NCBI RefSeq assembly: GCF_003173615.1 | Contig: NZ_QGNA01000003.1 | Coordinates: 434,001 to 498,000, forward strand | DNA length: 64,000 nt | From: Falsiroseomonas bella | Lineage (GTDB): Bacteria; Pseudomonadota; Alphaproteobacteria; Acetobacterales; Acetobacteraceae | Reading direction: 5' to 3' | Shown here: positions 1-64,000 of the stretch, in pieces | Numbering within the stretch: position 1 is the stretch's first letter | Layout: each line of letters opens with the position of its first letter | The notes under the pieces: model-generated | What the model was told of the DNA's origin: nothing | The model's input: the letters and a program-made list of their open reading frames with translations, nothing else | The model's database searches: none | Translations under genes and position numbers: made by a program

Positions 1-577
1 TCAGGAACCAGTCGCGCGGATCCTCGGATGGCGATCCGCTGATCAGCGCCACCTTGGTGTCGCTGTCGAGGAACATCTCCTTGAACCAGTTCGCCTCCAT
101 CAGATGCTCGATGGTCTGCTCCACGCCGACGAGCTGCGGGTTCCAGCCGGCCTGGCCGACCGCGCGGCGGGCGTTGACGAAGGTCATCAGCCGCGTGTCG
201 GGGCGCAGGAAATGCGTGTGCACGTCGAACACGAACTGGTCGCGCAGCGCGGCCGCGCGCGCATCGGCTGCGCCCGGCGTCTGCGCTTCCGCCCGGCTGA
301 CGCCGTAGAGCTCGCCATACTCCTCGTTCATCGCGAGGAAGGCGGCCGCCATGCCAGCGGCGGTCTGCAGGAAGCGGCGGCGCGACAGGCCATGCTTCGG
401 ACCGTATTCGTCGGCCATCGCCTTGATGCGCGCCTCGACGCGCTTCTGCCGTTCGTTCTGCGGCACGGGCATGAACTCGTCGGAGGCCACCACCTGCGTA
501 GGGATCGGCGAGGGGAACATGACCTCGTTGGCCGGCCGAAGCCGTTCCAGGTCGTCCTCGGTGAGGAAGCCGGACAT
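1..577 (-). CDS. Amidohydrolase-family protein with internal twin-arginine motif (3' end outside window)
   Basis: The frame opens at the ATG at 577 and runs off the left edge without a stop, giving 192 residues. Residues 1-60 form a polar, charged extension. A twin-arginine-like motif SRRRFLQ (residues 65-71) follows, then a short hydrophobic stretch (TAAGMAAAFLAM). After that comes a metal-hydrolase start, VFDVHTHFL, typical of the first beta strand of amidohydrolase-2 (PF04909) TIM barrels. The remaining metal ligands lie outside the window, so the class rests on this one motif. The position of the RR motif is unusual for a Tat signal, which is normally at the extreme N-terminus. Substrate unknown. 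Confidence 0.7.
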   Translation of the reverse strand, partial: MSGFLTEDDLERLRPANEVMFPSPIPTQVVASDEFMPVPQNERQKRVEARIKAMADEYGPKHGLSRRRFLQTAAGMAAAFLAMNEEYGELYGVSRAEAQTPGAADARAAALRDQFVFDVHTHFLRPDTRLMTFVNARRAVGQAGWNPQLVGVEQTIEHLMEANWFKEMFLDSDTKVALISGSPSEDPRDWFL

Positions 578-670
578 GCGAAGCTCCCGGGGCGCGCTGC
601 GCCCGGCGAAGGTGAACCCGGCCCGCGAGCCTGCGGCTACGGGAAGCGCAGTTGCAAGTGCTGGATTGTT

Positions 671-1321
671 TCAGTCGCCGGACAGTCGGTGGCGCCGCCA
701 GATGGCAGCGATGGCCGGCCGGGCAGCGACCGCCTGGGCCAGCGCCTCGATGCGCGGCAAATTCGCCGGCGTCCAGGCACGGCCGCCCATCCAGCGCGAC
801 ATCACCGCGATCGGGATGTCCGCCAGGCTGAAGCGCGCGCCGAGGAGGAAGGGTTCGGACCCCGCGCCGCGCAGCCCGGCATGCGCCTCCACCACGCGCA
901 GCACGTCGCGCGCCTGCGCGACCGCGCGGTCGCGGATGCCGGCCAGGGCCGTGGCGTCGGGCGTATAACGGGCCGGGTAGTCCCAGACGGTGACCAGCGG
1001 ATAGAACTCGCTCGCCATCAGCGCCATCCAGCGCAGCGCGATGGCGCGCGCCGGGTCGCCTGCCGGCGGCAGCAGCGCGGCGTCGGGGTGGAGATCCGCG
1101 ATGGTCAGCAGGATCGCCAGATGCTCGGTGAGCACCGTGCCGTCCGGCAGCAGCAGCGTCGGCAGCCGACCCATCGGGTTGATGGCGCGATACGCGGCGC
1201 GGAGCTGGTGATCGCCTTCCAGCGGAACGCTGCGCAGTTCGACGGCCTGGCCGGCCTCGGCCAGCGCCATCTCGACCATCGCGGAGCCCGAGCCCCGGTC
1301 GCCGTAGAGAATGTAGGTCAT
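671..1321 (-). CDS. Glutathione S-transferase family protein
   Basis: The product has 216 residues, the usual length for a bacterial GST. The N-terminal thioredoxin-like half starts YILYGDRGSGSAMVEMALA and carries the cis-proline region GRLPTLLLPDGTVLTEH, where GSTs contact glutathione. The C-terminal half is all-helical with the usual FLLGARFSLADIPI segment. The ATG at 1321 is 97 bp from the divergent DUF1185 gene. The catalytic residue is not obvious: Ser or Gly residues follow the first strand, as in many bacterial Beta/Nu-like GSTs. The role could be detoxification or glutathione-dependent isomerisation; the substrate cannot be inferred. Confidence 0.85.
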   Translation of the reverse strand: MTYILYGDRGSGSAMVEMALAEAGQAVELRSVPLEGDHQLRAAYRAINPMGRLPTLLLPDGTVLTEHLAILLTIADLHPDAALLPPAGDPARAIALRWMALMASEFYPLVTVWDYPARYTPDATALAGIRDRAVAQARDVLRVVEAHAGLRGAGSEPFLLGARFSLADIPIAVMSRWMGGRAWTPANLPRIEALAQAVAARPAIAAIWRRHRLSGD

Positions 1322-1418
1322 GCGCCGCAGCCTGCCGGGGTCGCCGGAAGCTTACCAGCGCAATCCCTTGATGCCGGGCCTAAAGGCGCGTGATGCTGGG
1401 GCGAGGGAGAACCGCCGC

Positions 1419-1964
1419 ATGCACATCCGCAAGATCGTCACATGGCGCGAGGAGATTTTCGAGGAGCTCGGCACCATGCCCGAACGCCCCGTTGTGAAGG
1501 CCGTCGGCCTCGCCGTGATCCGCAACCCCTTCGCGGGGCAACCCGCCGTGCAGGACCTGTCGGCGCTGTTCGAGGCCGGGGCGGAGCTTGGCGCGCGGCT
1601 CATGCCGGGGCTCGTGGCGCTGCTCGGCGGGCCGGCCGTGTCCTACGGCAAGGCGGCGCTGGTGGGCGTGGCCGGCGAGGTGGAGCATGGCGGCGCCTGC
1701 GTGCATCCGCACCTCGGCAAGCCGATGCGCGCCGCGGTCGGCGGCGGCGCAGCGCTGATCGGCAGCGTCGTGAAGGTCGGACACGCCGGCGCGACGCTCG
1801 ACATCCCGCTCGGCCACAAGGACGACCCCTGGAGCTTCGCGCATTTCGACGCGGTGACGGTGACCCTCGCCGACGCGCCGCGCCCGGACGAGATCCTGGT
1901 CGCGATGGCGGTCGCGGATGGCGGCAGGCTGCGCAACCGCTGCGGCGACGCGCCCGCGCGCTGA
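1419..1964 (+). CDS. DUF1185 'amino acid synthesis' family protein
   Basis: The start ATG at 1419 is preceded by a GAGGGAGA ribosome-binding site; longer in-frame starts to 1320 overlap the divergent GST gene and lack such a site. The 181-residue product begins MHIRKIVTWREEIFEELG and contains VIRNPFAGQPAVQDLS and GKAALVGVAGEVEHGGACVHP, which match the DUF1185 / amino acid synthesis protein family (PF06684). The biochemical function of this family is not firmly established. Members often sit near amidohydrolases and organic-acid transport genes, as here. It is convergent with the DUF808 gene, with a one-base gap between the stops. Confidence 0.75.
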   Translation: MHIRKIVTWREEIFEELGTMPERPVVKAVGLAVIRNPFAGQPAVQDLSALFEAGAELGARLMPGLVALLGGPAVSYGKAALVGVAGEVEHGGACVHPHLGKPMRAAVGGGAALIGSVVKVGHAGATLDIPLGHKDDPWSFAHFDAVTVTLADAPRPDEILVAMAVADGGRLRNRCGDAPAR

Positions 1965-1965
1965 G

Positions 1966-2925
<960 letters not shown>

Positions 2926-2934
2926 GCGCCGCGC

Positions 2935-4482
2935 CTAGCCCGTGATGCCGATCTGCCAGGGCGCGAATTCGTGCCGCCCGACGCCGAGCTCCTCGCTCTT
3001 GCTCTTCTCGCCGGAGGCGATGCGGAGCAGCAGGTCGAGGATGCGCTCGCCCATCTCCGGCAGGCTCGCCGTGCCGTCCAGGATCTCACCGCAATTGATG
3101 TCCATGTCGTCCTCGAGGCGACGGTACATCGGCGTGTTGGTGGCGAGCTTCACGCTCGGCACCGGCTTCGCGCCATACATGGAGCCGCGACCGGTGGTGA
3201 AGGCGATGATGTTGGCGCCGCCTGCGATCTGGCCGGTGGCGGAGACGGGATCGAATCCCGGCGTGTCCATGAAGACGAATCCCTTGGCGGTGACCGGTTC
3301 GGCATAGTGATAGACGCCCATCAGCGGACCGGTTCCGCCCTTCATCATGGCGCCGAGCGACTTCTCGAAGATGTTGGCGAGGCCGCCGGCCTGATTACCG
3401 GGGCTGACCACGCCGTTGATCTGCGTGTCGCGCCCCGCCGCGTACACGTCCTTCCACCAGCGGATCCGTTCGAGCAGCTTCTGGCCGATCTCCTGGCTGG
3501 CGGCGCGGCGCGTGAGCGTGTGCTCCACGCCGTAGATCTCCGGCGTCTCCGAGAGGATGCCGGTGCCGCCGTGCCGCGCCAGCAGGTCAACGGCCGCGCC
3601 GAGCGCCGGGTTGGCGGTGATGGAGGAAAAGCCGTCGGAGCCGCCGCATTGCAGGCCGATGCAGAGATGCGCGGCGCTGACCGTGCTGCGCGTTGCGCGG
3701 TTCGCCTCGGGCAGCATCTCCTTCACGGCGGCGATGCCGGCCTCGATGCTCTTCTTCGTGCCGCCCACTTCCTGCATGACCATGGTGCGCAGCATCGGGC
3801 CGGGGGTGAGGCCCTGGCTCTCCAGCATGGACTTGATCTGGTTGCGCTCGCAGCCGAGGCCGATCACCAGCACGCCCGCGACATTGGCGTGCTTCATGTA
3901 GCCGCCGAGGGTACGGCGCAGCAGGTCCATCGGCTCGCCCGACAATTCCATGCCGCAGCCGGTGGAGTGGGTGAAGGCGGCGACGCCGTCCACATTCGGG
4001 TAGTCCGCCAGGCGTTCCTCCGTGAACCAGTCGGCGACGGCCTGGCTGACGGTGGCGGAGCAGTTCACGCTGGAGACGACCGCGATGTAGTTGCGCGTGC
4101 CGACGCGGCCATCGGCGCGGACGATGCCGCGGAACGTCTTGCGCTCGGCTTCGGGGACGGGCGCGACGGGGCGGAAATCGCGGCCGATCGCGGGGTCGCG
4201 GTCGAATTCGCGGAACTCGATGTTGTGGCCGTGCAGCATGGTGCCGGGCGGCGTGTCCTCAGAGGCGAAGCCGATCGTCACCTGGTATTTCAGCACCGGA
4301 TCGCCCTTGCGCAGGTGCTGGGTGGCGATCTTGTAGCCGGCCGGGGCCTTCTCCCGCGCTACCATGTTCTCGCCGGGGATGGGCGTGCCGGGCTCGATGT
4401 CCACGCGGGCGACGACGACGTTGTCATCCGGGTGGAGGCGGATGACGGGCCCTTCCATCCGCTTGGCGTGCAGGTCGATCAT
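2935..4482 (-). CDS. UxaA-family (altronate/galactarate-type) dehydratase
   Basis: The ATG at 4482 gives a 515-residue protein beginning MIDLHAKRMEG. A start further upstream would run through a basic, Arg-rich stretch and into the neighbouring enolase-family gene. Residues 1-90 form a SAF domain and the rest a UxaA (altronate dehydratase) domain with conserved blocks NYIAVVSSVNCSATVSQAV, AFTHSTGCGMEL, VIGLGCERNQ and LCIGLQCGGSDGFSS. The family dehydrates altronate or galactarate to a 2-keto-3-deoxy acid with an iron cofactor. Its partners (enolase-superfamily protein, isomerase-like protein, Gfo/Idh oxidoreductase) support an aldonate or hexuronate route. Exact substrate unknown. Confidence 0.85.
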   Translation of the reverse strand: MIDLHAKRMEGPVIRLHPDDNVVVARVDIEPGTPIPGENMVAREKAPAGYKIATQHLRKGDPVLKYQVTIGFASEDTPPGTMLHGHNIEFREFDRDPAIGRDFRPVAPVPEAERKTFRGIVRADGRVGTRNYIAVVSSVNCSATVSQAVADWFTEERLADYPNVDGVAAFTHSTGCGMELSGEPMDLLRRTLGGYMKHANVAGVLVIGLGCERNQIKSMLESQGLTPGPMLRTMVMQEVGGTKKSIEAGIAAVKEMLPEANRATRSTVSAAHLCIGLQCGGSDGFSSITANPALGAAVDLLARHGGTGILSETPEIYGVEHTLTRRAASQEIGQKLLERIRWWKDVYAAGRDTQINGVVSPGNQAGGLANIFEKSLGAMMKGGTGPLMGVYHYAEPVTAKGFVFMDTPGFDPVSATGQIAGGANIIAFTTGRGSMYGAKPVPSVKLATNTPMYRRLEDDMDINCGEILDGTASLPEMGERILDLLLRIASGEKSKSEELGVGRHEFAPWQIGITG

Positions 4483-4555
4483 GGCGAGGCTCCTCGGCTC
4501 CTTGCGGCGCACTCTGCCCGGCCGGCTGCGGGGAGGCCAGACCGGTTGGCGGCCC

Positions 4556-5983
4556 TCAGGGCCAGGCGGCCTTCGGCATCGGCTCCATTGCCGCGAAGTC
4601 CGGCTCGGTGCTTGCGCCAAGGCCCGGCACGTCGAGCGAGCCGAGGTCGAGCACGCCGTCGCGGATGGCCAAGCGCGGGCCGCGCGCGGTGTCGGCGTAG
4701 AGATCGGGATGCGCCTCCATGAAGCGCACCGCCTCGGCCTTCGGGCGGCCGGCGAAGCCGTCCACGAAGTGGTGGCCGTTGCGTTCGACATGCGGCAGGC
4801 CCATGAAGGACACCAGCGCCAGATCCTGCTGCACGCAAATTCCGGCGAGCGTCGTCAGGTCCTCGGCCGACATGAAGTAGCGGTCGCGCCCTTCCGCCGC
4901 GTTCCAGGCGCGGCAGCGCGCGAGGTTGACCAGCGACCGCCAGACGCCCTTGCAGGCCTTGGAGGAGACGCCGGCATAGCCCAGCGCCTTCCCGGTGACG
5001 AAGGCGTCCAGCGGGCCATCGCTCTCGTCGATGATGACCGGCCGCGCGGCGGCGAGCGTGCCCATGCCCGTGTCCAGCGCGCGGGCGCGCTTCACCGGCT
5101 GCTCGATGAACAGGATGGAGTTGCGCAGCTTCGCAAGCCGCGGCTCCGCCTCCATGGCGCGCCAGAGCGCGAGCGCGCCCTCGGCATCCTCGTACTGCTC
5201 GTTGCCGTCGAGGCTGGCGTGGTAGCCGCCGTGCAGCCGGTCGAGCACGGAGGCGATGCGCGACAGGCGCTCCACATCGGCCTGCACGTTGCCGCCGACC
5301 TTCAGCTTCCAGTAGCGGTGGCGATAGGTCGCGGCCACGTCTTCAAGCGTCTCCGGCAGCCCGTCATCCACGCGCTCCGCCTGGTCGGACGCGGTGATGG
5401 GGTCCACGAGGCCGACGGTGTGCCGCGCGTGGATACGCCGCAGCGGATCGAGCGCGGCAAGCAACGCGGAAAAGTCGAAGCCGGCGAGGTCGGGCACGAC
5501 GGCGTGCGGCAGCATGCCGCCGATGTTGGCGCGCATGCCACGCCAGAAGGAGAAACCCTTCGCCTTCAGCAGCGCGTCCAGCATCGCGCGGTCCAGCAGC
5601 GCACGGCCATAGCTGGCCACCAGCGGGTTGAGCTTCTCCGCGCCGGCGGCGGCGGTGACCTGCGCATAGGTGTCGGCGAAATGGCCGAAGGCGGTGTTGG
5701 CGCCGGCGGCGCGTGTCGCCTCCGTCGCGATCTCAAGCGCGCGGCGAAGCTGCTGCTCGTTCTGGGCGTCGGAGAGCGCGGGGTCCTTGTCGAACCATTT
5801 CGCTGCGAGGGTTTCGGCCGCGACGCCCCAGTGCTCGCTGCCATCCTCCAGCCGGATGCGCGCGCGCACAACCGCCTGGCGGCCATGCGTGACCGTGATC
5901 ACGCCGAAGCGAAAGGGCATGCGCAGCTTAAACGGCCATTCCAGGCGCTGCGTCTCGATGAGGGAAAAGCGCGGCGCGTGCAT
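4556..5983 (-). CDS. Enolase-superfamily (mandelate racemase/muconate lactonizing type) protein
   Basis: The product has 475 residues with the enolase-superfamily barrel. A KxK pair (residues 226-228, WKLKVGG) gives the usual proton-transfer lysine. Likely Mg ligands are D259 (SLDGNEQ), E294 (FIEQPVKRA) and D319/E320 (VIIDESDG), and SSKACKG (about 341-346) gives another lysine-rich strand. The family abstracts the alpha proton of a carboxylate and either racemises or dehydrates it; in a sugar-acid operon a dehydratase is likely. At 475 residues it is longer than the usual 370-400, with an extended N-terminal part. Its ATG overlaps the stop of the upstream gene by one base (TGATG), so translation is probably coupled. 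Confidence 0.85.
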   Translation of the reverse strand: MHAPRFSLIETQRLEWPFKLRMPFRFGVITVTHGRQAVVRARIRLEDGSEHWGVAAETLAAKWFDKDPALSDAQNEQQLRRALEIATEATRAAGANTAFGHFADTYAQVTAAAGAEKLNPLVASYGRALLDRAMLDALLKAKGFSFWRGMRANIGGMLPHAVVPDLAGFDFSALLAALDPLRRIHARHTVGLVDPITASDQAERVDDGLPETLEDVAATYRHRYWKLKVGGNVQADVERLSRIASVLDRLHGGYHASLDGNEQYEDAEGALALWRAMEAEPRLAKLRNSILFIEQPVKRARALDTGMGTLAAARPVIIDESDGPLDAFVTGKALGYAGVSSKACKGVWRSLVNLARCRAWNAAEGRDRYFMSAEDLTTLAGICVQQDLALVSFMGLPHVERNGHHFVDGFAGRPKAEAVRFMEAHPDLYADTARGPRLAIRDGVLDLGSLDVPGLGASTEPDFAAMEPMPKAAWP

Positions 5984-6804
5984 CAGGCTGGCTCCATCAG
6001 GCCGGAGAGGTAGCCGATCGCGCGCGCGGCGCAGGTCGGGCCATCCGGGTGGTAGTCGAAGGGCTCGACGGCGCAGAAGCCGCGATAGCCCGTCTCGCGC
6101 AGGGCGCGCAGCACCGGGCCGAAGCGGTCATTCCCCTGCCCCGGACCGCGGCGGTTGCGGTCGTTCAGATGCACATGCGCGATCCAGCCGGTCGGCACGT
6201 ATCGGCGCAGCAGCGCCTCCACCGGCTCGGCCTCGCCATTGCCGGCGGCGCTGACGTCCAGCATCGTCTTCAGGCCGGGCGCGTTGATGCGCTCGACGAT
6301 CGCGATCGCCTCCGCCACCGTGCGCGCCCAATTGGTCTGGCGCGCATCCAGCGGCTCCAGGCAATAGGTCAGGCCGTGCTGCGCGGCCCAGGCACCGGCC
6401 TTGGCCATCGCCTCCTCCGCGCGCGCTGCGTCGCCCTCCGCCTCCACCTGGCGCTGCTTCGGGGAGCCATGCACCAGCAGCGTCGCGCCGAGATCGGCGG
6501 CGAGGCCGATCAGCCGCTGCATCACGTCCAGCGTGCGGGCGCGCAGCGCGGGATCGGCGCCGGTGATGGAAAGCCCTGCCGGCGCCACGAGCAGCCAGTG
6601 CAGCGAGGTGATCGGCGCGCCCTCCGCTTCCGCGATGCGGCGCAGCTCGACGCGGCGCGAGGCGGGCAGCAGATGCGGCGCCTCTGCGTCGAGCGTGAAG
6701 GGCGCGACTTCCAGCCCCGCATAGCCAAGGCCGGCGGCGAGGCGCGCCTGATCGACGAAGGGCAGCCCCGCGACGACCTCGTTGCACAGCGCGATGCGCA
6801 TCAC
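5983..6804 (-). CDS. Xylose-isomerase-like TIM-barrel (sugar phosphate isomerase/epimerase)
   Basis: The product has 273 residues with an AP_endonuc_2 / xylose-isomerase-like barrel (PF01261). Conserved pieces include GLGYAGLEVAPF, TLLVHGSPKQR, CLEPLDARQTNW (metal-ligand glutamate), TMLDVSAAG, HVHLNDRNR (metal His/Asp) and GFCAVEPFDY (terminal metal Glu). These divalent-metal sites suggest an isomerase or 3-epimerase acting on a free or phosphorylated sugar or keto acid. The start at 6804 overlaps the stop of the upstream Gfo/Idh gene as ATGA; a second ATG follows immediately at 6801. It lies between an oxidoreductase and an enolase-family gene in the same operon. Confidence 0.85.
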   Translation of the reverse strand: MMRIALCNEVVAGLPFVDQARLAAGLGYAGLEVAPFTLDAEAPHLLPASRRVELRRIAEAEGAPITSLHWLLVAPAGLSITGADPALRARTLDVMQRLIGLAADLGATLLVHGSPKQRQVEAEGDAARAEEAMAKAGAWAAQHGLTYCLEPLDARQTNWARTVAEAIAIVERINAPGLKTMLDVSAAGNGEAEPVEALLRRYVPTGWIAHVHLNDRNRRGPGQGNDRFGPVLRALRETGYRGFCAVEPFDYHPDGPTCAARAIGYLSGLMEPA

Positions 6805-7811
6805 CCCTCCCCGATCGTGACGACACGGCCTTCCTGCGCCGAACGCCGCGCCGCGTCCAGGATGGCGAGCGGCGCGACGCCGCCCTCCCGCAGGCCGGGT
6901 CCCTGTGGCACGCGGCTTCGCACCGCCTCGAGGAAGGCCGCGAGTTGCGCCGTCACGACGCCGACGGGATCGAGCCCCGGCGCGTCCACCATCTCTCGCG
7001 GCGCATGAGCGGGCAGCCAGGCGCCGCCCGGCGCGGGCTCATGCCGGCCGCGCCGCAGCGCCAGGCGCTCGGCCGCGAAGTCGAGCTCGGCCAGCGCATC
7101 GCGCCCGGCGATGGCGAGCAGCTTGCGCGTCTCCGCGCCGGGTACCACGGCGTCGTCATGCTCGCCGGGCAGGACGCAGCCGGCCTCGATGAAGCCGGTG
7201 GCGCCGGAGGGGAAGAGAAGCTGGATCAGCGCCAGATCCTCCCGCCCGCGCCCGAGCGGATCGGAGAGCGTCGCGAAGACCCGCGCCGGCGCCTCCCCCG
7301 CCATCCAGGGCAGCAGGTCGGCAAAATGTACCGCGTCGTTCAACAGCGCGCCGGAATCGGCGCGTGCGCGCTTCAACCCCGACATGCGCGCGGAGAGGTG
7401 ATGCAGCCGACCGAAGTCGCCCGCGCGGACCATCGCATGCAGGGCCTGCGCCTTGGGGTGGAAGCGGAAATAGAGGCCGACCTGCGCGATGCAGCCGGTC
7501 TCGCGCGCGATCGCCTCGAGCTCCACGCTTTCCGCCGCCGTCACGGTGGCCGGTTTCTCCAGGAAAAGGCCGCAGCCAGCGCGCAGCACCGCTTCCGCGA
7601 TGGCGCGATGCGTCTCGGGCGGCGTGGCGACGATCGCGGCGTCACAAGCGGCGAGCCCGTCCTCCAGCGTGTCCGCGAACCGCAGGCCCGGCAGGGCGGC
7701 GCGTGCCGCCTGCGACGGATCATAGCCGAGCGCCGTCACACCCAGCCGCGCCAGCGCCGCGGCATGGACGCGCCCGAAGGCGCCACATCCGATGAGCAGC
7801 ATGCGCGGCAT
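6801..7811 (-). CDS. Gfo/Idh/MocA-family oxidoreductase
   Basis: With ATG at 7811 the product has 336 residues; 7802 and 7838 are alternative in-frame ATGs. The N-terminal Rossmann fold reads LLIGCGAFGRVHAAALARLG, followed by DAAIVATPPETHRAIA and the family signature GLFLEKPATVTA containing the catalytic EKP lysine. The C-terminal half is the alpha/beta domain that binds the sugar. The family oxidises or reduces sugars or inositols with NAD(P). It is the first gene of the minus-strand sugar-acid operon (7811 to about 1966) and lies 73 bp from a divergent GNAT gene. In the gap, GTCAA-GG-TTGAC (7842-7853) is a short palindrome. Confidence 0.87.
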   Translation of the reverse strand: MPRMLLIGCGAFGRVHAAALARLGVTALGYDPSQAARAALPGLRFADTLEDGLAACDAAIVATPPETHRAIAEAVLRAGCGLFLEKPATVTAAESVELEAIARETGCIAQVGLYFRFHPKAQALHAMVRAGDFGRLHHLSARMSGLKRARADSGALLNDAVHFADLLPWMAGEAPARVFATLSDPLGRGREDLALIQLLFPSGATGFIEAGCVLPGEHDDAVVPGAETRKLLAIAGRDALAELDFAAERLALRRGRHEPAPGGAWLPAHAPREMVDAPGLDPVGVVTAQLAAFLEAVRSRVPQGPGLREGGVAPLAILDAARRSAQEGRVVTIGEG

Positions 7812-7884
7812 CCGCGCAGCCAAATCCGCGCGGACCATGCCGTCAAGGTTGACCCCGCGCCCGGCAGGCGGAAGCCTTGGCGCC

Positions 7885-8706
7885 ATGCCCCCCCGCCCGC
7901 TCACCGAGGACGACCTGCCCCGCGCCGTCGCGCTCTCCGCCACCGCCGGCTGGAACCAGACGGCGGAGGATTGGCGCGTCTTCCTGCGCCAGGGCCAAGT
8001 GCGGACCCTGGATGACGGCCACCCGGACTGCCTGGCCGCCACCGCCGCCGTGCTGCCTTTCGGTCCGGACCTCGCCTGGATCTCCATGGTGCTGGTGCGG
8101 CCGGACCGGCGGCGCGGCGGGCTGGCGACCGCGCTGATGCGCTGGGCGGTGGAGGCGCTCTCCGGCACGCGTTGCATCGCACTGGATGCGACACCGGAGG
8201 GGCGAGAGGTCTATCGCCGCCTCGGCTTCGAGGACCGCTTCGGCTTCGCGCGCTGGCGCCTGGGCGCTGCGCCTTCCGGCGGCGCGGCGCCCGCGCGCGC
8301 GCTGCGCGCGGAGGACTGGGACGGCATCCTCGACCGCGATGCGGCGGCCTTCGGCGTGCCGCGCGAGAGCCTGCTGCGCGGCTTCGCCGCACGGCTGCCT
8401 CAGGCCGCCTGGATCACGCAGGACGGTGCGGATTTCGCGCTCGGCCGCGACGGGTTCCGGCTGCCGCAGATCGGCCCGGTGGTCGCGCGCTCTCCCGCCG
8501 CGGCAGTCGGTCTGGTCGCGGCGGCGCGCGGTGCCATCGGCGGGCCGGCGCTGCTCGACCTCGCCGACGACCAGGCGGAGCTTGCCCTCGCCATCGAGGC
8601 CGCCGGCGCGCAACGGCTCAGGCGCTTCACGCGCATGACACTCGGCACGCCGCTGCCCGGCGCGCCCGGGCTGCTCGTCGCCATGGCCGGGCCCGAGTTC
8701 GGTTGA
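7885..8706 (+). CDS. GNAT-family N-acetyltransferase
   Basis: The product has 273 residues from ATG 7885. The N-terminal half is a GNAT acetyltransferase domain with the acetyl-CoA-binding motif A VLVRPDRRRGGLATALM (R/QxxGxG/A type) and a B-motif-like segment GFEDRFGFARW. The C-terminal half resembles a second, degenerate GNAT-like domain (ALRAEDWDGILDRDAAAFGVPR), as in the two-domain family whose C-terminal part is DUF4938/GNAT-like. The acetyl acceptor cannot be predicted. It is divergent from the sugar-acid operon and lies upstream of tctC in the same direction, but the 71-bp gap contains its own palindrome, so it may be a separate unit. Confidence 0.8.
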   Translation: MPPRPLTEDDLPRAVALSATAGWNQTAEDWRVFLRQGQVRTLDDGHPDCLAATAAVLPFGPDLAWISMVLVRPDRRRGGLATALMRWAVEALSGTRCIALDATPEGREVYRRLGFEDRFGFARWRLGAAPSGGAAPARALRAEDWDGILDRDAAAFGVPRESLLRGFAARLPQAAWITQDGADFALGRDGFRLPQIGPVVARSPAAAVGLVAAARGAIGGPALLDLADDQAELALAIEAAGAQRLRRFTRMTLGTPLPGAPGLLVAMAGPEFG

Positions 8707-8734
8707 CGCTGCGGCGCCATCGCCGCACCATCCC

Positions 8735-8752
8735 GGTAACTGCCGGGTTACC
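8735..8752. promoter_or_regulatory. Palindrome GGTAAC-N6-GTTACC upstream of tctCBA (possible operator)
   Basis: Perfect 6-bp arms, GGTAAC TGCCGG GTTACC, lie 25 bp before the tctC start. The size and symmetry fit a dimeric repressor or activator site. A weak stem-loop is the alternative, but the arms are not GC-rich like the terminator hairpins in this window. The cognate regulator is not identified. Confidence 0.35.
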
Positions 8753-8777
8753 GCACCACGGGAGAGGACGGACCAGA

Positions 8778-9788
8778 ATGACCATCGCACGCAGGACCTT
8801 GCTCGCCGCCGGCGCGGCAAGCCTCGCCATGCCCGGCATCGCACGCGCGCAGGGCGCGTGGCGGCCCGAACGACCGGTCACGATCATCGTGCCCTGGGCG
8901 GCCGGCGGCTCCACTGACCAGATGGTGCGCCTCGTCGCGCCGGAGCTCGAGGCCGCGCTCGGCCAGCGCTTCGTGGTGGTGAACCAGCCCGGCGCCTCGG
9001 GCTCCATCGGCACGCGCAACGCCCTCGCGGCGGAGAAGGACGGCTACACCTGGGCCGCCGGCGCGGCGGTGGATGTGGGCTGCTACAAGGTGCTCGGACT
9101 GCTCGACACGATGCTGGCGGACTGGAACCTGTTCTTCGCGGTGGCGAATGTGAACATCCTCGTCGCCAATCCGCAGGCCGGCATCCGCGACTTCGGTGCC
9201 GCCATGGAGGCCTTCCGCAGCCGCGGCGCCAGCCTCGCGGTTGCGACGGCGGGCGTGAGCTCGGCCGGGCACAACATGATGTCCGCGGTCAAGGCCGCGA
9301 CCAACATCAACTACCGCCACGCCACCTATGACGGCGGCAACCCGGCGATGATCGCGACCGTCAGCGGCGAGACGCCGATGGGCGCCGTGCTGCTGGTGGA
9401 AGCCGCCGAGATGATCCGCGCGCGCCGCCTGATCCCGCTGGCGGTCCAGGCCGAGCAGCCGGTGACGCTGCAGGGCTTCGGCGAGATCCCCTCCATCACG
9501 CGCTGGCTGCCGAACGTCCCGGCGCCGCTGAACTACTTCGGCATCTGGTGCCCGAAGGGCGTGCCGCAGAACGTGGTGGACACGATGGGCCAGGTCTGGC
9601 GCGACAAGATCGCGAACAGCCAGCGCCTGAAGGACTACGCCGCGCAGCGCGCCGCGGTCTTCGCGCCGCTCTATGGCGAGGAAGCCCACAACCAGGCCTG
9701 GAAGATGGTGCGCCAGACCGCCTGGCTCTACTTCGACGGCGGCACCGCGAAGGTGAGCCCGGACACGCTGGGGATCCAGCGGCTTTGA
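8778..9788 (+). CDS. tctC: TctC/Bug-family periplasmic tricarboxylate-binding protein
   Basis: ATG 8778 follows a GGGAGAGGACGG ribosome-binding site. The product has 336 residues. Residues 1-25 are an export signal starting MTIARRTLLAAG with cleavage after ARAQ. The mature part opens RPVTIIVPWAAGGSTDQMVR, the carboxylate-binding loop of Bug proteins, and continues with FVVVNQPGASGSIGTR. It should bind a carboxylic acid in the periplasm and hand it to TctAB, encoded immediately downstream (19-bp gap). This is the only Bug protein in the window next to both membrane subunits, so it is the best candidate for a true tripartite transporter. Ligand unknown. Confidence 0.9.
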   Translation: MTIARRTLLAAGAASLAMPGIARAQGAWRPERPVTIIVPWAAGGSTDQMVRLVAPELEAALGQRFVVVNQPGASGSIGTRNALAAEKDGYTWAAGAAVDVGCYKVLGLLDTMLADWNLFFAVANVNILVANPQAGIRDFGAAMEAFRSRGASLAVATAGVSSAGHNMMSAVKAATNINYRHATYDGGNPAMIATVSGETPMGAVLLVEAAEMIRARRLIPLAVQAEQPVTLQGFGEIPSITRWLPNVPAPLNYFGIWCPKGVPQNVVDTMGQVWRDKIANSQRLKDYAAQRAAVFAPLYGEEAHNQAWKMVRQTAWLYFDGGTAKVSPDTLGIQRL

Positions 9789-9807
9789 TCCTGGGCGGGG
9801 CGCCCGC

Positions 9808-10356
9808 GTGACGGCGCAGCAGGCGCCGGAGGAAGAGGCGGAAAGCCCCTTCTCCGGCGACCGCGCGCCGCTGCCGCCGCGCTGGGACCTGGTCACCGCG
9901 GCGGTGCTGCTGGCTTTCGGGCTCGGCGTGATCGCGCTGGCCTGGAACATGCCGACCTTCGTCGAGCAGTCGCAGACCGGGCTGACGGCGCCGGGCATCG
10001 TGCCCGGCTTCCACGCGACCGTGATCTCGCTGCTGGCGATCGTGCTCGGGCTGCGCGCGGTGCGTCGCGGCGCGCTGCGGGCGCAGTCGGCGCCGGCGTC
10101 ACATGCGCGCACCGACGCGTCGCGCCTGCTGATCGCGGCGGTGCTCGGCACCGTCTACGCGGGCGTGCTGGTCGGGCGCCTGCCCTTCTGGATGGCGAGC
10201 GCGCTCTTCGTCTTCGCCTTCACCGCCATCTTCGAATGGGAGCTCGGGCCGAAGGGGAGGCCACGACGGCTGGTGGAGGCGGCGCTGATCGGGCTCGGCA
10301 CCGGGCTTGCGGTGATGCTGGTTTTCGAGCGGATCTTCCTGGTGCGGCTGCCTTGA
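9808..10356 (+). CDS. tctB: TctB-family small membrane subunit
   Basis: The GTG at 9808 starts a 182-residue protein. After a polar N-terminus (about 28 residues) there are four hydrophobic segments: LVTAAVLLAFGLGVIALAW, VISLLAIVLGL, LLIAAVLGTVYAGVLVG and the C-terminal LIGLGTGLAVMLVFERIFLV. This is the TctB (PF07331) layout and length. The subunit accompanies TctA in proton- or sodium-driven uptake of tricarboxylates. It is 19 bp downstream of tctC, and its stop overlaps the presumed TTG start of tctA (TTGA), indicating translational coupling. Confidence 0.85.
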   Translation: MTAQQAPEEEAESPFSGDRAPLPPRWDLVTAAVLLAFGLGVIALAWNMPTFVEQSQTGLTAPGIVPGFHATVISLLAIVLGLRAVRRGALRAQSAPASHARTDASRLLIAAVLGTVYAGVLVGRLPFWMASALFVFAFTAIFEWELGPKGRPRRLVEAALIGLGTGLAVMLVFERIFLVRLP

Positions 10357-11864
10357 CCGACCCGATCTCGATGCTGGGCGCGGGCTTCGCCCATGTGCTG
10401 CAGGGCGGCGCGATCTTCCACGCGCTGTGGGCCGTGCTGATCGGCATCGTGGTGGGCGCCCTGCCCGGCCTGACGGCGACGATGGGCGTCGCGCTGCTCA
10501 CCACGCTGACCTTCAGCATGGGCCCGAACGTGGCGATGCTGGTGCTGGTCTGCGTCTATGTCGGCGCGATCTATGGCGGCTCGCGCAGCGCGATCCTGCT
10601 CAACATTCCGGGCACGCCGGCCTCCGCTGCCTCCACGCTGGATGGCTATCCGCTGGCGCGACAGGGGCTCGCGGGACGGGCGATGGGCATCTCCACGCTC
10701 GGCTCCTGGCTCGGCACGCTGTTCGGCACGATGATCCTGGCGCTCTTCGCGCCGAGCTTCGGCGAGTTCGCGTTGCAGTTCGGCAGCTACGAGATGTTCT
10801 GGGTGGCGTTGTTCGGCATCGTCATCGCCGGGTCGCTTTCCGGCGGCGATCCGCTGAAGGGCTATATCGCCGGCTTTCTCGGGCTCCTTGTCGCAACGGT
10901 CGGGCAGGAGGCGAACCACGCCTATCCGCGCTTCGCCTTCGGCAACACCGATCTCGCCGGCGGGCTCGGGCTGCTGCCGGTGCTGGTCGGCGTCTTCGGC
11001 GTGGCGGAGGTGCTGAACTCCATGCGCGGGCCGGCGGTGAAGGCCGTCAGCTCCAAGATGGACAGCGTCATCCCGCACATTCGCGACGTGACGCAATATT
11101 GGCGCACCATCCTGCGCTCCGGCGGCCTCGGCACCTTCATCGGTGCGATGCCAGGCCTCGGCGAGGACATCGCCGCCTGGACCAGCTACGCCGCGGCAAA
11201 GCGTGCGAGCGCGGAGAAGGAGAAATTCGGCAAGGGCAGCGTCGAGGGGCTGATGGCCGCCGAGACGGGCGAGAGCGCCTGCGTGCCCGGCGCCATCATC
11301 CCGGTGCTGACGCTGGCCGTACCGGGCAGTGCGCCGGCCGCCGTCCTGATGGCGGCGATGATGATCCACGGGCTCAACCCGGGGCCGATGCTGGCGATCA
11401 CGGCGCCCGAGTTCATCTACCAGATCGTCGCGATGCTGATCATCGCGGACATGGTGAAGCTGGTCTATGGCCTGGTGCTGGTACGGCCGCTGCTCTGGGT
11501 GCTGCTGATCCCCCGCGCGCGGCTGATGCCGATCGTCTTCGTGCTGTGCACTGTGGGCGCCTTCGCCATCACCTCCCGCCTGTTCGACATCTGGGTGATG
11601 CTCGGCGCGGGCCTGGTCGGCTTCATCCTGCGCGAGCTTCGCTTCTCCATGGCGCCACTGGTGCTCGGCATCGTGCTGGGCGACCTGCTCGACAAGAACC
11701 TGCTGCGTGGCCTGACGCTCTCGGGCGGCGACCTGACGCCCTTCTTCACGCGCCCGATCAGCGCCGTCCTCTGCGCGCTGACGATCTTCGCGGCGCTGTG
11801 GTCGGTGCCGGGGCTGATGGGGCGGCTACTCGCCCCCTTCCGCCGCAGGCCCGCGCCGGGGTAA
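10353..11864 (+). CDS. tctA: TctA-family large permease subunit
   Basis: From the TTG at 10353 the protein has 503 residues; an ATG at 10371 would remove six. The TTG overlaps the tctB stop and puts the conserved VVGALPGLTATMG loop at about residue 38, the usual place in TctA. It has about ten membrane segments and the family signature GAIYGGSRSAILLNIPGTP, plus a second inverted-repeat half with GAMPGLGEDIAAWTSY and LTLAVPGSAPAAVLM. TctA forms the transport channel of the tripartite tricarboxylate transporter in the inner membrane. It completes the tctC-tctB-tctA operon. Confidence 0.92.
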   Translation: MTDPISMLGAGFAHVLQGGAIFHALWAVLIGIVVGALPGLTATMGVALLTTLTFSMGPNVAMLVLVCVYVGAIYGGSRSAILLNIPGTPASAASTLDGYPLARQGLAGRAMGISTLGSWLGTLFGTMILALFAPSFGEFALQFGSYEMFWVALFGIVIAGSLSGGDPLKGYIAGFLGLLVATVGQEANHAYPRFAFGNTDLAGGLGLLPVLVGVFGVAEVLNSMRGPAVKAVSSKMDSVIPHIRDVTQYWRTILRSGGLGTFIGAMPGLGEDIAAWTSYAAAKRASAEKEKFGKGSVEGLMAAETGESACVPGAIIPVLTLAVPGSAPAAVLMAAMMIHGLNPGPMLAITAPEFIYQIVAMLIIADMVKLVYGLVLVRPLLWVLLIPRARLMPIVFVLCTVGAFAITSRLFDIWVMLGAGLVGFILRELRFSMAPLVLGIVLGDLLDKNLLRGLTLSGGDLTPFFTRPISAVLCALTIFAALWSVPGLMGRLLAPFRRRPAPG

Positions 11865-11895
11865 AGCCGCGGCAGCAGGGCCGAGGAGCAGGTGC

Positions 11896-13131
11896 ATGAA
11901 GGTCGTGATCGTCGGCGGCGGCATCGGCGGGCTGACCGCCGCCCTCGCGCTGCAGGCGCGCGGCATCGGCTGTGAGGTGCTGGAGGCGGTGCCGCAGATC
12001 CGCCCGCTCGGCGTCGGCATCAACCTGCTGCCGCACGCGACCGCCTTCCTTGAGGCGCTGGACGTGCTGCGCCCGCTGGAAGCCGTTGCGGTTGCGACGA
12101 AGGAGGCGGCGTATTTCAACCGCTTCGGCCAGCTCATCCATGTCGAGCCGCTGGGCCGCGGCGCCGGCTACGCCACGCCGCAGCTTTCGATCCATCGCGG
12201 CGAGCTTCAGATGGTGCTGCTGGAGGCGGTGCTGCGGCGGCTCGGGCCAGGGTCGGTGCGCACCGGCACACGCTGCACGGGCCTGGAGCAGGATGCCTCG
12301 GGCGTCACCCTGCACCTGGCCGAGACCGAGACGGGCGCCGCCCTGCCGGCCGAGCGCGCGGATGCGGTGGTGGCCGCGGACGGCATCCATTCCGCGATCC
12401 GCCGGACATTCTTCCCGGACGAGCCGCCCTATCTCTATTCGGGCGTCAACATGTGGCGCGGCGTCACGCGGATGAAGCCGATCCTCTCCGGCGCGACGAT
12501 GGTGCGCGCCGGCTGGCTCGCGCATGGCAAGATCGTCGTCTATCCGATCCGCGACTACCCGGACGGCACGCAGCTGATGAACTGGGTGGCCGAGATCGAG
12601 ACGCCCAACTACGCCGCGAATGACTGGGCGAAGCCGGGTCGGCTGGAGGACTTCCTGCCCGCCTTCGCCGACTGGCATTTCGACTGGCTCGACGTGCCCG
12701 AGATGTTCCGGAAGGCCGAGACGGTCCTGGAATATCCGATGGTGGACAAGGACCCGCTGCCGCGCTGGAGCCATGGCCGCGTGACGCTGCTCGGCGACGC
12801 GGCGCATCCGATGTATCCGCGCGGGTCGAACGGTGCCGGCCAGGCGATCCTGGATGCGAAGGCGCTGGCGGAATGCCTCGGCGGGCACGCCGATCCGGTA
12901 GCGGCGCTGCAGGAGTACGAAACCCGCCGCCTCGGCCCCACGGCGCAGGTGGTGCGCACCAACCGTACCAGCCCGCCCGACGCGATCATCCGCGAGGTCT
13001 GGCAGCGCAGCGGCGACCGCCCCTTCGCCCGCATCGAGGACGTGATCAGCAAGGAGGAGCTGACCGCGATGCTCGAGGGCTACAAGCGCGTCGCCGGCTA
13101 CGACAAGGCGGCGCTGACTCCGGGCTCATGA
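11896..13131 (+). CDS. FAD-dependent monooxygenase / flavin-dependent oxidoreductase
   Basis: The product has 411 residues and starts with the dinucleotide-binding motif VVIVGGGIGGLTAALAL, followed by the group A flavoprotein hydroxylase motifs VAADGIHSAIR (DG motif) and LLGDAAHPMYPRGSNGAGQ (GD motif that binds FAD ribose). The family (PF01494) hydroxylates aromatic or heteroaromatic rings with NAD(P)H and O2. The GRGSNGAGQA version of the GD motif resembles salicylate-hydroxylase and phenazine-monooxygenase-like enzymes. It begins 31 bp after tctA in the same direction, so it may be the last gene of the transporter operon and act on the imported compound. Its stop codon lies inside the first palindrome of the downstream hairpin cluster. 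Confidence 0.87.
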   Translation: MKVVIVGGGIGGLTAALALQARGIGCEVLEAVPQIRPLGVGINLLPHATAFLEALDVLRPLEAVAVATKEAAYFNRFGQLIHVEPLGRGAGYATPQLSIHRGELQMVLLEAVLRRLGPGSVRTGTRCTGLEQDASGVTLHLAETETGAALPAERADAVVAADGIHSAIRRTFFPDEPPYLYSGVNMWRGVTRMKPILSGATMVRAGWLAHGKIVVYPIRDYPDGTQLMNWVAEIETPNYAANDWAKPGRLEDFLPAFADWHFDWLDVPEMFRKAETVLEYPMVDKDPLPRWSHGRVTLLGDAAHPMYPRGSNGAGQAILDAKALAECLGGHADPVAALQEYETRRLGPTAQVVRTNRTSPPDAIIREVWQRSGDRPFARIEDVISKEELTAMLEGYKRVAGYDKAALTPGS

Positions 13132-13235
13132 AGTGCTGACGCACTTCATGCTTCAGACGCCAGCGCGCCTTCGGCGCTCGGCTTCGCTGCACCTGCAGCG
13201 GGCCGCGTTCGCGGCCTCGCCCGCCTTCGGCGGGC
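13128..13235. repeat. Cluster of five adjacent perfect palindromes between convergent genes
   Basis: Five inverted repeats stand in a row: ATGAAGTGC-TGAC-GCACTTCAT (13128-13149), GCGCC-TTC-GGCGC (13165-13177), GCTGCA-CC-TGCAGC (13186-13199), GGCCGC-GTTC-GCGGCC (13201-13216) and GCCCGCC-TTC-GGCGGGC (13219-13235). Three have TTC-centred loops closed by G-C pairs, which give very stable RNA hairpins. They lie between the convergent monooxygenase and TctC genes and could act as a bidirectional terminator. Dispersed REP-like palindromes are the alternative. No U-tract is present on either strand. Confidence 0.6.
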
Positions 13236-13262
13236 GCATGTCGGGCCCCGACGAGTGGCGCA

Positions 13263-14264
13263 TCAGTCCGCGCTGATCCCGGCGCGCCGGATCACATCGG
13301 CCCAGCGCGCCAGGTCGCGGCGGATCAGGGCGGCGAGATCGGCCGGCGTGCCCGGCGTCGGCACGAGGCCCTGCGCCAGAAGCTGCTGGCGCGTCGCCGG
13401 CTCGGCCAGCCAGGCGTTGAGGTCCGCGTTGACCCGGCCGACGAAATCATCCGGCAGGCCCGCCGGGCCGAGCAGCGCATACCAGAGGTCCACCAGCACG
13501 TCCGGGTAGCCGGCCTCCGCCATGGTCGGCACATCGGGCGCGCTCTCCACGCGCCGCGCGCTGCCGACGGCGAGGATGCGGATGCGGCCGTCGCGCGCGA
13601 GCGGCCCGGCGACATGCACCGGCAGCACCATCGCCGCGACACGCTTGCCGATCAGGTCCTGGATCGCGGGCGCGCTGCCGCGATAGGGCACGTGGTTCAT
13701 CGGCACGTTGGCGGTCAGGCGGAACAGCTCCATCGCCAGGTGATGCGGCGTGCCGATGCCCGGCGAGGCATAGTTCGCGCCGCCGGGCTGCGCGGCCGAC
13801 CACGCCGCGAAGGCGCGCGCATCGGTGGCGGGCACGTCGGGGTTCACCACCAGCACCAGGTCGCCCACGGCCAGCTTCGCGATCGGCGAGAAGCTCGCCA
13901 CCGGGTCGTAGGGCACCTGGCGGAACAGGCTCGGATTCATGACGAAGGTGTTGGGCTGCATCACCAGCGTCCGCCCGTCCGGAGCGGCGCGCGCGACCGC
14001 CTGGCTGCCGATGTTGCCGCTGGCGCCGGCGCGGTTGTCCACGGCGACAGGCTGGCCGAACTTCTGCTGCAGCACCGGCGCGACGAGGCGCGCCAGGATG
14101 TCCGGCCCGGTGCCCGGCGTGAAGGGCACGACGATGGTCACGGGCCCGTCGGGGATGCGGGGCTGGGCCGCCCCCATCCGCGGCAGCGCCGCGGCCGCCA
14201 GTCCGAAGCCCGCCGCCAGCGAGAGCCTGCGCCGCGTGAGGCCGGTGGGATGCGAAGTCGCCAT
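13263..14264 (-). CDS. TctC/Bug-family periplasmic binding protein (orphan)
   Basis: The ATG at 14264 follows a GGGAGAGAGA ribosome-binding site; an upstream in-frame ATG at 14336 has none and would add 24 residues ahead of the signal peptide. The 333-residue protein starts MATSHPTGLTRRRLSLAAGFG, a signal with a twin-arginine-like RRR stretch, and the mature part has TIVVPFTPGTGPDILARLVAP and AVDNRAGASGNIGSQAVAR, typical of Bug proteins. No TctA or TctB gene is adjacent. It follows the arylsulfatase on the same strand across a strong hairpin, so a shared substrate is possible but not shown. Confidence 0.88.
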   Translation of the reverse strand: MATSHPTGLTRRRLSLAAGFGLAAAALPRMGAAQPRIPDGPVTIVVPFTPGTGPDILARLVAPVLQQKFGQPVAVDNRAGASGNIGSQAVARAAPDGRTLVMQPNTFVMNPSLFRQVPYDPVASFSPIAKLAVGDLVLVVNPDVPATDARAFAAWSAAQPGGANYASPGIGTPHHLAMELFRLTANVPMNHVPYRGSAPAIQDLIGKRVAAMVLPVHVAGPLARDGRIRILAVGSARRVESAPDVPTMAEAGYPDVLVDLWYALLGPAGLPDDFVGRVNADLNAWLAEPATRQQLLAQGLVPTPGTPADLAALIRRDLARWADVIRRAGISAD

Positions 14265-14320
14265 CTCTGTCTCTCTCCCTGCCCGGCGACGGGCGCCGGT
14301 TGGGGATGAGATGGAGGAGC

Positions 14321-14347
14321 GCGGCGGCGGCGTCAAACCGCCGCCGC
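14321..14347 (-). terminator. Hairpin after the arylsulfatase gene
   Basis: A perfect 10-bp GC-only stem (GCGGCGGCGG / CCGCCGCCGC) closes a 7-nt loop just beyond the arylsulfatase stop and before the next minus-strand gene. No T-run follows in the direction of transcription, so termination efficiency is uncertain. Confidence 0.5.
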
Positions 14348-14357
14348 GCGGCGTGCA

Positions 14358-16886
14358 TCAGCGCGGCGCGGTGGTGGTGGCCGGCGCGGCGCGCTCGGCC
14401 TCTCGTGCACGCTGGGCCATCAGGGCGCCGAAGTTGCGCACCGCCTCCGGCGTCACCGTGCCCTGGCCGAGATCCAACGTGATGCGGCCGATCCGTCCGG
14501 TGAAGGCGAAGGGCACCTGGTAGTCGCGATCGTCCACGGCCGTGCCGGTGTCCATGCCGACGTCGAAGGTCTCGTCCCAGGCGAAGGTGAAGGGCGTGGT
14601 GCGCGGGATGGCGCGCTGCGCGACCTGCTGGCCGTTCACGGTCAGCGTGCCGGTGCCGCCATGCGCGAATGGGATCGGCCCCTGCATGTCGAGCACGAAG
14701 TCGTAGACGATGGTGTGCCGCCCCGCCGGCAGGGCCGGGCCTTCCCACCTCTCGCGCTGAATGTCGAGCAGGTTCATGGTGAAGACCGGCCTGCCCTGCA
14801 GCAGGTAGAGCCCCCAGCCAGCGAAGCGGCCACCCTGCGTCACCAGCACGCCGTCGGCGCCGGCCGGCACCTCGACCTCTGCGGTGATGCGGAAGGAGCG
14901 GTTCAGGACGTTGGGCGCCGCATTGGCCTGGGTGCAGCAGGACGGGCCGGTATAGACGAAGTGCGTGCGTCCGGCGGCCGGGCCGGGGCGCGCGACCAGC
15001 ATGCCGGCCAGCCCGTTCCCATTCAGCGGGAAGACCTGGTTGCGCGTCGCCTCGATGGTGAAAAGCTCCTGCAGCATCCGCAGCCGGTCCGGCTGCTGCG
15101 CAGCAAGGTTGTTGTTCTGCGTCGGGTCCGCCCGCAGATCGTAAAGCTCCCAGCGGTAGCCGTTCATCGCGTCCTCGGGGCGCGGCGCGGTGCCCTCCCA
15201 GGGCGGGGCGGGCGGCGTCGTGCTGGCGATCCAGCCATCGTGGTAGATCGCGCGGTTGGCCATGATCTCGAAATACTGCGTCCGGCGCGTGGACGGCGCG
15301 TTGGCCGCCGCCTGCGGGAAGCTGTAGGCCATCGAAGTCCCGGCCATCGGCCGTTGCGTGATGCCGTTGACCGAGCGCGGCTGCGGGATGCCCGCGGCCT
15401 CCAGGATGGTCGGCACGACGTCGATCACGTGGTGGAACTGGGTGCGAATGCCGCCGCGGTCGGCGATGCCGCGCGGCCAGGACACCGCCATGCCGTTGCG
15501 CGTGCCGCCGAAATGGCTCGCGACCTGCTTCGTCCAGCGATACGGCGTGCCGAAGGCCCAGGTCCAGCCGACCGCCATGTGGTTGTAGGTCTGGTCGCTG
15601 CCCCAGGCGTCGTACCACGGCATCTGCTGCTGCGCGTCCAGCGCGACGCCGTTGAAGTACATCACTTCGTTCGGCGTGCCGTTGACCGAGCCCTCGGCGC
15701 TGCTGCCGTTGTCGCCGCTGATGTAGATGATCAGCGTGTTGTCGAGCTGGCCGAGCCGCTCGACCTCGGCGATCACTCGGCCGATCTCGTGGTCGGTGTA
15801 GGCGAGGTAGGCGGCGTAGACATTGGCCTGGCGGATGAACAGCCGCTTCTCGGCGTCGCTCAGGCTGTCCCATCGGCGCAGCAGGTCGGCCGGCCAGGGC
15901 GTCAGCTGCGCATTGGCCGGGACGACGCCGAGCCGCTGCTGGTTGGCGAAGATGCGCTCACGCAGCTTCTCCCAGCCTTCGTCGAACAGGCGCATCGCCT
16001 CGATCCGCTCGATCCATTCGCGGGTCGGGTGGTGCGGCGCGTGGGTGCCGCCCGGGGCGTAGTGGATGAACCAGGGCCGGTTCGGCGCGATCTCGGTGTT
16101 GGTGCGGATGTGGTTGACGGCGTCGTCCGCCATCGCGGTGATCAGGTTCCACTCCCCCCGGGGCGTGCCGACATAGGGGTGGATCGGGGTGGTGTTGCGG
16201 AACAGGTTGCCGGGCTGCCACTGCGAGGTGTCGCCGCCGATGAAGCCGTAGAAATAGTCGAAGCCCATGCCGACCGGCCAGTTGGTGAAGGGCCCGGCGG
16301 CGGAGGCTTCCCAGGGTGGCGTGTTGTGGTTCTTGCCGAACCAGGCGGTGGCGTAGCCGTTCTCCTGCAGGATGGCGGCGACTGTCGCGGTCTCCCGCGG
16401 GATGACGGAGTTGTAGCCGGGGAAGCCCATCGAGAGTTCGCTGATGTTGCCGAAGCCGACCTGGTGGTGGTTGTGGCCGGTCAGCAGCGCGGCTCGCGTC
16501 GGCGAGCAGAGGGCGGTGGTGTGGAATTGCGTGTAGCGCAGGCCGTTCTGGGCGACGCGGTCCAGCGTCGGCGTCGGGATCACGCCGCCGAAGGTGGAGG
16601 GCGCGGCGAAGCCGACGTCGTCGGTCAGGATCAGCAGGACATTCGGCGCGCGCTCGGGCGGCATGACCTGCGGGGGCCAGGCCGGCTGGCTGTCAACGAG
16701 GTTCGGCATGATGACGCCGCTGAAGGGCGGCGTCGGCGTGGGCAGTTGCAATCCCTGCGGTGTCATCACCGCGTCCGGCGAACCCGGGGTGCCGCGCACG
16801 ACCTGCGCGGATGCCGCCAAGCCGAACGCCAATGACGCCGCCGCGGAGAGAAGGGCGCTGCGCGCAAGCTGCTTCCTGAATGCCAC
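14358..16886 (-). CDS. Secreted arylsulfatase (type I, formylglycine)
   Basis: The GTG at 16886 is preceded by AGGAG at good spacing and begins an 842-residue protein with a Sec signal (MAFRKQLARSALLSAAASLA, cleavage after about ASAQ). The sulfatase domain (PF00884) has the metal site VLLILTDDVGF (D89, D90) and the modification motif CSPTRAALLTG, in which C127 would be converted to formylglycine. A further metal site, SGDNGSS, follows. The C-terminal 250 residues form a beta-rich extension as in long AtsD-like arylsulfatases. It cleaves sulfate esters in the periplasm or outside the cell. No formylglycine-generating enzyme or anSME lies in the window. An AraC regulator is upstream on the same strand. 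Confidence 0.9.
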   Translation of the reverse strand: MAFRKQLARSALLSAAASLAFGLAASAQVVRGTPGSPDAVMTPQGLQLPTPTPPFSGVIMPNLVDSQPAWPPQVMPPERAPNVLLILTDDVGFAAPSTFGGVIPTPTLDRVAQNGLRYTQFHTTALCSPTRAALLTGHNHHQVGFGNISELSMGFPGYNSVIPRETATVAAILQENGYATAWFGKNHNTPPWEASAAGPFTNWPVGMGFDYFYGFIGGDTSQWQPGNLFRNTTPIHPYVGTPRGEWNLITAMADDAVNHIRTNTEIAPNRPWFIHYAPGGTHAPHHPTREWIERIEAMRLFDEGWEKLRERIFANQQRLGVVPANAQLTPWPADLLRRWDSLSDAEKRLFIRQANVYAAYLAYTDHEIGRVIAEVERLGQLDNTLIIYISGDNGSSAEGSVNGTPNEVMYFNGVALDAQQQMPWYDAWGSDQTYNHMAVGWTWAFGTPYRWTKQVASHFGGTRNGMAVSWPRGIADRGGIRTQFHHVIDVVPTILEAAGIPQPRSVNGITQRPMAGTSMAYSFPQAAANAPSTRRTQYFEIMANRAIYHDGWIASTTPPAPPWEGTAPRPEDAMNGYRWELYDLRADPTQNNNLAAQQPDRLRMLQELFTIEATRNQVFPLNGNGLAGMLVARPGPAAGRTHFVYTGPSCCTQANAAPNVLNRSFRITAEVEVPAGADGVLVTQGGRFAGWGLYLLQGRPVFTMNLLDIQRERWEGPALPAGRHTIVYDFVLDMQGPIPFAHGGTGTLTVNGQQVAQRAIPRTTPFTFAWDETFDVGMDTGTAVDDRDYQVPFAFTGRIGRITLDLGQGTVTPEAVRNFGALMAQRAREAERAAPATTTAPR

Positions 16887-17064
16887 GTTACTCTCCTGTC
16901 GGCCGCAGCATCGCCCGCCAGCCGGGCGCCGAGGATGGAGTATTCGACCGTCAGTGCACCGGGTCAGCCGGCCACGCTATCCGAAACGGGCAATTACCAG
17001 AGCTGGGGGGGGCCGGGGCGGCGCGCGCCGCGCCGCTATGCATAATGTTCGACTTGCACCCACG

Positions 17065-17079
17065 CCGCCGAACCGGCGG
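17065..17079 (-). terminator. Short hairpin after the AraC-family gene
   Basis: CCGCCG-AAC-CGGCGG forms a perfect 6-bp stem 8 bp beyond the regulator's stop. The rest of the 200-bp gap to the arylsulfatase start (16887-17086) holds an AT-richer patch (CTATGCATAATG) that may be part of the arylsulfatase promoter. Confidence 0.4.
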
Positions 17080-17086
17080 ACGTGCC

Positions 17087-18094
17087 TCAGGCGGCGCGCC
17101 GCGTCCGGCCTTCTCCGCCCGGCGCGCGGGCCGATGCCCCGGCCAGGGTCTCGGAGGGTGTCTCGCCGAACAGCTGTCGGTAATCGCGAGCGAAATGGCC
17201 CAGATGCCAGAAGCCGTGCGAGAGGGCGATGGACTTCACCAGCGCGTGGCCAGCGTCCGACCTCCGCAGGGCGCCCCGGACCAGCGCAAGTCGCCGCACC
17301 TTCAGATAGGTCTGCGGACTGAGCCCCGTGACGCCGATGAAGGCGTCGTGCAGCTTGCGCAGGGACACGCCCAGCGCCGCGCACAGCTCCTCCCGATAGA
17401 CGGGACGATGGATGTTGGCGCGAAGGTAGTCCTCCGCCAGCCGCACGACACGTTGTGCCTCCCGCGCCGCACGGGGCCGCGGCAGCAGTGTCACGCCGGT
17501 CGCCAGCGCGTCGATCAGCGTGTCCACGAGCGAGAGGGCCATGTTCTCGGCACAGCCGGGCTCGGACAGGACGTCGGGCGGGCGCTCGGCATAGTCCGCC
17601 GTGGCGAGGCAGATGCGGAGCAGTTCGGCATGCGCGGTCTCCGAGACCTGCAGCACCGACGCCTGCGCCGGAAAGGTGAGGGCGGGGCTGGCGAGTTCCA
17701 GCCAGGCCCCCATGCGCTCGAGCGGCACCGCCAAGGCGATCCACTCATGCCGCGCGGAACAGGTGCCGCGGAACTCCAGCCCGCCCGGCACCAGAAGCGC
17801 GTCCGCGTGGTGCACCTCCGCGCCGTTGAGGCGACCGATGCCTTGCGGGTAGTGGAACGGCAGCAGAAGGGTGCCGAGCCCGGGATGCATCGCGCCGAGC
17901 ATGGCGTGGCCCGTGCTGTCCCCGTGCTGCACGACCATGTCGGCGACACGGAGCCGGCGCAGGCCCGCGCGGAAGGACCTGCCCGGCACCGGCAGGAACT
18001 CGAACGTTCCCCCGACGATCGCCGCGGCGTGCTCCTCCACCTCCTGCGTGGCATGCACCGCGGCATCGACCGGGGACTGCTCAACAAGGCGCAA
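17087..18094 (-). CDS. AraC-family transcriptional regulator
   Basis: The product has 335 residues from a TTG at 18094, with GGAGG ten bases upstream; no ATG occurs until after the conserved N-terminal part. The N-terminal 200 residues resemble the AraC ligand-binding (AraC_binding_2/cupin-like) region. The C-terminal 100 residues carry two helix-turn-helix units: YREELCAALGVSLRKLHDAF and SIALSHGFWHLGHFARDYRQ, then the LFGETPSETL signature. It sits 200 bp upstream of, and in line with, the arylsulfatase, and is divergent from an outer-membrane protein gene, so either may be its target. Effector unknown. Confidence 0.88.
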   Translation of the reverse strand: MRLVEQSPVDAAVHATQEVEEHAAAIVGGTFEFLPVPGRSFRAGLRRLRVADMVVQHGDSTGHAMLGAMHPGLGTLLLPFHYPQGIGRLNGAEVHHADALLVPGGLEFRGTCSARHEWIALAVPLERMGAWLELASPALTFPAQASVLQVSETAHAELLRICLATADYAERPPDVLSEPGCAENMALSLVDTLIDALATGVTLLPRPRAAREAQRVVRLAEDYLRANIHRPVYREELCAALGVSLRKLHDAFIGVTGLSPQTYLKVRRLALVRGALRRSDAGHALVKSIALSHGFWHLGHFARDYRQLFGETPSETLAGASARAPGGEGRTRRAA

Positions 18095-18230
18095 GCGCGA
18101 TCAACCTCCGGGTTCGCCCGAACAGGATAGCGCGGGCCGATGCGGTCAAGAAAGGGACTCGCTAATCTCTTGCGGCCCGGCGGGCATCGGGGATTCCTCC
18201 GGGCCGCGGCTTCATGCGCGAGGACTTATC

Positions 18231-19040
18231 ATGACGGTTCGGACAGCGACGCGACGGCCGGACAGTGCCTCGCCACGGAAGATTGCCAACCTGACGATCG
18301 GGGGCGCGCTGCTCGCAGGGCTGTTCGGCGCGGCCCAGCCCGCCGTCGCGCAGACGCGGAATGACGGCTGGGAGTTCAGCCTGTCACCCTATGTCTGGTT
18401 CGCCGGCGTCAGCGGCGACGTCACCCTGCCGCGCGGCGGCAACCGCGACTTCAGCGCGGATTTCGGCGATGTCTTCGACTCGCTGAAATTCGGCGCCATG
18501 GCGACCGCCGAAGCGCGGCGCGGGCGCTTCGGCGTGGTGCTCGACTTCGTCTACCTGGAGAACGAGGAAGGCTTCAACTCGCCGCGCAGCATCGCGGTGC
18601 GCGGCGGCGACACCCGCCTGACCACGACGGAGCTCTCCGTGGTCGGCCTGTTCCGCGCGGTGGAGCAGCCGGGCTACTGGCTGGATGTCGGCGGCGGCCT
18701 CCGCGCCTGGTGGCTGGACACCGATGTCAGCGCGAACCAGGGGCTGCTCGCCGGTCGTTCCGCCAGCGCGTCTTCCAACTGGGTGGATCCGCTAATCGCC
18801 GCGCGCGGCCAGGTGCGGCTGAGCGAGGCCTTCTCGCTGACCGCCTATGGCGACGTCGGCGGCTTCGACACCGGCTCCAAGCTGACCTGGCAGGCGATCG
18901 GGTCGCTCGACTGGCGGATCACGCCAGCCATCATCGGGCGGGCGGGCTGGCGCTACATGGCGGTGGACCGCAGCAGGGACAATGTCGAGGCGGACATCGC
19001 GATGAGCGGCCCCTTCCTCGGCGTGACCTTCCGCTTCTGA
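18231..19040 (+). CDS. Outer-membrane beta-barrel protein
   Basis: ATG 18231 is preceded by GAGG at 9 nt. The 269-residue product has a signal peptide ending PAVAQT (about residue 41), with a longer n-region than usual. The mature chain alternates polar and hydrophobic residues in short strands: WEFSLSPYVWFAGVSGDV, RFGVVLDFVYLE, GYWLDVGGGLRAWWL. It ends in Phe (GPFLGVTFRF), the outer-membrane insertion signal. No enzymatic motif is seen. It is probably an 8-10 stranded barrel of the general OMP_b-brl type. It is divergent from the AraC regulator and convergent with another barrel gene. Confidence 0.75.
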   Translation: MTVRTATRRPDSASPRKIANLTIGGALLAGLFGAAQPAVAQTRNDGWEFSLSPYVWFAGVSGDVTLPRGGNRDFSADFGDVFDSLKFGAMATAEARRGRFGVVLDFVYLENEEGFNSPRSIAVRGGDTRLTTTELSVVGLFRAVEQPGYWLDVGGGLRAWWLDTDVSANQGLLAGRSASASSNWVDPLIAARGQVRLSEAFSLTAYGDVGGFDTGSKLTWQAIGSLDWRITPAIIGRAGWRYMAVDRSRDNVEADIAMSGPFLGVTFRF

Positions 19041-19062
19041 AGGCCGGGCGACCGCCGGCGCG

Positions 19063-20115
19063 TCAGAAGCTCATGCCAATGCCGATCGAGTAGCCGGTGA
19101 TGTTGTCGTCGCCGATGAAGTAGCGGCCGATAAGCCGGACACGATTGAGGTTGATGCCCATGGCACCGAGTTCCCAACGCCCGGTGTCGAATTCGATGCC
19201 GCCGCCGAACTTGGCCGACCAGGCGAAGCCGATCGCCTCGCGCTGGTCGCCCAGATAGCTCGTCGCCGAGCCATCGAGCACCCAGCGTAGCGGGCGGCCG
19301 AAGACTTCCCGCCCCGTCGGCCACCGGTAGCGGGCCCAGAGCCCGATGGTTTCGGCCGTCGAGCTGCCCGTTGCGGCAGGCAGCGTGTCACCGAAGGTCT
19401 CGAGGCGGAGCTGCGTGTAGCGAAGCTCGACGTCGATGTCGCGCTCCGGCCGATAGTCGTAATAGGCGAGCATCAACGCCCCGCCGACGCCCCAGACATT
19501 CACGTGCCGGTCGGTGAGCGCGGCGATGTCCAGATCGGTGCGGTATTTGATGAATTGCGCGAACAGGCTGGCGTCGCCCGCGGCGTAGCCGCCGGCAAAG
19601 TTCACGATCGGGCGCAGCCAGAGATTTTCAGCAATTCGGATATCGTATCCGATACCCACCGTCGTCGTGAAGTTGTTCCAGCGCAGCGGCGTGCGGCGCG
19701 TGCCCGTTCCCGAGAAGACCGCACGCGGATCATAGCGGGCGTAGCCGCCATAGATCTCGGTGAACAGCGGGAAGGCCTCGCTCCAGGTGAAGCCGAAACC
19801 GAACTGGCTGAGCGTGAGGGTCGTATCGGCTCCGTCGTCGCTGCCGCCGCTGACGGTGCTTCGATCCACCTGCACGGCATTGGCCGAGCCATCCGGCACC
19901 ATGCTGTATCCCATGAGGCCGAGCACGCCGCCGGGCCGGGCGCGCAGCGAAGACCGCAGCGCCTCCAGCCGCCCTGCGAGCTCGTCCCGGATGTCGCCGA
20001 GGCCGGTGCCGCCGCCGACAGGCTGCGCACACAGGGGGAAGGTCGGCAGGAGCACCGCCAGCGGCAGGGCCAGCGCGGAAGCGCGGAGAGGCCCGGCACG
20101 AACGCCGAGTCGCAA
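19063..20115 (-). CDS. Solitary autotransporter-type outer-membrane beta-barrel protein
   Basis: The product has 350 residues from a TTG at 20115; no ATG or GTG gives a complete signal peptide. Residues 1-30 form the signal (LALPLAVLLPTFPLCAQ). The rest has amphipathic strands (FGFGFTWSEAFPLFTEIYGGYARY, FTTTVGIGYDIRI, GGALMLAYYDYRPE) and ends YSIGIGMSF with a terminal Phe. The GIGLGDI-like start and this pattern resemble the 'solitary outer membrane autotransporter beta-barrel' family (PF11557), which has a barrel but no passenger. It probably resides in the outer membrane; function unknown. A GC-rich inverted repeat separates it from pcaG upstream. Confidence 0.65.
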   Translation of the reverse strand: MRLGVRAGPLRASALALPLAVLLPTFPLCAQPVGGGTGLGDIRDELAGRLEALRSSLRARPGGVLGLMGYSMVPDGSANAVQVDRSTVSGGSDDGADTTLTLSQFGFGFTWSEAFPLFTEIYGGYARYDPRAVFSGTGTRRTPLRWNNFTTTVGIGYDIRIAENLWLRPIVNFAGGYAAGDASLFAQFIKYRTDLDIAALTDRHVNVWGVGGALMLAYYDYRPERDIDVELRYTQLRLETFGDTLPAATGSSTAETIGLWARYRWPTGREVFGRPLRWVLDGSATSYLGDQREAIGFAWSAKFGGGIEFDTGRWELGAMGINLNRVRLIGRYFIGDDNITGYSIGIGMSF

Positions 20116-20184
20116 AGGTTCCGTCCCCTTTGGAATGCAGGGGGGAGTGTGTCCGAGCCGCAGGCATCAAGCAACATCCGGCCA

Positions 20185-20219
20185 GGCGCCGTAGGCTGCG
20201 CGCCCGGCCATGCGGCGCC
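20185..20219 (-). terminator. Possible terminator after pcaG
   Basis: GGCGCCG / CGGCGCC arms (7 bp) enclose a 21-nt GC-rich loop between the end of pcaG and the next minus-strand gene. Neighbouring GC palindromes allow alternative folds. No U-tract follows. Confidence 0.35.
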
Positions 20220-20243
20220 GGCTGCGCCGCGCGGCCGGCGCGC

Positions 20244-20822
20244 CTACACCGCAAAGAAGGGAGTCTCGTCCGTCCCGCGCAAGCGGATGTCGAAGCGGAA
20301 GACGCGCAGCCCGTCCTCCTCGCCAGCCGGATCAGCCAGCAGCAGCGGCCTGCGACCGGACGGCACCAGCGCAAGCACAGGGTCGGCGGCGAGCTCCTCC
20401 GCGGCGCGCGGGAAGAAGAGCGTGGTCAGCACGCGCCGCATCAGCCCGCTGCCCAGCAGCGTGACATTCGCATGCGACGCGCGCGGGCCGAGCTGATCCG
20501 CGAAGCGGCCCGGCAGCACGGTGCGGAAGGCGTAGCGGCCATCCCCATCGGTGCGCGCACGGCCCCAGAACAGAAAGTCCGGATCCGCATCCGCATCGCC
20601 GGCGAAGCGGCCCGCCGCGTCGGCCTGCCAGAGTTCCAGCACGGCGTTCACGCAGGGCAGCCCGCCTTGGCGCGTCACGCGGCCGCGCAGCAGGATCGCC
20701 TCACCGCGCCGCGTCGGCGCGGCCTCGGCCGAGACGCGTGTCAGGTCATGGTCGGCGGGACCGAAGAACTCCGCGGGAAAGAAGGGCCCGATGGTCTGCT
20801 GCGAGGTCGGGAACATCCTCAT
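20244..20822 (-). CDS. pcaG: Protocatechuate 3,4-dioxygenase alpha subunit (or related intradiol dioxygenase)
   Basis: The product has 192 residues, normal for PcaG. It starts FPTSQQTIGPFFPAEFFGP, the alpha-subunit hallmark, and has NAVLELWQADAAGRFAG and GRYAFRTVLPGRF from the intradiol dioxygenase fold (PF00775). As expected for an alpha subunit, the iron ligands are not all kept. With PcaH it opens the ring of protocatechuate, or a related catechol, between the two hydroxyls in the cytoplasm. Its ATG overlaps the pcaH stop as ATGA. It is the last gene of a four-gene operon that begins with fumarase-type hydratase subunits; no pcaB, pcaC or pcaD is present nearby. Confidence 0.88.
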   Translation of the reverse strand: MRMFPTSQQTIGPFFPAEFFGPADHDLTRVSAEAAPTRRGEAILLRGRVTRQGGLPCVNAVLELWQADAAGRFAGDADADPDFLFWGRARTDGDGRYAFRTVLPGRFADQLGPRASHANVTLLGSGLMRRVLTTLFFPRAAEELAADPVLALVPSGRRPLLLADPAGEEDGLRVFRFDIRLRGTDETPFFAV

Positions 20823-21505
20823 GCCTCCGGCGTCGCGTGGCGGCCGCGCAGCACGATGTCATGCGTGAAGCCGAGGAAGAAATCGCCGACCGAGGGCGGC
20901 GGCAGGAAGCGCGCGATCATGCGCGACCGCGCGGCGCCATCGGGGATCGCGTTCAGGATGCGGTCCAGCGCGTTCAGCGGCTCGCCGGGGAAATACATCT
21001 GCGTCACCAGCCGCGAGAGGCAGGACGGCCCATGCACCGAGAAATGCAGGTGCGGCGGGCGCCACCAGGTCTCCTGCACCGGCACGGCATAGGCGCCGGG
21101 CTTGATCGTGGTGAAGGCGTAGCGCCCATCCTCGTCGGTCAGCGCGCGTCCATGCCCCGTAAAATTCGGATCGAGCGGCGCGGCGCTGCCGTCATTGGCG
21201 TGGGCATAGCGCCCGGCGGCATTGGCCTGCCAGAGTTCCACCACGGCACCGGCCACCGGCCGCCCCGCCTCGTCGAGGATGCGGCCGCCGATCTGCATGA
21301 GCTGCCCGATAGCAGGCCGTCCGGGCGTCGCCTCCGCCAGGTTCACCGCACCGGGCACGAGCTTGCGGTGCAGCCTGACTGGCCCCGCCATCTCCGTACG
21401 GCCCGCCGGGCGCGGCAGCAGCGGCTGCGCCGGCGTGTGCGTCCAGGTGTTCGGATAGCCGGGAACCGGCACCTCGGGCTCGATGCCCTCGGGAAGCGCC
21501 GTCAT
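20819..21505 (-). CDS. pcaH: Protocatechuate 3,4-dioxygenase beta subunit (or related intradiol dioxygenase)
   Basis: The product has 228 residues (typical length 230-240). The Fe(III) ligands are visible by alignment with the known family pattern: Y100 (NAAGRYAH), Y139 (KPGAYAVP) and H152/H154 (RPPHLHFSVHG). The N-terminal part has YPNTWTHTPAQPLLPRP. It holds the active site of the alpha/beta dioxygenase that converts protocatechuate and O2 to 3-carboxymuconate. The start overlaps the stop of the hydratase beta gene (ATGA), as does pcaG with pcaH, so the four genes are tightly coupled. A different 3,4-dihydroxy aromatic acid as substrate is possible. Confidence 0.9.
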   Translation of the reverse strand: MTALPEGIEPEVPVPGYPNTWTHTPAQPLLPRPAGRTEMAGPVRLHRKLVPGAVNLAEATPGRPAIGQLMQIGGRILDEAGRPVAGAVVELWQANAAGRYAHANDGSAAPLDPNFTGHGRALTDEDGRYAFTTIKPGAYAVPVQETWWRPPHLHFSVHGPSCLSRLVTQMYFPGEPLNALDRILNAIPDGAARSRMIARFLPPPSVGDFFLGFTHDIVLRGRHATPEA

Positions 21506-22188
21506 GCGCCTGCTCCTTCGCGGTCCTGCGCGAGGCGCGCGAGGATTTCGGGCATCCGCGCGGCGGCACCGGCCTGCAGGCTCTGGAACAGGCTGTTGCC
21601 ATGCGCATCAATGCCGACGGTCAGCGGGCCGAGCCCTTCGACCCCGAGGCGCACCAGGCGGTAATGCGCGACCAGGTCGTTCCACGCGACCTCCTTCACC
21701 GCGCGGATGGCTGCCGTGTGCAGCGGCGCGCCGCCGCCGAGGAAGGAGAGGTAGACGCAGCCGACCTCCTGCATGGCCGCGACGCAGCCCGCATCGAGCC
21801 CCCCCTTCCCGCCCACCGCCGTCAGCCCGTAGTGGCGGATCAGCCGCGGCATCAGCGCATTGAAGCGCGTGCTGGTGGTGGGGTTCATGTAGAGGACCTC
21901 CAGCCCGCCATCCGCCGTGTCGCGGCTGTAGGAACCCAGATGCAGCAACGATCCGCCGGCGATCGCGATGGGCGGCGCCGCGTTGCGCTCGGCGCAGTCC
22001 AGCAGGCGCAGATGAGTCGGCAGCCCGGCAGTGATGACGATCTCGCCCTCCACCAGGATCACGTCGCCGGCGCGCAGGCTGCGCGCATCGGCCGGCGACA
22101 TCGGGAAGCGCATGCTTCGCATCCGATTCAGACCTTCGGTGCTCGTCGCCTCCGGCGCCTCCGCCCTTCGGTCATCGGAAGCGCTCAT
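21502..22188 (-). CDS. Fumarase class I / tartrate dehydratase-type hydratase, beta subunit
   Basis: The product has 228 residues matching the fumarase C-terminal (Fumerase_C, PF05683) domain that stands alone in two-subunit enzymes such as TtdB. Conserved pieces are LRAGDVILVEGEIVITAG, YMNPTTSTRFN, GKGGLDAGCVAAM and CVYLSFLGGGAP. A short charged leader (about 25 residues) precedes the fold, and MRSMRFPM offers internal starts. The ATG at 22188 overlaps the alpha-subunit stop. With the alpha subunit it should reversibly add water to an unsaturated dicarboxylate (fumarate, mesaconate, tartrate or a ring-cleavage product). Confidence 0.85.
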   Translation of the reverse strand: MSASDDRRAEAPEATSTEGLNRMRSMRFPMSPADARSLRAGDVILVEGEIVITAGLPTHLRLLDCAERNAAPPIAIAGGSLLHLGSYSRDTADGGLEVLYMNPTTSTRFNALMPRLIRHYGLTAVGGKGGLDAGCVAAMQEVGCVYLSFLGGGAPLHTAAIRAVKEVAWNDLVAHYRLVRLGVEGLGPLTVGIDAHGNSLFQSLQAGAAARMPEILARLAQDREGAGA

Positions 22189-23054
22189 TCGAAGCGCTCC
22201 ACGCTGCCATCGGCATGCAGGCGCGCGCGGGTACGGCGGTTGATCCAGCAGTTGAAGCAGACCGCGACGGGCGTGTAGCCGTGGCCCGCCGCGTAATCCA
22301 CATGCACGGCCAGCGCGGTGGTGTCGCCGCCCGTGCCCATCGGGCCGAAGCCCGTGGCGTTCACGGCGCGCAGCAGCCGCTCCTCCATCGCCGCCAGCAC
22401 GGGTTCCGGGTTCGTGCTGCCGACCGGGCGCATCGTCGCGTTGCTCGCGATCTTCGCCGCCACGTCTAAGCTGCCGCCGATGCCGACGCCGATGATCACC
22501 GGCGGGCAATGCTGCGAGCCCGCCTGCATCACCACCTTCATCACGTATTCCTCGATCTGCGCAAGCGTCGGGAAGGAGAAGGTCTCGAGCGCGGCCCAGC
22601 GGCCGGATCCGAGCGCCTTGGGCTGGCACAGGATCTCCACCCAGTCGGCGCCGCCGGCGACATCCCAGGTGATCAGCGGCATGTCCTTGCCCTTGTAGCC
22701 GCGCTCGTTCGTCAGCGGGTTCGTCACATGCTTGAGCAGCGGCGGGCTGATGCGCTCGACCAGCTCGTCGAAGCCGTCGCCGATCGCCTGCTTGATGTCG
22801 CCGTCGAGTTGCGCCGCCGTGCCGATGGTCACATGATAAACCGGCACGCCGGCATCGGAGCAGACGAAGCGCTCATCCTGCTCCGCGCGGCGCGCGCTGC
22901 CCAGCATCATGCGCAGGATCTGCCGCGCGCCCTCCTGCGTCTCGCGCGCAAGCGCCGCTTCCAGCCCGGCCTTGGTGTCGTCCGGCACCTTGCGCAACGA
23001 CCAGTCGTAGAGCTGCGCCGACAGCGCCTTCACCGCCGCATAGGTGATCGGCAT
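22185..23054 (-). CDS. Fumarase class I / tartrate dehydratase-type hydratase, alpha subunit (4Fe-4S)
   Basis: The product has 289 residues of the Fumerase (PF05681) family. Cysteines placed like the iron-sulfur ligands are C65 (FVCSDAGVPVYH), C183 (GSQHCPPVIIG) and C266/C269 (VCFNCWINRRT). The loops GGSLDVAAKIASNAT and GFGPMGTGGDTTAL are typical of substrate binding. It is the catalytic half of a two-subunit hydratase. As first gene of the operon with pcaHG, it probably acts on the aromatic catabolic route and not in the TCA cycle. A 111-bp region with a palindromic operator separates it from a divergent GST gene. Confidence 0.87.
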   Translation of the reverse strand: MPITYAAVKALSAQLYDWSLRKVPDDTKAGLEAALARETQEGARQILRMMLGSARRAEQDERFVCSDAGVPVYHVTIGTAAQLDGDIKQAIGDGFDELVERISPPLLKHVTNPLTNERGYKGKDMPLITWDVAGGADWVEILCQPKALGSGRWAALETFSFPTLAQIEEYVMKVVMQAGSQHCPPVIIGVGIGGSLDVAAKIASNATMRPVGSTNPEPVLAAMEERLLRAVNATGFGPMGTGGDTTALAVHVDYAAGHGYTPVAVCFNCWINRRTRARLHADGSVERFE

Positions 23055-23115
23055 GCACGCCCGTCCCCGAAGCCGGCGGGAGCTTAGGGCTGGACCGTGC
23101 CGGGGAAAAGGGCTT

Positions 23116-23133
23116 AAGTCATAAAGCTGACCT
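23116..23133. promoter_or_regulatory. Palindromic operator AAGTCA-N6-TGACCT (copy 1 of 2)
   Basis: AAGTCA TAAAGC TGACCT lies in the 111-bp divergent region between the hydratase/pcaHG operon and the GST operon. The same motif, 15 of 20 bases identical over 23114-23133, recurs at 33495-33514 in the other divergent region of this block. A weak plus-strand promoter, TGGACC (23091-23096), 17-bp spacer, TTAAGT (23114-23119), would place the operator on the -10 element, which fits repression. The regulator is not proven; the GntR protein at 29245 is the nearest candidate. Confidence 0.6.
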
Positions 23134-23165
23134 TTCGGCCGATCAGGGGAGGACGCGCGGAGCGC

Positions 23166-23777
23166 ATGATGAAGCTGCACTGGTCGCCGCGCTCGCCCTA
23201 CGTGCGCAAGGTCATGGTCGCTGCGCATGAGCTCGGCCTCGCCGACCGCATCCGCACCGTCCGCACCGTGGTCGCCATGCGCAAGCCGGCGCGGGAACTG
23301 CTGCCGGAGAACCCGCTGGGAAAAATCCCGACGCTGGTGCTGCAGGACGGGACGATCCTCTACGACAGCCAGGTCATCATCGAGTATCTCGACAGCCTGG
23401 CGGGCGGCGGAAAGCTGATCCCGGCCGGCGGCGCGGCGCGCTGGCAGGAATTGCGGCGGCACGCGCTGCTGGACGGCTTCCTCGACCTGCTCATCCTCTG
23501 GCGAAACGAGCGCGACCGTCCGCAGCCCCTGCCCGACCTGATCGAGGCCTTCGCGCTCAAGACCGACGCCGTGCTACCGGCGATCGAGGCCGAGATCGAG
23601 GCGATCGCGGCGGCTCCCCTCGGGCTGGCGCAGATCACCGCGGCGGTCGCGGGTGCCTATATGGATTTCCGCTTCGGCGATCTCGGCTGGCGGGCACGCT
23701 GCCCGCGCTTCTCCGCCTGGCAGGAGGGCTTCGCGCGGCGGCCGTCCATGATTTCCACGCCGATCGTGGACGCCTGA
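23166..23777 (+). CDS. Glutathione S-transferase N-terminal-domain protein
   Basis: The product has 203 residues. The thioredoxin-like half begins MKLHWSPRSPYVRKVMVAAHE, with SPYVRK where GSTs keep their catalytic Ser/Tyr, then GKIPTLVLQDGTILYDSQVI with the cis-Pro and the glutathione-binding DSQ. The helical half has AGAYMDFRFGDLGWR. It is first in the plus-strand catabolic operon and ends 5 bp before the CoA-transferase, so a role as isomerase or in removing reactive intermediates of that pathway is plausible. No thioether- or maleylacetoacetate-specific motif was recognised. Confidence 0.82.
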   Translation: MMKLHWSPRSPYVRKVMVAAHELGLADRIRTVRTVVAMRKPARELLPENPLGKIPTLVLQDGTILYDSQVIIEYLDSLAGGGKLIPAGGAARWQELRRHALLDGFLDLLILWRNERDRPQPLPDLIEAFALKTDAVLPAIEAEIEAIAAAPLGLAQITAAVAGAYMDFRFGDLGWRARCPRFSAWQEGFARRPSMISTPIVDA

Positions 23778-23782
23778 CGCGC

Positions 23783-24991
23783 ATGCCCGGACCGCTTTCG
23801 CATATCCGCGTGCTGGACCTCGGCCGCATCATGGCCGCGCCCTGGGCGACGCAGATCCTGGCCGATCTCGGCGCGGACGTGATCAAGATCGAGCGGCCGG
23901 GCGCGGGCGACGACACGCGCGCCTGGGGCCCGCCCTTCCTGAAGGCGGAGGACGGCACGCCGACGAAGGAAGCCGGATACTTTCTCGCGGTGAACCGCGG
24001 CAAGCGCAGCGTCACGCTCGACATCGCAAAGCCGGAGGGCCAGGCGATCGTGAAGCGTATCGCGGAAACCGCCGACGTGGTCGTGGAGAATTTCAAGGCT
24101 GGCGCGCTGGCGAAATACGGCTTGGATGCGGCCAGCCTGCGAGCGCAAAAACCGTCGCTGATCTACTGCTCCGTCACCGGCTTCGGCCAGGACGGGCCGC
24201 GGCGCGACCAGGCGGCCTATGACTTCATGATCCAGGCCATGGGCGGGCTGATGAGCGTGACCGGCGAACGCGACGGCGCGCCGCAGAAGGTCGGCGTGCC
24301 CATCGTGGACCTAATGACCGGCATGTACGCGACCGTCGCGATCCTCGCCGCGATCGCGAACCGCGAGCGCACCGGCCAGGGCGAGACGATCGACCTTGCC
24401 ATGCTCGACGTGCAGGCAGGCTTCCTGGCGAACCAGGCGATGAACTGGCTGGTCGGCGGCAAGGTGCCGCACCGCGCGGGCAACCGCCATCCGAACATCC
24501 AGCCGCAGGATGTGTTCCCGGCGAAGGACGGCCACATCGTGCTCGCGGTCGGCAATGACGGACAGTTCGCGAAGCTGTGCGAGGCGATCGGCCGACCGGA
24601 CTGGGCCGCGGATCCGCGCTTCATGAAGAACCAGGATCGCGTGCGGCACGAAGCGGCGCTGACGCCGCTGCTCGCGGACCGGTTCCGCGACTTCACCCGC
24701 GCGGAGCTGACCGCGCTGCTCGACGCGGCCGGCGTGCCATGCGGCCCGATCAACAGCGTGCCGGACGTCTTCGCCGATCCGCAGGTGCTGCATCGGCAGA
24801 TGCTGCGCGAACTGCCGCATCCGCTGGCCGGCCGCGTGCAGCAGGTGGTCAACCCGATCCGGCTGCAGGACGCGCCGCTGACCTTCGAGACGCCGCCGCC
24901 GACGCTCGGCCAGCACACGGCCGAGGTGCTGGGCGAACTCGGGATCAGCGATGCGGAGCGCGCGGCGCTCCGGGATTCAGGGGTGATCTGA
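23783..24991 (+). CDS. CaiB/BaiF family III CoA-transferase
   Basis: The product has 402 residues, opening HIRVLDLGRIMAAPWATQIL and GADVIKIERPGAGDDTR, with VNRGKRSVTLDIAKPEGQ and GFGQDGPRRDQAAYDFMIQA. This is the standard family III pattern. The catalytic aspartate is in GVPIVDLMTGMYATVA. Such enzymes move CoA from a donor such as succinyl-CoA to a free carboxylate in the cytoplasm. It is one of three CoA-transferases in this block, each in a different operon, and overlaps the next gene by one base (TGATG). The acceptor acid is unknown. Confidence 0.9.
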   Translation: MPGPLSHIRVLDLGRIMAAPWATQILADLGADVIKIERPGAGDDTRAWGPPFLKAEDGTPTKEAGYFLAVNRGKRSVTLDIAKPEGQAIVKRIAETADVVVENFKAGALAKYGLDAASLRAQKPSLIYCSVTGFGQDGPRRDQAAYDFMIQAMGGLMSVTGERDGAPQKVGVPIVDLMTGMYATVAILAAIANRERTGQGETIDLAMLDVQAGFLANQAMNWLVGGKVPHRAGNRHPNIQPQDVFPAKDGHIVLAVGNDGQFAKLCEAIGRPDWAADPRFMKNQDRVRHEAALTPLLADRFRDFTRAELTALLDAAGVPCGPINSVPDVFADPQVLHRQMLRELPHPLAGRVQQVVNPIRLQDAPLTFETPPPTLGQHTAEVLGELGISDAERAALRDSGVI

Positions 24992-25584
24992 TGGCGCCGC
25001 GCATCCCCCTGCCCGGTCGCGAGGATCTGGACGCGGCGCAGCGCGAGGTCTGGGACCGCGTCGTCTCGGGCCCGCGCGGCCAGGTGATCGGCCCGTTGCG
25101 CGCCGCGATCCACAACGCCGAGCTTGCCGGCCGCTGGTCCGCGCTGGGCGAGGCGCTGCGCTTCAACACCTCCCTGCCGAAGCACCTTTCCGAGCTTGCC
25201 ATCTGCGTCACCGGGCGTCGCTGGAGCAGCCAGGTGGAGTGGTTCGTCCATGCCCGCGTCGCCGCCGAGTCCGGCATCGCGCCCACGGTGCTGGATGCGA
25301 TCCGCGACGGCCGCGCGCCGGAGTTCAACGATGCGCAGGAGGGCGTGGTCTACGACTTCGCGCGCGAGCTGCAGGCCGATGGCCGCGTCTCGGACGCGAC
25401 CTACGCTGCCGCACGCGAGGCCTTCGGCGTGAAGGGCGTGGTCGAGCTGACGGCGCTGATCGGCTACTACACGATGGTCTCCATGACGCTGAACGCGCAT
25501 GGCATCCCGCTGCCGGATGGCGAGCCGGATCCGCTCACCGCGCCGTCGCGCGGCTTGTTCGACCTGCCGGAACGCGGGCGGTGA
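24991..25584 (+). CDS. Carboxymuconolactone decarboxylase-family protein
   Basis: The product has 197 residues of the all-helical CMD/AhpD fold (PF02627). Family features are LSELAICVTGRRWSSQVEWFVHARVA, with the EWxxH residues used by gamma-carboxymuconolactone decarboxylase, and ELTALIGYYTMVSMTLNA. The AhpD CxxC motif is absent, so a peroxidase role is unlikely. It is longer than PcaC (about 130 residues). It might decarboxylate or tautomerise a lactone made downstream of ring cleavage, but many family members have no known function. It lies between a CoA-transferase and a lactonase-like amidohydrolase, with overlapping ends on both sides. Confidence 0.82.
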   Translation: MAPRIPLPGREDLDAAQREVWDRVVSGPRGQVIGPLRAAIHNAELAGRWSALGEALRFNTSLPKHLSELAICVTGRRWSSQVEWFVHARVAAESGIAPTVLDAIRDGRAPEFNDAQEGVVYDFARELQADGRVSDATYAAAREAFGVKGVVELTALIGYYTMVSMTLNAHGIPLPDGEPDPLTAPSRGLFDLPERGR

Positions 25585-26435
25585 CGGAGCGCGTCGCGGC
25601 GCCCGACGTCTCGCGCACGCGGCATGCGGTGCCGGCGGGCGCCTGCGACTCGCACACCCATGTCTTCGACGCGCGCTTCCCGAACGGCCCCTCGCCCTAC
25701 GCGCTGCCGCTGGCATCGCTGGAGGTACACCAGGCGATGCGGGCGAGACTGGGCTGCGCGCGAGCCGTGCTGGTGCAGCCCGCGCCCTATGGCCGCGATC
25801 CCGCCTGCCTGCTGGATGCGCTCGCGCGCGACCCCTCGCTGCGCGGCGTGATGATCGCCGACGAGACGGTGACCGACGCGACGTTGGAAGCCTGGCACGC
25901 GGCCGGCGTGCGCGCGCTCCGCTTCACGGAGATGCGCGCGCCGGGCGGCAGCGGGCGCTATCCGGGCGCGATTGGCGTCAATGCACTGCAGCAACTCGCG
26001 CCACGGCTGCGCGCGCTTGGCTGGCAGGCGCATCTCTGGGCGGAAGCCTCGCAATGCGAGGCGTTGCTGCCGAGCCTCGCGAAGCTCGGCGTGCCGCTGG
26101 TGGTGGATCACCTCGCGATGCCGCGGGGCGCCGAGGACCCGGGCTTCGACAGCATCCTCGGCCATCTGCGCGATGGGCATCTCTGGGTGAAGCTCACACT
26201 CTGCCGCGTGCCGCGCGCGGGCGGGATCGAGACGCTGCGGCCGTTGCAGGACAGGCTGCTGGCCGCCAATCCGGATCGCCTGCTCTGGGGGTCGGACTGG
26301 CCGTATGTGCGCATGGCGCCCGCCCCGGATGCCGGCGCGATGCTCGACCTGTTCCTGGACTGGACGAAGGACGAGGACCTCGTACGGCGCATCTTGGTGG
26401 AAAACCCGACCCGGCTCTTCGGCTTCGACGACTGA
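25581..26435 (+). CDS. Amidohydrolase-2 family protein, LigI-like lactonase candidate
   Basis: The GTG at 25581 overlaps the previous stop (GTGA), giving 284 residues. It opens GACDSHTHVFDARFP (metal-binding HxH), then VVDHLAMPRG and LLWGSDWPYVRM with the final Asp, as in amidohydrolase-2 proteins such as 2-pyrone-4,6-dicarboxylate lactonase (LigI) and related sugar lactonases. LigI-type enzymes hydrolyse a pyrone or lactone ring. The neighbourhood (intradiol dioxygenase, CMD protein, RraA-family aldolase-like protein) makes a ring-cleavage lactone a reasonable substrate, but other lactones or amides are possible. A TctC gene follows 17 bp later with a GGGAGGAC site. Confidence 0.82.
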   Translation: MTERVAAPDVSRTRHAVPAGACDSHTHVFDARFPNGPSPYALPLASLEVHQAMRARLGCARAVLVQPAPYGRDPACLLDALARDPSLRGVMIADETVTDATLEAWHAAGVRALRFTEMRAPGGSGRYPGAIGVNALQQLAPRLRALGWQAHLWAEASQCEALLPSLAKLGVPLVVDHLAMPRGAEDPGFDSILGHLRDGHLWVKLTLCRVPRAGGIETLRPLQDRLLAANPDRLLWGSDWPYVRMAPAPDAGAMLDLFLDWTKDEDLVRRILVENPTRLFGFDD

Positions 26436-26452
26436 CAAAAGGGAGGACAACC

Positions 26453-27421
26453 ATGATCACCCGCAGGACAACCCTGGCCGCAATGGCCGTGCCGGCCCTG
26501 GCCCGCAGCGCCAGGGCGCAGGCCTTTCCCGACCAGCCGCTGCGGATGATCGTGCCCTTCGCCGCGGGCGGGCCTGCAGACCTCATCGCGCGCACCGTGT
26601 CCCGCGTCATGTCTGACCGCCTCGGCAAGCCCGTCGTGGTGGAGTCGCGCGCCGGCGCGGGTGGCTCCATCGGCGTGGATGTCGTGGCGAAGTCCCGGCC
26701 GGACGGGCATACGCTTGTGCTCGCCTCCTCCGGCGCGATCGTCATCCTGCCGCATATGCGCAGCAACATGCCCTACGATCCGCTTCGCGACCTCACCCCG
26801 ATCACGCAGGTGCTGGCGGTGCCGCAGATCGTCTCCGTCTCGCCCGGCCTCGGCGTACGCAACCTCGCCGAGTTGGTTGCCATGGCGAAGGCGCTGCCCG
26901 GGCAGCTTTCCTTCGGCTCGGCCGGCATCGGCTCCTCGCTCCACATGGCGGGCGAGCTGCTCAAGCTGCGCGCCGGCATCGACATCGTCCATGTCCCCTA
27001 TGGCGGCGCGGCACCGGCGGTCACCGACCTGCTCGGCGGGCGCATCCAGATCCTGGCGGCCGACGTGCCGGCGCTGCTCGGGCAGGTGCGCGCCGGCGCG
27101 TTGCCGGCGCTCGCGGTCACCTCGCGGGAGCGGTTGGCCATCCTGCCTGATGTGCCGACGGCCATCGAAGCCGGCGTCCCGGGCATGGTCAGCGAGACCT
27201 GGTACGGCATCTTCGGCCCCGCCGGCATTTCGGAAGAGCGTGTCGGGATCCTCGTCGATGCCGCGCGGGGCGCGCTGCAGGATGCGGAGGTGCAGCGCGT
27301 GCTGTCCGGCCAGGGCGGCCGGATTGTCGGCAGCACGCCGACCGAGTTCGTCGCCTTCATCCGCGAGACCTACGCCACCTGGGGCGAGGTGGTGCGCGCA
27401 ACCGGTGCGAAGCTGGAGTAG
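26453..27421 (+). CDS. TctC/Bug-family periplasmic binding protein (orphan)
   Basis: The product has 322 residues. The signal peptide is MITRRTTLAAMAVPALARSARAQ with a twin-arginine-like start. The mature chain opens PLRMIVPFAAGGPADLIARTV and has VVESRAGAGGSIGVDVVAKS and VPYGGAAPAVTDLLGGRIQ. It likely captures the carboxylate consumed by the surrounding CoA-pathway genes. No TctA/B is adjacent, so it would need a permease encoded elsewhere, for example at 10353 or 51105. Two bases after its TAG stop is a 33-codon remnant that looks like the C-terminus of a second Bug protein. Confidence 0.9.
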   Translation: MITRRTTLAAMAVPALARSARAQAFPDQPLRMIVPFAAGGPADLIARTVSRVMSDRLGKPVVVESRAGAGGSIGVDVVAKSRPDGHTLVLASSGAIVILPHMRSNMPYDPLRDLTPITQVLAVPQIVSVSPGLGVRNLAELVAMAKALPGQLSFGSAGIGSSLHMAGELLKLRAGIDIVHVPYGGAAPAVTDLLGGRIQILAADVPALLGQVRAGALPALAVTSRERLAILPDVPTAIEAGVPGMVSETWYGIFGPAGISEERVGILVDAARGALQDAEVQRVLSGQGGRIVGSTPTEFVAFIRETYATWGEVVRATGAKLE

Positions 27422-27423
27422 GC

Positions 27424-27521
27424 ATGATGCGACGCCGGCACCGTTCTGCCGCGGCCGTCGCGCCGGCGGCCGAGAGCGCGCGCTGGAAGCAGGTGATCGA
27501 GGCAGCGGGGATACGGGTGAA

Positions 27522-27525
<4 letters not shown>
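27424..27525 (+). pseudogene. Remnant C-terminal tail of a lost TctC gene
   Basis: A 33-codon frame (ATG 27424 or 27427 to TGA 27525) encodes a basic, low-complexity start followed by ESARWKQVIEAAGIRVK. That ending is the normal last helix of Bug proteins; compare ESERWGPVIRRGGISIQ at the end of the TctC at 33540. Its stop overlaps the ATG of the enoyl-CoA hydratase (ATGA), exactly as a full upstream gene in this operon style would. The simplest reading is that a tctC copy was deleted or recombined away, leaving its tail. A small expressed peptide is the less likely alternative. Confidence 0.6.
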
Positions 27526-28301
<776 letters not shown>

Positions 28302-28302
28302 C

Positions 28303-29235
28303 ATGACGGGGCGCGAGGCGATCCTGCTGCTCTGCCCCATCCCGGCTGACCTGCGGGCGGCACTGGCCGAGCGCTTCGACCTGGTGGAGGACAAGCCGGC
28401 GGACGGCCCGCGCCCCGGCTTCCGCATCGCCGTCTGCACCGCGATGCATGGCGCGGGCGCGGCGCAGTTCGACAGGCTCCCCGACCTGAGGCTGCTCTCG
28501 AGCCAGGGCACGGGGCTCGAGCGCATCGACCTTGGCGCCGCCGCGCGGCGCGGCATCGCGGTGGCCTACACGCCCGACGTCATGACGGAGGACGTGGCGG
28601 ATGCCGCGATCGGGCTGATGTACGGCGCCGCGCGGCTGGTGGCCGAAGCCGACCGCTTCGTGCGCGCCGGGCGTTGGGGCAAGGAGCGGATGCGCCCTTC
28701 CACCAGCCTGCACCGCAAGACCGCCGGGATCGCCGGGATGGGCAAGATCGGCCAGGCCATCGCACGGCGCTGCGCGGGCCTCGGCATGACCGTGCTCTGG
28801 ACCGGCCCGCGCGAGAAGCCTGATCTGCCCTACGGCTTCGTGCCCTCGGTGCTGGCGCTTGCGGAGCGATCCGACGTGCTGATCCTGGCGGTGCCGGGCG
28901 GCAAGGACACGGACCGCATGGCGGACGCCGCCGTGCTGCGGGCGCTCGGGCCCCGCGGCGTGCTGGTGAACATCGCGCGCGGCGGCGTGGTGGACGAGCT
29001 GGCGCTACTGGATGCGCTGGAGACGGGCGCGATCGCCGGCGCGGGGCTCGATGTCTTCGCGACGGAACCGGCGCTCGACCCGCGCTTCCTGGCTCTGGAG
29101 AACGTCGTGCTCGCGCCGCACTCGGCCTCCATCACGGTGGAAACGCGCGCGGCCGTGGTCTCCCGCATCGTCTCCGACATCGAGGCTTTCCGCGCCGGCC
29201 GCGACTTCCTGGACGCGGCCGCGGGCGCCGGATAA
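28303..29235 (+). CDS. D-isomer-specific 2-hydroxyacid dehydrogenase
   Basis: The product has 310 residues. The NAD-binding half has AGIAGMGKIGQAIARRC (Rossmann GxGxxG). The catalytic triad is visible as Arg in LVNIARGGVVDE, Glu in DVFATEPALD and His in VLAPHSASIT. It reduces a 2-keto acid or oxidises a D-2-hydroxy acid with NAD(P) in the cytoplasm, similar to glyoxylate/hydroxypyruvate reductases. It follows the enoyl-CoA hydratase-like gene after one base and precedes the GntR regulator by 9 bp, so it belongs to the catabolic operon. Substrate unknown. Confidence 0.88.
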   Translation: MTGREAILLLCPIPADLRAALAERFDLVEDKPADGPRPGFRIAVCTAMHGAGAAQFDRLPDLRLLSSQGTGLERIDLGAAARRGIAVAYTPDVMTEDVADAAIGLMYGAARLVAEADRFVRAGRWGKERMRPSTSLHRKTAGIAGMGKIGQAIARRCAGLGMTVLWTGPREKPDLPYGFVPSVLALAERSDVLILAVPGGKDTDRMADAAVLRALGPRGVLVNIARGGVVDELALLDALETGAIAGAGLDVFATEPALDPRFLALENVVLAPHSASITVETRAAVVSRIVSDIEAFRAGRDFLDAAAGAG

Positions 29236-29244
29236 GCATCGGTC

Positions 29245-30000
29245 ATGTCCTCGGCCATCCGTGCCACGCCCGCGATCGACCTCAGCCGCAGCGCGGTGTC
29301 GCGCTACATCCAGCTCGCCACGCTGTTCCGTCGCCGGATCGAGCAGGGCGCCTGGAAGCCCGGCGCGCAGATCCCGACGGTGGATGACCTGGCGGCGGAA
29401 TGCGGGGTCGCGCGCGCCACCATCCGCCAGGCGCTGGACCAGCTGGAGGCCGAGGGGCTGATCGAGCGCTTCCGCGCCAAGGGTACCTTCGTGCGCGCCG
29501 CGCCCGCCGCGAACCGGCTCTGGTGCGAAGTGGAGACGGACTGGTCCGGCCTGCTGCGCTCCCGCGAAGGGGCGGAGATCGAGACGCTGTCCATCCGCGA
29601 GAAGCTGCCCGCGACCGCCGTGCCGCCTGCGGAGATCGGCCGGCCCGCCGCGCTCTACCGCCACTTCCACCGCCGCCACTGGCGCGACGGCCAGCCCTTC
29701 CTGCTGGCCGATGTCTATCTCGACGAGCGGCTGGCGCCGAAGGTGACGGAGGAGGACCTGCGCACCAAGACCGCGCTGAAGCTGGTGGCGAGCCTGCCCG
29801 GCGTGCGGATCGGCGATGCGCGGCAGACGCTGACCATCGGCACCGCGGATGTCGAGACGGCGGCGGCGCTGCGGGTTCCGCTCAACGCCCCGGTCGCGCA
29901 TGTGCGCCGCGCCGCGGTGGATCAGCGCGGCGTGCTGGTGATGGTGGCCGACGGCATCTACCGCGGCGACGTGGTGCGGATCGACATCAAGCTCCGGTAG
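29245..30000 (+). CDS. GntR-family (HutC/UTRA type) transcriptional regulator
   Basis: The product has 251 residues. Residues about 17-85 form the winged helix: YIQLATLFRRRIEQGAWKPG, IPTVDDLAAECGVARATIRQ and LEAEGLIERFRAKGTFV. Residues about 100-250 form a UTRA ligand domain (ALYRHFHRRHWRDGQPFLLADVYL, VAHVRRAAVDQRGVLVMVADG). HutC-type repressors bind small carboxylates or sugar acids and release palindromic operators. As last gene of the operon starting at 23166 it is the nearest candidate for binding ARGTCATAnnnCTGACCT at 23116 and 33497. Those sites do not match the GTnTAnAC core usual for HutC proteins, so this is tentative. It converges with an acyl-CoA dehydrogenase gene, 3 bp away. Confidence 0.9.
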   Translation: MSSAIRATPAIDLSRSAVSRYIQLATLFRRRIEQGAWKPGAQIPTVDDLAAECGVARATIRQALDQLEAEGLIERFRAKGTFVRAAPAANRLWCEVETDWSGLLRSREGAEIETLSIREKLPATAVPPAEIGRPAALYRHFHRRHWRDGQPFLLADVYLDERLAPKVTEEDLRTKTALKLVASLPGVRIGDARQTLTIGTADVETAAALRVPLNAPVAHVRRAAVDQRGVLVMVADGIYRGDVVRIDIKLR

Positions 30001-30003
30001 AAT

Positions 30004-31065
30004 TCAGGACTCCGCCTCGCTCTCCGTCGCCAGGAAGCGGCGGCGATGCAGTGCGGCGGAGCCGAAGGCGTTCGCCAGCACCATCGCCTTCCGCGTGAAC
30101 AGGCCGACATCGTATTCGTCGGTGTAGCCGATGGCGCCGTGCAGCTGCACGGCGGCGCGGGTGACGAGCATCGCCGCCTCCGCCGCGCGCGCCTTGGCGC
30201 GGGAGACAGCGGCCTGGCGCTGCGTGTCGGTGCAGCCGGCATCGAGGGTCGCGGCCGTGGCTTCGACGCTGGCGCGCGTCAGCGCGATCTGGATGCGCAG
30301 GTCCACCGCGCGATGCTGCAGCGCCTGGAAGCCGCCGATGGGGCGGCCGAATTGCTGGCGCGTGCGCAGATAGTCCAGCGTCATTGCGAAGACGCGCTCC
30401 ATGACGCCGAGAAGGTAGGCGGCCGTCGCCAGCGCCGCCTCGTCCAGCGCCCGTGGCAGGGCGTCGCCCAGGCCGCCGAGGCGGCGGGTCGCGCCGGACC
30501 GCAGCGTCGCGACATGGCCGCCATCCTGCAGCATCGAGACGTCAAGCATCGGCGCTTCCGCCAGGTGCAATGCCAGGCCGTTGCCGTCATGGATCGGCAG
30601 CAGGAAACCCTGCGCCGCGCGCGCCGCCGGCACGAACAGCCGCGCCGCGCCGGGCGTGCCGGGCGCCTCCAGCGCATCAGGCCGTTCCTGCCAGGCCGTC
30701 GCGACGAAGCACTCGCCGGACAGCAGCGACGCCAGGTGATCCTCCGCGCCGACCGTCAGCAGCAGCGCGGCCGAAAGCTGCGCCGGGATCAGCGGTTCCG
30801 GCACGAGGGCGCGGCCGAGTTCCTCCGCCAGCGCGCAGCATTCGGCCATGCCAAGGCCGATGCCGCCCGCCTCCTCCGGCAGGCGCAGGCCGATCCAGCC
30901 CAGCTCGCCCATGCGGCGGAGCACCGCGGGATCGTGCCCGGCCTCGGTGAAGCGCAGCGCGCGGACGCGCCGCAGATCCCCGCCCGGCGGCGCGATCGCG
31001 GCCGCGCTGTCGCGGATCATCCGCAGCGAGTCCATCCGCGCGGCGTGGGCTTCGGCCTCGGTCAC
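30004..31065 (-). CDS. Acyl-CoA dehydrogenase-family protein (small partner)
   Basis: The product has 353 residues from a GTG at 31065 that overlaps the CoA-transferase stop (GTGA). It has the three-part acyl-CoA dehydrogenase build: N-terminal helical LGWIGLRLPEEAGGIGLGMAECCALAEELG, a reduced middle domain, and a C-terminal flavin helix RTRQQFGRPIGGFQALQHRAVDL and AAVQLHGAIGYTDEYDVG. It is shorter than a normal dehydrogenase (about 380), and its FAD-contact motifs in the middle domain are weak. In paired systems such a subunit forms a heteromer with a full partner, here probably the one at 32234 in the same operon. Confidence 0.83.
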   Translation of the reverse strand: MTEAEAHAARMDSLRMIRDSAAAIAPPGGDLRRVRALRFTEAGHDPAVLRRMGELGWIGLRLPEEAGGIGLGMAECCALAEELGRALVPEPLIPAQLSAALLLTVGAEDHLASLLSGECFVATAWQERPDALEAPGTPGAARLFVPAARAAQGFLLPIHDGNGLALHLAEAPMLDVSMLQDGGHVATLRSGATRRLGGLGDALPRALDEAALATAAYLLGVMERVFAMTLDYLRTRQQFGRPIGGFQALQHRAVDLRIQIALTRASVEATAATLDAGCTDTQRQAAVSRAKARAAEAAMLVTRAAVQLHGAIGYTDEYDVGLFTRKAMVLANAFGSAALHRRRFLATESEAES

Positions 31066-32237
31066 GGGCCCTCTCCCAGCCAGTCGCGCAGCACCTCCTC
31101 CGTGTGCTCGCCGAGGTCGGGCGCGGGCCGCGTGTAACGCGGCGGCGTTTCCGAGAAGCGGATCGGATTGGCGATTATTGGCGCGCCATTACCCTCCACC
31201 TGCGTGAAGACGCCGCGATGGCGCACCTGCGGGTCTTCCGCGACCGCGCCGAAATCGTTGATGGGACCGGAAGCGACGCCGACCGCGTTCAGCGCATCCA
31301 TCCATTCCCGCGCCTTGCGTGCGCGCAGCGCCTGCTGCAGCAGCGGCAGCATCTCCGCCTTGTGCGCCATGCGCTGGCGGTTGGTGGCGAAGCGTGGGTC
31401 GCCGGGCATGTCGGGCAGGCCCAGGACGCGGCAGAACTGCGCGAATTGCCGGTCGTTGCCGATGGCGACCATCAGCGGCCGGTCCGCGGTCTCGAAGGCC
31501 TGCCAGGGCGTGTTGATCTGGCTGGCCGCGCCGGCGCGCACCGGCATCCTGCCGGAGACCAGCCAGTTCATCGCGATATGCGAGTGCGCGGCGATCTGCG
31601 CATCGAGCAGCGCCAGGTCGATGTGCTGCCCGCGGCCGGAGACGGTGTCGCGGTGATGCAGCGCGGCCAGGATCGCGATGGCGGCGTAGAAGCCGGCATT
31701 GATGTCGGACAGGCTGTAGCCCGCCAGCACCGGGCCGGCGCCGGGCGTGCCATCCGGCTGGCCCGTCACGCTAATCAGCCCGCTCATCGCCTGGAAGATC
31801 GGATCGTAGCCGGGCAGCGGCGCATAGGGTCCGTCCTGGCCGAAGCCGGTGATCGAGCAATAGACCAGGCGCGGGTTGACGGCCGAGAGCGCGGCGTAGT
31901 CGAGCCCGTATTTCGCCAGGCCGCCGGCCCGAAAGTTCTCCAGGAACACATCGGCCTTCGCCGCCAGCGCGCGCAGCCTCGCCTGGCCTTCCGGCGTCGC
32001 GATGTCGAGCGCGATACTGCGCTTGTTGCGGTTCATCGCGAGGAAGGAGGAAGTGGCGCCGACCTCCCTGCCCTCCGCGTCGCGCGCGCGGAAGCCCATA
32101 CGGCGCACGTCGTCACCCGTGCCCGGCTGCTCCACCTTCACCACGTCGGCGCCGAAATCGCCCAGCATCTGCGCCGCCCAAGGGCCGGCGAAGACGCGCG
32201 TCATGTCCAGCACGCGGATGTTCGGCAGCGCGCTCAT
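31062..32237 (-). CDS. CaiB/BaiF family III CoA-transferase
   Basis: The product has 391 residues: NIRVLDMTRVFAGPWAAQML, GADVVKVEQPGTGDDVRR, MNRNKRSIALDIATPEGQ and SITGFGQDGPYAPLPGYDPIFQ. The catalytic Asp is in GYSLSDINAGFYAAIA. It transfers CoA between carboxylic acids. It lies between two acyl-CoA dehydrogenase genes with ATGA/GTGA overlaps on both ends, so the three proteins are made together. This suggests activation of an acid directly followed by alpha,beta-dehydrogenation, as for the succinate-derivative routes of aromatic breakdown. Substrate unknown. Confidence 0.9.
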   Translation of the reverse strand: MSALPNIRVLDMTRVFAGPWAAQMLGDFGADVVKVEQPGTGDDVRRMGFRARDAEGREVGATSSFLAMNRNKRSIALDIATPEGQARLRALAAKADVFLENFRAGGLAKYGLDYAALSAVNPRLVYCSITGFGQDGPYAPLPGYDPIFQAMSGLISVTGQPDGTPGAGPVLAGYSLSDINAGFYAAIAILAALHHRDTVSGRGQHIDLALLDAQIAAHSHIAMNWLVSGRMPVRAGAASQINTPWQAFETADRPLMVAIGNDRQFAQFCRVLGLPDMPGDPRFATNRQRMAHKAEMLPLLQQALRARKAREWMDALNAVGVASGPINDFGAVAEDPQVRHRGVFTQVEGNGAPIIANPIRFSETPPRYTRPAPDLGEHTEEVLRDWLGEGP

Positions 32238-33397
32238 GCCGGCAGGTCCAGCAGGCCGCGCGCGAGCGTGTTGCGCAGGATCTCCGAACTGCCGCCGAAG
32301 ATCGTCGTCGGACGCGCGAGAAGGAACTGTCCCGCCGGGTGCAACGCATCCTCCATCGGGTCCAGCAGCCCGGCATGGCCGCCGGCCAGTTCCAGCATCG
32401 CATCGGTGATGCGCTGGTAGAGCTCGGTCTGCACGATCTTCAGGATCGCGACATCGGGGCCGAGCGTCTCGCCGCGGCGGAGCGCCGCGGTGAAGCTCTC
32501 ATACAGCGCCTTGAGGTCCGCGAGCTCCAGCCGGAAGCGCGCATACTGGTCGAGGAACACGGGGTCCTCGGCGCGCCCCATCCGCTGCGCCAGACGCATC
32601 AGCGCAGCGAGGCCATTGGCCGAAAGCCGCGGCGAGCCGATGGCGACTCGCTCGAAGCCGAGCAGCGCCTTGGCATAGGTCCAGCCCCTGTTGACCTCGC
32701 CCACCAGCATGTCCTTGGGCACGCGGACATCGTCGAAGAAGACCTCGCAGAACTCGTCATGCAGGTCGAGATTGAGGATCGGCCGGATGGAGAGGCCCGG
32801 GCTGTCCGTTGGCAGCAGCAGGAATGAGATACCCTCCTGCTTCTTCGCGCCGCGGTCCGTGCGCGCCAGCACGAAGATCCAGTTGGCGTCGTTCGCGAAG
32901 GTCACCCAGGTCTTCTGCCCGTTGAGTACCCAATGGTCGCCGGCATCCGCCGCCTCCAGCCGCAGCGCGGCCAGGTCCGATCCGGCATTCGGCTCGGAAT
33001 AGCCCTGCGCCCAGATGTCCTCGCCCGAGAGGATGCGCGGCAGGAAGCGGCGCTTCTGCGCCTCGCTGCCGTGCTTCAGTAGAAGCGGCCCGAGCATCAG
33101 CACGCCCATGTCGCTGATGCGCGGGCAGCCCCAGCGCTCGAACTCCTCGATCATGATGAGCTGGCGCGTCGCGTTCAGCCCCATGCCGCCATGCGCGCGC
33201 GGCCAGGCGGGCGCCAGCCAGCCGCGGCGCGACAGGGCCAGGTACCAGGGCCGGTTCTCCCGCCAGTGCAGGCGGCGTCGCGGGAAGCGCAACTCGGGCG
33301 GCGTGTTCGCCTCGATCCAGCCGCGCACATGCGCACGGAAGGCGGCATCGTCCAGCGCATCCAGGTCTTCGAGCGTGAGCGGGGCAGGCTCGGCCAT
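32234..33397 (-). CDS. Acyl-CoA dehydrogenase-family protein (full-size partner)
   Basis: The product has 387 residues. It keeps the FAD/substrate motifs AQGYSEPNAGSDLAALRL and WVLNGQKTWVTFANDANWIF, the FFDDVRVPKDMLVGEVNRGW loop, and the C-terminal FGGSSEILRNTLARGLLDLP. It should oxidise an acyl-CoA to the enoyl-CoA, passing electrons to ETF. It is the first gene of a three-gene minus operon with the CoA-transferase and the smaller dehydrogenase-like protein. The 142-bp upstream region, divergent from the TctC genes, carries the palindromic operator at 33497 and a GCCTATAGGC palindrome at 33411-33420. Confidence 0.9.
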   Translation of the reverse strand: MAEPAPLTLEDLDALDDAAFRAHVRGWIEANTPPELRFPRRRLHWRENRPWYLALSRRGWLAPAWPRAHGGMGLNATRQLIMIEEFERWGCPRISDMGVLMLGPLLLKHGSEAQKRRFLPRILSGEDIWAQGYSEPNAGSDLAALRLEAADAGDHWVLNGQKTWVTFANDANWIFVLARTDRGAKKQEGISFLLLPTDSPGLSIRPILNLDLHDEFCEVFFDDVRVPKDMLVGEVNRGWTYAKALLGFERVAIGSPRLSANGLAALMRLAQRMGRAEDPVFLDQYARFRLELADLKALYESFTAALRRGETLGPDVAILKIVQTELYQRITDAMLELAGGHAGLLDPMEDALHPAGQFLLARPTTIFGGSSEILRNTLARGLLDLPA

Positions 33398-33496
33398 TCC
33401 TCTCCCTTCCGCCTATAGGCTAGGCTTTTCACTTAAGGGCCCGGCGCGAGGACTGTCCAGGCGGCGCGCCCTCGACAAGCGCCGGGAGCGCGAATA

Positions 33497-33514
33497 AGGT
33501 CATAGGACTGACCT
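33497..33514. promoter_or_regulatory. Palindromic operator AGGTCA-N6-TGACCT (copy 2 of 2)
   Basis: AGGTCA TAGGAC TGACCT is a perfect 6-bp inverted repeat in the divergent region between the acyl-CoA dehydrogenase operon and the TctC-IlvD-ligase operon. A plus-strand promoter candidate, TCGACA (33472-33477), 17-bp spacer, TAAGGT (33495-33500), overlaps it at exactly the same offset as in copy 1 at 23116. The shared core ARGTCATAnnnCTGACCT points to one common regulator. Confidence 0.65.
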
Positions 33515-33539
33515 AACGACACAAACAGGGAGGGAGGCC

Positions 33540-34526
33540 ATGCCAGCGCACCCGTATCGCCTTGCGCGCCGCGTCGTGCTGTTCGCGGCGGCGGCGAGCC
33601 TCGCTGCACCGCGCGTGCGGGCTCAGGGCTGGCGGCCGGACCGCCCGATCCGCCTCATCGTCCCCTTCGCCCCGGGTGGCGCGGCCGACACGATCGCGCG
33701 ACTGATCGCAGAGCCGCTGGGCCAGGATCTCGGCCAGCCCGTGACGGTGGAGAACCGCCCCGGCGGCGGCACCACCATCGGCGCCGTCGCTGTCGCGCGG
33801 GCCGCGCCGGACGGACACACGCTGCTCTACGCCACGCCGAATGTGCAGATCCTCAACCCCTTCCTGATGCGCAACCTGCCCTACGACCCGGTCGCCGACT
33901 TCGCGCCGGTCATCGCGCTGATGCGCGCGCCGAAGCTGCTGGTCGTCGGCCCCGACTTCGCGGCGCCTGATCCTGCGGGCCTGATCGCGCTGGCGAAGCG
34001 CGCGCCGCAGCCGCTGAGCTATGGCAGCGCAGGCGTCGCCTCCTCCGGCCATCTCGCCTCGGCGATGCTCGGCCAGATGGCGGATGTGGAGCTGCTGCAC
34101 GTGCCCTTCCGCGGCACCGCCCCGGCGGCGCAGGAAGTGATGGCGGGGCGCGTGGACTTCATGATGGACAACATCGCGACGCTGCTGCCGCTGGTGCGCG
34201 AGGGCAAGCTGCGCGCGCTGGCCGTCAGCACGGCCGAGCACGCCGCCGCCGCCCCGGAGCTGCCGCCGCTGGCACGCACCCTGCCAGGCTATCACGACGC
34301 GTCCTTCAACTACCTGCTGGCACCGGGACGCGCGCCACCGGAGATCATCGAGAAGCTGAACGCGACGATGAATGCAGTGCTGAACCTACCCATCGTCGCC
34401 GACCGCTTCCGCATCCTGGGCATCGAGAAGCTGGGCGGCACGCCGGCGGAGCTTGCGGCAGCCGTGAAGGAGGAGTCGGAGCGATGGGGACCGGTCATCC
34501 GCCGCGGCGGGATCAGCATCCAATGA
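33540..34526 (+). CDS. TctC/Bug-family periplasmic binding protein (orphan, tandem pair member 1)
   Basis: The product has 328 residues after a GGGAGGGAGG ribosome-binding site. The signal peptide runs about residues 1-29 (LARRVVLFAAAASLAAPRVRAQ). The mature chain has IRLIVPFAPGGAADTIARLI, VTVENRPGGGTTIGAVAVAR and VPFRGTAPAAQEVMAGRVD. The C-terminus is ESERWGPVIRRGGISIQ, the same type of tail found in the remnant at 27424. Its stop overlaps the ATG of a second TctC gene (ATGA). Two different Bug proteins in tandem suggest two related ligands or a recent duplication that diverged. Confidence 0.9.
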   Translation: MPAHPYRLARRVVLFAAAASLAAPRVRAQGWRPDRPIRLIVPFAPGGAADTIARLIAEPLGQDLGQPVTVENRPGGGTTIGAVAVARAAPDGHTLLYATPNVQILNPFLMRNLPYDPVADFAPVIALMRAPKLLVVGPDFAAPDPAGLIALAKRAPQPLSYGSAGVASSGHLASAMLGQMADVELLHVPFRGTAPAAQEVMAGRVDFMMDNIATLLPLVREGKLRALAVSTAEHAAAAPELPPLARTLPGYHDASFNYLLAPGRAPPEIIEKLNATMNAVLNLPIVADRFRILGIEKLGGTPAELAAAVKEESERWGPVIRRGGISIQ

Positions 34527-35488
34527 GCGCCCTTTCCCGACGCGCCCTGCTTGCGTCGCTGCTGCTGCCGGCCGTCGCGACGGCACAGACCGAGACTTGG
34601 CCGAGCCGCGCCATCACCCTGGTCGTGCCATTCGCGCCGGGCGGCCCCGTGGACAACGTCGCGCGCCCGCTGGCGGACGGGCTGCGGCGACATCTCGGGC
34701 CGGTCGTCGTGGAGAACCGCGCCGGCGCCGGCGGCGTGGTCGGCACGCGCCTGGTCGCGGCCGCACGACCCGACGGCTACACGCTCCTGGTCGGCTCCCC
34801 GGGACCGCTGGTGATCGCGCCCGCGGCCAGCGCCGATGCGCCCGACCCGCTGCAGGCGCTGGCGCCCATCGCGCTGATCGCAAGCAGCCCGCAGATCCTG
34901 GCGGTGAATGCCGAGCTTCCGGCGACGACGCTCGCCGAATTCGTCGCGCTGGCACGCACGCGACCCGGCGGGCTCAACATGGGCTCGGCCGGGATCGGCA
35001 CGACGCCGCATCTGGCGATGGAACTGCTCGGGCAGATCGCCTCCGTGCGCTTCGAGCACATTCCCTATCGCGGCACCGGCGCGGCGCTGCCAGACCTCGT
35101 CGGCGGCAAGATCGACGGGCTGTTCGGCGACATCTCCGCGGTGCTGCCGCTGCTGCCAGGCGGCCGGGTGCGTGCGCTGGCGATCACCGGCGACAGGCGC
35201 TCTCCGCTCGCGCCTGACATCCCCGCGGCCGCGGAGCTCGGCTTGCCCGCGCTGCGCGTGCGCAACTTCCAGGCGCTGTTGGCCCCCGCAGGCACGCCGG
35301 CGCCGATCCTCGATCGTGTCGCCGCCGCGGTGACGGCGGCGCAGCAGGACGAGGCGGTGCGCGCCGCCCTTACGCGCCAGGGTGCGGAAGCGGTGCCGAG
35401 CAGCCCCGCGCAGCTCACCACCTTCCTGCAGGAGGAGCGGGCGACCTGGGATCCGATCGTCAAGGCGATCGGCCTGACGCTGCGATAG
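34523..35488 (+). CDS. TctC/Bug-family periplasmic binding protein (orphan, tandem pair member 2)
   Basis: The product has 321 residues from ATG 34523. The signal peptide is short, MSALSRRALLASLLLPAVATAQ. The mature part reads AITLVVPFAPGGPVDNVARPL, VVVENRAGAGGVVGTRLVAAA and IPYRGTGAALPDLVGGKIDGL. It probably binds a carboxylate for the IlvD-RraA-ligase operon that follows. A 111-bp gap with no strong terminator separates it from the dehydratase gene. No membrane subunits are adjacent. Confidence 0.9.
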   Translation: MSALSRRALLASLLLPAVATAQTETWPSRAITLVVPFAPGGPVDNVARPLADGLRRHLGPVVVENRAGAGGVVGTRLVAAARPDGYTLLVGSPGPLVIAPAASADAPDPLQALAPIALIASSPQILAVNAELPATTLAEFVALARTRPGGLNMGSAGIGTTPHLAMELLGQIASVRFEHIPYRGTGAALPDLVGGKIDGLFGDISAVLPLLPGGRVRALAITGDRRSPLAPDIPAAAELGLPALRVRNFQALLAPAGTPAPILDRVAAAVTAAQQDEAVRAALTRQGAEAVPSSPAQLTTFLQEERATWDPIVKAIGLTLR

Positions 35489-35599
35489 CCATCTGGCAGG
35501 GCGGTGGCGGCGAGGGGGAACTCGGCCCCTGCCCCGCTTCCCCTCGGCGGCCGCCTGTCCGACAGTGTCGCGCGCCACGACCACGCCAGAGGCCAAGAG

Positions 35600-37345
35600 A
35601 TGAGCGATACGTCCCGCCGCAAGCAGCCCGAGGAGCTGCGCAGCCGCCGCTGGTTCGGCCCGGCCGATTTGCGCAGCTTCGGCCACCGCTCCCGCGCCAT
35701 GCAGATGGGCTACGCACCGGAGGAATGGCAGGGCCGGCCGGTGATCGCGATCGTGAACACCTGGTCCGACCTGCAGCCCTGCCACGTCCACTTCAAGACG
35801 CGCGTGGAGGATGTGAAGCGCGGCATCCTGATGGCCGGCGGCTTCCCGGTCGAACTGCCCGCGCTCAGCCTCTCCGAGAGCTTCGTGAAGCCGACCACGA
35901 TGCTCTACCGCAACATGCTGGCGATGGAGACGGAGGAGCTGCTGCGCAGCCATCCCGTGGACGGCGCCGTGCTCATGGGCGGCTGCGACAAGACCACGCC
36001 GGGCCTGCTGCTCGGCGCGACCAGCATGGACATCCCGGCGATCTTCATCCCCGCCGGCCCGATGCTGCGCGGCAACTGGGGCGGCAAGACACTCGGGTCG
36101 GGATCGGATTCCTGGAAATACTGGGATGAGCTGCGCGCCGGCACGATCACGCAGCAGGACTGGCTGGGCGTGGAAGCAGGCATCGCGCGCAGCTACGGCA
36201 CCTGCATGACCATGGGCACGGCCAGCACCATGACCGCGATCGCGGAGGCCGTCGGCATGGTACTGCCGGGTGGGTCCTCCATCCCCGCCGCGGATTCCGG
36301 CCATATCCGCCTCTGTTCCGAAAGCGGCCGGCGTATCGTGGACATGGTGTGGGACGACGTGACGCCCAGGCGCATCCAGACGCGCGCCGCCTTCCTGAAC
36401 GCGATCAACGTCGCCATGGCGATGGGCTGCTCAACCAACGCAATCATCCACCTCATCGCGATGGCGCGGCGCGCGGGGCATGAGATCGGCCTCGATGATT
36501 TCGAGCGCGCCAGCCGCAAGGTGCCGGTGATCGGGAATGTCCGGCCCTCGGGCAAGACCTACCTCATGGAGGATTTCTACTACGCCGGCGGCATCCGCGG
36601 CCTGATGGCCACGATGGCGGAGCATCTCGACCTGTCCTGCATGACGGTCTCCGGCAGGACCGTGGGCGAGAACATCGCGGGCGCAAAGGTCTACAACGAC
36701 GACGTCATCCGCCCGCTGTCCAATCCGATCTATGGCGAGGGCTCGCTGGCGGTGCTGAAGGGCAACCTGGCGCCCGACGGCTGCGTCATCAAGCCGGCGG
36801 CGATGGACCAGAAGTTCCTGAAGCATGCCGGCCCGGCGGTGGTGTTCGACGACTATCCCAGCATGAAGAAGGCGGTGGACGACGAGAGCTATCCCTTCAC
36901 GCCCGACACGGTGATGGTGCTGCGTAATGCCGGGCCGCAGGGAGGGCCGGGCATGCCGGAATGGGGCATGCTGCCGATGCCGAAGCGCCTGCTGAAGGAA
37001 GGCCATCGCGACATGCTGCGCATGTCGGATGCGCGCATGTCCGGCACCAGCTACGGCGCATGCGTGCTGCACGTGGCGCCGGAAAGCTACATCGGCGGGC
37101 CGCTGGCGCTGCTGCGCACCGGCGACATCGTCGAGATCAACGTGGATGCGCGCAGCATTACCATGCGCGTCGGCGAGGAGGAGCTGGCGCGGCGCCGCGC
37201 GGCCTGGGTGAAGCCCCCTGCCCGCTTCGAGCGCGGCTACGGCTTCGCCTTCACGAAGCACATCCAGCAGGCCAATGAGGGTTGCGACTTCGATTTCCTG
37301 CGCACGGATTTCGGCGCGCCCGTCCCCGAACCCGTGATCTACTGA
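35600..37345 (+). CDS. IlvD/Edd-family dehydratase (sugar-acid type)
   Basis: The ATG at 35600 follows AGAGGCCAAGAG and gives 581 residues. Three cysteines fit an Fe-S cluster: C61 (VNTWSDLQPCHVHF), C129 (LMGGCDKTTPG) and C202 (SYGTCMTMGTAST). The NTWSDLQPCH form is typical of the [2Fe-2S] sugar-acid dehydratases (L-arabinonate, D-xylonate) and less so of IlvD in branched-chain synthesis. It removes water from a 2,3-dihydroxy acid to give a 2-keto acid. The RraA-family gene follows 15 bp later, which could cleave such a keto acid. Exact substrate unknown. Confidence 0.9.
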   Translation: MSDTSRRKQPEELRSRRWFGPADLRSFGHRSRAMQMGYAPEEWQGRPVIAIVNTWSDLQPCHVHFKTRVEDVKRGILMAGGFPVELPALSLSESFVKPTTMLYRNMLAMETEELLRSHPVDGAVLMGGCDKTTPGLLLGATSMDIPAIFIPAGPMLRGNWGGKTLGSGSDSWKYWDELRAGTITQQDWLGVEAGIARSYGTCMTMGTASTMTAIAEAVGMVLPGGSSIPAADSGHIRLCSESGRRIVDMVWDDVTPRRIQTRAAFLNAINVAMAMGCSTNAIIHLIAMARRAGHEIGLDDFERASRKVPVIGNVRPSGKTYLMEDFYYAGGIRGLMATMAEHLDLSCMTVSGRTVGENIAGAKVYNDDVIRPLSNPIYGEGSLAVLKGNLAPDGCVIKPAAMDQKFLKHAGPAVVFDDYPSMKKAVDDESYPFTPDTVMVLRNAGPQGGPGMPEWGMLPMPKRLLKEGHRDMLRMSDARMSGTSYGACVLHVAPESYIGGPLALLRTGDIVEINVDARSITMRVGEEELARRRAAWVKPPARFERGYGFAFTKHIQQANEGCDFDFLRTDFGAPVPEPVIY

Positions 37346-37360
37346 GCGAAGGCGAAGTCG

Positions 37361-38080
37361 ATGCCGCTGAGTGACTCCACCCGCGCGAAGCTGCGCCGGA
37401 TCAGCACCGCCACCATCGCGACCGCGCTGTTCAAGCGCGGCTTCCGCACCCAGATGATCCAGGGCGTGCTGCCGCTGCATCCGGCCGGCGGCGAGAGCAT
37501 GGTCGGGGAAGCCTACACCGTACGCTACATCCCGGCGCGCGAGGACCTGAACACGCTCGAGGTCTTCAGGGACCCCGCGCATCCGCAGCGCAAGGCGATC
37601 GAGGAGTGCCCGCCCGGCGCGGTGCTGGTCTTCGACAGCCGCAAGGATGCCCGCGCGGCCTCGGCCGGCGCGATCCTGGTCGGGCGACTGAAGGCGCGCG
37701 GCGTCGCGGGCGTCGTCACCGATGGCGGCTTCCGCGATTCGGCTGAAATCGCCGCCCTCGGCATCCCCGCCTATCACAGCCGCCCCTCGGCGCCGACCAA
37801 CCTGACGCTGAACCACGCCATCGACCTCAACGTGCCGATCGGCTGCGGTGACGCGCCGGTCTTCCCGGGCGACGTGCTGGTGGGCGATGCCGACGGTGTC
37901 ATCGTGATCCCGGCGCATCTGGCCGAGGAGATCGCCGCCGAGGGCACCGAGATGACCGCCTATGAGGATTTCGTGGCCGAGAAGGTGGCGGAAGGCCGCT
38001 CAATCCGCGGCCTCTATCCCGCGACCGACCCGCGGAGCCTCGAGGAGTTCAAGGCCTGGCGCGCCGAGCGCGGGCGTTGA
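37361..38080 (+). CDS. RraA-family protein (4-hydroxy-4-methyl-2-oxoglutarate / CHA aldolase-like)
   Basis: The product has 239 residues with the RraA/HMG-aldolase fold (PF03737). The family signature GVVTDGGFRDSAEIAALGIPAY contains the Arg-Asp pair that binds substrate and metal in pyruvate aldolases, and GDVLVGDADGVIVIP is the usual C-terminal block. Family aldolases (HMG/CHA aldolase, ProA/LigK/GalC) split 4-hydroxy-2-oxo acids to pyruvate or oxaloacetate. In E. coli the homolog inhibits RNase E, but context here (dehydratase upstream, ligase downstream) favours catabolism. The C-terminal tail is longer than in RraA. The operon continues within 2 bp. Confidence 0.83.
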   Translation: MPLSDSTRAKLRRISTATIATALFKRGFRTQMIQGVLPLHPAGGESMVGEAYTVRYIPAREDLNTLEVFRDPAHPQRKAIEECPPGAVLVFDSRKDARAASAGAILVGRLKARGVAGVVTDGGFRDSAEIAALGIPAYHSRPSAPTNLTLNHAIDLNVPIGCGDAPVFPGDVLVGDADGVIVIPAHLAEEIAAEGTEMTAYEDFVAEKVAEGRSIRGLYPATDPRSLEEFKAWRAERGR

Positions 38081-38082
38081 GC

Positions 38083-39708
38083 ATGGGCGTGGCCGGACCG
38101 CCACCGGACTGGCCGAAGACGACCTACTGGGGCGCGCTGGACCGGGCGGCACGCCTCTGGCCGGATGCCGAGGCCGTGGTCCTTCCCGGCGAGCGCATCA
38201 CCTTCACCGCGCTCCGCACGCTGGTGCTGCGGCGCGCGGCGAATCTGCATCGGCTCGGCCTGCGGCGCGGCGACCACGTCGCGATCTGCATGGGCAATTC
38301 GGTGGAGTGGACGGCGCTGCTGCTCGCCGCCGGCACGCTCGGTGCCGTCGTCGTGCCGGTGAACACCCGGCTGCGCCCGCCCGAGATCGCCTATTGCCTG
38401 CGCCAGTCCGACGCGGCCTTCCTGGTGATGCAGGACAGGCTGCTCAAGGTGGATTTCGTTGCGATGCTGCGCGGCATCGAGCCGGCGGTGGACAGCGCCC
38501 TGCCCGGCGCGGCGCTGCCGCGCTTGCGCCGGCTGCTGGTGCTCGGCGCTAACCTGCCCCGCGCGGCGCTGCCGCATGCCGAGCTCGACCGCGATCCCGA
38601 TGCCGGCTTCGACCCGGAGAGCCTTGGCGTGCAGCCGGAGGACGCGGTGCTGATCCAGTACACCTCCGGCACCACCTCCGCGCCGAAGGGCGCGATGCTG
38701 TCGCATGACAGCATGCTGCGCGACGCTTTCCATGTCGGGCAGCGGCTCGGGCTGCGGCCGGGCGACCGCTATTTCAGCCAGCGACCGCTGTTCCATGTGG
38801 CGGGCGTCACCCTCTCCTTCCTCGCCGCGCTGACCGCCGGCGCGACCTACGTCACCACGCCGACCTTCGATGCCGCGCTCGCGCTGCGCATGCTGCAGGC
38901 GGAGTGCTGCACGCATATCTGCGGCAACGACACGATGTTCCTCATGATGCTGGGCGAGCCGCGCCCGCCCGAGGAACGCATCGCGCTGCGCGGCGGCTGG
39001 GCCGCGGCGACGGGCCTTGTCATGCGCCAGGCGCAGGAACGTTTCGGGATGCCCGGCATCTGCTGCGCCTATGGCCAGTCCGAGGCCTCGCCCAACGTGG
39101 CGATGGGCCCCTTCGACGACGACCCCGCGAAGCGCCTGGAAGGCTATGCCTTCCCCCTGCCCGGCCTCGAGGTCCGCATCCGCCACCCGGAGGAAGCGCG
39201 CGACTGCGCGCCCGGCGAGCTCGGCGAGATCCTCGTGCGCGGCTGGGCGCTGATGAAGGGCTATTACAACATGCCCGAGCAGACTGCCCGCGCGATCGAT
39301 GCGGAAGGCTGGCTCCACACCGGCGACCTCGGCGTGATGGACGAGGACGGGCGCCTGCGCTTCTCCGGCCGCGCCAAGGAGCTGATCCGGGTGGGCGGTG
39401 AGAATGTCGCGCCGGCCGAGGTGGAGGATGTGCTGCACGCGCATCCCGCCGTGGTGCAGGCGCAGGTGGTCGGCGTGCCCGATCCGCGCCTGGTCGAGGT
39501 GCCCGCCGCCTATGTGATCCTGCGCGCGCCCGGCGCCGCGACGCCCGACGACCTGCTCGCCTGGTGCCGCGAACGCCTGGCCGGCTTCCGCGTGCCGCGC
39601 CACCTGCGCATCGTGGACAGCTTCGAGCATATCGGCATGACGGCCAGCGCGAAGGTGCAGAAGAACAAGCTGCGCGACTTCGCGCTGACCGATCTCGGCC
39701 TTGGCTGA
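38083..39708 (+). CDS. AMP-forming acyl-CoA synthetase (ANL superfamily)
   Basis: From ATG 38083 the product has 541 residues; a TTG at 38077 overlapping the previous stop is an alternative. The ATP loop is IQYTSGTTSAPKGAMLSH, the adenine-binding motif CCAYGQSEASP, then GWLHTGDLGVMDEDGRLRF, RAKELIRVGGENVAP, and a C-terminal lysine near ASAKVQKNKLRD. It activates a carboxylic acid to its CoA ester via an acyl-adenylate. Similarity is to medium/long-chain or aryl-acid ligases; the acid cannot be read off. It sits in front of a CoA-transferase, so the operon has two activation routes. Confidence 0.9.
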   Translation: MGVAGPPPDWPKTTYWGALDRAARLWPDAEAVVLPGERITFTALRTLVLRRAANLHRLGLRRGDHVAICMGNSVEWTALLLAAGTLGAVVVPVNTRLRPPEIAYCLRQSDAAFLVMQDRLLKVDFVAMLRGIEPAVDSALPGAALPRLRRLLVLGANLPRAALPHAELDRDPDAGFDPESLGVQPEDAVLIQYTSGTTSAPKGAMLSHDSMLRDAFHVGQRLGLRPGDRYFSQRPLFHVAGVTLSFLAALTAGATYVTTPTFDAALALRMLQAECCTHICGNDTMFLMMLGEPRPPEERIALRGGWAAATGLVMRQAQERFGMPGICCAYGQSEASPNVAMGPFDDDPAKRLEGYAFPLPGLEVRIRHPEEARDCAPGELGEILVRGWALMKGYYNMPEQTARAIDAEGWLHTGDLGVMDEDGRLRFSGRAKELIRVGGENVAPAEVEDVLHAHPAVVQAQVVGVPDPRLVEVPAAYVILRAPGAATPDDLLAWCRERLAGFRVPRHLRIVDSFEHIGMTASAKVQKNKLRDFALTDLGLG

Positions 39709-39726
39709 CGCGCAGGGAACACCGGC

Positions 39727-40911
39727 ATGAAGCCGCTGGAAGGCATCACCGTCCTCGATCTCGCCCGCGTGCTGGCCGCGCCCTATGCGACCATGCTGCT
39801 GGCCGAGATGGGCGCCGAGGTGATCAAGGTGGAGCAGCCCGGCACCGGCGACGAGATCCGCTTCTACGAGCCAATGATCCAGGGCGAGAGCGCCTATGGC
39901 TTCACCGCCAACCGCAGCAAGAAATCCATCACGGCCAATCTGCGCAACGCGAAGGCGCAGCAGCTGGTGCGCGACCTCGCCGCCGGCGCCGATGTCGTGG
40001 TGGAGAACTTCACGGTCGGCACGCTGAAGCGCTACGGGCTCGACTACGCCAGCATCGCGCGGGTCAATCCGCGCATCGTCTATCTCTCCGTCACAGGCTT
40101 CGGCCAGGACGGGCCTTATGCGAAGCGCCGCGGCTACGACACGGTGTTCCAGGCGATGACGGGCATGCTGTCGCTGACCGGGGAGCAGGGCGGCGCACCC
40201 TGCAAGGCGGGGCTGCCGGTGGCCGACCTGTCCTCCGGCCTGTGGTCGGCGATCGCGGTGCTCGCGGCGCTGATGGGCCGCAACGCGACGGGCCGCGGCA
40301 CGCATATCGACTTCTCGATGTTCGACGGCCAGGTCAGCTTGCTCACCATCGCCGCCGCGCGTTGGTTCGCCCTCGGCGAGGTCCCCGGGCGCATGGGCAC
40401 GGAACATCCGGGCCGCGTGCCTTCGGCCGCCTTCGCGACCGCCGACGGCGGCCATGTGCAGATCACCTGCAACGAGCCGCATTGGGCGCCGCTGTGCAGG
40501 CTGCTCGGCCTCTCCGACTGGGGCGCCGATCCGCGCGTGGCGACGAATGCCGCGCGGCTCGAGAACCGCGCCGAGGTGATGCAGCGCCTGTCGGAGGCCA
40601 TCCGCGGCTGGACGCGCGATGCCTTCGTCGAGGCCTGCGTCGCCGCCGGCGTGCCGGCCGGCCCGGTGCTGGATGTGCGGGAGGTGGTGGAGGACCCGCA
40701 TGTGAAGGCGCGCGGCATGGTCTCGGCCTTCGCGCATCCCAAGCTGGGAGAATTCCCGGCGCTGCCGGTGCCCTTCCGCTTCTCGGGCTACGACCGGCTG
40801 GAGGTGACGCGGCCGCCGATGCTGGGCGAGCACACGGAGCAGGTGCTGCGCGAGCGGCTGGGGCTGGACGCGGCGGCGATCGCCGCGTTGCGCGCGGAAG
40901 GAGCGATCTGA
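39727..40911 (+). CDS. CaiB/BaiF family III CoA-transferase
   Basis: The product has 394 residues: GITVLDLARVLAAPYATMLL, GAEVIKVEQPGTGDEIRFYE, ANRSKKSITANLRNAKAQ and VTGFGQDGPYAKRRGYDTVFQ. The catalytic Asp is in GLPVADLSSGLWSAIA. It is the third family III CoA-transferase of the block. It follows the acyl-CoA ligase by 18 bp and overlaps the enoyl-CoA hydratase start by one base (TGATG). Likely role: CoA transfer onto the pathway acid or recycling CoA from an end product. Confidence 0.9.
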   Translation: MKPLEGITVLDLARVLAAPYATMLLAEMGAEVIKVEQPGTGDEIRFYEPMIQGESAYGFTANRSKKSITANLRNAKAQQLVRDLAAGADVVVENFTVGTLKRYGLDYASIARVNPRIVYLSVTGFGQDGPYAKRRGYDTVFQAMTGMLSLTGEQGGAPCKAGLPVADLSSGLWSAIAVLAALMGRNATGRGTHIDFSMFDGQVSLLTIAAARWFALGEVPGRMGTEHPGRVPSAAFATADGGHVQITCNEPHWAPLCRLLGLSDWGADPRVATNAARLENRAEVMQRLSEAIRGWTRDAFVEACVAAGVPAGPVLDVREVVEDPHVKARGMVSAFAHPKLGEFPALPVPFRFSGYDRLEVTRPPMLGEHTEQVLRERLGLDAAAIAALRAEGAI

Positions 40912-41675
40912 TGGGCAGCCAGTTCGAGACGGTGCTGTGCGAAGCCTTGGACGGTGTCGGCACGATCACGCTGAACCGGCCCGACCAGCGCAACGCGCTC
41001 AACCTGCAGATGGCGCTCGACCTCCACGCCGCGGTGAAGGCGCTGGAAGCGGATGGCTCGGTGCGCGTGATCCTGGTGCGCGGCGCCGGCCCGACCTTCT
41101 GCGCCGGCGCCGACATGAAGGAGCGTGCGGGCGTGACGGAGGAATGGCTGCGCAACCGCCGCCTCGCCGCCTTCGCCGCCTATGACGCCATCCAGTATTG
41201 CCCGAAGCCCTGCATCGCGGTGGGGCACGGGCCGATCATCGGCTCGGGCTGCGAGATCGCGACCGCCTGCGACTTCATCCTCGCCTCCTCCCGCGTCTCC
41301 TTCCGGTACCCGGAGGCGGTGCGCGGCTCCGTCGGTGCCACGCAGCGCCTGCCGCGCATCGTGGGCAAGGCGCTGGCGAAGGAGCTGCTCTTCACCGGCC
41401 GGGTGATGGGCGCGGAGGAGGCGCTGCGCGTCGGCCTGATGAACCGCGTCGTCGCGCCGGAAGACCTAGAGGCGGCGGTGAAGGAGACGGTGGGCATGAT
41501 CCTGCAGGCCTTCCCGCTCTCCGTGCAACTCGCGAAGCGCTGCATCGATGTCGGCATGGAAAGCGACCTGCGCACGGGCCAGGCCTATGAGATGCTGGCC
41601 ATCGACCGGTGCCTCGCGGATGGCGAATGGCGCCGGGGCGCGGCGGCCTTCACCGCGGGCAAGCCGCCGCGCTGA
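40911..41675 (+). CDS. Enoyl-CoA hydratase (both catalytic Glu present)
   Basis: The product has 254 residues of the crotonase family: GTITLNRPDQRNALNLQM, ILVRGAGPTFCAGADMKER and GHGPIIGSGCEIATACDFIL. Both catalytic glutamates are in place, E115 (GSGCEIA) and E135 (RYPEAVRG), so hydration of a 2-enoyl-CoA is likely. This contrasts with the paralog at 27522. It is the last gene of the plus-strand operon that starts at 33540 and converges with the ABC-type gene 16 bp further on. Confidence 0.9.
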   Translation: MGSQFETVLCEALDGVGTITLNRPDQRNALNLQMALDLHAAVKALEADGSVRVILVRGAGPTFCAGADMKERAGVTEEWLRNRRLAAFAAYDAIQYCPKPCIAVGHGPIIGSGCEIATACDFILASSRVSFRYPEAVRGSVGATQRLPRIVGKALAKELLFTGRVMGAEEALRVGLMNRVVAPEDLEAAVKETVGMILQAFPLSVQLAKRCIDVGMESDLRTGQAYEMLAIDRCLADGEWRRGAAAFTAGKPPR

Positions 41676-41691
41676 ACCGGCGCGCCGCGGC

Positions 41692-43476
41692 TCAGGCTGC
41701 TGCGGGGAGCGTGATGCGCCGCTGGTAGAGCCCCTCGGCGATCGGCCGATGGGCGATGGAGATGATCGCCGCATCCGGCAGGTGCTGAGCCAGCGCCGCG
41801 AGCAAGCGTGCCTCCTCCGCCGCGCCCAGCGCGCTTGTCGCGTCATGCATCATGATCCAGCCCGGCCGCTGCACCAGGCACCGCGCGAATTGCAGGCGCT
41901 GCTGTTCCTCGAGTCCCAGCTCCTCCTCCCAGTCCGCCACGGCGTCCAGCATCGGGACGAGATGCGCGACGCCGGTTGCGAGCATTGCCGCCTTCAGCGC
42001 CTCGTCGGCCACGTCGCCGACGGCCTGGGGTTCGAGCACGGCCTCGCGCAGCGGCGCGCGTGGCAGGAAGGGCCGCTCGCCCATGAAGAAGGGCGCGGAG
42101 TGCTCCGGCAGCTCGATGCGCCCGGCCCCCCAGCTGGACAGCCCCGCCACCGCGCGGAAAAGGGCGGCGGCGACCTGCGGCGGCGCTTCCAGCAGCACGC
42201 GCTCGCCCGGGCGGATCACCGTGTCGAAGCGGGACAGCAGCACCTCCCCGGCCGAGCCCAGCAGCGTCACCGCGCGGAAGGCGAGTTCCGGCCCCTTCTC
42301 CGCAGCCCGCAGGACGCGGCCCGGCCCGGCGGCCGAGGCCTCGCCCGGCAGGTCGCAGACCGCCTCGTGCAGCGCCAGCACGCGCTCGGCCGAAGCCTCC
42401 CACTGCGCGATGGTCGGGTAGTTGTCCGAGAGCCAGAGCAGCGCGCCCACGACCTGGCCGAAGGCGATGGTGAGCTGCATCAGGGTGCCGAGGCTGATCT
42501 CGCCCGCCAGGTAGCTTGGCGCGAGGATCAGCATGGGCAGGCCCGCGGTCAGCAGGCCGAACCCGGAAGAGAGGAAAGACAGATTGCGGAACGAGCCGGT
42601 CTGGACGTTCCAGCTGGCCTGCACGCGCGCAAAGGCCCCGGCGAGGCGCCGGCGCTCGCCCGGCTCCGCACCGGTCAGCGCGATCACCGGCGAGTGCGAA
42701 AGCGCGGCGAGCAGGCTCGCACGGAAATCGGCCTCGGCCGCCTGGCGGCGATCCGTCGCGCGCACCAGCGGGCGGCCGACAAAGATCGCCAGGGCGGCGC
42801 CCAGGAACGCATAGACCAGCGCGATCCAGACCATGTAGCCCGGTATCGCGACCTCGACGCGGCCGATGGCCAGCCGCGCCGTACCGGAGTGGATCCAGAG
42901 CATTCCGACGAAGGCGACGAACTGCAGCGTCGCGGCGAGTAGCGAGGCGAGGAAGTCCACCCCCATCTCGCAGACCACGCGCGCATCCTCCGCGATGCGG
43001 CCATCCTCGTTGTCGTGGCTGCCTTCCATGTTGCGCAGCCGGTAATGGCGCCCGGCATCCATCCAGGCGCCGGTGAGCATCAGCGTGAGATGGCGCCGTA
43101 GCGCAATGACCAGGCGGCGCTTGGCGACGAGCGCGGCCGTGACAACCGCCATCCAGCCCAGGACGATGGCGAGGAAGATCCACGCCTGGCGCAACAGCTC
43201 CGGCGCCGAGCGTCGCTCCAGCGCGTCGAAGAAATCGGCGTTCCAGGTGGTGATTCGCAGGTTGACCAGAAGCTGCCCGACGACGGTCAGGACCACGGCG
43301 CCGACCAGGCCGAGGAAGGCCCAGCGCCCGGCGCCGCGCGCCGCCCCGGCGAGCAGCCGCAGCATGCGCATCGCCGGCGCGCCGGGATGCGGCCGGGCGA
43401 GATAGCGCGCGCGGAGCGCCGCATGCGCCCCGATGCGCTCCTGCAGGGCGGACGGCGCATCGGGGACGAGCGTCAT
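41692..43476 (-). CDS. SbmA/YddA-type ABC transporter protein with degenerate (probably ATPase-dead) nucleotide-binding domain
   Basis: From ATG 43476 the product has 594 residues; an upstream ATG at 43551 would add a basic, non-conserved 25 residues. Residues about 40-345 are the ABC_membrane_2/SbmA-BacA-like transmembrane part (ITTWNADFFDALERRS is characteristic, then five or six helices). Residues about 400-594 align along their length with the family's ATPase domain, but its motifs are lost. Walker A is EAPPQVAAALF (Lys position is Ala436), the Q-loop Gln is Glu467, the signature LSxGE is LGLEE, and Walker B Asp-Glu is His544-Asp545 (MMHDATSAL). Only the H-switch H576 (IAHRP) and the TSAL D-loop remain. 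The long open frame argues for selection. Substrate unknown. Confidence 0.82.
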   Translation of the reverse strand: MTLVPDAPSALQERIGAHAALRARYLARPHPGAPAMRMLRLLAGAARGAGRWAFLGLVGAVVLTVVGQLLVNLRITTWNADFFDALERRSAPELLRQAWIFLAIVLGWMAVVTAALVAKRRLVIALRRHLTLMLTGAWMDAGRHYRLRNMEGSHDNEDGRIAEDARVVCEMGVDFLASLLAATLQFVAFVGMLWIHSGTARLAIGRVEVAIPGYMVWIALVYAFLGAALAIFVGRPLVRATDRRQAAEADFRASLLAALSHSPVIALTGAEPGERRRLAGAFARVQASWNVQTGSFRNLSFLSSGFGLLTAGLPMLILAPSYLAGEISLGTLMQLTIAFGQVVGALLWLSDNYPTIAQWEASAERVLALHEAVCDLPGEASAAGPGRVLRAAEKGPELAFRAVTLLGSAGEVLLSRFDTVIRPGERVLLEAPPQVAAALFRAVAGLSSWGAGRIELPEHSAPFFMGERPFLPRAPLREAVLEPQAVGDVADEALKAAMLATGVAHLVPMLDAVADWEEELGLEEQQRLQFARCLVQRPGWIMMHDATSALGAAEEARLLAALAQHLPDAAIISIAHRPIAEGLYQRRITLPAAA

Positions 43477-43731
43477 GGACGGCCCGGCCCCGCCGGCACG
43501 GCGCCGATGCAAAAGGACGGGATCGCGACGGCGACACAGGCAGGGCAGCACTGCGTCGGCCGGTTCGTCATGGCCGGGAGGGCTGAGCTGTCGACGCGGT
43601 GAATGGCAGGAAGCAGCCCGGGACGGCGGCGGGCGGAAGAAGCAGGCGGGAAGATAACTTCACCACCGATGGAATTCTCCGGGCGAAGCGCCCATCCATC
43701 CTTGCAGCCGTCGCGCGGCGGCGCGCATCCC

Positions 43732-43808
43732 TGGCGGACCCGAGAGGATTCGAACCCCTAACCCCCAGATCCGTAGTCTGGTGCTCTATCCAATTGAGCT
43801 ACGGGTCC
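43732..43808 (-). tRNA. tRNA-Arg(ACG)
   Basis: Read on the minus strand, the 77-nt cloverleaf has acceptor arms GGACCCG / CGGGTCC, a D-arm AGCTC-AATTGGATA-GAGC, an anticodon stem CCAGA / TCTGG around loop CTACGGA (anticodon ACG), a T-arm with GTTCGAATC, and an encoded CCA. The ACG anticodon, read as ICG after TadA editing, decodes CGU/CGC/CGA arginine. It lies just after leuB and its terminator-like hairpin. The 255 bp from here to the ABC-type gene (43477-43731) show nothing recognisable. Confidence 0.95.
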
Positions 43809-43836
43809 TGCCGGGAACGGCGATGTAGCGGGGCCG

Positions 43837-43859
43837 GCCCGGGGGCGCAACCCCCGGGC
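43837..43859 (-). terminator. Hairpin after leuB
   Basis: A perfect 9-bp stem GCCCGGGGG / CCCCCGGGC closes a 5-nt loop 7 bp beyond the leuB stop. It probably ends the leuC-leuD-leuB transcript ahead of tRNA-Arg. No T-run follows. Confidence 0.55.
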
Positions 43860-43866
43860 GGCGACT

Positions 43867-44979
43867 TCATGCTGCGAGCTTGTCGAGTTCCCGCAGCACC
43901 GCCTCGCCCATCACGCTGGTGCCGATGCGCGCCATGCCGGGCGCCATGATGTCCGCCGTGCGCAGGCCGCCGGCCAGCACCTTCTCGATCGCCTGCTCGA
44001 TCAGCACAGCCTCCTCCTCCATGCCGAAGGAGATCTTCAGCAGCATGGCGAAGGACAGGATCTGCGCCGACGGATTCGCGATGCCCTTGCCGGCGATGTC
44101 CGGCGCCGAGCCGTGGATCGGCTCGTAGAGCGCGTGGCGCTTGCCCGTGGGCTGGACTTCGCCGAGCGTCGCCGAGGGCAGCATGCCGAGCGAGCCGGTC
44201 AGCGCCGCCGCCAGGTCGGACAGCACGTCGCCGAACAGGTTGTCGGCCAGGATGACGTCGAACTGCTTGGGCCGGCTGGCGAGCTGCATCGCGCAGTTGT
44301 CGGCGTACATGTGCTCGAGCTCGACATCCGCGAATTCGGCCTTGTGGACCTCGCCCACCACGGCGCGCCAGAGGCGGCCCGACTGCATGACATTCGCCTT
44401 GTCGACGCTGGTCACCTTGTTCCGGCGCTGGCGCGCCAGCTCGAAGGCCACGCGCGCGACGCGTGCGATCTCGTCCTCATGGTAGAGCTGCGTGTCCACG
44501 CCGGTCCGCTTGCCGTCGGCGCCCGTGGTCACGCCGCGCGGCTCGCCGAAATAGACGCCGCTGGTCGTCTCGCGGACGATCATGATGTTGAGGCCGCGCA
44601 CCAGGTCGTGCTTCAGGGCCGAGGCGTCCAGCAGCGGGTCCAGCACCACCGCCGGGCGCAGATTCGCGAAGAGGCCGAGATCCTTGCGCAGGCGCAGGAT
44701 GCCGAGTTCCGGCCGCTTGTCGAAGGGCAGGCTGTCCCATTTGGGTCCGCCGACCGAGCCGAACAGCACGGCATCGGCAGCCTTCGCGGCCTCCACCGTC
44801 TCGTCCGGGCAGGCGGAGCCGGTGGTGTCGAGCGCGATGCCGCCGACGAGCCCTTCCTCGATCTCGAAGGTGATGGCGCGGCGGCGCTCCAGCCATTCGA
44901 TGATCCGGCGCGTCTCGCGCACGACCTCCGGGCCGATACCGTCGCCCGGCAGGATGAGGAGCTTCTTGTTCGCAGGCAT
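43867..44979 (-). CDS. leuB: 3-Isopropylmalate dehydrogenase
   Basis: The product has 370 residues, standard for LeuB. It starts [20 protein letters not shown], carries the metal/NAD site [21 protein letters not shown], and has SVGGPKWDS and [15 protein letters not shown]. It oxidises and decarboxylates (2R,3S)-3-isopropylmalate to 4-methyl-2-oxopentanoate with NAD in leucine synthesis. It lies 1 bp after leuD in the leuC-leuD-leuB operon; leuA is not in the window. A stable hairpin follows the stop. Confidence 0.97.
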
Positions 44980-44980
44980 C

Positions 44981-45607
44981 TCAGACCCCCGGTGCAGCCG
45001 AGTACAGCCAGGGCTGCGCGGCCTTCTGCTTTGCCTCGTAGCCGTCGATGGCCGGGGCGTGCTGCATCGTCTGGCCGATGTCGTCTAGGCCGTTCAGCAG
45101 CAGGTGCTTGCGGAAGGGATCCACCTCGAAGCGGATCTCCTCCCCGTTCGGGCGGACGACGACCTGCCGCTCCAGATCCACCGTCACGCGCGCGTTCTGG
45201 CCGAGCTTCGCATCCTCGATGAGCTGGTCGCAGACCTCGCGCGGCAGGCGGATCGGCAGGATGCCGTTCTTGAAGCTGTTGTTGTGGAAGATGTCGCCGA
45301 AGGACGGCGCGATGACGCAGCGGATGCCGAAATCCAGCAGCGCCCAGGGCGCATGCTCGCGCGAGGAACCGCAGCCGAAATTCTCGTGCGCGATCAGCAC
45401 CTCGGCTTTCCGGTAGGGCTCCTTGTTCAGGATGAAGTCCGGGTTCTCCGTGCCGTCCTGCCGGTAGCGAAGATTGGCGAAGAGGTTACGCCCGAGCCCG
45501 GTGCGCGCGATGGTCTTGAGGAAGCGCGCGGGGATGATCTTGTCGGTGTCCACATTGGCTTCCGGCATCGGCGCCGCGACGCCGGTCAGGGTCGTGAAGG
45601 CCTGCAT
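44981..45607 (-). CDS. leuD: 3-Isopropylmalate dehydratase small subunit
   Basis: The product has 208 residues. It opens [26 protein letters not shown] and has the swivelling-domain signature [20 protein letters not shown]. With LeuC it isomerises 2-isopropylmalate to 3-isopropylmalate. Its ATG shares a base with the leuC stop (TGATG), so the subunits are translated together in the usual ratio. Confidence 0.97.
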
Positions 45608-47037
45608 CACACCGCCCCCTTCGGCTGGAAGTCGCGCACATCGGCAAGCCGCCCCGCGAGCGCCGCCGCGGCCGCCATGGCCGGCGAAAGCAGATGCGTC
45701 CGCCCGCCCGGACCCTGGCGGCCCTCGAAGTTGCGGTTCGATGTGCTGGCGGAGCGCTGGCCGGGCTTCAGCTTGTCCGGGTTCATGCCGAGGCACATGG
45801 AGCAGCCCGCCTCGCGCCACTCGAAGCCCGCTTCCTTCAGGACGCGGTCGAGCCCCTCCTGCTCGGCCTGTTCCTTCACGAGGCCGCTGCCCGGCACCAC
45901 CAGCGCGCGCACGCCATCGGCCACCTTGCGGCCCTTCACGATGGCCGCCGCCGCGCGGATGTCCTCGATGCGGCTGTTGGTGCAGGACCCGATGAAGACC
46001 ACGTCCACGCCGAGGTCCTGCAGCCGCTGGCCCGCCGTGAGGCCCATGTAGTCCAGCATGCGCTGCATGCGCGCGCGCTTGGCCTCGTCGGCGACCTCTG
46101 CCGGATTCGGCACGCTGCCGGTGATCGGCAGCACGTCCTCGGGGCTGGTGCCCCAGGTGACCTGCGGCGCGATCTGCGCGGCGTCGAGCCGCACTTCCGT
46201 GTCGAAATGCGCGTCGGCGTCGGAGGGCAGCGTCTTCCACCAGGCCAGCGCGCGGTCGAAGCCCTCGCCCTTCGGCGCGAAGGGGCGGCCCTTCACGTAG
46301 TCGAAGGTGGTCTGGTCGGGCGCCACCATGCCGGCGCGGGCACCGGCCTCGATGGACATGTTGCAGACAGTCATGCGGCCGGCCATGTCCAGCGCGCGGA
46401 TCGCCTCGCCGGCATATTCGATGACATGGCCGGTGCCGCCCGCCGTGCCGATGCGGCCGATGATGGCCAGCACGATGTCCTTCGCCGTGCAGCCGAGCGC
46501 GAGCGTGCCGTCCACGCTGACGCGCATGTTCTTCGCCGGCTTCTGCAACAGCGTCTGCGTCGCCAGCACATGCTCGACCTCGGAGGTACCGATGCCGAAG
46601 GCCAGCGCGCCGAGCGCGCCATGCGTCGAGGTGTGGCTGTCGCCGCAGACGATCGTCATGCCCGGCAGCGAAAGACCCAGCTCCGGCCCGATGACATGCA
46701 CGATGCCCTGCCGCTTGTCGGTCAGCGGGATGTAGGGAACGCCGAACTCCTTGACGTTCTTCTCCAGCGTCTCGACCTGCACGCGGCTTTCGGGATCCTC
46801 GATGGTCCCGTAGCGGGAGGCGTCGGTGGCGATGTTGTGGTCCACCACCGCGATCGTCGCATCCGGCCGGCGCACCTTGCGGCCGGCCATGCGCAGGCCC
46901 TCGAAGGCCTGCGGGCTGGTCACTTCATGGGTGAGGTGCTTGTCGATGTAGAGCAGCGCGGTGCCGTCCGGGAGCGTCTCCACCACGTGGGCGTCCCAGA
47001 TCTTGTCGAACAGCGTGCGCGGCTTCTGTGCCGACAT
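45607..47037 (-). CDS. leuC: 3-Isopropylmalate dehydratase large subunit (4Fe-4S)
   Basis: The product has 476 residues. The ATG at 47037 has GAGGTGAGGA upstream. Iron-sulfur ligands are in [17 protein letters not shown] and [33 protein letters not shown] is the aconitase-family active-site block. It is the catalytic subunit of isopropylmalate isomerase for leucine synthesis. It lies downstream of rplS across a strong hairpin, an arrangement I recall as common in Acetobacteraceae and related alphaproteobacteria. Confidence 0.97.
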
Positions 47038-47061
47038 GGCTTCCTCACCTCTCAAGCAGGT

Positions 47062-47088
47062 CCCGCGCGACCATGCGGGTCGCGCGGG
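47062..47088 (-). terminator. Strong hairpin between rplS and leuC
   Basis: A perfect 11-bp stem CCCGCGCGACC / GGTCGCGCGGG closes a 5-nt loop in the 60-bp gap, 9 bp beyond the rplS stop and 24 bp before the leuC start. It probably terminates or attenuates the ribosomal-protein transcript ahead of the leucine genes. No T-run follows and no leader peptide with Leu codons fits in the gap. Confidence 0.55.
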
Positions 47089-47097
47089 TGATTCAGT

Positions 47098-47481
47098 TCA
47101 GCCCTCGGCGGAGGCCGTGGTCTCGCGCGCCCGCTCCTGGATACGGGCGGACTTGCCGGTGCGGCCGCGCAGGTAATAGAGCTTCGCGCGGCGCACGCGG
47201 CCGCGGCGGACCACCTGGATCTCGGCGACGTTCGGCGAGTAGAGCGGGAAGACGCGCTCCACGCCCTCGCCGTAGGACAGCTTGCGAACCGTGAAGTTGC
47301 TGTTCAGGCCGCGGTTGGAGCGCGCAATCACCACGCCCTCATAGGCCTGGGTGCGGATGCGCTCGCCCTCGACCACCTTCACCATCACGCGGACCGTATC
47401 GCCCGGCGCGAAATCCGGCGTCGCCCTGGCGGCGGAGAGGCGCGCCTGCTGCGCCGCCTCGAACTGCTGAAGCAGGTTCAT
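47098..47481 (-). CDS. rplS: 50S ribosomal protein L19
   Basis: The product has 127 residues, typical for bL19. It contains [44 protein letters not shown] and [23 protein letters not shown], all conserved. L19 sits at the 30S-50S interface. It ends the ffh-rpsP-rimM-trmD-rplS translation operon, 26 bp after trmD. Confidence 0.97.
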
Positions 47482-47507
47482 CGGAGTGGTTCCTTCTGTG
47501 AGGTCAT

Positions 47508-48251
47508 CTAGGCGGCGGCCGGTTGGCCGTCCAGCCGCCCGCCCTCGCCCGCGTTTCGATTCAGATGCTTGGCCCAGAGATCGGGGCGGCGCGTGCGCGT
47601 GGCCTCCTCGGCCCGCGCGCGGCGCCACTTCGCGACCTCCGCATGGTGGCCGGAGAGCAGCACCTCCGGCACGGTCCGGCCCTGCCATTCGGCGGGCCGC
47701 GTGTAGTGGGGATATTCCAGCAACCCTTCCGGCCCGTGGCTTTCCTCGGTGGCGCTGTCGGCGGCGCCCATCACGCCCGGCAGCAGCCGCACGCAGGCAT
47801 CGAGCAGCAGGATCGCCGCCACCTCCCCGCCCGAGAGCACGACATCGCCGGCAGAGACTTCCTCCAGTTCCCGCGCCTCGATGACGCGCTGGTCCACGCC
47901 CTCGTAGCGGCCGCAGAGCAGGATCACGCCCGGCCCCGCCGCGAGTTCGCGCACCAGCGCCTGGTCGAGCAGCCGGCCGCGCGGCGTCAGGTAGATCCGC
48001 CGCGCCGCCGGTTGCGCGGCGATGGCTGCACCGAGCGCGGCATCCACCACATCCGGCCGCATCACCATGCCCGCGCCGCCGCCGAAGGGCGTGTCGTCCA
48101 CGCTGCGGTGGCGGTCGGTGGCGAAGCCGCGGATGTCGAGCGCCTCCAACGCCCAGCGCCCGTCGCGCAGCGCCTTGCCGGCAAGCGAGAGGCCGAGCGG
48201 ACCGGGGAACATCTCCGGGAACAGCGTCAGCACGGAAGCGCGCCAGGTCAT
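47508..48251 (-). CDS. trmD: tRNA (guanine-N1-)-methyltransferase
   Basis: The product has 247 residues of the SPOUT knot family. It has [54 protein letters not shown] and [18 protein letters not shown], which form the SAM-binding trefoil knot. It methylates G37 of tRNAs with a 5' neighbouring G and prevents frameshifting. The start overlaps the rimM stop by one base (TGATG). Confidence 0.97.
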
Positions 48252-48769
48252 CAGGCCGCCTCCTCGCCAGGACGCGGTTCCACGACGACTTCCGGCAGCG
48301 GCACCACGGTAACGCGCCCGCCAGCGACATCCACCGCCGGCACGGCCGCCTTGGTGAAGGGCACGAGCAGCTCGCGCGCGCCATCCTGGATCACCAGGAA
48401 CGCGCCCGCGCCGTATTCCTCCACGCTGCGCACGGTGCCGAGCGCCTTCCCGTCCGCATCGAAGGCAGACAGGCCTTCGAGATCGCAAAGGAAGAACTCG
48501 TCCGGGTCGGTGGAGGGCGGCAGCTTCTCCCGCGCGACATAGAGCTTCGTGCCGGTCAGCCGCGCCGCGGCGTCGCGATCCGCGATGCCCTCGATACGGC
48601 CAAGCCCACCCGGCAAAGGCTGCACGGCGAAGCTCCGCGTGCCGGTCGCGTCGGTCAGCGCGCCGTAGCGGCCGATCGCCATCGGGTCGTCCGTGAAGGC
48701 GTGCAGACGCACCAGGCCCCGCACGCCGTGCGGCCTCCCGATCTCGCCAAGCAGCACGCGCTTCGTCAC
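48251..48769 (-). CDS. rimM: Ribosome maturation factor RimM
   Basis: The product has 172 residues from a GTG. The N-terminal RimM barrel reads [24 protein letters not shown], and the C-terminal PRC-barrel-like half has [20 protein letters not shown] and [20 protein letters not shown]. It binds S19 and helps assemble the 30S head. It lies between rpsP and trmD as in most proteobacteria. Confidence 0.95.
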
Positions 48770-48792
48770 GACCAGCCCTCAGGCGCGCCCGA

Positions 48793-49134
48793 TCAGCCCG
48801 CCGCCGCGGCGGCCGCGGCAGCCCGCTCCTGCGCCTTCTTCTTCGGCGCGGACTTCTTGGGCTGCTCGGGGAAGACGGGCATCGGCGCCAGGCCGGCATG
48901 GCCGAGGAACTTCGCCACGCGATCGGTCGGCAGCGCGCCCTGCGACTTCCAGTGGTTGATCCGCTCGGCATACAGGCGCACGCGGTCCGGATGGTCGGAC
49001 GGCAGCATCGGGTTGTAGCTGCCCAGCTTCTCGATGAAGCGGCCGTCGCGCGGGCTGCGGCTGTCGGCCACAACAATGTGGTAGTACGGCCGCTTCTTCG
49101 CGCCGGCGCGGGCAAGACGGATCTTGAGGCCCAT
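48793..49134 (-). CDS. rpsP: 30S ribosomal protein S16
   Basis: The product has 113 residues. The conserved core [20 protein letters not shown] to [17 protein letters not shown] is followed by a Lys/Ala-rich tail ([12 protein letters not shown], then an alanine run), an extension often seen in alphaproteobacterial bS16. S16 is needed for 30S body assembly. It lies 21 bp downstream of ffh. Confidence 0.97.
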
Positions 49135-49155
49135 AGCTTCTCTACGCTCCTGTGT

Positions 49156-50541
49156 TCAGAAAGGTCTGCGGTTTCCAAGGCCGGGGATCAGCGCGGAGAG
49201 GCCTCCGCGCATCATTCCCTTCTGGCCGAGCTTGTTCATCCGCTTCATCATCGCGGACATGTCGTCGAACTGCTTCAGCAGCTTGTTGACCTCCTGCACG
49301 GAGGTGCCGCTGCCGGCGGCGATGCGCTTCTTGCGGCTCGCCTTGATGAGGTCCGGGTTGCGGCGCTCCTTCGGCGTCATGCTGCCGATGATCGCCGCCT
49401 GGCGCTTCAGCACGGTCTGATCGAGGTTCGCCTCCTCGATCTGCTTCTTCATCTTGCCGACGCCCGGCAGCATGCCGAGCATGCCGGAGAGCGAGCCCAT
49501 CTTGTTGATCTGCTTGAGCTGCTGGGCGTAGTCCTCGAGGTCGAAGGACCCCTTCTGCATCTTCTTCGCGAGCTTCTCGGCCTCGGCCTGGTCGAGCTGC
49601 TCCGCCGCCTTCTCGACGAGGGAGACGATGTCGCCCATGCCGAGGATGCGGTTCGCGATGCGGTCGGGGTGGAAATCCTCCAGCGCGTCCAGCTTCTCGC
49701 CCGCGCCGAGAAGCTTGATCGGCGCGCCGGTGACCGCGCGCATGGACAGCGCGGCGCCACCGCGGGCGTCGCCGTCCACGCGCGTCATCACCACGCCGGT
49801 GACGCCCACCTTCTCCTGGAAGGCGCGGGCGGTGTTCACCGCGTCCTGGCCGGTCATGGCGTCCACGACCAGCAGCGTCTCATGCGGCCTGGCGAAGGCC
49901 TTCACCTCCGCCACTTCCGCCATCAGCGCCTCGTCGATCGCCAGGCGGCCGGCGGTATCCAGCACCACCACGTCGTAGAGCTCGCGCCGCGCCACATCCA
50001 TCGCGCGCGCGGCGATCTGGATCGGCGTCTCGCCGGCGACGATCGGCAGGCTGGTCACCTCGGCCTGCTGCGCCAGCGTCTGCAGCTGCAGCTGCGCCGC
50101 GGGGCGGTGGACGTCGAGCGAAGCGAGCAGCACCTTCTTGCGCTCCCGCGCGCGCAGGCGCAGCGCGATCTTGCCCGAGGTCGTGGTCTTGCCCGAACCC
50201 TGCAGGCCGACCATCAGGATCGGCACCGGCGCCGGCGCATTCAGGTCGAGGCCGCGCTTCCCGCTGTCTCCCTCGCCGCCGCCGAGCGCCTCGACCAGCG
50301 CATCGTTGACGATCTTCACCACCTGCTGGGCGGGGGAGACGGAGCGGATCACCTCCACGCCCACGGCGCGCTCGCGCACCTTGGCGATGAGGTCGCGCAC
50401 CACCGGCAGGGCGACGTCGGCCTCCAACAGGGCCACGCGCACCTCGCGAAGCGCCTCCTGCACATCGGCCTCCGACAGCGCGCCACGGCGGCGCAGCTTG
50501 TCGAAGACCCCGGTCAGCCTGTTGCCCAAGGCCTCGAACAT
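49156..50541 (-). CDS. ffh: Signal recognition particle protein Ffh (SRP54)
   Basis: The product has 461 residues from ATG 50541; longer frames upstream lack homology. The N domain (residues 1-90) is followed by the GTPase G domain with P-loop [15 protein letters not shown] (about 112-126), [20 protein letters not shown] and [11 protein letters not shown]. The methionine-rich M domain comes after about residue 320 ([39 protein letters not shown]), which binds 4.5S RNA and signal sequences. It targets membrane and exported proteins to FtsY and SecYEG. It is first gene of the rpsP-rimM-trmD-rplS operon. Confidence 0.97.
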
Positions 50542-50870
50542 GAGGGCCGTTGCTTCCTTTCCGCCTGCGGCCGCCCCAAAACGGTTCGCGCCGCTGCGCG
50601 AGCATCGCGGAGCGGCGGCGCCCGCCCCGCCATCGGGGCCGACGAAAGGGTCCAGGGCGGACCGAAGATGGGCTCGATACGCCCGCCACCGCCCGCGCGT
50701 CAAGGCCGATGGCCGGCGTGGAGCGAGCCCGACCCATGCGGAACCTGGCATCTTTTCACAAGGAGGCGAAATCAAGGCAGCCCCGGTTGATCCCATCCGG
50801 CTTCACGTTCAAGGAAAACCGAAGCGGAGGATCATGGTATGGGATAACTTCAGAAGAAATCCGAAGTGCC
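50542..50870. other. Divergent intergenic region between ffh and the second tctA unit
   Basis: These 329 bp contain no well-supported gene. The ffh-proximal two thirds are GC-rich and probably hold the ffh promoter. The last 130 bp are less GC-rich and contain two strong Shine-Dalgarno-like sequences: AAGGAGG (50760-50766) and GGAGG (50826-50830, three bases before an ATG at 50834). Neither leads into a frame with recognisable protein. An upstream ATG at 50736 would extend the small membrane ORF at 50871 by 45 codons, through AAGGAGG itself. Confidence 0.5.
50674..50703 (-). promoter_or_regulatory. Possible sigma-70 promoter for ffh operon
   Basis: On the minus strand, TTGACG (50703-50698) and TATCGA (50679-50674) are separated by 18 bp, about 130 bp before the ffh start. 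The -35 matches consensus at five of six bases, the -10 at three. Weak evidence. Confidence 0.3.
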
Positions 50871-51068
50871 ATGCGCTCGCCAGCAATACGTATCGTTGCG
50901 ACACTGGCCGCAACGGTGACCGCAGCGCACTTCATCGGACCCGTCCTGGCCGCTGGTCTTGGTGTCCCGTTCGTTCGACTTGCGCTCAACCAGCCGATCC
51001 CGCCTTTCGCGGGGGCGATCGAAGCAGGGCTGCTCGCCTCGATCGTCTGGTGGGCCTTCGCCGCCTGA
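50871..51068 (+). CDS. Small membrane protein upstream of tctA (uncharacterised)
   Basis: The ATG at 50871 gives 65 residues; an ATG at 50736 gives 110 with a polar, non-hydrophobic extension. The core has two hydrophobic stretches, IRIVATLAATVTAAHFIGPVLA and FAGAIEAGLLASIVWWAFAA, consistent with two membrane helices. It occupies the place where tctB normally stands (36 bp before tctA), but it is less than half the length of TctB and I see no family match. It may be a reduced or unrecognised small subunit. No strong ribosome-binding site precedes 50871. Confidence 0.4.
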   Translation: MRSPAIRIVATLAATVTAAHFIGPVLAAGLGVPFVRLALNQPIPPFAGAIEAGLLASIVWWAFAA

Positions 51069-51104
51069 ATCGCGCTCCCGCGCGGCTCAACCTGGGGATC
51101 CGGC

Positions 51105-52601
51105 ATGATCGACAACCTGCTGCTCGGCTTCAGCGTCGCGCTCACGTTGCAGAACCTGAGCTTCGCCTTCCTCGGCGCGATGATCGGGACGGCCATCGGG
51201 GTCCTGCCCGGGCTGGGTCCGACCGCCACCATCTCCCTGCTGCTGCCGCTGACCTTCGGCCTGGATCCGACCACCGCGATCATCATGCTGGCCGGCATCT
51301 ACTACGGCTCGCAGTATGGCGGCTCGACCACGGCGATCCTGCTGAACCTGCCCGGCGAGATCTCCGCCGTCGTGACCGCGATCGAGGGCTACAAGATGGC
51401 CCAGGCCGGCCGGGCCGGCGCGGCGCTGGCCATCGCGGCCATGGGGTCCTTCTTCGCGGGCACGGTCGCGACCTTCTTCGTCGCCGCCTCCGGCCCGCTG
51501 CTGACCCAGGTGGCGCTCTCCTTCGGGCCGGCCGACTATTTCTCTCTCATGCTGCTCGGCCTGATCGTTTCCTGCGTGCTGGCGCAGGGCAGCGTGGTGA
51601 AGGCCGTCTGCATGGTCATCCTCGGCATCTCGCTCGGCATGGTCGGGACCGACGTGCAGACCGGGCAGCAGCGCTTCACCTTCGGCGTGCCGGAGCTGTC
51701 GGACGGCATCAACTTCGTCGTACTGGCCATGGGCCTGTTCGGCATCGCGGAGGTGGTGCTGAACCTCGAGAATCCGGAAATCCGCGCCGGCATCGTCGCC
51801 AAGCGCGGCAAGCTGTGGCTGACGCGCGAGGAGTGGCGCTACGCGACGCCGGCGGTGCTGCGCGGCACGATGCTCGGCACCTGCCTCGGCATCCTGCCGG
51901 GCGGCGGCGCATCGCTCTCCGCCTTCGCCTCCTACATGCTGGAGCGGCGGATCACGCGGCGGCCGGAGAAGTTCGGCAATGGCGCAATCGAGGGGCTGGC
52001 AGGGCCGGAGAGCGCCAACAATGCCGGCGCGCAGACCAGCTTCATCCCGCTGCTCACCCTCGGCATTCCCTCCAACGCCGTCATGGCGCTGATGGTGGGG
52101 GCGCTCATCATCCAAGGCATCCAGCCCGGGCCGCGCATGGTGGAGGCGCAGCCCAATCTGTTCTGGGGCCTGATCGCCTCGATGTGGATCGGCAACCTGA
52201 TGCTGCTGGTCATCAACCTGCCGATGATCGGCATCTGGGTGCAGCTGCTGCGCGTGCCCTACAAATACCTGTTCGTCGGCATCCTCACCTTCTGCCTGAT
52301 CGGCGCCTACAGCCTGAACAACAACGTCTTCGACCTTTATGTCATGCTCGCCTTCGGCATCGTCGGCTACGTCTTCGCCAAGCTGAAGATGGAGCCCGCG
52401 CCGCTGCTGCTGGGCTTCGTGCTCGGCCCGATGATGGAGGAGCATCTGCGCCGCGCCATGCTGCTCTCCCGCGGCGATGTCGGCGTCTTCGTGGAGCGGC
52501 CGATCAGCGCGACGCTGCTGGTGCTGGCCGCGATCGCGCTCGGCCTGATGCTGCTGCCGAACCTGCGGAAGTCGAAGGACGCGGCAATGCAGGCCGGGTG
52601 A
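51105..52601 (+). CDS. TctA-family large permease subunit (second copy)
   Basis: The product has 498 residues: FAFLGAMIGTAIGVLPGLGP, GIYYGSQYGGSTTAILLNLP (family signature), GILPGGGASLSAFASYMLE and SFIPLLTLGIPSNAVMALM. About ten to twelve membrane helices are present. These features are closer to classical TctA than those of the copy at 10353. It transports a carboxylate with the help of a periplasmic Bug protein, but no tctC and no clear tctB is adjacent. The neighbour downstream (methyltransferase) is convergent. It could serve the orphan Bug proteins elsewhere in the window. Confidence 0.92.
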   Translation: MIDNLLLGFSVALTLQNLSFAFLGAMIGTAIGVLPGLGPTATISLLLPLTFGLDPTTAIIMLAGIYYGSQYGGSTTAILLNLPGEISAVVTAIEGYKMAQAGRAGAALAIAAMGSFFAGTVATFFVAASGPLLTQVALSFGPADYFSLMLLGLIVSCVLAQGSVVKAVCMVILGISLGMVGTDVQTGQQRFTFGVPELSDGINFVVLAMGLFGIAEVVLNLENPEIRAGIVAKRGKLWLTREEWRYATPAVLRGTMLGTCLGILPGGGASLSAFASYMLERRITRRPEKFGNGAIEGLAGPESANNAGAQTSFIPLLTLGIPSNAVMALMVGALIIQGIQPGPRMVEAQPNLFWGLIASMWIGNLMLLVINLPMIGIWVQLLRVPYKYLFVGILTFCLIGAYSLNNNVFDLYVMLAFGIVGYVFAKLKMEPAPLLLGFVLGPMMEEHLRRAMLLSRGDVGVFVERPISATLLVLAAIALGLMLLPNLRKSKDAAMQAG

Positions 52602-52613
52602 GCGGCGAGCCGC

Positions 52614-53495
52614 TCACGTCGGCCTGCGACCGAGCACGACGAGGTTCTGCAGGGCATCCGGGGGCAGCAGCGCCGCGTCCTGCGGCGTGTCCCAGCAATC
52701 GGAGTAGTAGGCCGCCGCCACCGTGAGCCCGGCGTCCCGCATGGCGTGGAGCAGTTCCGCCATCGCGTATTCGCGCACATGGTGGTGGAAGCGGTCGGCC
52801 GGTCCGAAGGCCGGCGGATAGATCGCCACCGGGTTCCGCCCGGCCAGCAGCGCCGCCCGCGCCTCGGCGCGGAAGAAGTTCGGCGTGGTGACGTAGAGCA
52901 GCCCGCCCGGCGCCAGGCTGCCGGCAAGCGCGCGGAACAGGTTGGCCGGGTTCACCACCAGGTGCTCCAGCACCTCGCACAGCATGACCAGATGCTGGTC
53001 GCGATGCGGCAACACGGGCCCTTGGCGCAGATCGGCCTTCTCCAGGTCGAGTTGCGCCGCCTGCTCCACCACGCCGTCGAGTTGCGGGTGGCGGAACAGG
53101 CAGGCGGAGCCGATGCGCAGCGCCGGAAACAGCCGCTTGTAGAGCATGGGCGTGATCGAGGAGCCGATCTCCACCACGCGGCATTCCGGCCAGTCGGAAT
53201 GGTCCTGCAGCAGCACGGCGATGGCCTGGGCGGCCTCGGCGAAGCGGCGCCGGTGCAGCCGCGCATAGTCCAGCTGGTCGGGGCGCAGCCTGCCTGCGGC
53301 CTGCAGCGCCGCCAGGGCGGAATCCATCGAGCCCAGGCGATCCGCCAGACCCGCCCGCAGTGGCGCGGCGGCGGCTTGCAGGACGGGATCGCTGGCGATT
53401 GGATCGGGCGGCGAGAGGCCAGGCTTGGCCGAGGGCGTGCGCTCCGTCGCGATGGTCGCGGGCGGCGCGAACAGCGCGCGCAACCGGGCGAGCAT
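52614..53495 (-). CDS. Class I SAM-dependent methyltransferase-like protein
   Basis: The product has 293 residues. The Rossmann-like part has CRVVEIGSSITPMLYK in place of motif I, HLVMLCEVLEHLVVNPANLFRAL (motif II with the acidic CEVLEH), SLAPGGLLYVTTPNFF (motif III) and a C-terminal AMRDAGLTVAAAYY. This matches Methyltransf_11/23-type enzymes, although motif I lacks the usual GxGxG. The N-terminal 80 residues are helical and unassigned. The substrate may be a cell-envelope lipid or sugar, given the glycosyltransferases nearby, but this is a guess. It follows infC after 23 bp on the same strand. Confidence 0.72.
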   Translation of the reverse strand: MLARLRALFAPPATIATERTPSAKPGLSPPDPIASDPVLQAAAAPLRAGLADRLGSMDSALAALQAAGRLRPDQLDYARLHRRRFAEAAQAIAVLLQDHSDWPECRVVEIGSSITPMLYKRLFPALRIGSACLFRHPQLDGVVEQAAQLDLEKADLRQGPVLPHRDQHLVMLCEVLEHLVVNPANLFRALAGSLAPGGLLYVTTPNFFRAEARAALLAGRNPVAIYPPAFGPADRFHHHVREYAMAELLHAMRDAGLTVAAAYYSDCWDTPQDAALLPPDALQNLVVLGRRPT

Positions 53496-53518
53496 CGCGC
53501 GGGGCCGGTCCGGCGCCG

Positions 53519-54043
53519 TTACTTCGGCGCCAGTACCATGATCATCTGGCGGTTCTCCAGCCGGGGCATCGCCTCGACCTTGGTGATCTCCGCCATCTCG
53601 GTGCGGATCCGGTCCAGCACCTTCAGTCCCAGGTCCTGGTGCGCCATCTCGCGGCCGCGGAAGCGCAGCGTGACCTTCACCTTGTCGCCCTCGCCGATGA
53701 ATTCCTTCATCTGGCGCATCTTCACATCGTAGTCGTGGTCGTCGATGTTCGGGCGGACCTTGATCTCTTTGATCTCGACCACCTTCTGGCGCTTGCGGGC
53801 CTCGTTCGCCTTCTTCTGCTGCTCGTATTTGTATTTGCCGTAGTCAAGGATCTTGACCACGGGGGGCACCGCATTGGGGCTGATCTCGAGAAGGTCGAGG
53901 CCGACATCATAGGCGCGGATCAACGCCTCCCGCGCGCTCATCACGCCCAGCATCTCGCCGTTCTGGTCGATCAGGCGCACCTGGGGGGTGCGGATCTCCT
54001 CGTTGACCCGCGGGCCGTCTCTTGTCGGCAGCTGGGCGGGCAT
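53519..54043 (-). CDS. infC: Translation initiation factor IF-3
   Basis: The ATG at 54043 gives 174 residues: [32 protein letters not shown]-type helix, [21 protein letters not shown] (linker) and [24 protein letters not shown] (C-domain). IF-3 binds 30S subunits and proofreads start codons. GAGG lies 4 bp before this ATG. An in-frame AUA five codons upstream (54058) has AGGAG at 6 nt, so initiation at AUA is possible; enterobacterial infC uses AUU for autoregulation. It lies 67 bp after thrS, the classic order, but rpmI and rplT do not follow. Confidence 0.96.
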
Positions 54044-54055
54044 CGGACCTCGGGG

Positions 54056-54069
54056 TATGGCGCTCTCCT
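54056..54069 (-). promoter_or_regulatory. infC: Strong ribosome-binding site placed for an AUA start of infC
   Basis: On the minus strand AGGAG (54069-54065) is followed after six bases by ATA (54058-54056), in frame with the annotated ATG at 54043. No stop separates them. This is the best Shine-Dalgarno in the thrS-infC gap. Confidence 0.4.
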
Positions 54070-54110
54070 GTCGCAGTTTCTGTCAATATGCCATCTTTAT
54101 GGCGATCCGA

Positions 54111-56054
54111 TCAGTCCGACGCAACCCGAAGGTCGGGGGGCGTGGCCTCCGCGGCCAGGCGGGCGACCGCCTCGGCCAGCTTCACCGTCTCCTGCTCGCG
54201 GCCCGGCAGGCGGCGCAGCACCAGGGCGCGCTCCTCGGCCTCGCGCCGGCCGACCACGGCCAGCACGGGCACGCGCTGGTCGATATGGTCCACGACCTTG
54301 CGGTTGATCTTTTCGTTCCGCAGGTCGAGCTCCGCCCGGATGCCCGCGGCCTGCAGCGCGGCAACGGCCTCCCGCGCATACTCGTCGGCGTCCGAGACGA
54401 TGGTCGCCACCACCACCTGCACCGGCGCAAGCCAGAGCGGGAAGCGCCCGGCATGCTGCTCGATCAGGATGCCGAGGAAGCGCTCGAAGCTGCCGAGGAT
54501 CGCGCGGTGCAGCATGACCGGTCGCTTCCGGCTGCCATCCTCCGCCACGTATTCGGCGCCGAGCCGCTCCGGCAGGACGAAGTCCACCTGCAGCGTGCCG
54601 CACTGCCAGTCGCGCCCGATCGCGTCGCGCAGCACGAATTCCAGCTTCGGGCCGTAGAAGGCGCCCTCCCCCGGGTTCAGCACGTATTCGACATTGGCGA
54701 TCCGGCACGCCTCCTTCAGCGCGCCTTCCGCCTGGTCCCACACCGCGTCGCTGCCCGAGCGCTTCTCGGGCCGGTCGGAGAACTTCACGCGAAAATCGCT
54801 GAAGCCGAGGTCGCGGTAGATGCCCGACAGCAGCTCCACGAAGCGCACGGTCTCGGTGGCGATCTGGTCCTCGGTGCAGAAGATGTGCGCGTCGTCCTGG
54901 GTGAAGGCGCGCACGCGCATGATCCCGTGCAGCGCACCCGAGGGTTCGTAGCGATGGCAGGCGCCGAATTCTGCCAGGCGCATCGGCAGCTCGCGGTAGC
55001 TGCGCACACCCTGGTTGAAGATCTGCACGTGGCAGGGGCAGTTCATCGGCTTCACCGCCAGCACGCGGTCCTTCTCGGACTCGTCCTCGACGGTCGCGAT
55101 GAACATGTGCGGGCGGTAGTTCTCCCAATGGCCGCTCTCGATCCAGAGCTTGCGGTCCACCAGCTGCGGGGTCTTCACCTCCAGGTAGTCCGCTTGGTCG
55201 AGCCGGCGCCGCATGTAGTCCTCGACGGTGCGGTAGAGCTTCCAGCCCTTCGGGTGCCAGAAGACCGAGCCGACCGCCTCCTCCTGGAGATGAAAGAGGT
55301 TCATCTCCTTGCCGATCTTGCGGTGGTCGCGCTTCTCCGCCTCCTCCAGCTGATGGAGATAGGCGTCGAGCTCCTTCTGGTCGCGCCAGGCCGTGCCGTA
55401 GATGCGCGAGAGCATCGCGTTGCGGTGGTCGCCCCGCCAATAGGCGCCGGCCACCTTCATCAGCTTGAAGGCGGTGCCGACATCGCCGGTGCCGCGCATA
55501 TGCGGCCCGCGGCAGAGGTCCACCCAGTCGCCCTGCCTGTAGAGGGTGATGGTCTCGCCGCGCGGCAGGTCACGGATCAGCTCGACCTTGTATTTCTCGC
55601 CCTTCTTCTCGAAGAGCTCCATCGCCTCGTGCCGGCTCGTCACGATGCATTCGAAGCCGGCATTGCGCGCGACGATCTCCCGCATCTTCTGCTCGATGGC
55701 CGGGAAGTCCTCGGGCTTGAATGGCTCGTTGCGGGCGAAGTCGTAGTAGAAGCCGTTCTCGATCGCCGGCCCGATGGTCACCTGCGTCCCCGGGAACAGC
55801 GCCTGCACCGCTTCGGCCAGCACATGCGCGGCGTCGTGCCGGATCAGCTCCAGCGCCTCAGGGTCCTTGCGGGTGATGAAGCGGACGGTCGCGTCCTGCT
55901 CGATGGCATGGGCGAGGTCGCGGACCTTGCCGTCCACCTGCATGGCGAGCGCGGCCTTGGCAAGGCCGGGCCCGATCGCCGCGGCCACCGTCGTGCCGGT
56001 CACGGGCCCGTCGAAGGTGCGGACGGAACCGTCGGGCAGGGTGATCGCGGGCAT
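54111..56054 (-). CDS. thrS: Threonyl-tRNA synthetase
   Basis: The product has 647 residues, normal for class II ThrRS. It contains an N-terminal TGS domain (1-60: [21 protein letters not shown]), the editing/SAD domain with [11 protein letters not shown] (H73, H77), the catalytic core with Zn-binding [35 protein letters not shown] and [20 protein letters not shown], and the anticodon domain ([21 protein letters not shown]). It charges tRNA-Thr. It lies upstream of infC in a conserved arrangement and 75 bp downstream of the glycosyltransferase pair on the same strand. Confidence 0.97.
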
Positions 56055-56129
56055 GGGAAGGCTTCCGGGCTCCTCGGGGGTTGCGGGACGCGGCACATGG
56101 CCAGCCGGCCCCTCGCGCGTCAAGGCGCC

Positions 56130-57047
56130 TCAGGCGCGGGGCGGCAGTGCGGCGAGCGCGGTGCGGACGGCCTCGGGGCCGAGTTCCGCCAGCGGAACGT
56201 GGCGCAGCACCTGCGCCGCCGGGCCGCGCGGGGCGCAGAGCGCCGGGTCGCTGTCCTCCCCGAACAGCGCGAGCGTCGGGCAGCCGGCGGTCGCCACCAG
56301 ATGGGTCGGGCCGGTGTCGTTGCCTACGGCCCAGTCGCCCCGGCGCGCGATGGCGGCGAGTTCGGCGAAGCTGGTGCGCCCGGTCAGGTCCAGCGCGCCG
56401 GGCGCCTCGGCCAGGATGCGCGCGGCGATCTCCGCTTCCGCCTTGCCGCCCAGCACCGCCACCGGCTGCCCCGCGCGCGCGGCCAGCGCCGCGAAATGCT
56501 CGGCCGGCCAGCGCTTCAGCGGCCGCAGCGGCGATGCGCCGGGGATCAGCAGGCCAAAGCGCGGCGGCAGGGCGAAGCGGGCGACATCGGCGTCCAGCCA
56601 GTCCAGCGCCGGCGGCGGGAAGTGCCGGATCCCCGCCATCTCCAGCTGCTCGCGCTGCCGCTCCACCGTGTGCATCGCGTCGCGCTCGGGGTTGGCATGG
56701 GGGTGGGAGGCGCCGCGGGCGATGCCGGACCACTCCGCCCCCCGCCCGACCAGCCAGCGATAGCGGGAGGAGCGGGAGGAAGTCTGCAGGTCGTAGACCC
56801 GGTCGAATCGTGCCCCGCGCAGCCGCCTCGCCAGGTCCAGCAGCCGCCCGGGGTGCTTCCAGGAGGGCCTTCCATCCGCCCAGACCTCGTCGAACCAGGG
56901 GCTGCGCCGGGCGAGTTCCGCGAAGGGCGGCGTCGTCAGCAGGGTGATCCGCGCGCCGGAATGATGCGCGCGGATCGCCGCGAAGGGCCCGAAGGACTGC
57001 ACGAAGTCCCCGAGCGCGCCGAGCCGGATGACGAGGATGCGATTCAC
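56130..57047 (-). CDS. Glycosyltransferase family 9 (heptosyltransferase-like)
   Basis: The product has 305 residues from a GTG at 57047. It opens ILVIRLGALGDFVQSFGPFAAIR (family motif LGDxxxxxP-type), then DRVYDLQTSSRSSRYRWLVG, FGLLIPGASPLRPLKRWPAEHF and WAVGNDTGPTHLVATAGCPTLALFG, the nucleotide-sugar site of GT9 enzymes. Such enzymes add heptose or related sugars to lipopolysaccharide core at the inner membrane. It overlaps the GT4 gene stop (GTGA), so the two act together, probably in envelope polysaccharide synthesis. Confidence 0.88.
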   Translation of the reverse strand: MNRILVIRLGALGDFVQSFGPFAAIRAHHSGARITLLTTPPFAELARRSPWFDEVWADGRPSWKHPGRLLDLARRLRGARFDRVYDLQTSSRSSRYRWLVGRGAEWSGIARGASHPHANPERDAMHTVERQREQLEMAGIRHFPPPALDWLDADVARFALPPRFGLLIPGASPLRPLKRWPAEHFAALAARAGQPVAVLGGKAEAEIAARILAEAPGALDLTGRTSFAELAAIARRGDWAVGNDTGPTHLVATAGCPTLALFGEDSDPALCAPRGPAAQVLRHVPLAELGPEAVRTALAALPPRA

Positions 57048-58165
57048 GCCAGCAGCTCGCGATAGACCTCGAGCGTCGCCCGCTGCATCGCCGCCGTCGT
57101 GTAGTCGCGGAGCACCGCCTGTCGCGCGCGCGCGCCGATCGCGGCGCGTTCGGCCTCCGGCATCGCCAGCACCTGGCCGAGCGCCTCGGCCAGCACCGCC
57201 GGATCGCCCGGCGGAACGCGCCAGCCGGTCACGCCGGGCTCGACCGTCTCGCGCGGACCGCCGAGGTCGGAAGCGATGACCGGCCGCGCCATGGCCTGCG
57301 CCTCGATCACCGTGCGACCGAAGGCCTCGGCGTCGGTGCTGGCATGCACCACCACATCGGCCGCGCAGAGCGCGAGATCCAGCGCCTCCACATGCCCGGC
57401 CAGCACCACGCGGTCGGCGACGCCGAACGATGCGGCGCGCGCGCGCAGTTCCTCAGCGAAGCCGTCGTTGCCGCCGCCTGCCAGCACCGCCAGCACGCCC
57501 GGCAGGCGCGGCAGCGCCTCCACCAGCACCATCTGCCCCTTCCAGCGCGTAAGTCGCGCCGGCAGCAGCACCACCGCCTGGCCGGGCGCAGCGCCCCAGG
57601 CCTCGCGCTGCGCCAGCACCCGCGACGACGGCACGAGGGCCGGATCGAAGCGGCGCGGATCCACGCCGCGCGGGATCAGCCGGATGCGCGCGGCCGGCGT
57701 GCCGTGCCGGGCCGCGACGAGGTCCGCTATGAAGCGGCTGATCGCGATCACCCGCTCGCCCCGCGCCATCACCGAGTTGTAGAGCCGCTTGCCCGGCAGG
57801 CCCTCGTTGTAGGCGCCGTGATAGGTGGTGACGAAATGCGCGCCCGTCCGCCGCGCCGCCAGCAGCGCCGACCAGGCCGGCGCACGGGAGCGCGCATGCA
57901 GGACAGCCACCCCCTCGCCGCGGACGAGATTCGCCAGCGCGGCGGCGTTGCGCCAGATGCCGAAGGGCGACTTGGTGTCGAGCGGCAGCGCCACATGCGC
58001 ACCGCCGACGCGCTCCACCTCCCTCGCCAACGGCCCGCCGGCGGAGGCGACCAGCGCCCGCATCCCGGCGGCGGCGATCGCCTCCGCGATCTCCACCGTC
58101 CCGCGTTCCACCCCGCCCGAGACGAGCGCGGGCAGGACCTGCAGGATGGCGGGCGGGGACGGCAT
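57044..58165 (-). CDS. Glycosyltransferase family 4
   Basis: The product has 373 residues with the two-Rossmann GT-B layout. N-terminal acceptor half: ILQVLPALVSGGVERGTVEIAEAI and VTTYHGAYNEGLPGKRLYNSVMARGERVIAISRF. C-terminal GT4 half (PF00534): VVLLPARLTRWKGQMVLVEAL, GVADRVVLAGHVEALDLALCAADVVVHASTDAEAFGRTVIEAQAM, with the E(x)7E catalytic motif. It transfers a sugar from a nucleotide donor, probably to lipid A core or another surface glycan, coupled to the GT9 gene. Confidence 0.9.
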   Translation of the reverse strand: MPSPPAILQVLPALVSGGVERGTVEIAEAIAAAGMRALVASAGGPLAREVERVGGAHVALPLDTKSPFGIWRNAAALANLVRGEGVAVLHARSRAPAWSALLAARRTGAHFVTTYHGAYNEGLPGKRLYNSVMARGERVIAISRFIADLVAARHGTPAARIRLIPRGVDPRRFDPALVPSSRVLAQREAWGAAPGQAVVLLPARLTRWKGQMVLVEALPRLPGVLAVLAGGGNDGFAEELRARAASFGVADRVVLAGHVEALDLALCAADVVVHASTDAEAFGRTVIEAQAMARPVIASDLGGPRETVEPGVTGWRVPPGDPAVLAEALGQVLAMPEAERAAIGARARQAVLRDYTTAAMQRATLEVYRELLA

Positions 58166-58184
58166 GCAGCCGCCCCGTTACCGT

Positions 58185-58232
58185 CCCGGCGGCGCCTCGG
58201 CTAGTGCGCGGGCGCCGCGATGCGCCGCCGGG
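58185..58232 (-). terminator. Long GC hairpin after the Tyr/Gly-rich repeat protein gene
   Basis: CCCGGCGGCGC / GCGCCGCCGGG, an 11-bp perfect stem, encloses 26 nt that themselves can pair. It lies 6 bp beyond the repeat-protein stop and upstream of the GT4 gene on the same strand, so it likely separates the transcripts. Confidence 0.45.
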
Positions 58233-58238
58233 GCCGGC

Positions 58239-58712
58239 TCACCAGAGATCCCAGTCGCTGTCCCAGTCGTCCGAGCGGCTCTCGAGCCGGTCGTAGCGAT
58301 CCTCCATCCGGTCGTAGTAGCGCTCCGAACGCTGGCCGTAGCGCGTGCCGGCATCGCCGCCATAGCCATAGCCGCCGTAGTTGCGGCGCGGATTGTACTG
58401 GTTGTAGCCGCTCCGGTCGGGCTCGCGATCGAAGCGTTCGTAGCGCTCGCCGCCGGCATAGGGCCTGCCGCCGTAGCGGTTGCCGTAGCCATAGCCGTCA
58501 TTGCGCCGCGGGTTGAACTGGTTGTAGCCGCTCCAATCGGGCTCGCGGTCGAAGCGCTCGTAGCGCTCGCCGCCCCGATACGGGGTGCGTTGCCCGTACT
58601 GGTAGGTGTCGTAGTTGCCGCCCCACTGCGCCTGCGCCGCCTGCGGCGCACCGAGCGCCGCGGCTGCGAAGAGCGTGGCGCCGGCCGCATGCGTGAGCCA
58701 CTTCTTCGCCAT
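58239..58712 (-). CDS. Secreted Tyr/Gly/Arg-rich protein with a duplicated 40-residue unit
   Basis: The ATG at 58712 gives 157 residues with a Sec signal (MAKKWLTHAAGATLFAAAAL, cleavage after AAQAQ). The mature chain is about one quarter Tyr, Gly and Arg. A 40-residue unit occurs twice: residues 47-86 and 87-119, each with GGERYERFDREPD and SGYNQ(F/Y)NPRRN followed by a GYGYG-rich stretch. The C-terminus turns acidic/aromatic (DDWDSDWDLW). No family recognised. The low-complexity aromatic composition suggests an extracellular or envelope-bound protein, perhaps self-associating or binding surfaces. A near-strength AGGAG site precedes the start. Confidence 0.72.
   Translation of the reverse strand: MAKKWLTHAAGATLFAAAALGAPQAAQAQWGGNYDTYQYGQRTPYRGGERYERFDREPDWSGYNQFNPRRNDGYGYGNRYGGRPYAGGERYERFDREPDRSGYNQYNPRRNYGGYGYGGDAGTRYGQRSERYYDRMEDRYDRLESRSDDWDSDWDLW
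58362..58574 (-). repeat. In-frame 120-bp tandem duplication inside the repeat-protein gene
   Basis: The DNA at 58482-58574 and 58362-58454 repeats with a period of 120 bp and only scattered differences, for example Trp to Arg and Phe to Tyr codons in the middle. The duplication is in frame and makes the two 40-residue units. High similarity suggests a fairly recent event or continued slippage/recombination. Confidence 0.7.
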
Positions 58713-58866
58713 GTTCTGCTCCTCCTCGTCTCCGTTCGCGCCGGAGCGCCCTGCGTGCAGGGCGCCCCGCCGATCGGCCAACGTCAGGGTCGGAGCGGCA
58801 ATTGCGGTAGTTCCCGCTTACGCGAAGCCGGCACGCCGCGCCCGAACAGGGGTGCGGCGGCCCGGA

Positions 58867-60210
58867 TCAGGCCGCGAGCCTGCCGCCGCCGGCGCGCGCC
58901 CAGAACGCCTGCGCCAGAGGGCTGTCCGGCTTCGCCGCGATGCGCTCGGCGGCCAACAGCTGCGCGAGGGAACGATCGCCGCCTCGCAGCGCCGCCTCAA
59001 GCAAGGTCAGGCTGAGCACGTCGCGCTGCGCGTTGGAGCCGCCGAAGTCGCGCGCCCGCGGCAGCACCGGCGCCATCAGCTGCGCGGCACGATCGAAGTC
59101 GCCGCGCGAGAAGGCCCACACGCCCTCGGAAAGCGGCAGCCCGACCTCACGCGTGAGGCGCGCATTGGTGCCCTGACCCGCCGCCGCGCGGCGCATCGCG
59201 CCCAGCACCTGCGCCGCCGCCTCCTCGCGCCCCGCGCCCAGATGCGCCATCACGGCATGCAGGTCGCTGAACGCATAGAAGCCCTCGCCGCCCGCCTGCT
59301 GCCACGCCATGGAGAGCTGCGCAAAGCGCCGGCCCGTGTCTGCGCCGCGCAGCAGCAGCCGCCAGAGCATGGCCGAGGCATCCACCAGGTCGATCGCCGG
59401 CTGCGCCTCGCCCTTCGCGATCCCATGCGCCACGGCGCGGTCGTAGATGCCGAGCACGCGGTCGAACGCGCCGCGCTCCAGGTGGAACAGTGCCAGGTGC
59501 CACCAGTTGTGCACGGCGAGGATCGCCGCCGGCGCCCAATCGGCCTCACGCCGCTCCAGGAAGGCCGCGCCTTCCTGGTCGCGCCCCTGCATCTCCATCA
59601 CATGCGCGACGGCATGCACCGCCCAGGCGTCCCGCGGCTGCAGCGCCAGCGCCATGCGCCCGGCATCCTCGGCAGCGGCGTACTCGCCATTCTCCTCGAG
59701 GCCGAAGGCCTGCATGCCGAGCAGCCAGGAGAAGCCCTCCTCGCCCGTGCGCCACGCACGCATCGCGGCGGCGGGACGGTCGCGCAGGCCGGCGGGGTTG
59801 CCCAGGAAGAAGTCGAACTGGTGCGCCACCTGCTGCGCAAAGAGGTCGCGCGGATGCGCCGCAGCCAGCGCCGCATAGCCGCGATGCGCGGCGACAAAGT
59901 CGCCCTCGCACCAGGCCTGCGCGGCGGCGAGATGCGCGCGCTCACGGTCGTTGGCGACCGGAAGGTCCCACGCCGCGGCGATGCTCGCCTCGGCCTCGGC
60001 CACGCTCGCGCGCTCCATGGACATCACCATCAGCCCGGCGCGGAAGGCATGCGCCATGGCGAAGTCCGGCTGCTCGGCGATGGCGGCGTCGATTGCGGCG
60101 AGCGGGTCGGCGCGGAAGCCGAGCATCAGCCCGGTCGCCTCGTCGAGCTTCGCGATGGCGGCGCGGTTGGCGGTGGACACGGCATTCCCGTGTATGTCGG
60201 CGTGCGGCAT
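58867..60210 (-). CDS. TTC38-like tetratricopeptide protein
   Basis: The product has 447 residues made of helical TPR-like repeats. It resembles the bacterial homologs of tetratricopeptide repeat protein 38: TGLMLGFRADPLAAIDAAIAEQPDFAMAHAFRAGL at the start, HPRDLFAQQVAHQFDFFLGN, then WAVHAVAHVMEMQGRDQEGAAFL and HNWWHLALFHLERGAFDRVLGIYD. The AHVMEM and HNWWHLALF segments are well conserved in that family. No signal peptide is seen, so it is probably cytoplasmic. Function is unknown. It is 154 bp upstream of the repeat-protein gene and divergent from the FAA-hydrolase gene across 227 bp with nothing recognisable. Confidence 0.83.
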   Translation of the reverse strand: MPHADIHGNAVSTANRAAIAKLDEATGLMLGFRADPLAAIDAAIAEQPDFAMAHAFRAGLMVMSMERASVAEAEASIAAAWDLPVANDRERAHLAAAQAWCEGDFVAAHRGYAALAAAHPRDLFAQQVAHQFDFFLGNPAGLRDRPAAAMRAWRTGEEGFSWLLGMQAFGLEENGEYAAAEDAGRMALALQPRDAWAVHAVAHVMEMQGRDQEGAAFLERREADWAPAAILAVHNWWHLALFHLERGAFDRVLGIYDRAVAHGIAKGEAQPAIDLVDASAMLWRLLLRGADTGRRFAQLSMAWQQAGGEGFYAFSDLHAVMAHLGAGREEAAAQVLGAMRRAAAGQGTNARLTREVGLPLSEGVWAFSRGDFDRAAQLMAPVLPRARDFGGSNAQRDVLSLTLLEAALRGGDRSLAQLLAAERIAAKPDSPLAQAFWARAGGGRLAA

Positions 60211-60437
60211 CTCTCTGGTCCTCCGGTCGGTTGTCGCGCGGTGGCGAGAGCGTCAGCCACCGCGTCGGGTGGCCGGAGTGCTAGGCGCGGCGTGTTTCCG
60301 TTCGATTGCGCCCCGCAGCCAAAGAGGTTTCACCGCCATGTCGCGCGTGACGCGGCTTTCGTCGTGATCGCCCACCCCCCTTCCGCGCGCCCGCGATGCC
60401 GCTAGGCTTGCGGCAACCCGGGGGGAGAAACGTGACG

Positions 60438-61610
60438 ATGACCGATGCAGCATGGTCCGCCGAAGCGTTGCCGCAGGACTGGCGCGATGGCGCCTTCGCG
60501 CTCAGGGTGATGACACCGGATGGTCCTTCGGTCTTTGCGCTGCTCGGCGGCGCAAGCTTCGACATGACGCCCGCCTTCGGCACCTGCAGCGCCTGGCTGA
60601 ACAGCGACGACCCGCTCGGCGCGATCCGGCGCGAGGGCGTGCCCTCCGCGCTCGACCTGCCGGCGGCGCTCGCCAACGCGCATCACGCCGCGCGCGACGC
60701 CCACAAGCCGTGGCTGCTGGCGCCCATCGACCTGCAGGTGATCAAGGCCGCCGGCGTGACCTATGTGCGGTCGATGCTGGAACGCGTGATCGAGGAACGC
60801 TGCCGCGGCGACGCGACGCAGGCCGAGGCGGTGCGCGCCGAGGTGCGCGCGATCATCGGCGACGACCTGGCGAACCTGGTGCCCGGCAGCCCGCAGGCGG
60901 CGCGCGTGAAGGAGGCGCTGGTCGCGAAGGGCTGGTGGAGCCAGTACCTCGAGGTCGGGATAGGACCCGACGCCGAGATCTTCACCAAGGCGCCCGTCCT
61001 CTCCGCCGTCGGCGTCGGCAGCAAGGTCGGCGTGCATCCGATGAGTTCCTGGTCGAACCCGGAGCCGGAAGCGGTGATGGTGGTGAACGGCCAGGGCCGG
61101 ATCGTCGGCGCCACGCTCGGCAACGACGTGAACCTGCGCGACGTGGAAGGGCGCAGCGCGCTGCTGCTCGGCCGTGCGAAGGACAACAACGCGTCCTGCG
61201 CGCTCGGCCCGATGATCCGCCTGTTCGATGCCGGCTTCACGCTGGAGGATGTGCGCCGCGCCGAGCTGCGCGTGACCATCACCGGCCGGGACGGCTTCAC
61301 GCTGGACGAGCACGGCCCGGTCGGCGCGATCGCGCGCGATCCGGCCGATGTGGTCGGCCAGATGATCGGCGCGCATCACCAGTATCCCGATGGCGCGGTG
61401 CTGTTCCTCGGCACGCCCTTCTCGCCGGTGAAGGATCGGGGCGCGCCGGGCATGGGCTTCACGCACAAGGAGGGCGATGTGGTGCGCATCGCGAGTCCCC
61501 GCCTCGGCGCACTCGCCAACGAGGTGGACCGCACCGACGAATGCCCGCCCTGGAGCTTCGGCATCGGCGCGCTGATGGCGAATCTCTCGCGCCGCGGCCT
61601 GCCGCGGTGA
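60438..61610 (+). CDS. Fumarylacetoacetate hydrolase (FAH)-family protein
   Basis: The product has 390 residues from ATG 60438; a GTG at 60432 is closer (4 nt) to the GGGGGAG site and is an alternative. Residues about 150-380 form the FAA_hydrolase fold (PF01557): YLEVGIGPDAEIFTKAPVLSAVG (metal Glu), SWSNPEPEAVMVVNGQGRIVGATLGNDVNLRD (Glu and Asp ligands) and GFTHKEGDVVRIASPRLG. Family enzymes hydrolyse, decarboxylate or hydrate acylpyruvate-type keto acids with Mg. The 110-residue N-terminal part is unassigned. It overlaps the following alpha/beta hydrolase gene (GTGA). Substrate unknown; the family includes ring-cleavage product hydratases and decarboxylases. Confidence 0.85.
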   Translation: MTDAAWSAEALPQDWRDGAFALRVMTPDGPSVFALLGGASFDMTPAFGTCSAWLNSDDPLGAIRREGVPSALDLPAALANAHHAARDAHKPWLLAPIDLQVIKAAGVTYVRSMLERVIEERCRGDATQAEAVRAEVRAIIGDDLANLVPGSPQAARVKEALVAKGWWSQYLEVGIGPDAEIFTKAPVLSAVGVGSKVGVHPMSSWSNPEPEAVMVVNGQGRIVGATLGNDVNLRDVEGRSALLLGRAKDNNASCALGPMIRLFDAGFTLEDVRRAELRVTITGRDGFTLDEHGPVGAIARDPADVVGQMIGAHHQYPDGAVLFLGTPFSPVKDRGAPGMGFTHKEGDVVRIASPRLGALANEVDRTDECPPWSFGIGALMANLSRRGLPR

Positions 61611-62347
61611 CGGAGGAGACCGGCCGCCTCGATGGCCGCCTCGCCTGGGCACGGCTTCCCGGCAGCGGGCCAGGCGTGGTCTTCCTGCCCGGCTACCGCA
61701 GCGACATGCAGGGCTCGAAGGCGCTCGCTCTGCGCGACCATTGCGCCGCGTCTGGCCAGGCGCTGCTGCGCTTCGACTATTCGGGCCATGGCGAGAGCGC
61801 CGGGCGCTTCGAGGACGGCACCATCGGCCAGTGGGCGGCGGATGCCATCGCCGTCTTCGACGCGCTGACCGAGGGGCCGCAGATCCTCATCGGCTCCTCG
61901 ATGGGCGGCTGGATCGCGCTGCTGCTTGCCCGCGCGCGGCCGGAGCGCATCGCGGGGCTGATCGGCATCGCGCCGGCGCCCGACTTCACCGAGACGCTGA
62001 TGTGGCCCGCCTTCACCGAGGAACAGCGCGCCGAGATCATGGCCAAGGGCGTGCTGGATCTGCCGAGCCAGTATGGCGAGCCGACACCCGTCACCCGCGC
62101 GCTGATCGAGGATGGCCGCCGGCACAACGTGCTGGACGCGCCGATCCCCCTCGCCTGCCCCGTGCGCATCCTGCAGGGCATGCGCGACCCGGACGTGCCC
62201 TGGCAGCACGCGCTGAAACTGGTGGACGCGATCGTGGGCGAGGATGTGCGCCTGCACCTGATCAAGGATGGCGACCACCGGCTGAGCCGGCCCGAGGACC
62301 TCCGCCTGCTGGCCGAGACGCTTGACGCGCTGCGCGCTCAGCCCTGA
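61607..62347 (+). CDS. Alpha/beta-hydrolase
   Basis: The GTG at 61607 overlaps the previous stop, giving 246 residues. Nucleophile elbow GSSMGGWIALLLA (Ser), acid residue in ILQGMRDPDVPWQHAL (Asp), and His in IKDGDHRLSRPEDL form the triad; GPGVVFLPGYRSDMQGSKALAL supplies the oxyanion-hole loop. It resembles serine hydrolases of the ABHD10/esterase type. Coupled to the FAH-family gene, it may hydrolyse an ester or C-C bond in the same short route. It overlaps the convergent epimerase-like gene by 10 bp at the stops. Confidence 0.87.
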   Translation: MTEETGRLDGRLAWARLPGSGPGVVFLPGYRSDMQGSKALALRDHCAASGQALLRFDYSGHGESAGRFEDGTIGQWAADAIAVFDALTEGPQILIGSSMGGWIALLLARARPERIAGLIGIAPAPDFTETLMWPAFTEEQRAEIMAKGVLDLPSQYGEPTPVTRALIEDGRRHNVLDAPIPLACPVRILQGMRDPDVPWQHALKLVDAIVGEDVRLHLIKDGDHRLSRPEDLRLLAETLDALRAQP

Positions 62348-63198
62348 TCGCCGGCGGCGAGGATGGCGCGAAGCCCCTCGCGGTAGGTCGGGCAGCGCCA
62401 GGCGATGCCGAGCGCCTGCTTCGTGATGACGTTCGCGACGCGGCGATTCTCCGTCCAGAACGAAAGCGCCATGGGCGACATGCGCTGCCGCGCCTCCTCG
62501 AAGGGGATCGCGGGCGGGGGCGCGACGCCGAGCAGCCGCGCCGCCTCCTCCACCACCACGGCGCTCGGCGCGGGTTCGTCGTCCACCAGGTGCAGCACAC
62601 GCTGCCCGTCCGGGCGCAACGCGGCGGCGACGACTGCGAGCGCGATGTCGTCGCGATGGATGCGGCTGAAGGCGTGGCCCGGCTTCACCACGCGCCGCGC
62701 CACGCCGGCCCGCACTTCCTCGAGCGCACTGCGACCGGGGCCGTAGATGCCGCCGACCCGGAAGAGGTCGAGCGCCGCGCCGCGCGCCACCGCCACCGCG
62801 CGCCAGGCCTGCTCGGCTTCCAGGCGGCGGACGGAGCGTGCCTGGCCCGGCGCCGGCGTCGTCGCCTCATCCACCCAGCCGCCGTCGCGGTCGCCATAGA
62901 CGCCGGTGGTGGAGAGATAGCCGATCCAGCGCAGCGCCGGCGCCGCGGCGATCGCCTCCCCATGCGCCGCCAGCACCGGATCGCCGCCCTGCTCGGGCGC
63001 GGCGGTGACGATCAGATGCGTCGCCTGCCGCAGCGCCGCAGCGGCTTCCGCGAAGGCCACAAGCGCAACGCCCGCGGGCGGGCTCGCCGCCACCGGGTCG
63101 CGCGTCGTGCCCGTCACCACGAAGCCGTGCGCCACGGCCTCCGCAGCGATCGCCCTGCCCGCATAGCCGATCCCGGCCACCACCATCCGCGCTTCCAT
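62338..63198 (-). CDS. NAD(P)-binding SDR/epimerase-like protein (YeeZ type)
   Basis: The product has 286 residues from ATG 63198; ATG 63186 is an alternative. The Rossmann start MVVAGIGYAGRAIAAEAVAHG carries a GxGxxG-like motif, then TGTTRDP. WIGYLSTTGVYGDRDGGWVDE, with Tyr near Ser/Thr, and DLFRVGGIYGPGRSALE match atypical SDR/NAD-dependent epimerase proteins such as E. coli YeeZ. The classical YxxxK is not clear, so enzymatic activity is uncertain. It is divergent from the TPR gene with a 94-bp gap and overlaps the alpha/beta-hydrolase stop. Confidence 0.82.
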   Translation of the reverse strand: MEARMVVAGIGYAGRAIAAEAVAHGFVVTGTTRDPVAASPPAGVALVAFAEAAAALRQATHLIVTAAPEQGGDPVLAAHGEAIAAAPALRWIGYLSTTGVYGDRDGGWVDEATTPAPGQARSVRRLEAEQAWRAVAVARGAALDLFRVGGIYGPGRSALEEVRAGVARRVVKPGHAFSRIHRDDIALAVVAAALRPDGQRVLHLVDDEPAPSAVVVEEAARLLGVAPPPAIPFEEARQRMSPMALSFWTENRRVANVITKQALGIAWRCPTYREGLRAILAAGDQG

Positions 63199-63292
63199 CC
63201 CCTGCAGATGCGCCGCCTTCCGCCCGTCGTGAAGGGGCGGGAGACGCGTCGCGCTCTGGAAGCACGCCTGTGCGGGGGATAGATTGCCGCCG

Positions 63293-64000
63293 ATGCGTCC
63301 CAGGCCCCGTGCCCTGCTGCTCGGTGGCGCCGCCGCCGTCCTGATCGGCGCGGTGGCAGGCGCTGTCTGGCTGCGTTCCCCCTCCCCGCCCGGCCCGCCG
63401 CCGGAAGCGGCTGCGTCCGCGGCCGCGCCCCCGGAGCCCGCCGCCCCGGCGGCGACGAGCGAGTCGGAACGCTGCAACGCGCTTCTGCGCAGCGACCCGG
63501 ACGCGGCACGCGGCTTCGCCGCGCAATGGCGCAGCGCGCAGGGCGGGAGCGCGGCCGAGCAATGCGAGGCGCTGGCCATCCTGGCGCTTGGCGATCCCGC
63601 GCAGGCGGCGACGCGGCTGGAGGCGATCGCGGCCCGCGGCGCCGGCGACAGGCCGACCAAGGCAGCACTGTTCGCGCAGGCCGCGCAGGCCTGGCTGCTG
63701 GCCGGCGATGCCAACCGCGCCTATGGCGCGACGACCCTCGCCCTGACCCTGACGCCCGAGGATCTCGAACTGCTGGTGGACCGCGCCGTCGCTCTCGGTA
63801 CGCTCGGCCGCTACCGCGAGGCGCTGGAGGACCTCGACCGCGTGCTGTCGCTGGACCCGGACCGCGCCGAGGCGCTGGTTTTCCGCGCCGCCGCGCTACG
63901 CCAGCTGGACCGCCCCGACATGGCGCGGCGCGACCTGGACCGCGCGCTGGCGATCGAGCCCGACCACGTGGAGGGCCTGCTGGAGCGCGGCATCCTCCGT
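63293..64000 (+). CDS. TPR-repeat protein with N-terminal membrane anchor (3' end outside window)
   Basis: From ATG 63293 the frame stays open to the window edge, 236 residues. Residues 8-27 (LLLGGAAAVLIGAVAGAVWL) form a membrane anchor or uncleaved signal, followed by a Pro/Ala-rich linker (about 30-55). TPR-type helical pairs start near residue 150: YREALEDLDRVLSLDPDRAEALVFRAAAL and MARRDLDRALAIEPDHVEGLLERG are canonical. It likely mediates protein contacts in the periplasm. GGGGGATAG lies before the start. Confidence 0.75.
   Translation, partial: MRPRPRALLLGGAAAVLIGAVAGAVWLRSPSPPGPPPEAAASAAAPPEPAAPAATSESERCNALLRSDPDAARGFAAQWRSAQGGSAAEQCEALAILALGDPAQAATRLEAIAARGAGDRPTKAALFAQAAQAWLLAGDANRAYGATTLALTLTPEDLELLVDRAVALGTLGRYREALEDLDRVLSLDPDRAEALVFRAAALRQLDRPDMARRDLDRALAIEPDHVEGLLERGILR

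What the first reader, a model, noticed from the sequence alone, without database searches (positions are those of the whole stretch)
23091..33514. One palindromic operator shared by two divergent promoter regions, linking four catabolic operons
Seen: AAGTCATAAAGCTGACCT at 23116-23133 and AGGTCATAGGACTGACCT at 33497-33514. Over 20 positions (23114-23133 against 33495-33514) 15 are identical, with core ARGTCATAnnnCTGACCT. In both places a weak plus-strand promoter with a 17-bp spacer puts its -10 two bases ahead of the operator. Both lie between divergent operons of CoA/aromatic-acid genes. Inference: a single regulator, perhaps the GntR protein at 29245, controls all four units as one regulon. 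The sites do not match the usual HutC GTnTAnAC core, so another regulator is possible.
Basis: partly seen in the sequence, partly recalled or inferred. Interest (0 to 1): 0.75.

Follow-up and report, generated by a model that had tools for sequence, protein, structure and literature searches.

The report
GntR regulon operator for catabolic operons
A short palindromic DNA switch really does sit in both promoter regions; it follows one regulator gene, located between them, across many bacterial genera, so these neighbouring carbon-degradation operons are most likely one self-regulated circuit, although no experiment has shown it yet.

Summary
Both sites are real. In the 5.9-Mb genome they are the only exact matches to the 22-bp motif, and the reversed pattern finds none. 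All three overlap the -10 of a promoter whose -35 (TGGACC, TCGACA, TGGACA) is 17 bp away.

The palindrome AGGTCA-N6-TGACCT recurs upstream of the orthologous operons throughout the genus (probably Falsiroseomonas), even where gene order has changed, and precedes an unlinked aconitase/LeuCD-like operon in relatives.

It tracks the HutC-type GntR protein at 29245. The two genus members lacking this gene have no exact site. A matrix trained on genus sites found 95 intergenic and 3 coding hits in 68 gntR loci, from Roseomonas to Bradyrhizobium, Sphingomonas and Pseudomonas; reversed, none.

Best explanation: this GntR represses, and autoregulates, one catabolic regulon. The operator spacing, GT-N10-AC, is not the usual HutC GT-N4-AC, though the published SdhR consensus shares it. 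Two of the three NagR base-reading residues are replaced here. Binding, the inducer and the fum promoter are untested.

The parts
23114..23135 (+). Operator O(GST/fum), 22 bp TTAAGTCATAAAGCTGACCTTT (18-bp core 23116-23133)
   Evidence: Exact match to the genus motif; one of only two in the genome; conserved at the same place in G009, G010, G014 and G157
23091..23119 (+). Promoter of the GST operon: -35 TGGACC (23091-23096), 17-bp spacer, -10 TTAAGT (23114-23119) overlapping the operator
   Evidence: TGGAC at the same spacing in G007, G009, G010, G014 and G157; -35-like hexamers peak at a 17-bp spacer over 183 oriented sites
33495..33516 (+). Operator O1(TctC), 22 bp TAAGGTCATAGGACTGACCTAA (18-bp core 33497-33514, perfect AGGTCA-N6-TGACCT)
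   Evidence: identical core in G007
33472..33500 (+). Promoter of the TctC operon: -35 TCGACA (33472-33477), 17-bp spacer, -10 TAAGGT (33495-33500)
33415..33436 (-).
   Evidence: Third-best match in the whole genome, 2 mismatches; PWM score 6.9, below the threshold of 12 used elsewhere; counterpart in G007; in other genus members the ACAD operator lies at a similar short distance from the ACAD start
33431..33459 (-). Promoter of the ACAD operon: -35 TGGACA (33459-33454), 17-bp spacer, -10 TTAAGT (33436-33431) overlapping O2
   Evidence: same geometry (TGGACA-N17-TAAAGG) at ACAD in G002, G003, G004
29245..30000 (+). GntR/HutC (UTRA) regulator, proposed to bind the operators; last gene of the GST operon
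   Evidence: Pfam GntR + UTRA; closest solved relatives YvoA/NagR and DasR; co-occurs with the motif
23166..30000 (+). GST operon: GST, CoA-transferase III, unnamed protein (24991-25584), amidohydrolase, TctC-type binding protein, enoyl-CoA hydratase, 2-hydroxyacid dehydrogenase, gntR
   Evidence: Gene calls and Pfam/NCBIfam
20244..23054 (-). Fum/pca operon: class-I fumarase/tartrate-dehydratase-like alpha and beta subunits, protocatechuate-3,4-dioxygenase-like beta and alpha subunits
30004..33397 (-). ACAD operon: acyl-CoA dehydrogenase, CoA-transferase III, acyl-CoA dehydrogenase
33540..41675 (+). TctC/IlvD operon: two TctC-type binding proteins, IlvD/L-arabinonate-dehydratase-like, RraA-like, AMP-forming acyl-CoA ligase, CoA-transferase III, enoyl-CoA hydratase

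Best explanation
The palindrome AGGTCA-N6-TGACCT is the operator of the GntR/HutC-type regulator encoded at 29245-30000. Without its inducer, which is unknown but probably a pathway acid or CoA ester, a dimer binds over the -10 element and start region of the GST, TctC and (through O2) ACAD promoters and keeps RNA polymerase out. The site at 23116 also serves the divergent fumarase/dioxygenase operon. Because gntR closes the GST operon, the circuit is negatively autoregulated. Shown by sequence: the sites, their overlap with conserved promoter elements, their conservation, and their linkage to gntR. Inferred: direct binding, repression rather than activation, the inducer, and control of the fum operon in this strain.
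For: Genome: only two exact motif matches, and the third best is O2 in the same intergenic region. Genus: every fumarase ortholog at 79% identity or more (13 genomes, own included) and every ACAD ortholog at 81% or more (11 genomes) has the palindrome upstream within 0-3 mismatches, although ACAD lies next to unrelated genes in several species. Inserted 2-hydroxyacid-DH genes are flanked by two sites. In five species the site precedes an unlinked LeuCD-like/TctC operon, whose relative lies in the TctC operon in G007 and G009. Co-occurrence: gntR is present in 13 of 15 genus genomes; 12 of the 13 have 0-mismatch sites and G009 has 1-mismatch sites; the two without gntR have no exact site. In 220 family genomes 6 of 7 motif-bearing genomes carry gntR, against 14 gntR carriers in all, P = 1.4e-7, or 4e-4 without the genus. 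PWM: 95 intergenic and 3 coding hits in 68 gntR loci (1.06 Mb), reversed PWM 0, column-permuted PWMs 0-5, and 0 hits in 0.16 Mb of control loci. In other genera sites flank gntR itself. Promoter overlap: -35-like hexamers peak at a 17-bp spacer.
Against: No binding or expression data. gntR shares its distribution with the whole catabolic cluster, so co-occurrence alone cannot separate it from the genes it accompanies. Where gntR is unlinked (G001, G002, G003, G008) no clear site precedes it. In G019 and G025 the sites are degenerate. No minus-strand -35/-10 was recognised for the fum operon. The operator spacing is not that of the typical HutC site. A few of the 68 test loci come from genomes whose sites trained the PWM.
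Confidence: 0.85

Rival explanations
1. The palindrome is bound by a different regulator (LysR, TetR, MarR or IclR type) encoded elsewhere, and gntR merely travels with the cluster.
For: The 6-bp-spaced inverted repeat is unlike the usual HutC GT-N4-AC core (PMC4494728); a LysR gene sits beside the ACAD operon in G004 and G006; LysR, TetR and MarR families often use spaced palindromes (general knowledge).
Against: The LysR neighbour is present only in some species. In most other genera, and in Bradyrhizobium, Rhodoplanes, Sphingomonas and Pseudomonas, the sites stand beside gntR itself, often on both sides. No other regulator was seen to recur, although not every locus was annotated. Changes at NagR contact positions offer a reason for the unusual site.
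Confidence: 0.1
2. The conserved block is mainly promoter sequence (-35 TGGAC, -10 TWAAGT) of a shared or alternative sigma factor, and the palindrome is incidental.
For: -35-like hexamers recur 17 bp from the block.
Against: Only about 20 of 183 oriented sites carry a recognisable -35 at that spacing. Conservation is symmetric over both arms, including the arm downstream of the -10. The motif is largely restricted to gntR-bearing genomes.
Confidence: 0.03
3. GntR binds the sites, but as an activator or dual regulator rather than a plain repressor.
For: Some sites lie 60-120 bp from a start codon, and the effect on fum cannot be read from its promoter.
Against: All three recognised promoters in the window have the operator over the -10 and start region, a repressor position; many sites lie 20-60 bp from the start codon.
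Confidence: 0.12

Closest known systems
NagR/YvoA (Bacillus subtilis) and DasR (Streptomyces), GntR/HutC subfamily
   Same: GntR wHTH plus UTRA domain, the closest solved structures. Repressor that controls its own catabolic operon. NagR Arg48, which contacts a base, is kept as Arg57 in the window protein.
   Different: By the printed alignment NagR Arg38 corresponds to Asp47 (Asp or Glu in all 19 aligned homologs) and wing Gly69 to Ala78. The usual HutC operator has 4 nt between GT and AC; here it is 10.
SdhR (HutC subfamily, predicted by comparative genomics)
   Same: Published consensus TCTTATGTCTTATATAAGACATAAGA (quoted in PMC4494728) also has 10 nt between GT and AC, i.e. GTC-N8-GAC.
   Different: AT-rich with an extra outer repeat. 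Its protein sequence and regulated genes were not available here, so relatedness was not tested.
HutC (histidine utilisation repressor)
   Same: Best NCBIfam hit, TIGR02018 at 97.5 bits.
   Different: Far below that model's cut-off of 220 bits; no hut genes recognised among the neighbours annotated.
PcaQ, PcaR/PcaU regulators of protocatechuate genes (named from general knowledge)
   Same: They also control protocatechuate dioxygenase operons.
   Different: LysR- and IclR-type proteins; here the linked regulator is GntR/UTRA.

Membership tests
GntR/HutC-type regulator | N-terminal GntR winged helix and C-terminal UTRA domain | tested here: met
   PF00392 at 65.9 bits (cut-off 27) and PF07702 at 70.8 bits (cut-off 23.8)
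GntR/HutC-type regulator | Operator with the GTnTAnAC core (4 nt between GT and AC) | tested here: not met
   Sites have GT-N10-AC; rule from PMC4494728, which also lists exceptions, so domain membership stands but the site is atypical
GntR/HutC-type regulator | Direct binding of the protein to the operator | not testable with these tools
   Needs gel shift or footprint
Histidine utilisation repressor HutC (equivalog) | TIGR02018 score above cut-off | tested here: not met
   97.5 bits against 220
One conserved regulon | Sites upstream of orthologous operons in several genomes with independent gene order | tested here: met
One conserved regulon | Presence of sites follows presence of the regulator | tested here: met
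   Genus and family surveys; one exception, G222, where a single 1-mismatch site is found in a genome with no gntR at the threshold used
Repressor operator | Overlap with promoter -10 or start | tested here: met
   Three promoters in the window; spacer peak at 17 bp
Protocatechuate 3,4-dioxygenase | NCBIfam equivalog cut-offs | tested here: inconclusive
   Alpha 145.5 (cut-off 126.25) met, beta 235.9 (cut-off 296.4) not met

The most novel reading that the evidence does not exclude
A widespread, so far undescribed branch of HutC-type GntR repressors, marked by PTV[DE] in place of the NagR-type Arg38 position and by a wing Ala, reads a GT-N10-AC operator instead of GT-N4-AC. It governs a mobile CoA-dependent catabolic module (GST, CoA-transferase III, amidohydrolase, enoyl-CoA hydratase, TctC receptors, hydratases) in Alphaproteobacteria, Burkholderiales and Pseudomonas.
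Probability: 0.6. Interest if true: 0.6.

Novelty: new variant of a known kind. Interest (0 to 1): 0.5.

Why it matters
It assigns a binding site and target genes to an unnamed regulator conserved across several proteobacterial orders, and so ties together operons of unknown substrate as one pathway. The substrate can then be sought by induction. It also gives a testable case of how HutC-type regulators change operator spacing and specificity: known contact residues are altered and more than a hundred natural sites can be aligned.

Tried and rejected
Bare palindrome with up to 2 mismatches: too many coding matches (277 per strand) to define a regulon, so AT flanks were added. Regulon membership of genes near other 1-mismatch matches (phoD-like, glyoxalase, transposase neighbourhoods): not accepted, because the contexts were inconsistent or could be Pho-box look-alikes. 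The LysR gene next to ACAD as regulator: rejected, not conserved. HutC (histidine) identity: rejected on score. Literature: no paper found for Roseomonas, GntR and operator; SdhR source paper not held. No structure prediction was run; a monomer model would not settle the spacing question.

Full report
WHAT IS THERE. Written symmetrically they are AGGTCA-N6-TGACCT, perfect at 33497-33514 and with one mismatch at 23116-23133. In the window no other exact match exists. In the whole genome (5.94 Mb, 14 contigs) the palindrome with AT flanks, WWARGKCAN6TGRCCTWW, has 0-mismatch matches only at these two places and none for the reversed control. Of 17 bare-palindrome matches with at most one mismatch that were examined, 15 lie inside predicted genes and the two window sites lie between genes.

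A THIRD SITE. With a version that allows the right-arm variants seen in other genera, the two window sites again rank first genome-wide. The next best, with 2 mismatches, is window 33415-33436 on the minus strand, TTAAGTGAAAAGCCTAGCCTAT, in the same intergenic region. It is weak by the symmetric matrix (score 6.9) but has a counterpart in G007 and lies close to the acyl-CoA dehydrogenase (ACAD) start, as the ACAD operators of other genus members do. I call it O2.

PROMOTERS. GST: TGGACC-N17-TTAAGT. TctC: TCGACA-N17-TAAGGT. ACAD on the minus strand: TGGACA-N17-TTAAGT. In each the -10 is the first six bases of the 22-bp operator. TGGAC at this spacing is kept in G007, G009, G010, G014 and G157 upstream of GST, and TGGACA upstream of ACAD in G001, G002, G003, G004 and G008. 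Over 183 oriented sites, hexamers with at least 5 of 6 matches to TTGACA peak at a 17-bp spacer (10, against 0-4 at other spacers). No comparable minus-strand promoter was recognised for the fum operon.

CONSERVATION. Orthologs of the first fumarase-like gene and of the first ACAD gene were taken from relatives. In all genus genomes with a close ortholog the palindrome lies upstream: 13 of 13 for fumarase and 11 of 11 for ACAD, own genome included, 0-3 mismatches. Gene order differs greatly. The ACAD operon is next to a pseudouridine synthase gene, a LysR gene or a short-chain dehydrogenase gene in different species, yet keeps the site. Eight species have a 2-hydroxyacid dehydrogenase gene between fumarase and GST, with a site on each side of it (seven; for G002 the second site is listed). 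In G007 fumarase has moved away from GST and kept a weak site of its own, and GST has a site shared with the divergent dioxygenase genes. In G002, G004, G006, G012 and G013 a site precedes an unlinked operon of aconitase/LeuC-like, LeuD-like and TctC-type proteins. Similar genes follow the TctC pair in G007 and G009. Thus the regulon is broader than four operons in relatives.

THE REGULATOR. The protein at 29245-30000 has GntR and UTRA domains. Orthologs occur in 13 of 15 genus genomes. Twelve of those have 0-mismatch sites and the thirteenth, G009, has 1-mismatch sites; G005 and G011, which lack the gene, have no exact site. In 220 genomes of the family, 14 carry the gene, 7 carry the motif and 6 carry both, P = 1.4e-7; without the genus 3 of 4, P = 4e-4. 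Genomes are related, so these are guides rather than strict probabilities. In 289 genomes of the class the strict motif occurs only in this genome. A weight matrix trained on genus sites was run over 68 loci around gntR homologs from named genomes. It gave 95 intergenic and 3 coding hits above 12, none with the reversed matrix, 0-5 with column-permuted matrices, and none in control loci totalling 0.16 Mb. A few of the 68 loci overlap the training genomes. Hits lie beside gntR in Roseomonas, Pseudoroseomonas, Rhodoplanes, Bradyrhizobium, Sphingomonas, Rhizorhabdus and Pseudomonas, often on both sides of it. Adjacency to the regulator gene across such distances is the strongest argument for GntR as the binding protein.

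HOW IT PROBABLY WORKS. Shown: operator over the -10 and start region, several operons with one motif, regulator gene inside the regulon. Inferred: binding, repression, release by an inducer, negative autoregulation through the GST operon. The substrate is not identified. The enzymes (CoA-transferases resembling succinate-glutarate and mesaconate CoA-transferases, dioxygenase-like subunits, hydratases, acyl-CoA dehydrogenases, TctC receptors) point to aromatic or dicarboxylic acid breakdown.

COMPARISON WITH THE KNOWN. HutC-type sites usually have 4 nt between GT and AC, with listed exceptions (PMC4494728). Here the distance is 10, as in the published SdhR consensus quoted there. In NagR three features read DNA: Arg38, Arg48 and wing Gly69 (PMC4333415). 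By the phmmer alignment and the ortholog alignment these correspond to Asp47, Arg57 and Ala78. Position 47 is Asp or Glu in all 19 aligned sequences. Arg57 is kept in all but the second G009 homolog (L123), which has Pro there. This is a reading of two alignments, not a structure. It fits a site that is not canonical.

LIMITS. Everything here is sequence comparison. 

Noticed in passing
L151, L153, L154, L155 (site near 4000 in each): A similar block (TAAAGTCATCGTACTGACCCAA and variants) lies about 40 bp upstream of a predicted secreted protein gene (about 500 aa, possibly a PhoD-type phosphatase) in four species. It may be a Pho box or an extra regulon member.
   Followed up: partly
L100:335, L116, L118, L119, L120 (about 30-80 bp upstream of gntR): Where gntR stands apart from the catabolic operons, a degenerate, conserved block AAAGGCGAATGATNTGGCCTT (AGGGCAAATGATGTGGCCTT in L116) precedes it in species of two genera, possibly an autoregulatory operator.
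   Followed up: partly
L123 / L231 (G009 contig C2): A second gntR homolog (67% identity) that lacks the conserved recognition-helix Arg (VAPATIR) and has no strong site nearby.
   Followed up: no
window 8778-9788, 26453-27421, 33540-34526, 34523-35488: Several TctC-type solute receptor genes in one window, most of them without obvious neighbouring membrane partners.
   Followed up: no
L187 (G222, site at 3620): One motif match in a small, more AT-rich family genome with no gntR detected at the threshold used; whether it is inside a gene was not settled.
   Followed up: partly
window 24991-25584: Conserved regulon protein of 197 aa with no hit in Pfam (E 1e-5) or NCBIfam (E 1e-10), yet kept next to the CoA-transferase gene in most gntR loci, including Pseudomonas and Bradyrhizobium.
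   Followed up: partly

Follow-up and report, generated by a model that had tools for sequence, protein, structure and literature searches.

This study concerns a window of 64,000 nucleotides of Falsiroseomonas bella DNA, in which a minus-strand open reading frame from 43476 to 41692 (594 codons plus a stop) encodes a protein of 594 amino acids, namely, a half-transporter of the YddA/Rv1819c/ABCD type (Table 1). The gene stands by itself, flanked by tRNA-Arg/leuB on one side and on the other by a convergent enoyl-CoA hydratase gene. The G+C content by codon position is 0.76/0.50/0.91 for the whole gene, resembling that of the adjacent leuB, and 0.80/0.50/0.90 for the part encoding the ATPase domain, a pattern that indicates a real gene in the minus-strand frame, its ATPase part included. 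A plus-strand frame over 41692-43476 is ruled out by internal stops.

Table 1. Coordinates (window positions) and basis of the features of the transporter gene and its protein.
Feature	Position	Strand	Basis
Gene, half-transporter of the ABC type, ATPase domain catalytically dead (594 aa)	41692..43476	-	Open frame; Pfam ABC_membrane_2; same-family relatives 57% identical; codon-position G+C
Transmembrane domain, residues 36-372	42361..43371	-	ABC_membrane_2 at 55-290; SbmA_BacA at 51-364; AlphaFold2 helices
Degenerate nucleotide-binding-type domain (NBD), residues 395-594	41695..42294	-	Aligns with the NBDs of Rv1819c and ABCD1/3/4; pLDDT mostly 80-97; top fold match Rv1819c
Lost Walker A, EAPPQVAAALF (430-440), Lys missing, shorter by one residue than in intact relatives	42157..42189	-	Lys (K436) in 100% of the intact and 0% of the degenerate comparison set; common deletion
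Lost Q-loop Gln, FMGERPF (464-470), Q to E467	42067..42087	-	Q467 in 100% of intact, 10% of degenerate
Lost signature, LGLEE (520-524) for LSGGE	41905..41919	-	G523 in 100% of intact, 6% of degenerate
Lost Walker B, MMHD (542-545), D544 to H, E545 to D; context MMHDATSAL (542-550)	41842..41853	-	D544 in 100% of intact, 0% of degenerate; E545 in 100% of intact, 19% of degenerate
H-loop His576, kept	41749..41751	-	Invariant in the window's subclade
G159, loop before TM3	43000..43002	-	Q in 95% of intact relatives
E170 in TM3	42967..42969	-	All sampled degenerate members; 32% of intact relatives
S178 in TM3	42943..42945	-	G in 95% of intact relatives
Q292 in TM5	42601..42603	-	Aliphatic in intact relatives

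The protein matches Pfam ABC_membrane_2 (1.5e-27, 97 bits against a cut-off of 24.4) and, within its first 370 residues, SbmA_BacA (6e-22). The Rv1819c structure 6tqe aligns with residues 100-590 (E 1.9e-46), and ABCD proteins also match over most of the length. YddA, BclA, and Rv1819c share the domain order, with an NBD fold fused C-terminally to the membrane domain, and Rv1819c is the best solved relative by both sequence and fold. However, the catalytic motifs are intact in these proteins, and BclA requires ATP hydrolysis (PMC12003926), whereas in the window protein all of them but the H-loop are lost. A sequence-only reading of this gene had reported the losses of Walker A, Q-loop, signature, and Walker B, which were confirmed when the residues were re-read in the minus-strand frame. 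Its wording that all main motifs were destroyed holds for those four but overlooks His576 and the QQR that follows the signature, both of which are kept. The alignment that it proposed along the length of the domain was borne out, and in the Pfam and 6tqe matches homology extends over the whole protein; the ATPase domain, though, is of the YddA/BclA/Rv1819c/ABCD kind, SbmA having none.

A degenerate subfamily with a single origin

Within the genus, identity to the next best matches is about 40%, and the ATPase motifs of most of these are perfect. Wider searches yielded five close relatives, all without the same motifs: three from the same family (56-57% identity) and two from Hyphomicrobiales (49-50%), of which one is from Phreatobacter. 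A second, larger set at about 40% identity, from the same family and six further families of the class, lacks these motifs as well. In a family search, roughly 32 of 398 genomes scored at least 690 bits with the degenerate profile, and those that were read were all degenerate. One protein at 653 bits (G173, L209) is degenerate yet keeps the Walker B Asp (LLDNATSAL), and is perhaps an early-branching or slower-decaying form. No strong match outside the class was found among 399 sampled genomes of the phylum, and a plasmid search returned distant Azospirillum homologues only.

The losses are common to 45 distinct relatives: the Walker A Lys is present in none of the 31 degenerate members counted residue by residue, and the one-residue P-loop deletion is shared by the degenerate members read. 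Because the same losses recur in many independent genomes, chance is excluded, and so is a sequencing error whose correction would restore the motifs. In a tree built from membrane-domain columns only, and thus not influenced by the ATPase motifs, all 31 sampled degenerate members form one clade (bootstrap 99, SH-aLRT 94), whose members represent the window's family and seven or more other families of the class; the window's own subclade of six is supported at 100/100. At the level of sequence, the degenerate motifs are thus conserved as one clade and the subfamily has a single origin. A tree of the NBD without its motif columns had too few columns to resolve one origin.

No earlier description of this subfamily was found in the mainly open-access literature searched, and the word 'degenerate' is absent from the two most relevant papers on the distribution and origin of SbmA, BacA, and BclA (PMC13316013, PMC12003926). 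Within that literature, a group of ABC-type transporters with a dead ATPase domain had gone unnoticed. Homology-based annotation would label the subfamily ATP-binding, which would be wrong for all of it.

Two variations within the subfamily were also seen. In one subgroup, about 35 further residues follow position 590 as a conserved C-terminal extension (consensus LLxExxARRxAA...RPLxxxDxLRxG) that the window protein lacks. In G011, the full-length degenerate gene is followed closely downstream by a free-standing second copy of a degenerate NBD (L002:491-1279, a frame of 263 codons).

The retained domain and possible functions

The dead domain is predicted to be well folded. The AlphaFold2 model has a mean pLDDT of 86 over the whole protein, with Rv1819c as its best fold match, and structural residues (G410, G424, G445, G450, G452, P457, W516, R527, A531, R532, P538, and R586) stay at 90-100% in the degenerate set. 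The dN/dS of the NBD between close pairs is mostly 0.2-0.4 (NG86), which indicates purifying selection; pairs that include the window gene give 0.37-0.45, values that are probably too high, with synonymous sites near saturation. The NBD is the faster-evolving domain in degenerate proteins and the slower one in intact relatives. Together, dN/dS and this reversal of domain rates indicate that constraint was changed and relaxed but did not vanish. The suggestion of a changed role in the sequence-only reading is supported by a degenerate clade kept under selection, while its description of the domain as vestigial is doubtful given the confidently predicted fold and the kept structural residues.

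The explanation that we consider rather probable is ATP-independent transport by a homodimer in which the old motor serves as a scaffold. The window gene would then belong to a single-origin subfamily of YddA-type half-transporters that abandoned ATP hydrolysis. Its product most likely forms homodimers, in which the membrane domains would use an ion gradient or the gradient of the substrate itself, instead of ATP, to power alternating-access transport, and the former ATPase domain would persist in the cytoplasm as a folded scaffold that serves dimerisation or gating. Two precedents exist: SbmA is proton-driven (PMC13316013), and LmrA-MD, the engineered form of LmrA that lacks the NBD, illustrates that an ABC membrane domain is able to act as an ion-coupled secondary transporter (PMC2704374). 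LmrA-MD is an artificial truncation from another ABC family, whereas the loss described here arose naturally and left the NBD in place. Against independence from ATP, the coupling-loop regions and the NBD fold are retained, both of which are lost in SbmA-type secondary transporters, so that some NBD-driven movement is possible. A proton-driven carrier, as proposed in the sequence-only reading, is also possible, although the complete proton ladder of SbmA is absent.

Partly inactive ATPase domains are known from ABC proteins that work as channels or regulators, such as CFTR and SUR. This precedent, and the position of the gene alone in the window outside any transport operon, would fit a membrane sensor, receptor, channel, or scaffold that does not actively move a substrate. 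This is considered unlikely, since the protein retains cavity-lining Glu residues that also occur in YddA and SbmA and since a whole subgroup is linked to a glycosidase gene, which fits substrate uptake. In that subgroup, distinct from the window's own, a gene for a glycoside hydrolase of family 1 (GH1) adjoins the degenerate gene in 12 of 12 loci read (L160, L161, L162, L163, L164, L165, L166, L167, L171, L176, L205, and L206, in genomes G399, G349, G357, G487, G521, G685, G472, G345, G568, G057, G755, and G743). A GH1 gene at this similarity was found in none of 14 genomes tested from other subgroups, and none lies near the closest intact sisters. The linkage suggests a glycoside-type substrate for the GH1-linked subgroup and says nothing direct about the window protein, in whose subclade no conserved neighbour was found beyond two genomes of one genus. 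The orientation of the GH1 gene relative to the transporter gene varies, and four of these loci also encode a conserved protein of about 350 residues with no Pfam match (L160:6014-7060, L163:7803-8849, L164:1925-2962, and L165:11013-12053).

In ABC transporters, each ATP site combines the Walker A and B motifs of one subunit with the signature of its partner subunit (PMC7756269). As the window protein has lost the residues for its contributions to both composite sites, a normal site would be missing from a homodimer and from a mixed dimer alike. Heterodimeric ABC exporters often have degenerate sites (PMC7756269), and three intact paralogues are encoded elsewhere in the window genome; the protein might therefore pair with an intact YddA-type paralogue, as the half of a heterodimer that does not hydrolyse ATP. 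As in TM287/288, TAP, and the ABCC type, the degenerate motifs are conserved among orthologues. However, known degenerate subunits leave one consensus site and work with a partner, whereas the window protein has lost Walker A, Walker B, and signature together, and an intact relative is missing from several genomes. Eight genomes (G188, which belongs to the window's subclade, and G057, G061, G137, G172, G345, G472, and G568) encode the degenerate protein as their sole ABC_membrane_2 member, and both such proteins of G138 are degenerate. This survey covered the ABC_membrane_2 family; the eight genomes are 97-100% complete and mostly drafts, so that a missed paralogue is possible in any one but unlikely in all eight. 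An intact relative of the ABC_membrane_2 family thus cannot be an obligate partner, which contradicts the proposal in the sequence-only reading of a non-hydrolysing subunit insofar as it requires an intact paralogue. Moreover, in the regions read no intact copy adjoins a degenerate gene, and the lone tandem pair consists of two full-length degenerate transporter genes (G685, L165; C45:21122-22861 and 24121-25806), which possibly form a heterodimer of two dead subunits. Altogether, pairing with an intact paralogue is improbable.

It is likewise improbable that the domain binds nucleotide or another ligand in an unusual manner for gating. Both His544 and the H-loop His are invariant in the window's subclade and the fold is kept in the model, which would suit such a role, but the P-loop has lost its Lys and Gly and is shortened by one residue.

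The sequence-only reading also saw in this protein an intermediate evolutionary form, that is, a transition from ATP-driven YddA to proton-driven SbmA. SbmA is thought to be YddA-like in ancestry, and its proton ladder comprises E193, E203, E269, E276, E287, and E378 (PMC13316013). The membrane domain of the window protein is homologous to that of E. coli SbmA (25% identity), and in neither protein would ATP use be expected. Of the ladder, E193 and E276 have glutamate equivalents (E163 and E248), as does E287 in one alignment (E271, an uncertain assignment), whereas V173, T241, and Q358 stand at the positions of E203, E269, and E378. The equivalents of E203 and E269 are absent from the entire clade, that of E378 from the window protein as well; E170 lies about one helical turn from the E203 position. 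Since the retained cavity-lining Glu residues also occur in ATP-driven YddA-type proteins, they speak little for a transition. SbmA and BacA (SLiPT) have the full ladder and no NBD, whereas the window protein has a partial ladder and a 200-residue domain predicted to be folded, and no room for the N-terminal TM0 of SbmA (the alignment starts at SbmA residue 82 and residue 51 of the window protein). In membrane-domain trees the degenerate clade is nested among intact YddA-type proteins and separate from SbmA/BacA. An AU test did not reject its union with a single SbmA sequence (p=0.295), but with eight SbmA/BacA sequences the union was marginally rejected (p=0.045). A transitional form is accordingly very improbable, and on these comparisons the clade is best seen as a second, independent departure from ATP.

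The lost motifs, and an NBD that, unlike in intact relatives, evolves more rapidly than the membrane domain, might point to a young pseudogene. This is refuted by the conserved clade: the same losses occur in open frames in dozens of genomes, dN/dS is well below 1, and the third-position G+C in the NBD is 0.90.

Remodelling of the membrane domain and the apparent order of events

The degenerate clade has common changes in the membrane domain at positions 159, 178, 240, and 292, which YddA, BclA, and Rv1819c lack. Three of them, G/A159, S/T178, and Q292, served as markers and occur in 45 of 45 degenerate proteins and in 2 of 93 intact ones; as the markers were picked by comparing these same sets, the perfect split should be taken as a description. 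More telling are the two intact sisters, L110 and L111 (genomes G584 and G661), which carry the markers together with perfect ATPase motifs. L110 is sister to the degenerate clade in the membrane-domain tree (100/97), and both proteins would represent a living sister lineage from before the loss. Because an intact sister lineage carries the markers, remodelling of the membrane domain apparently preceded the loss of the ATPase. The simplest reading of these sequences would thus place the changes in the membrane domain before the loss of the ATPase; a less simple alternative would be that recombination in the sister lineage exchanged a dead NBD for an intact one.

If the membrane domain indeed came first, the subfamily may record a stepwise natural conversion from ATP-driven to ATP-independent transport that was independent of SbmA, with a single loss of the catalytic sites, after which the inert domain continued to serve as a working part across the subfamily. 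This wider scenario is put forward tentatively, with its chances close to even. SbmA recently drew attention to the interconversion of primary (ATP-driven) and secondary (gradient-driven) transporters (PMC13316013). If the scenario is true, the clade would add a second natural case, independent of SbmA, in which the dead motor remains attached. The living sister lineage makes the order of events open to test by swaps of residues or domains.

Four Rhizobium proteins of about 390 aa (L093, L094, L095, and L096) have a YddA-type membrane domain and no NBD in frame. The one of the four included in the tree groups with intact Microvirga-type proteins, and represents a further, separate loss or split of the NBD.
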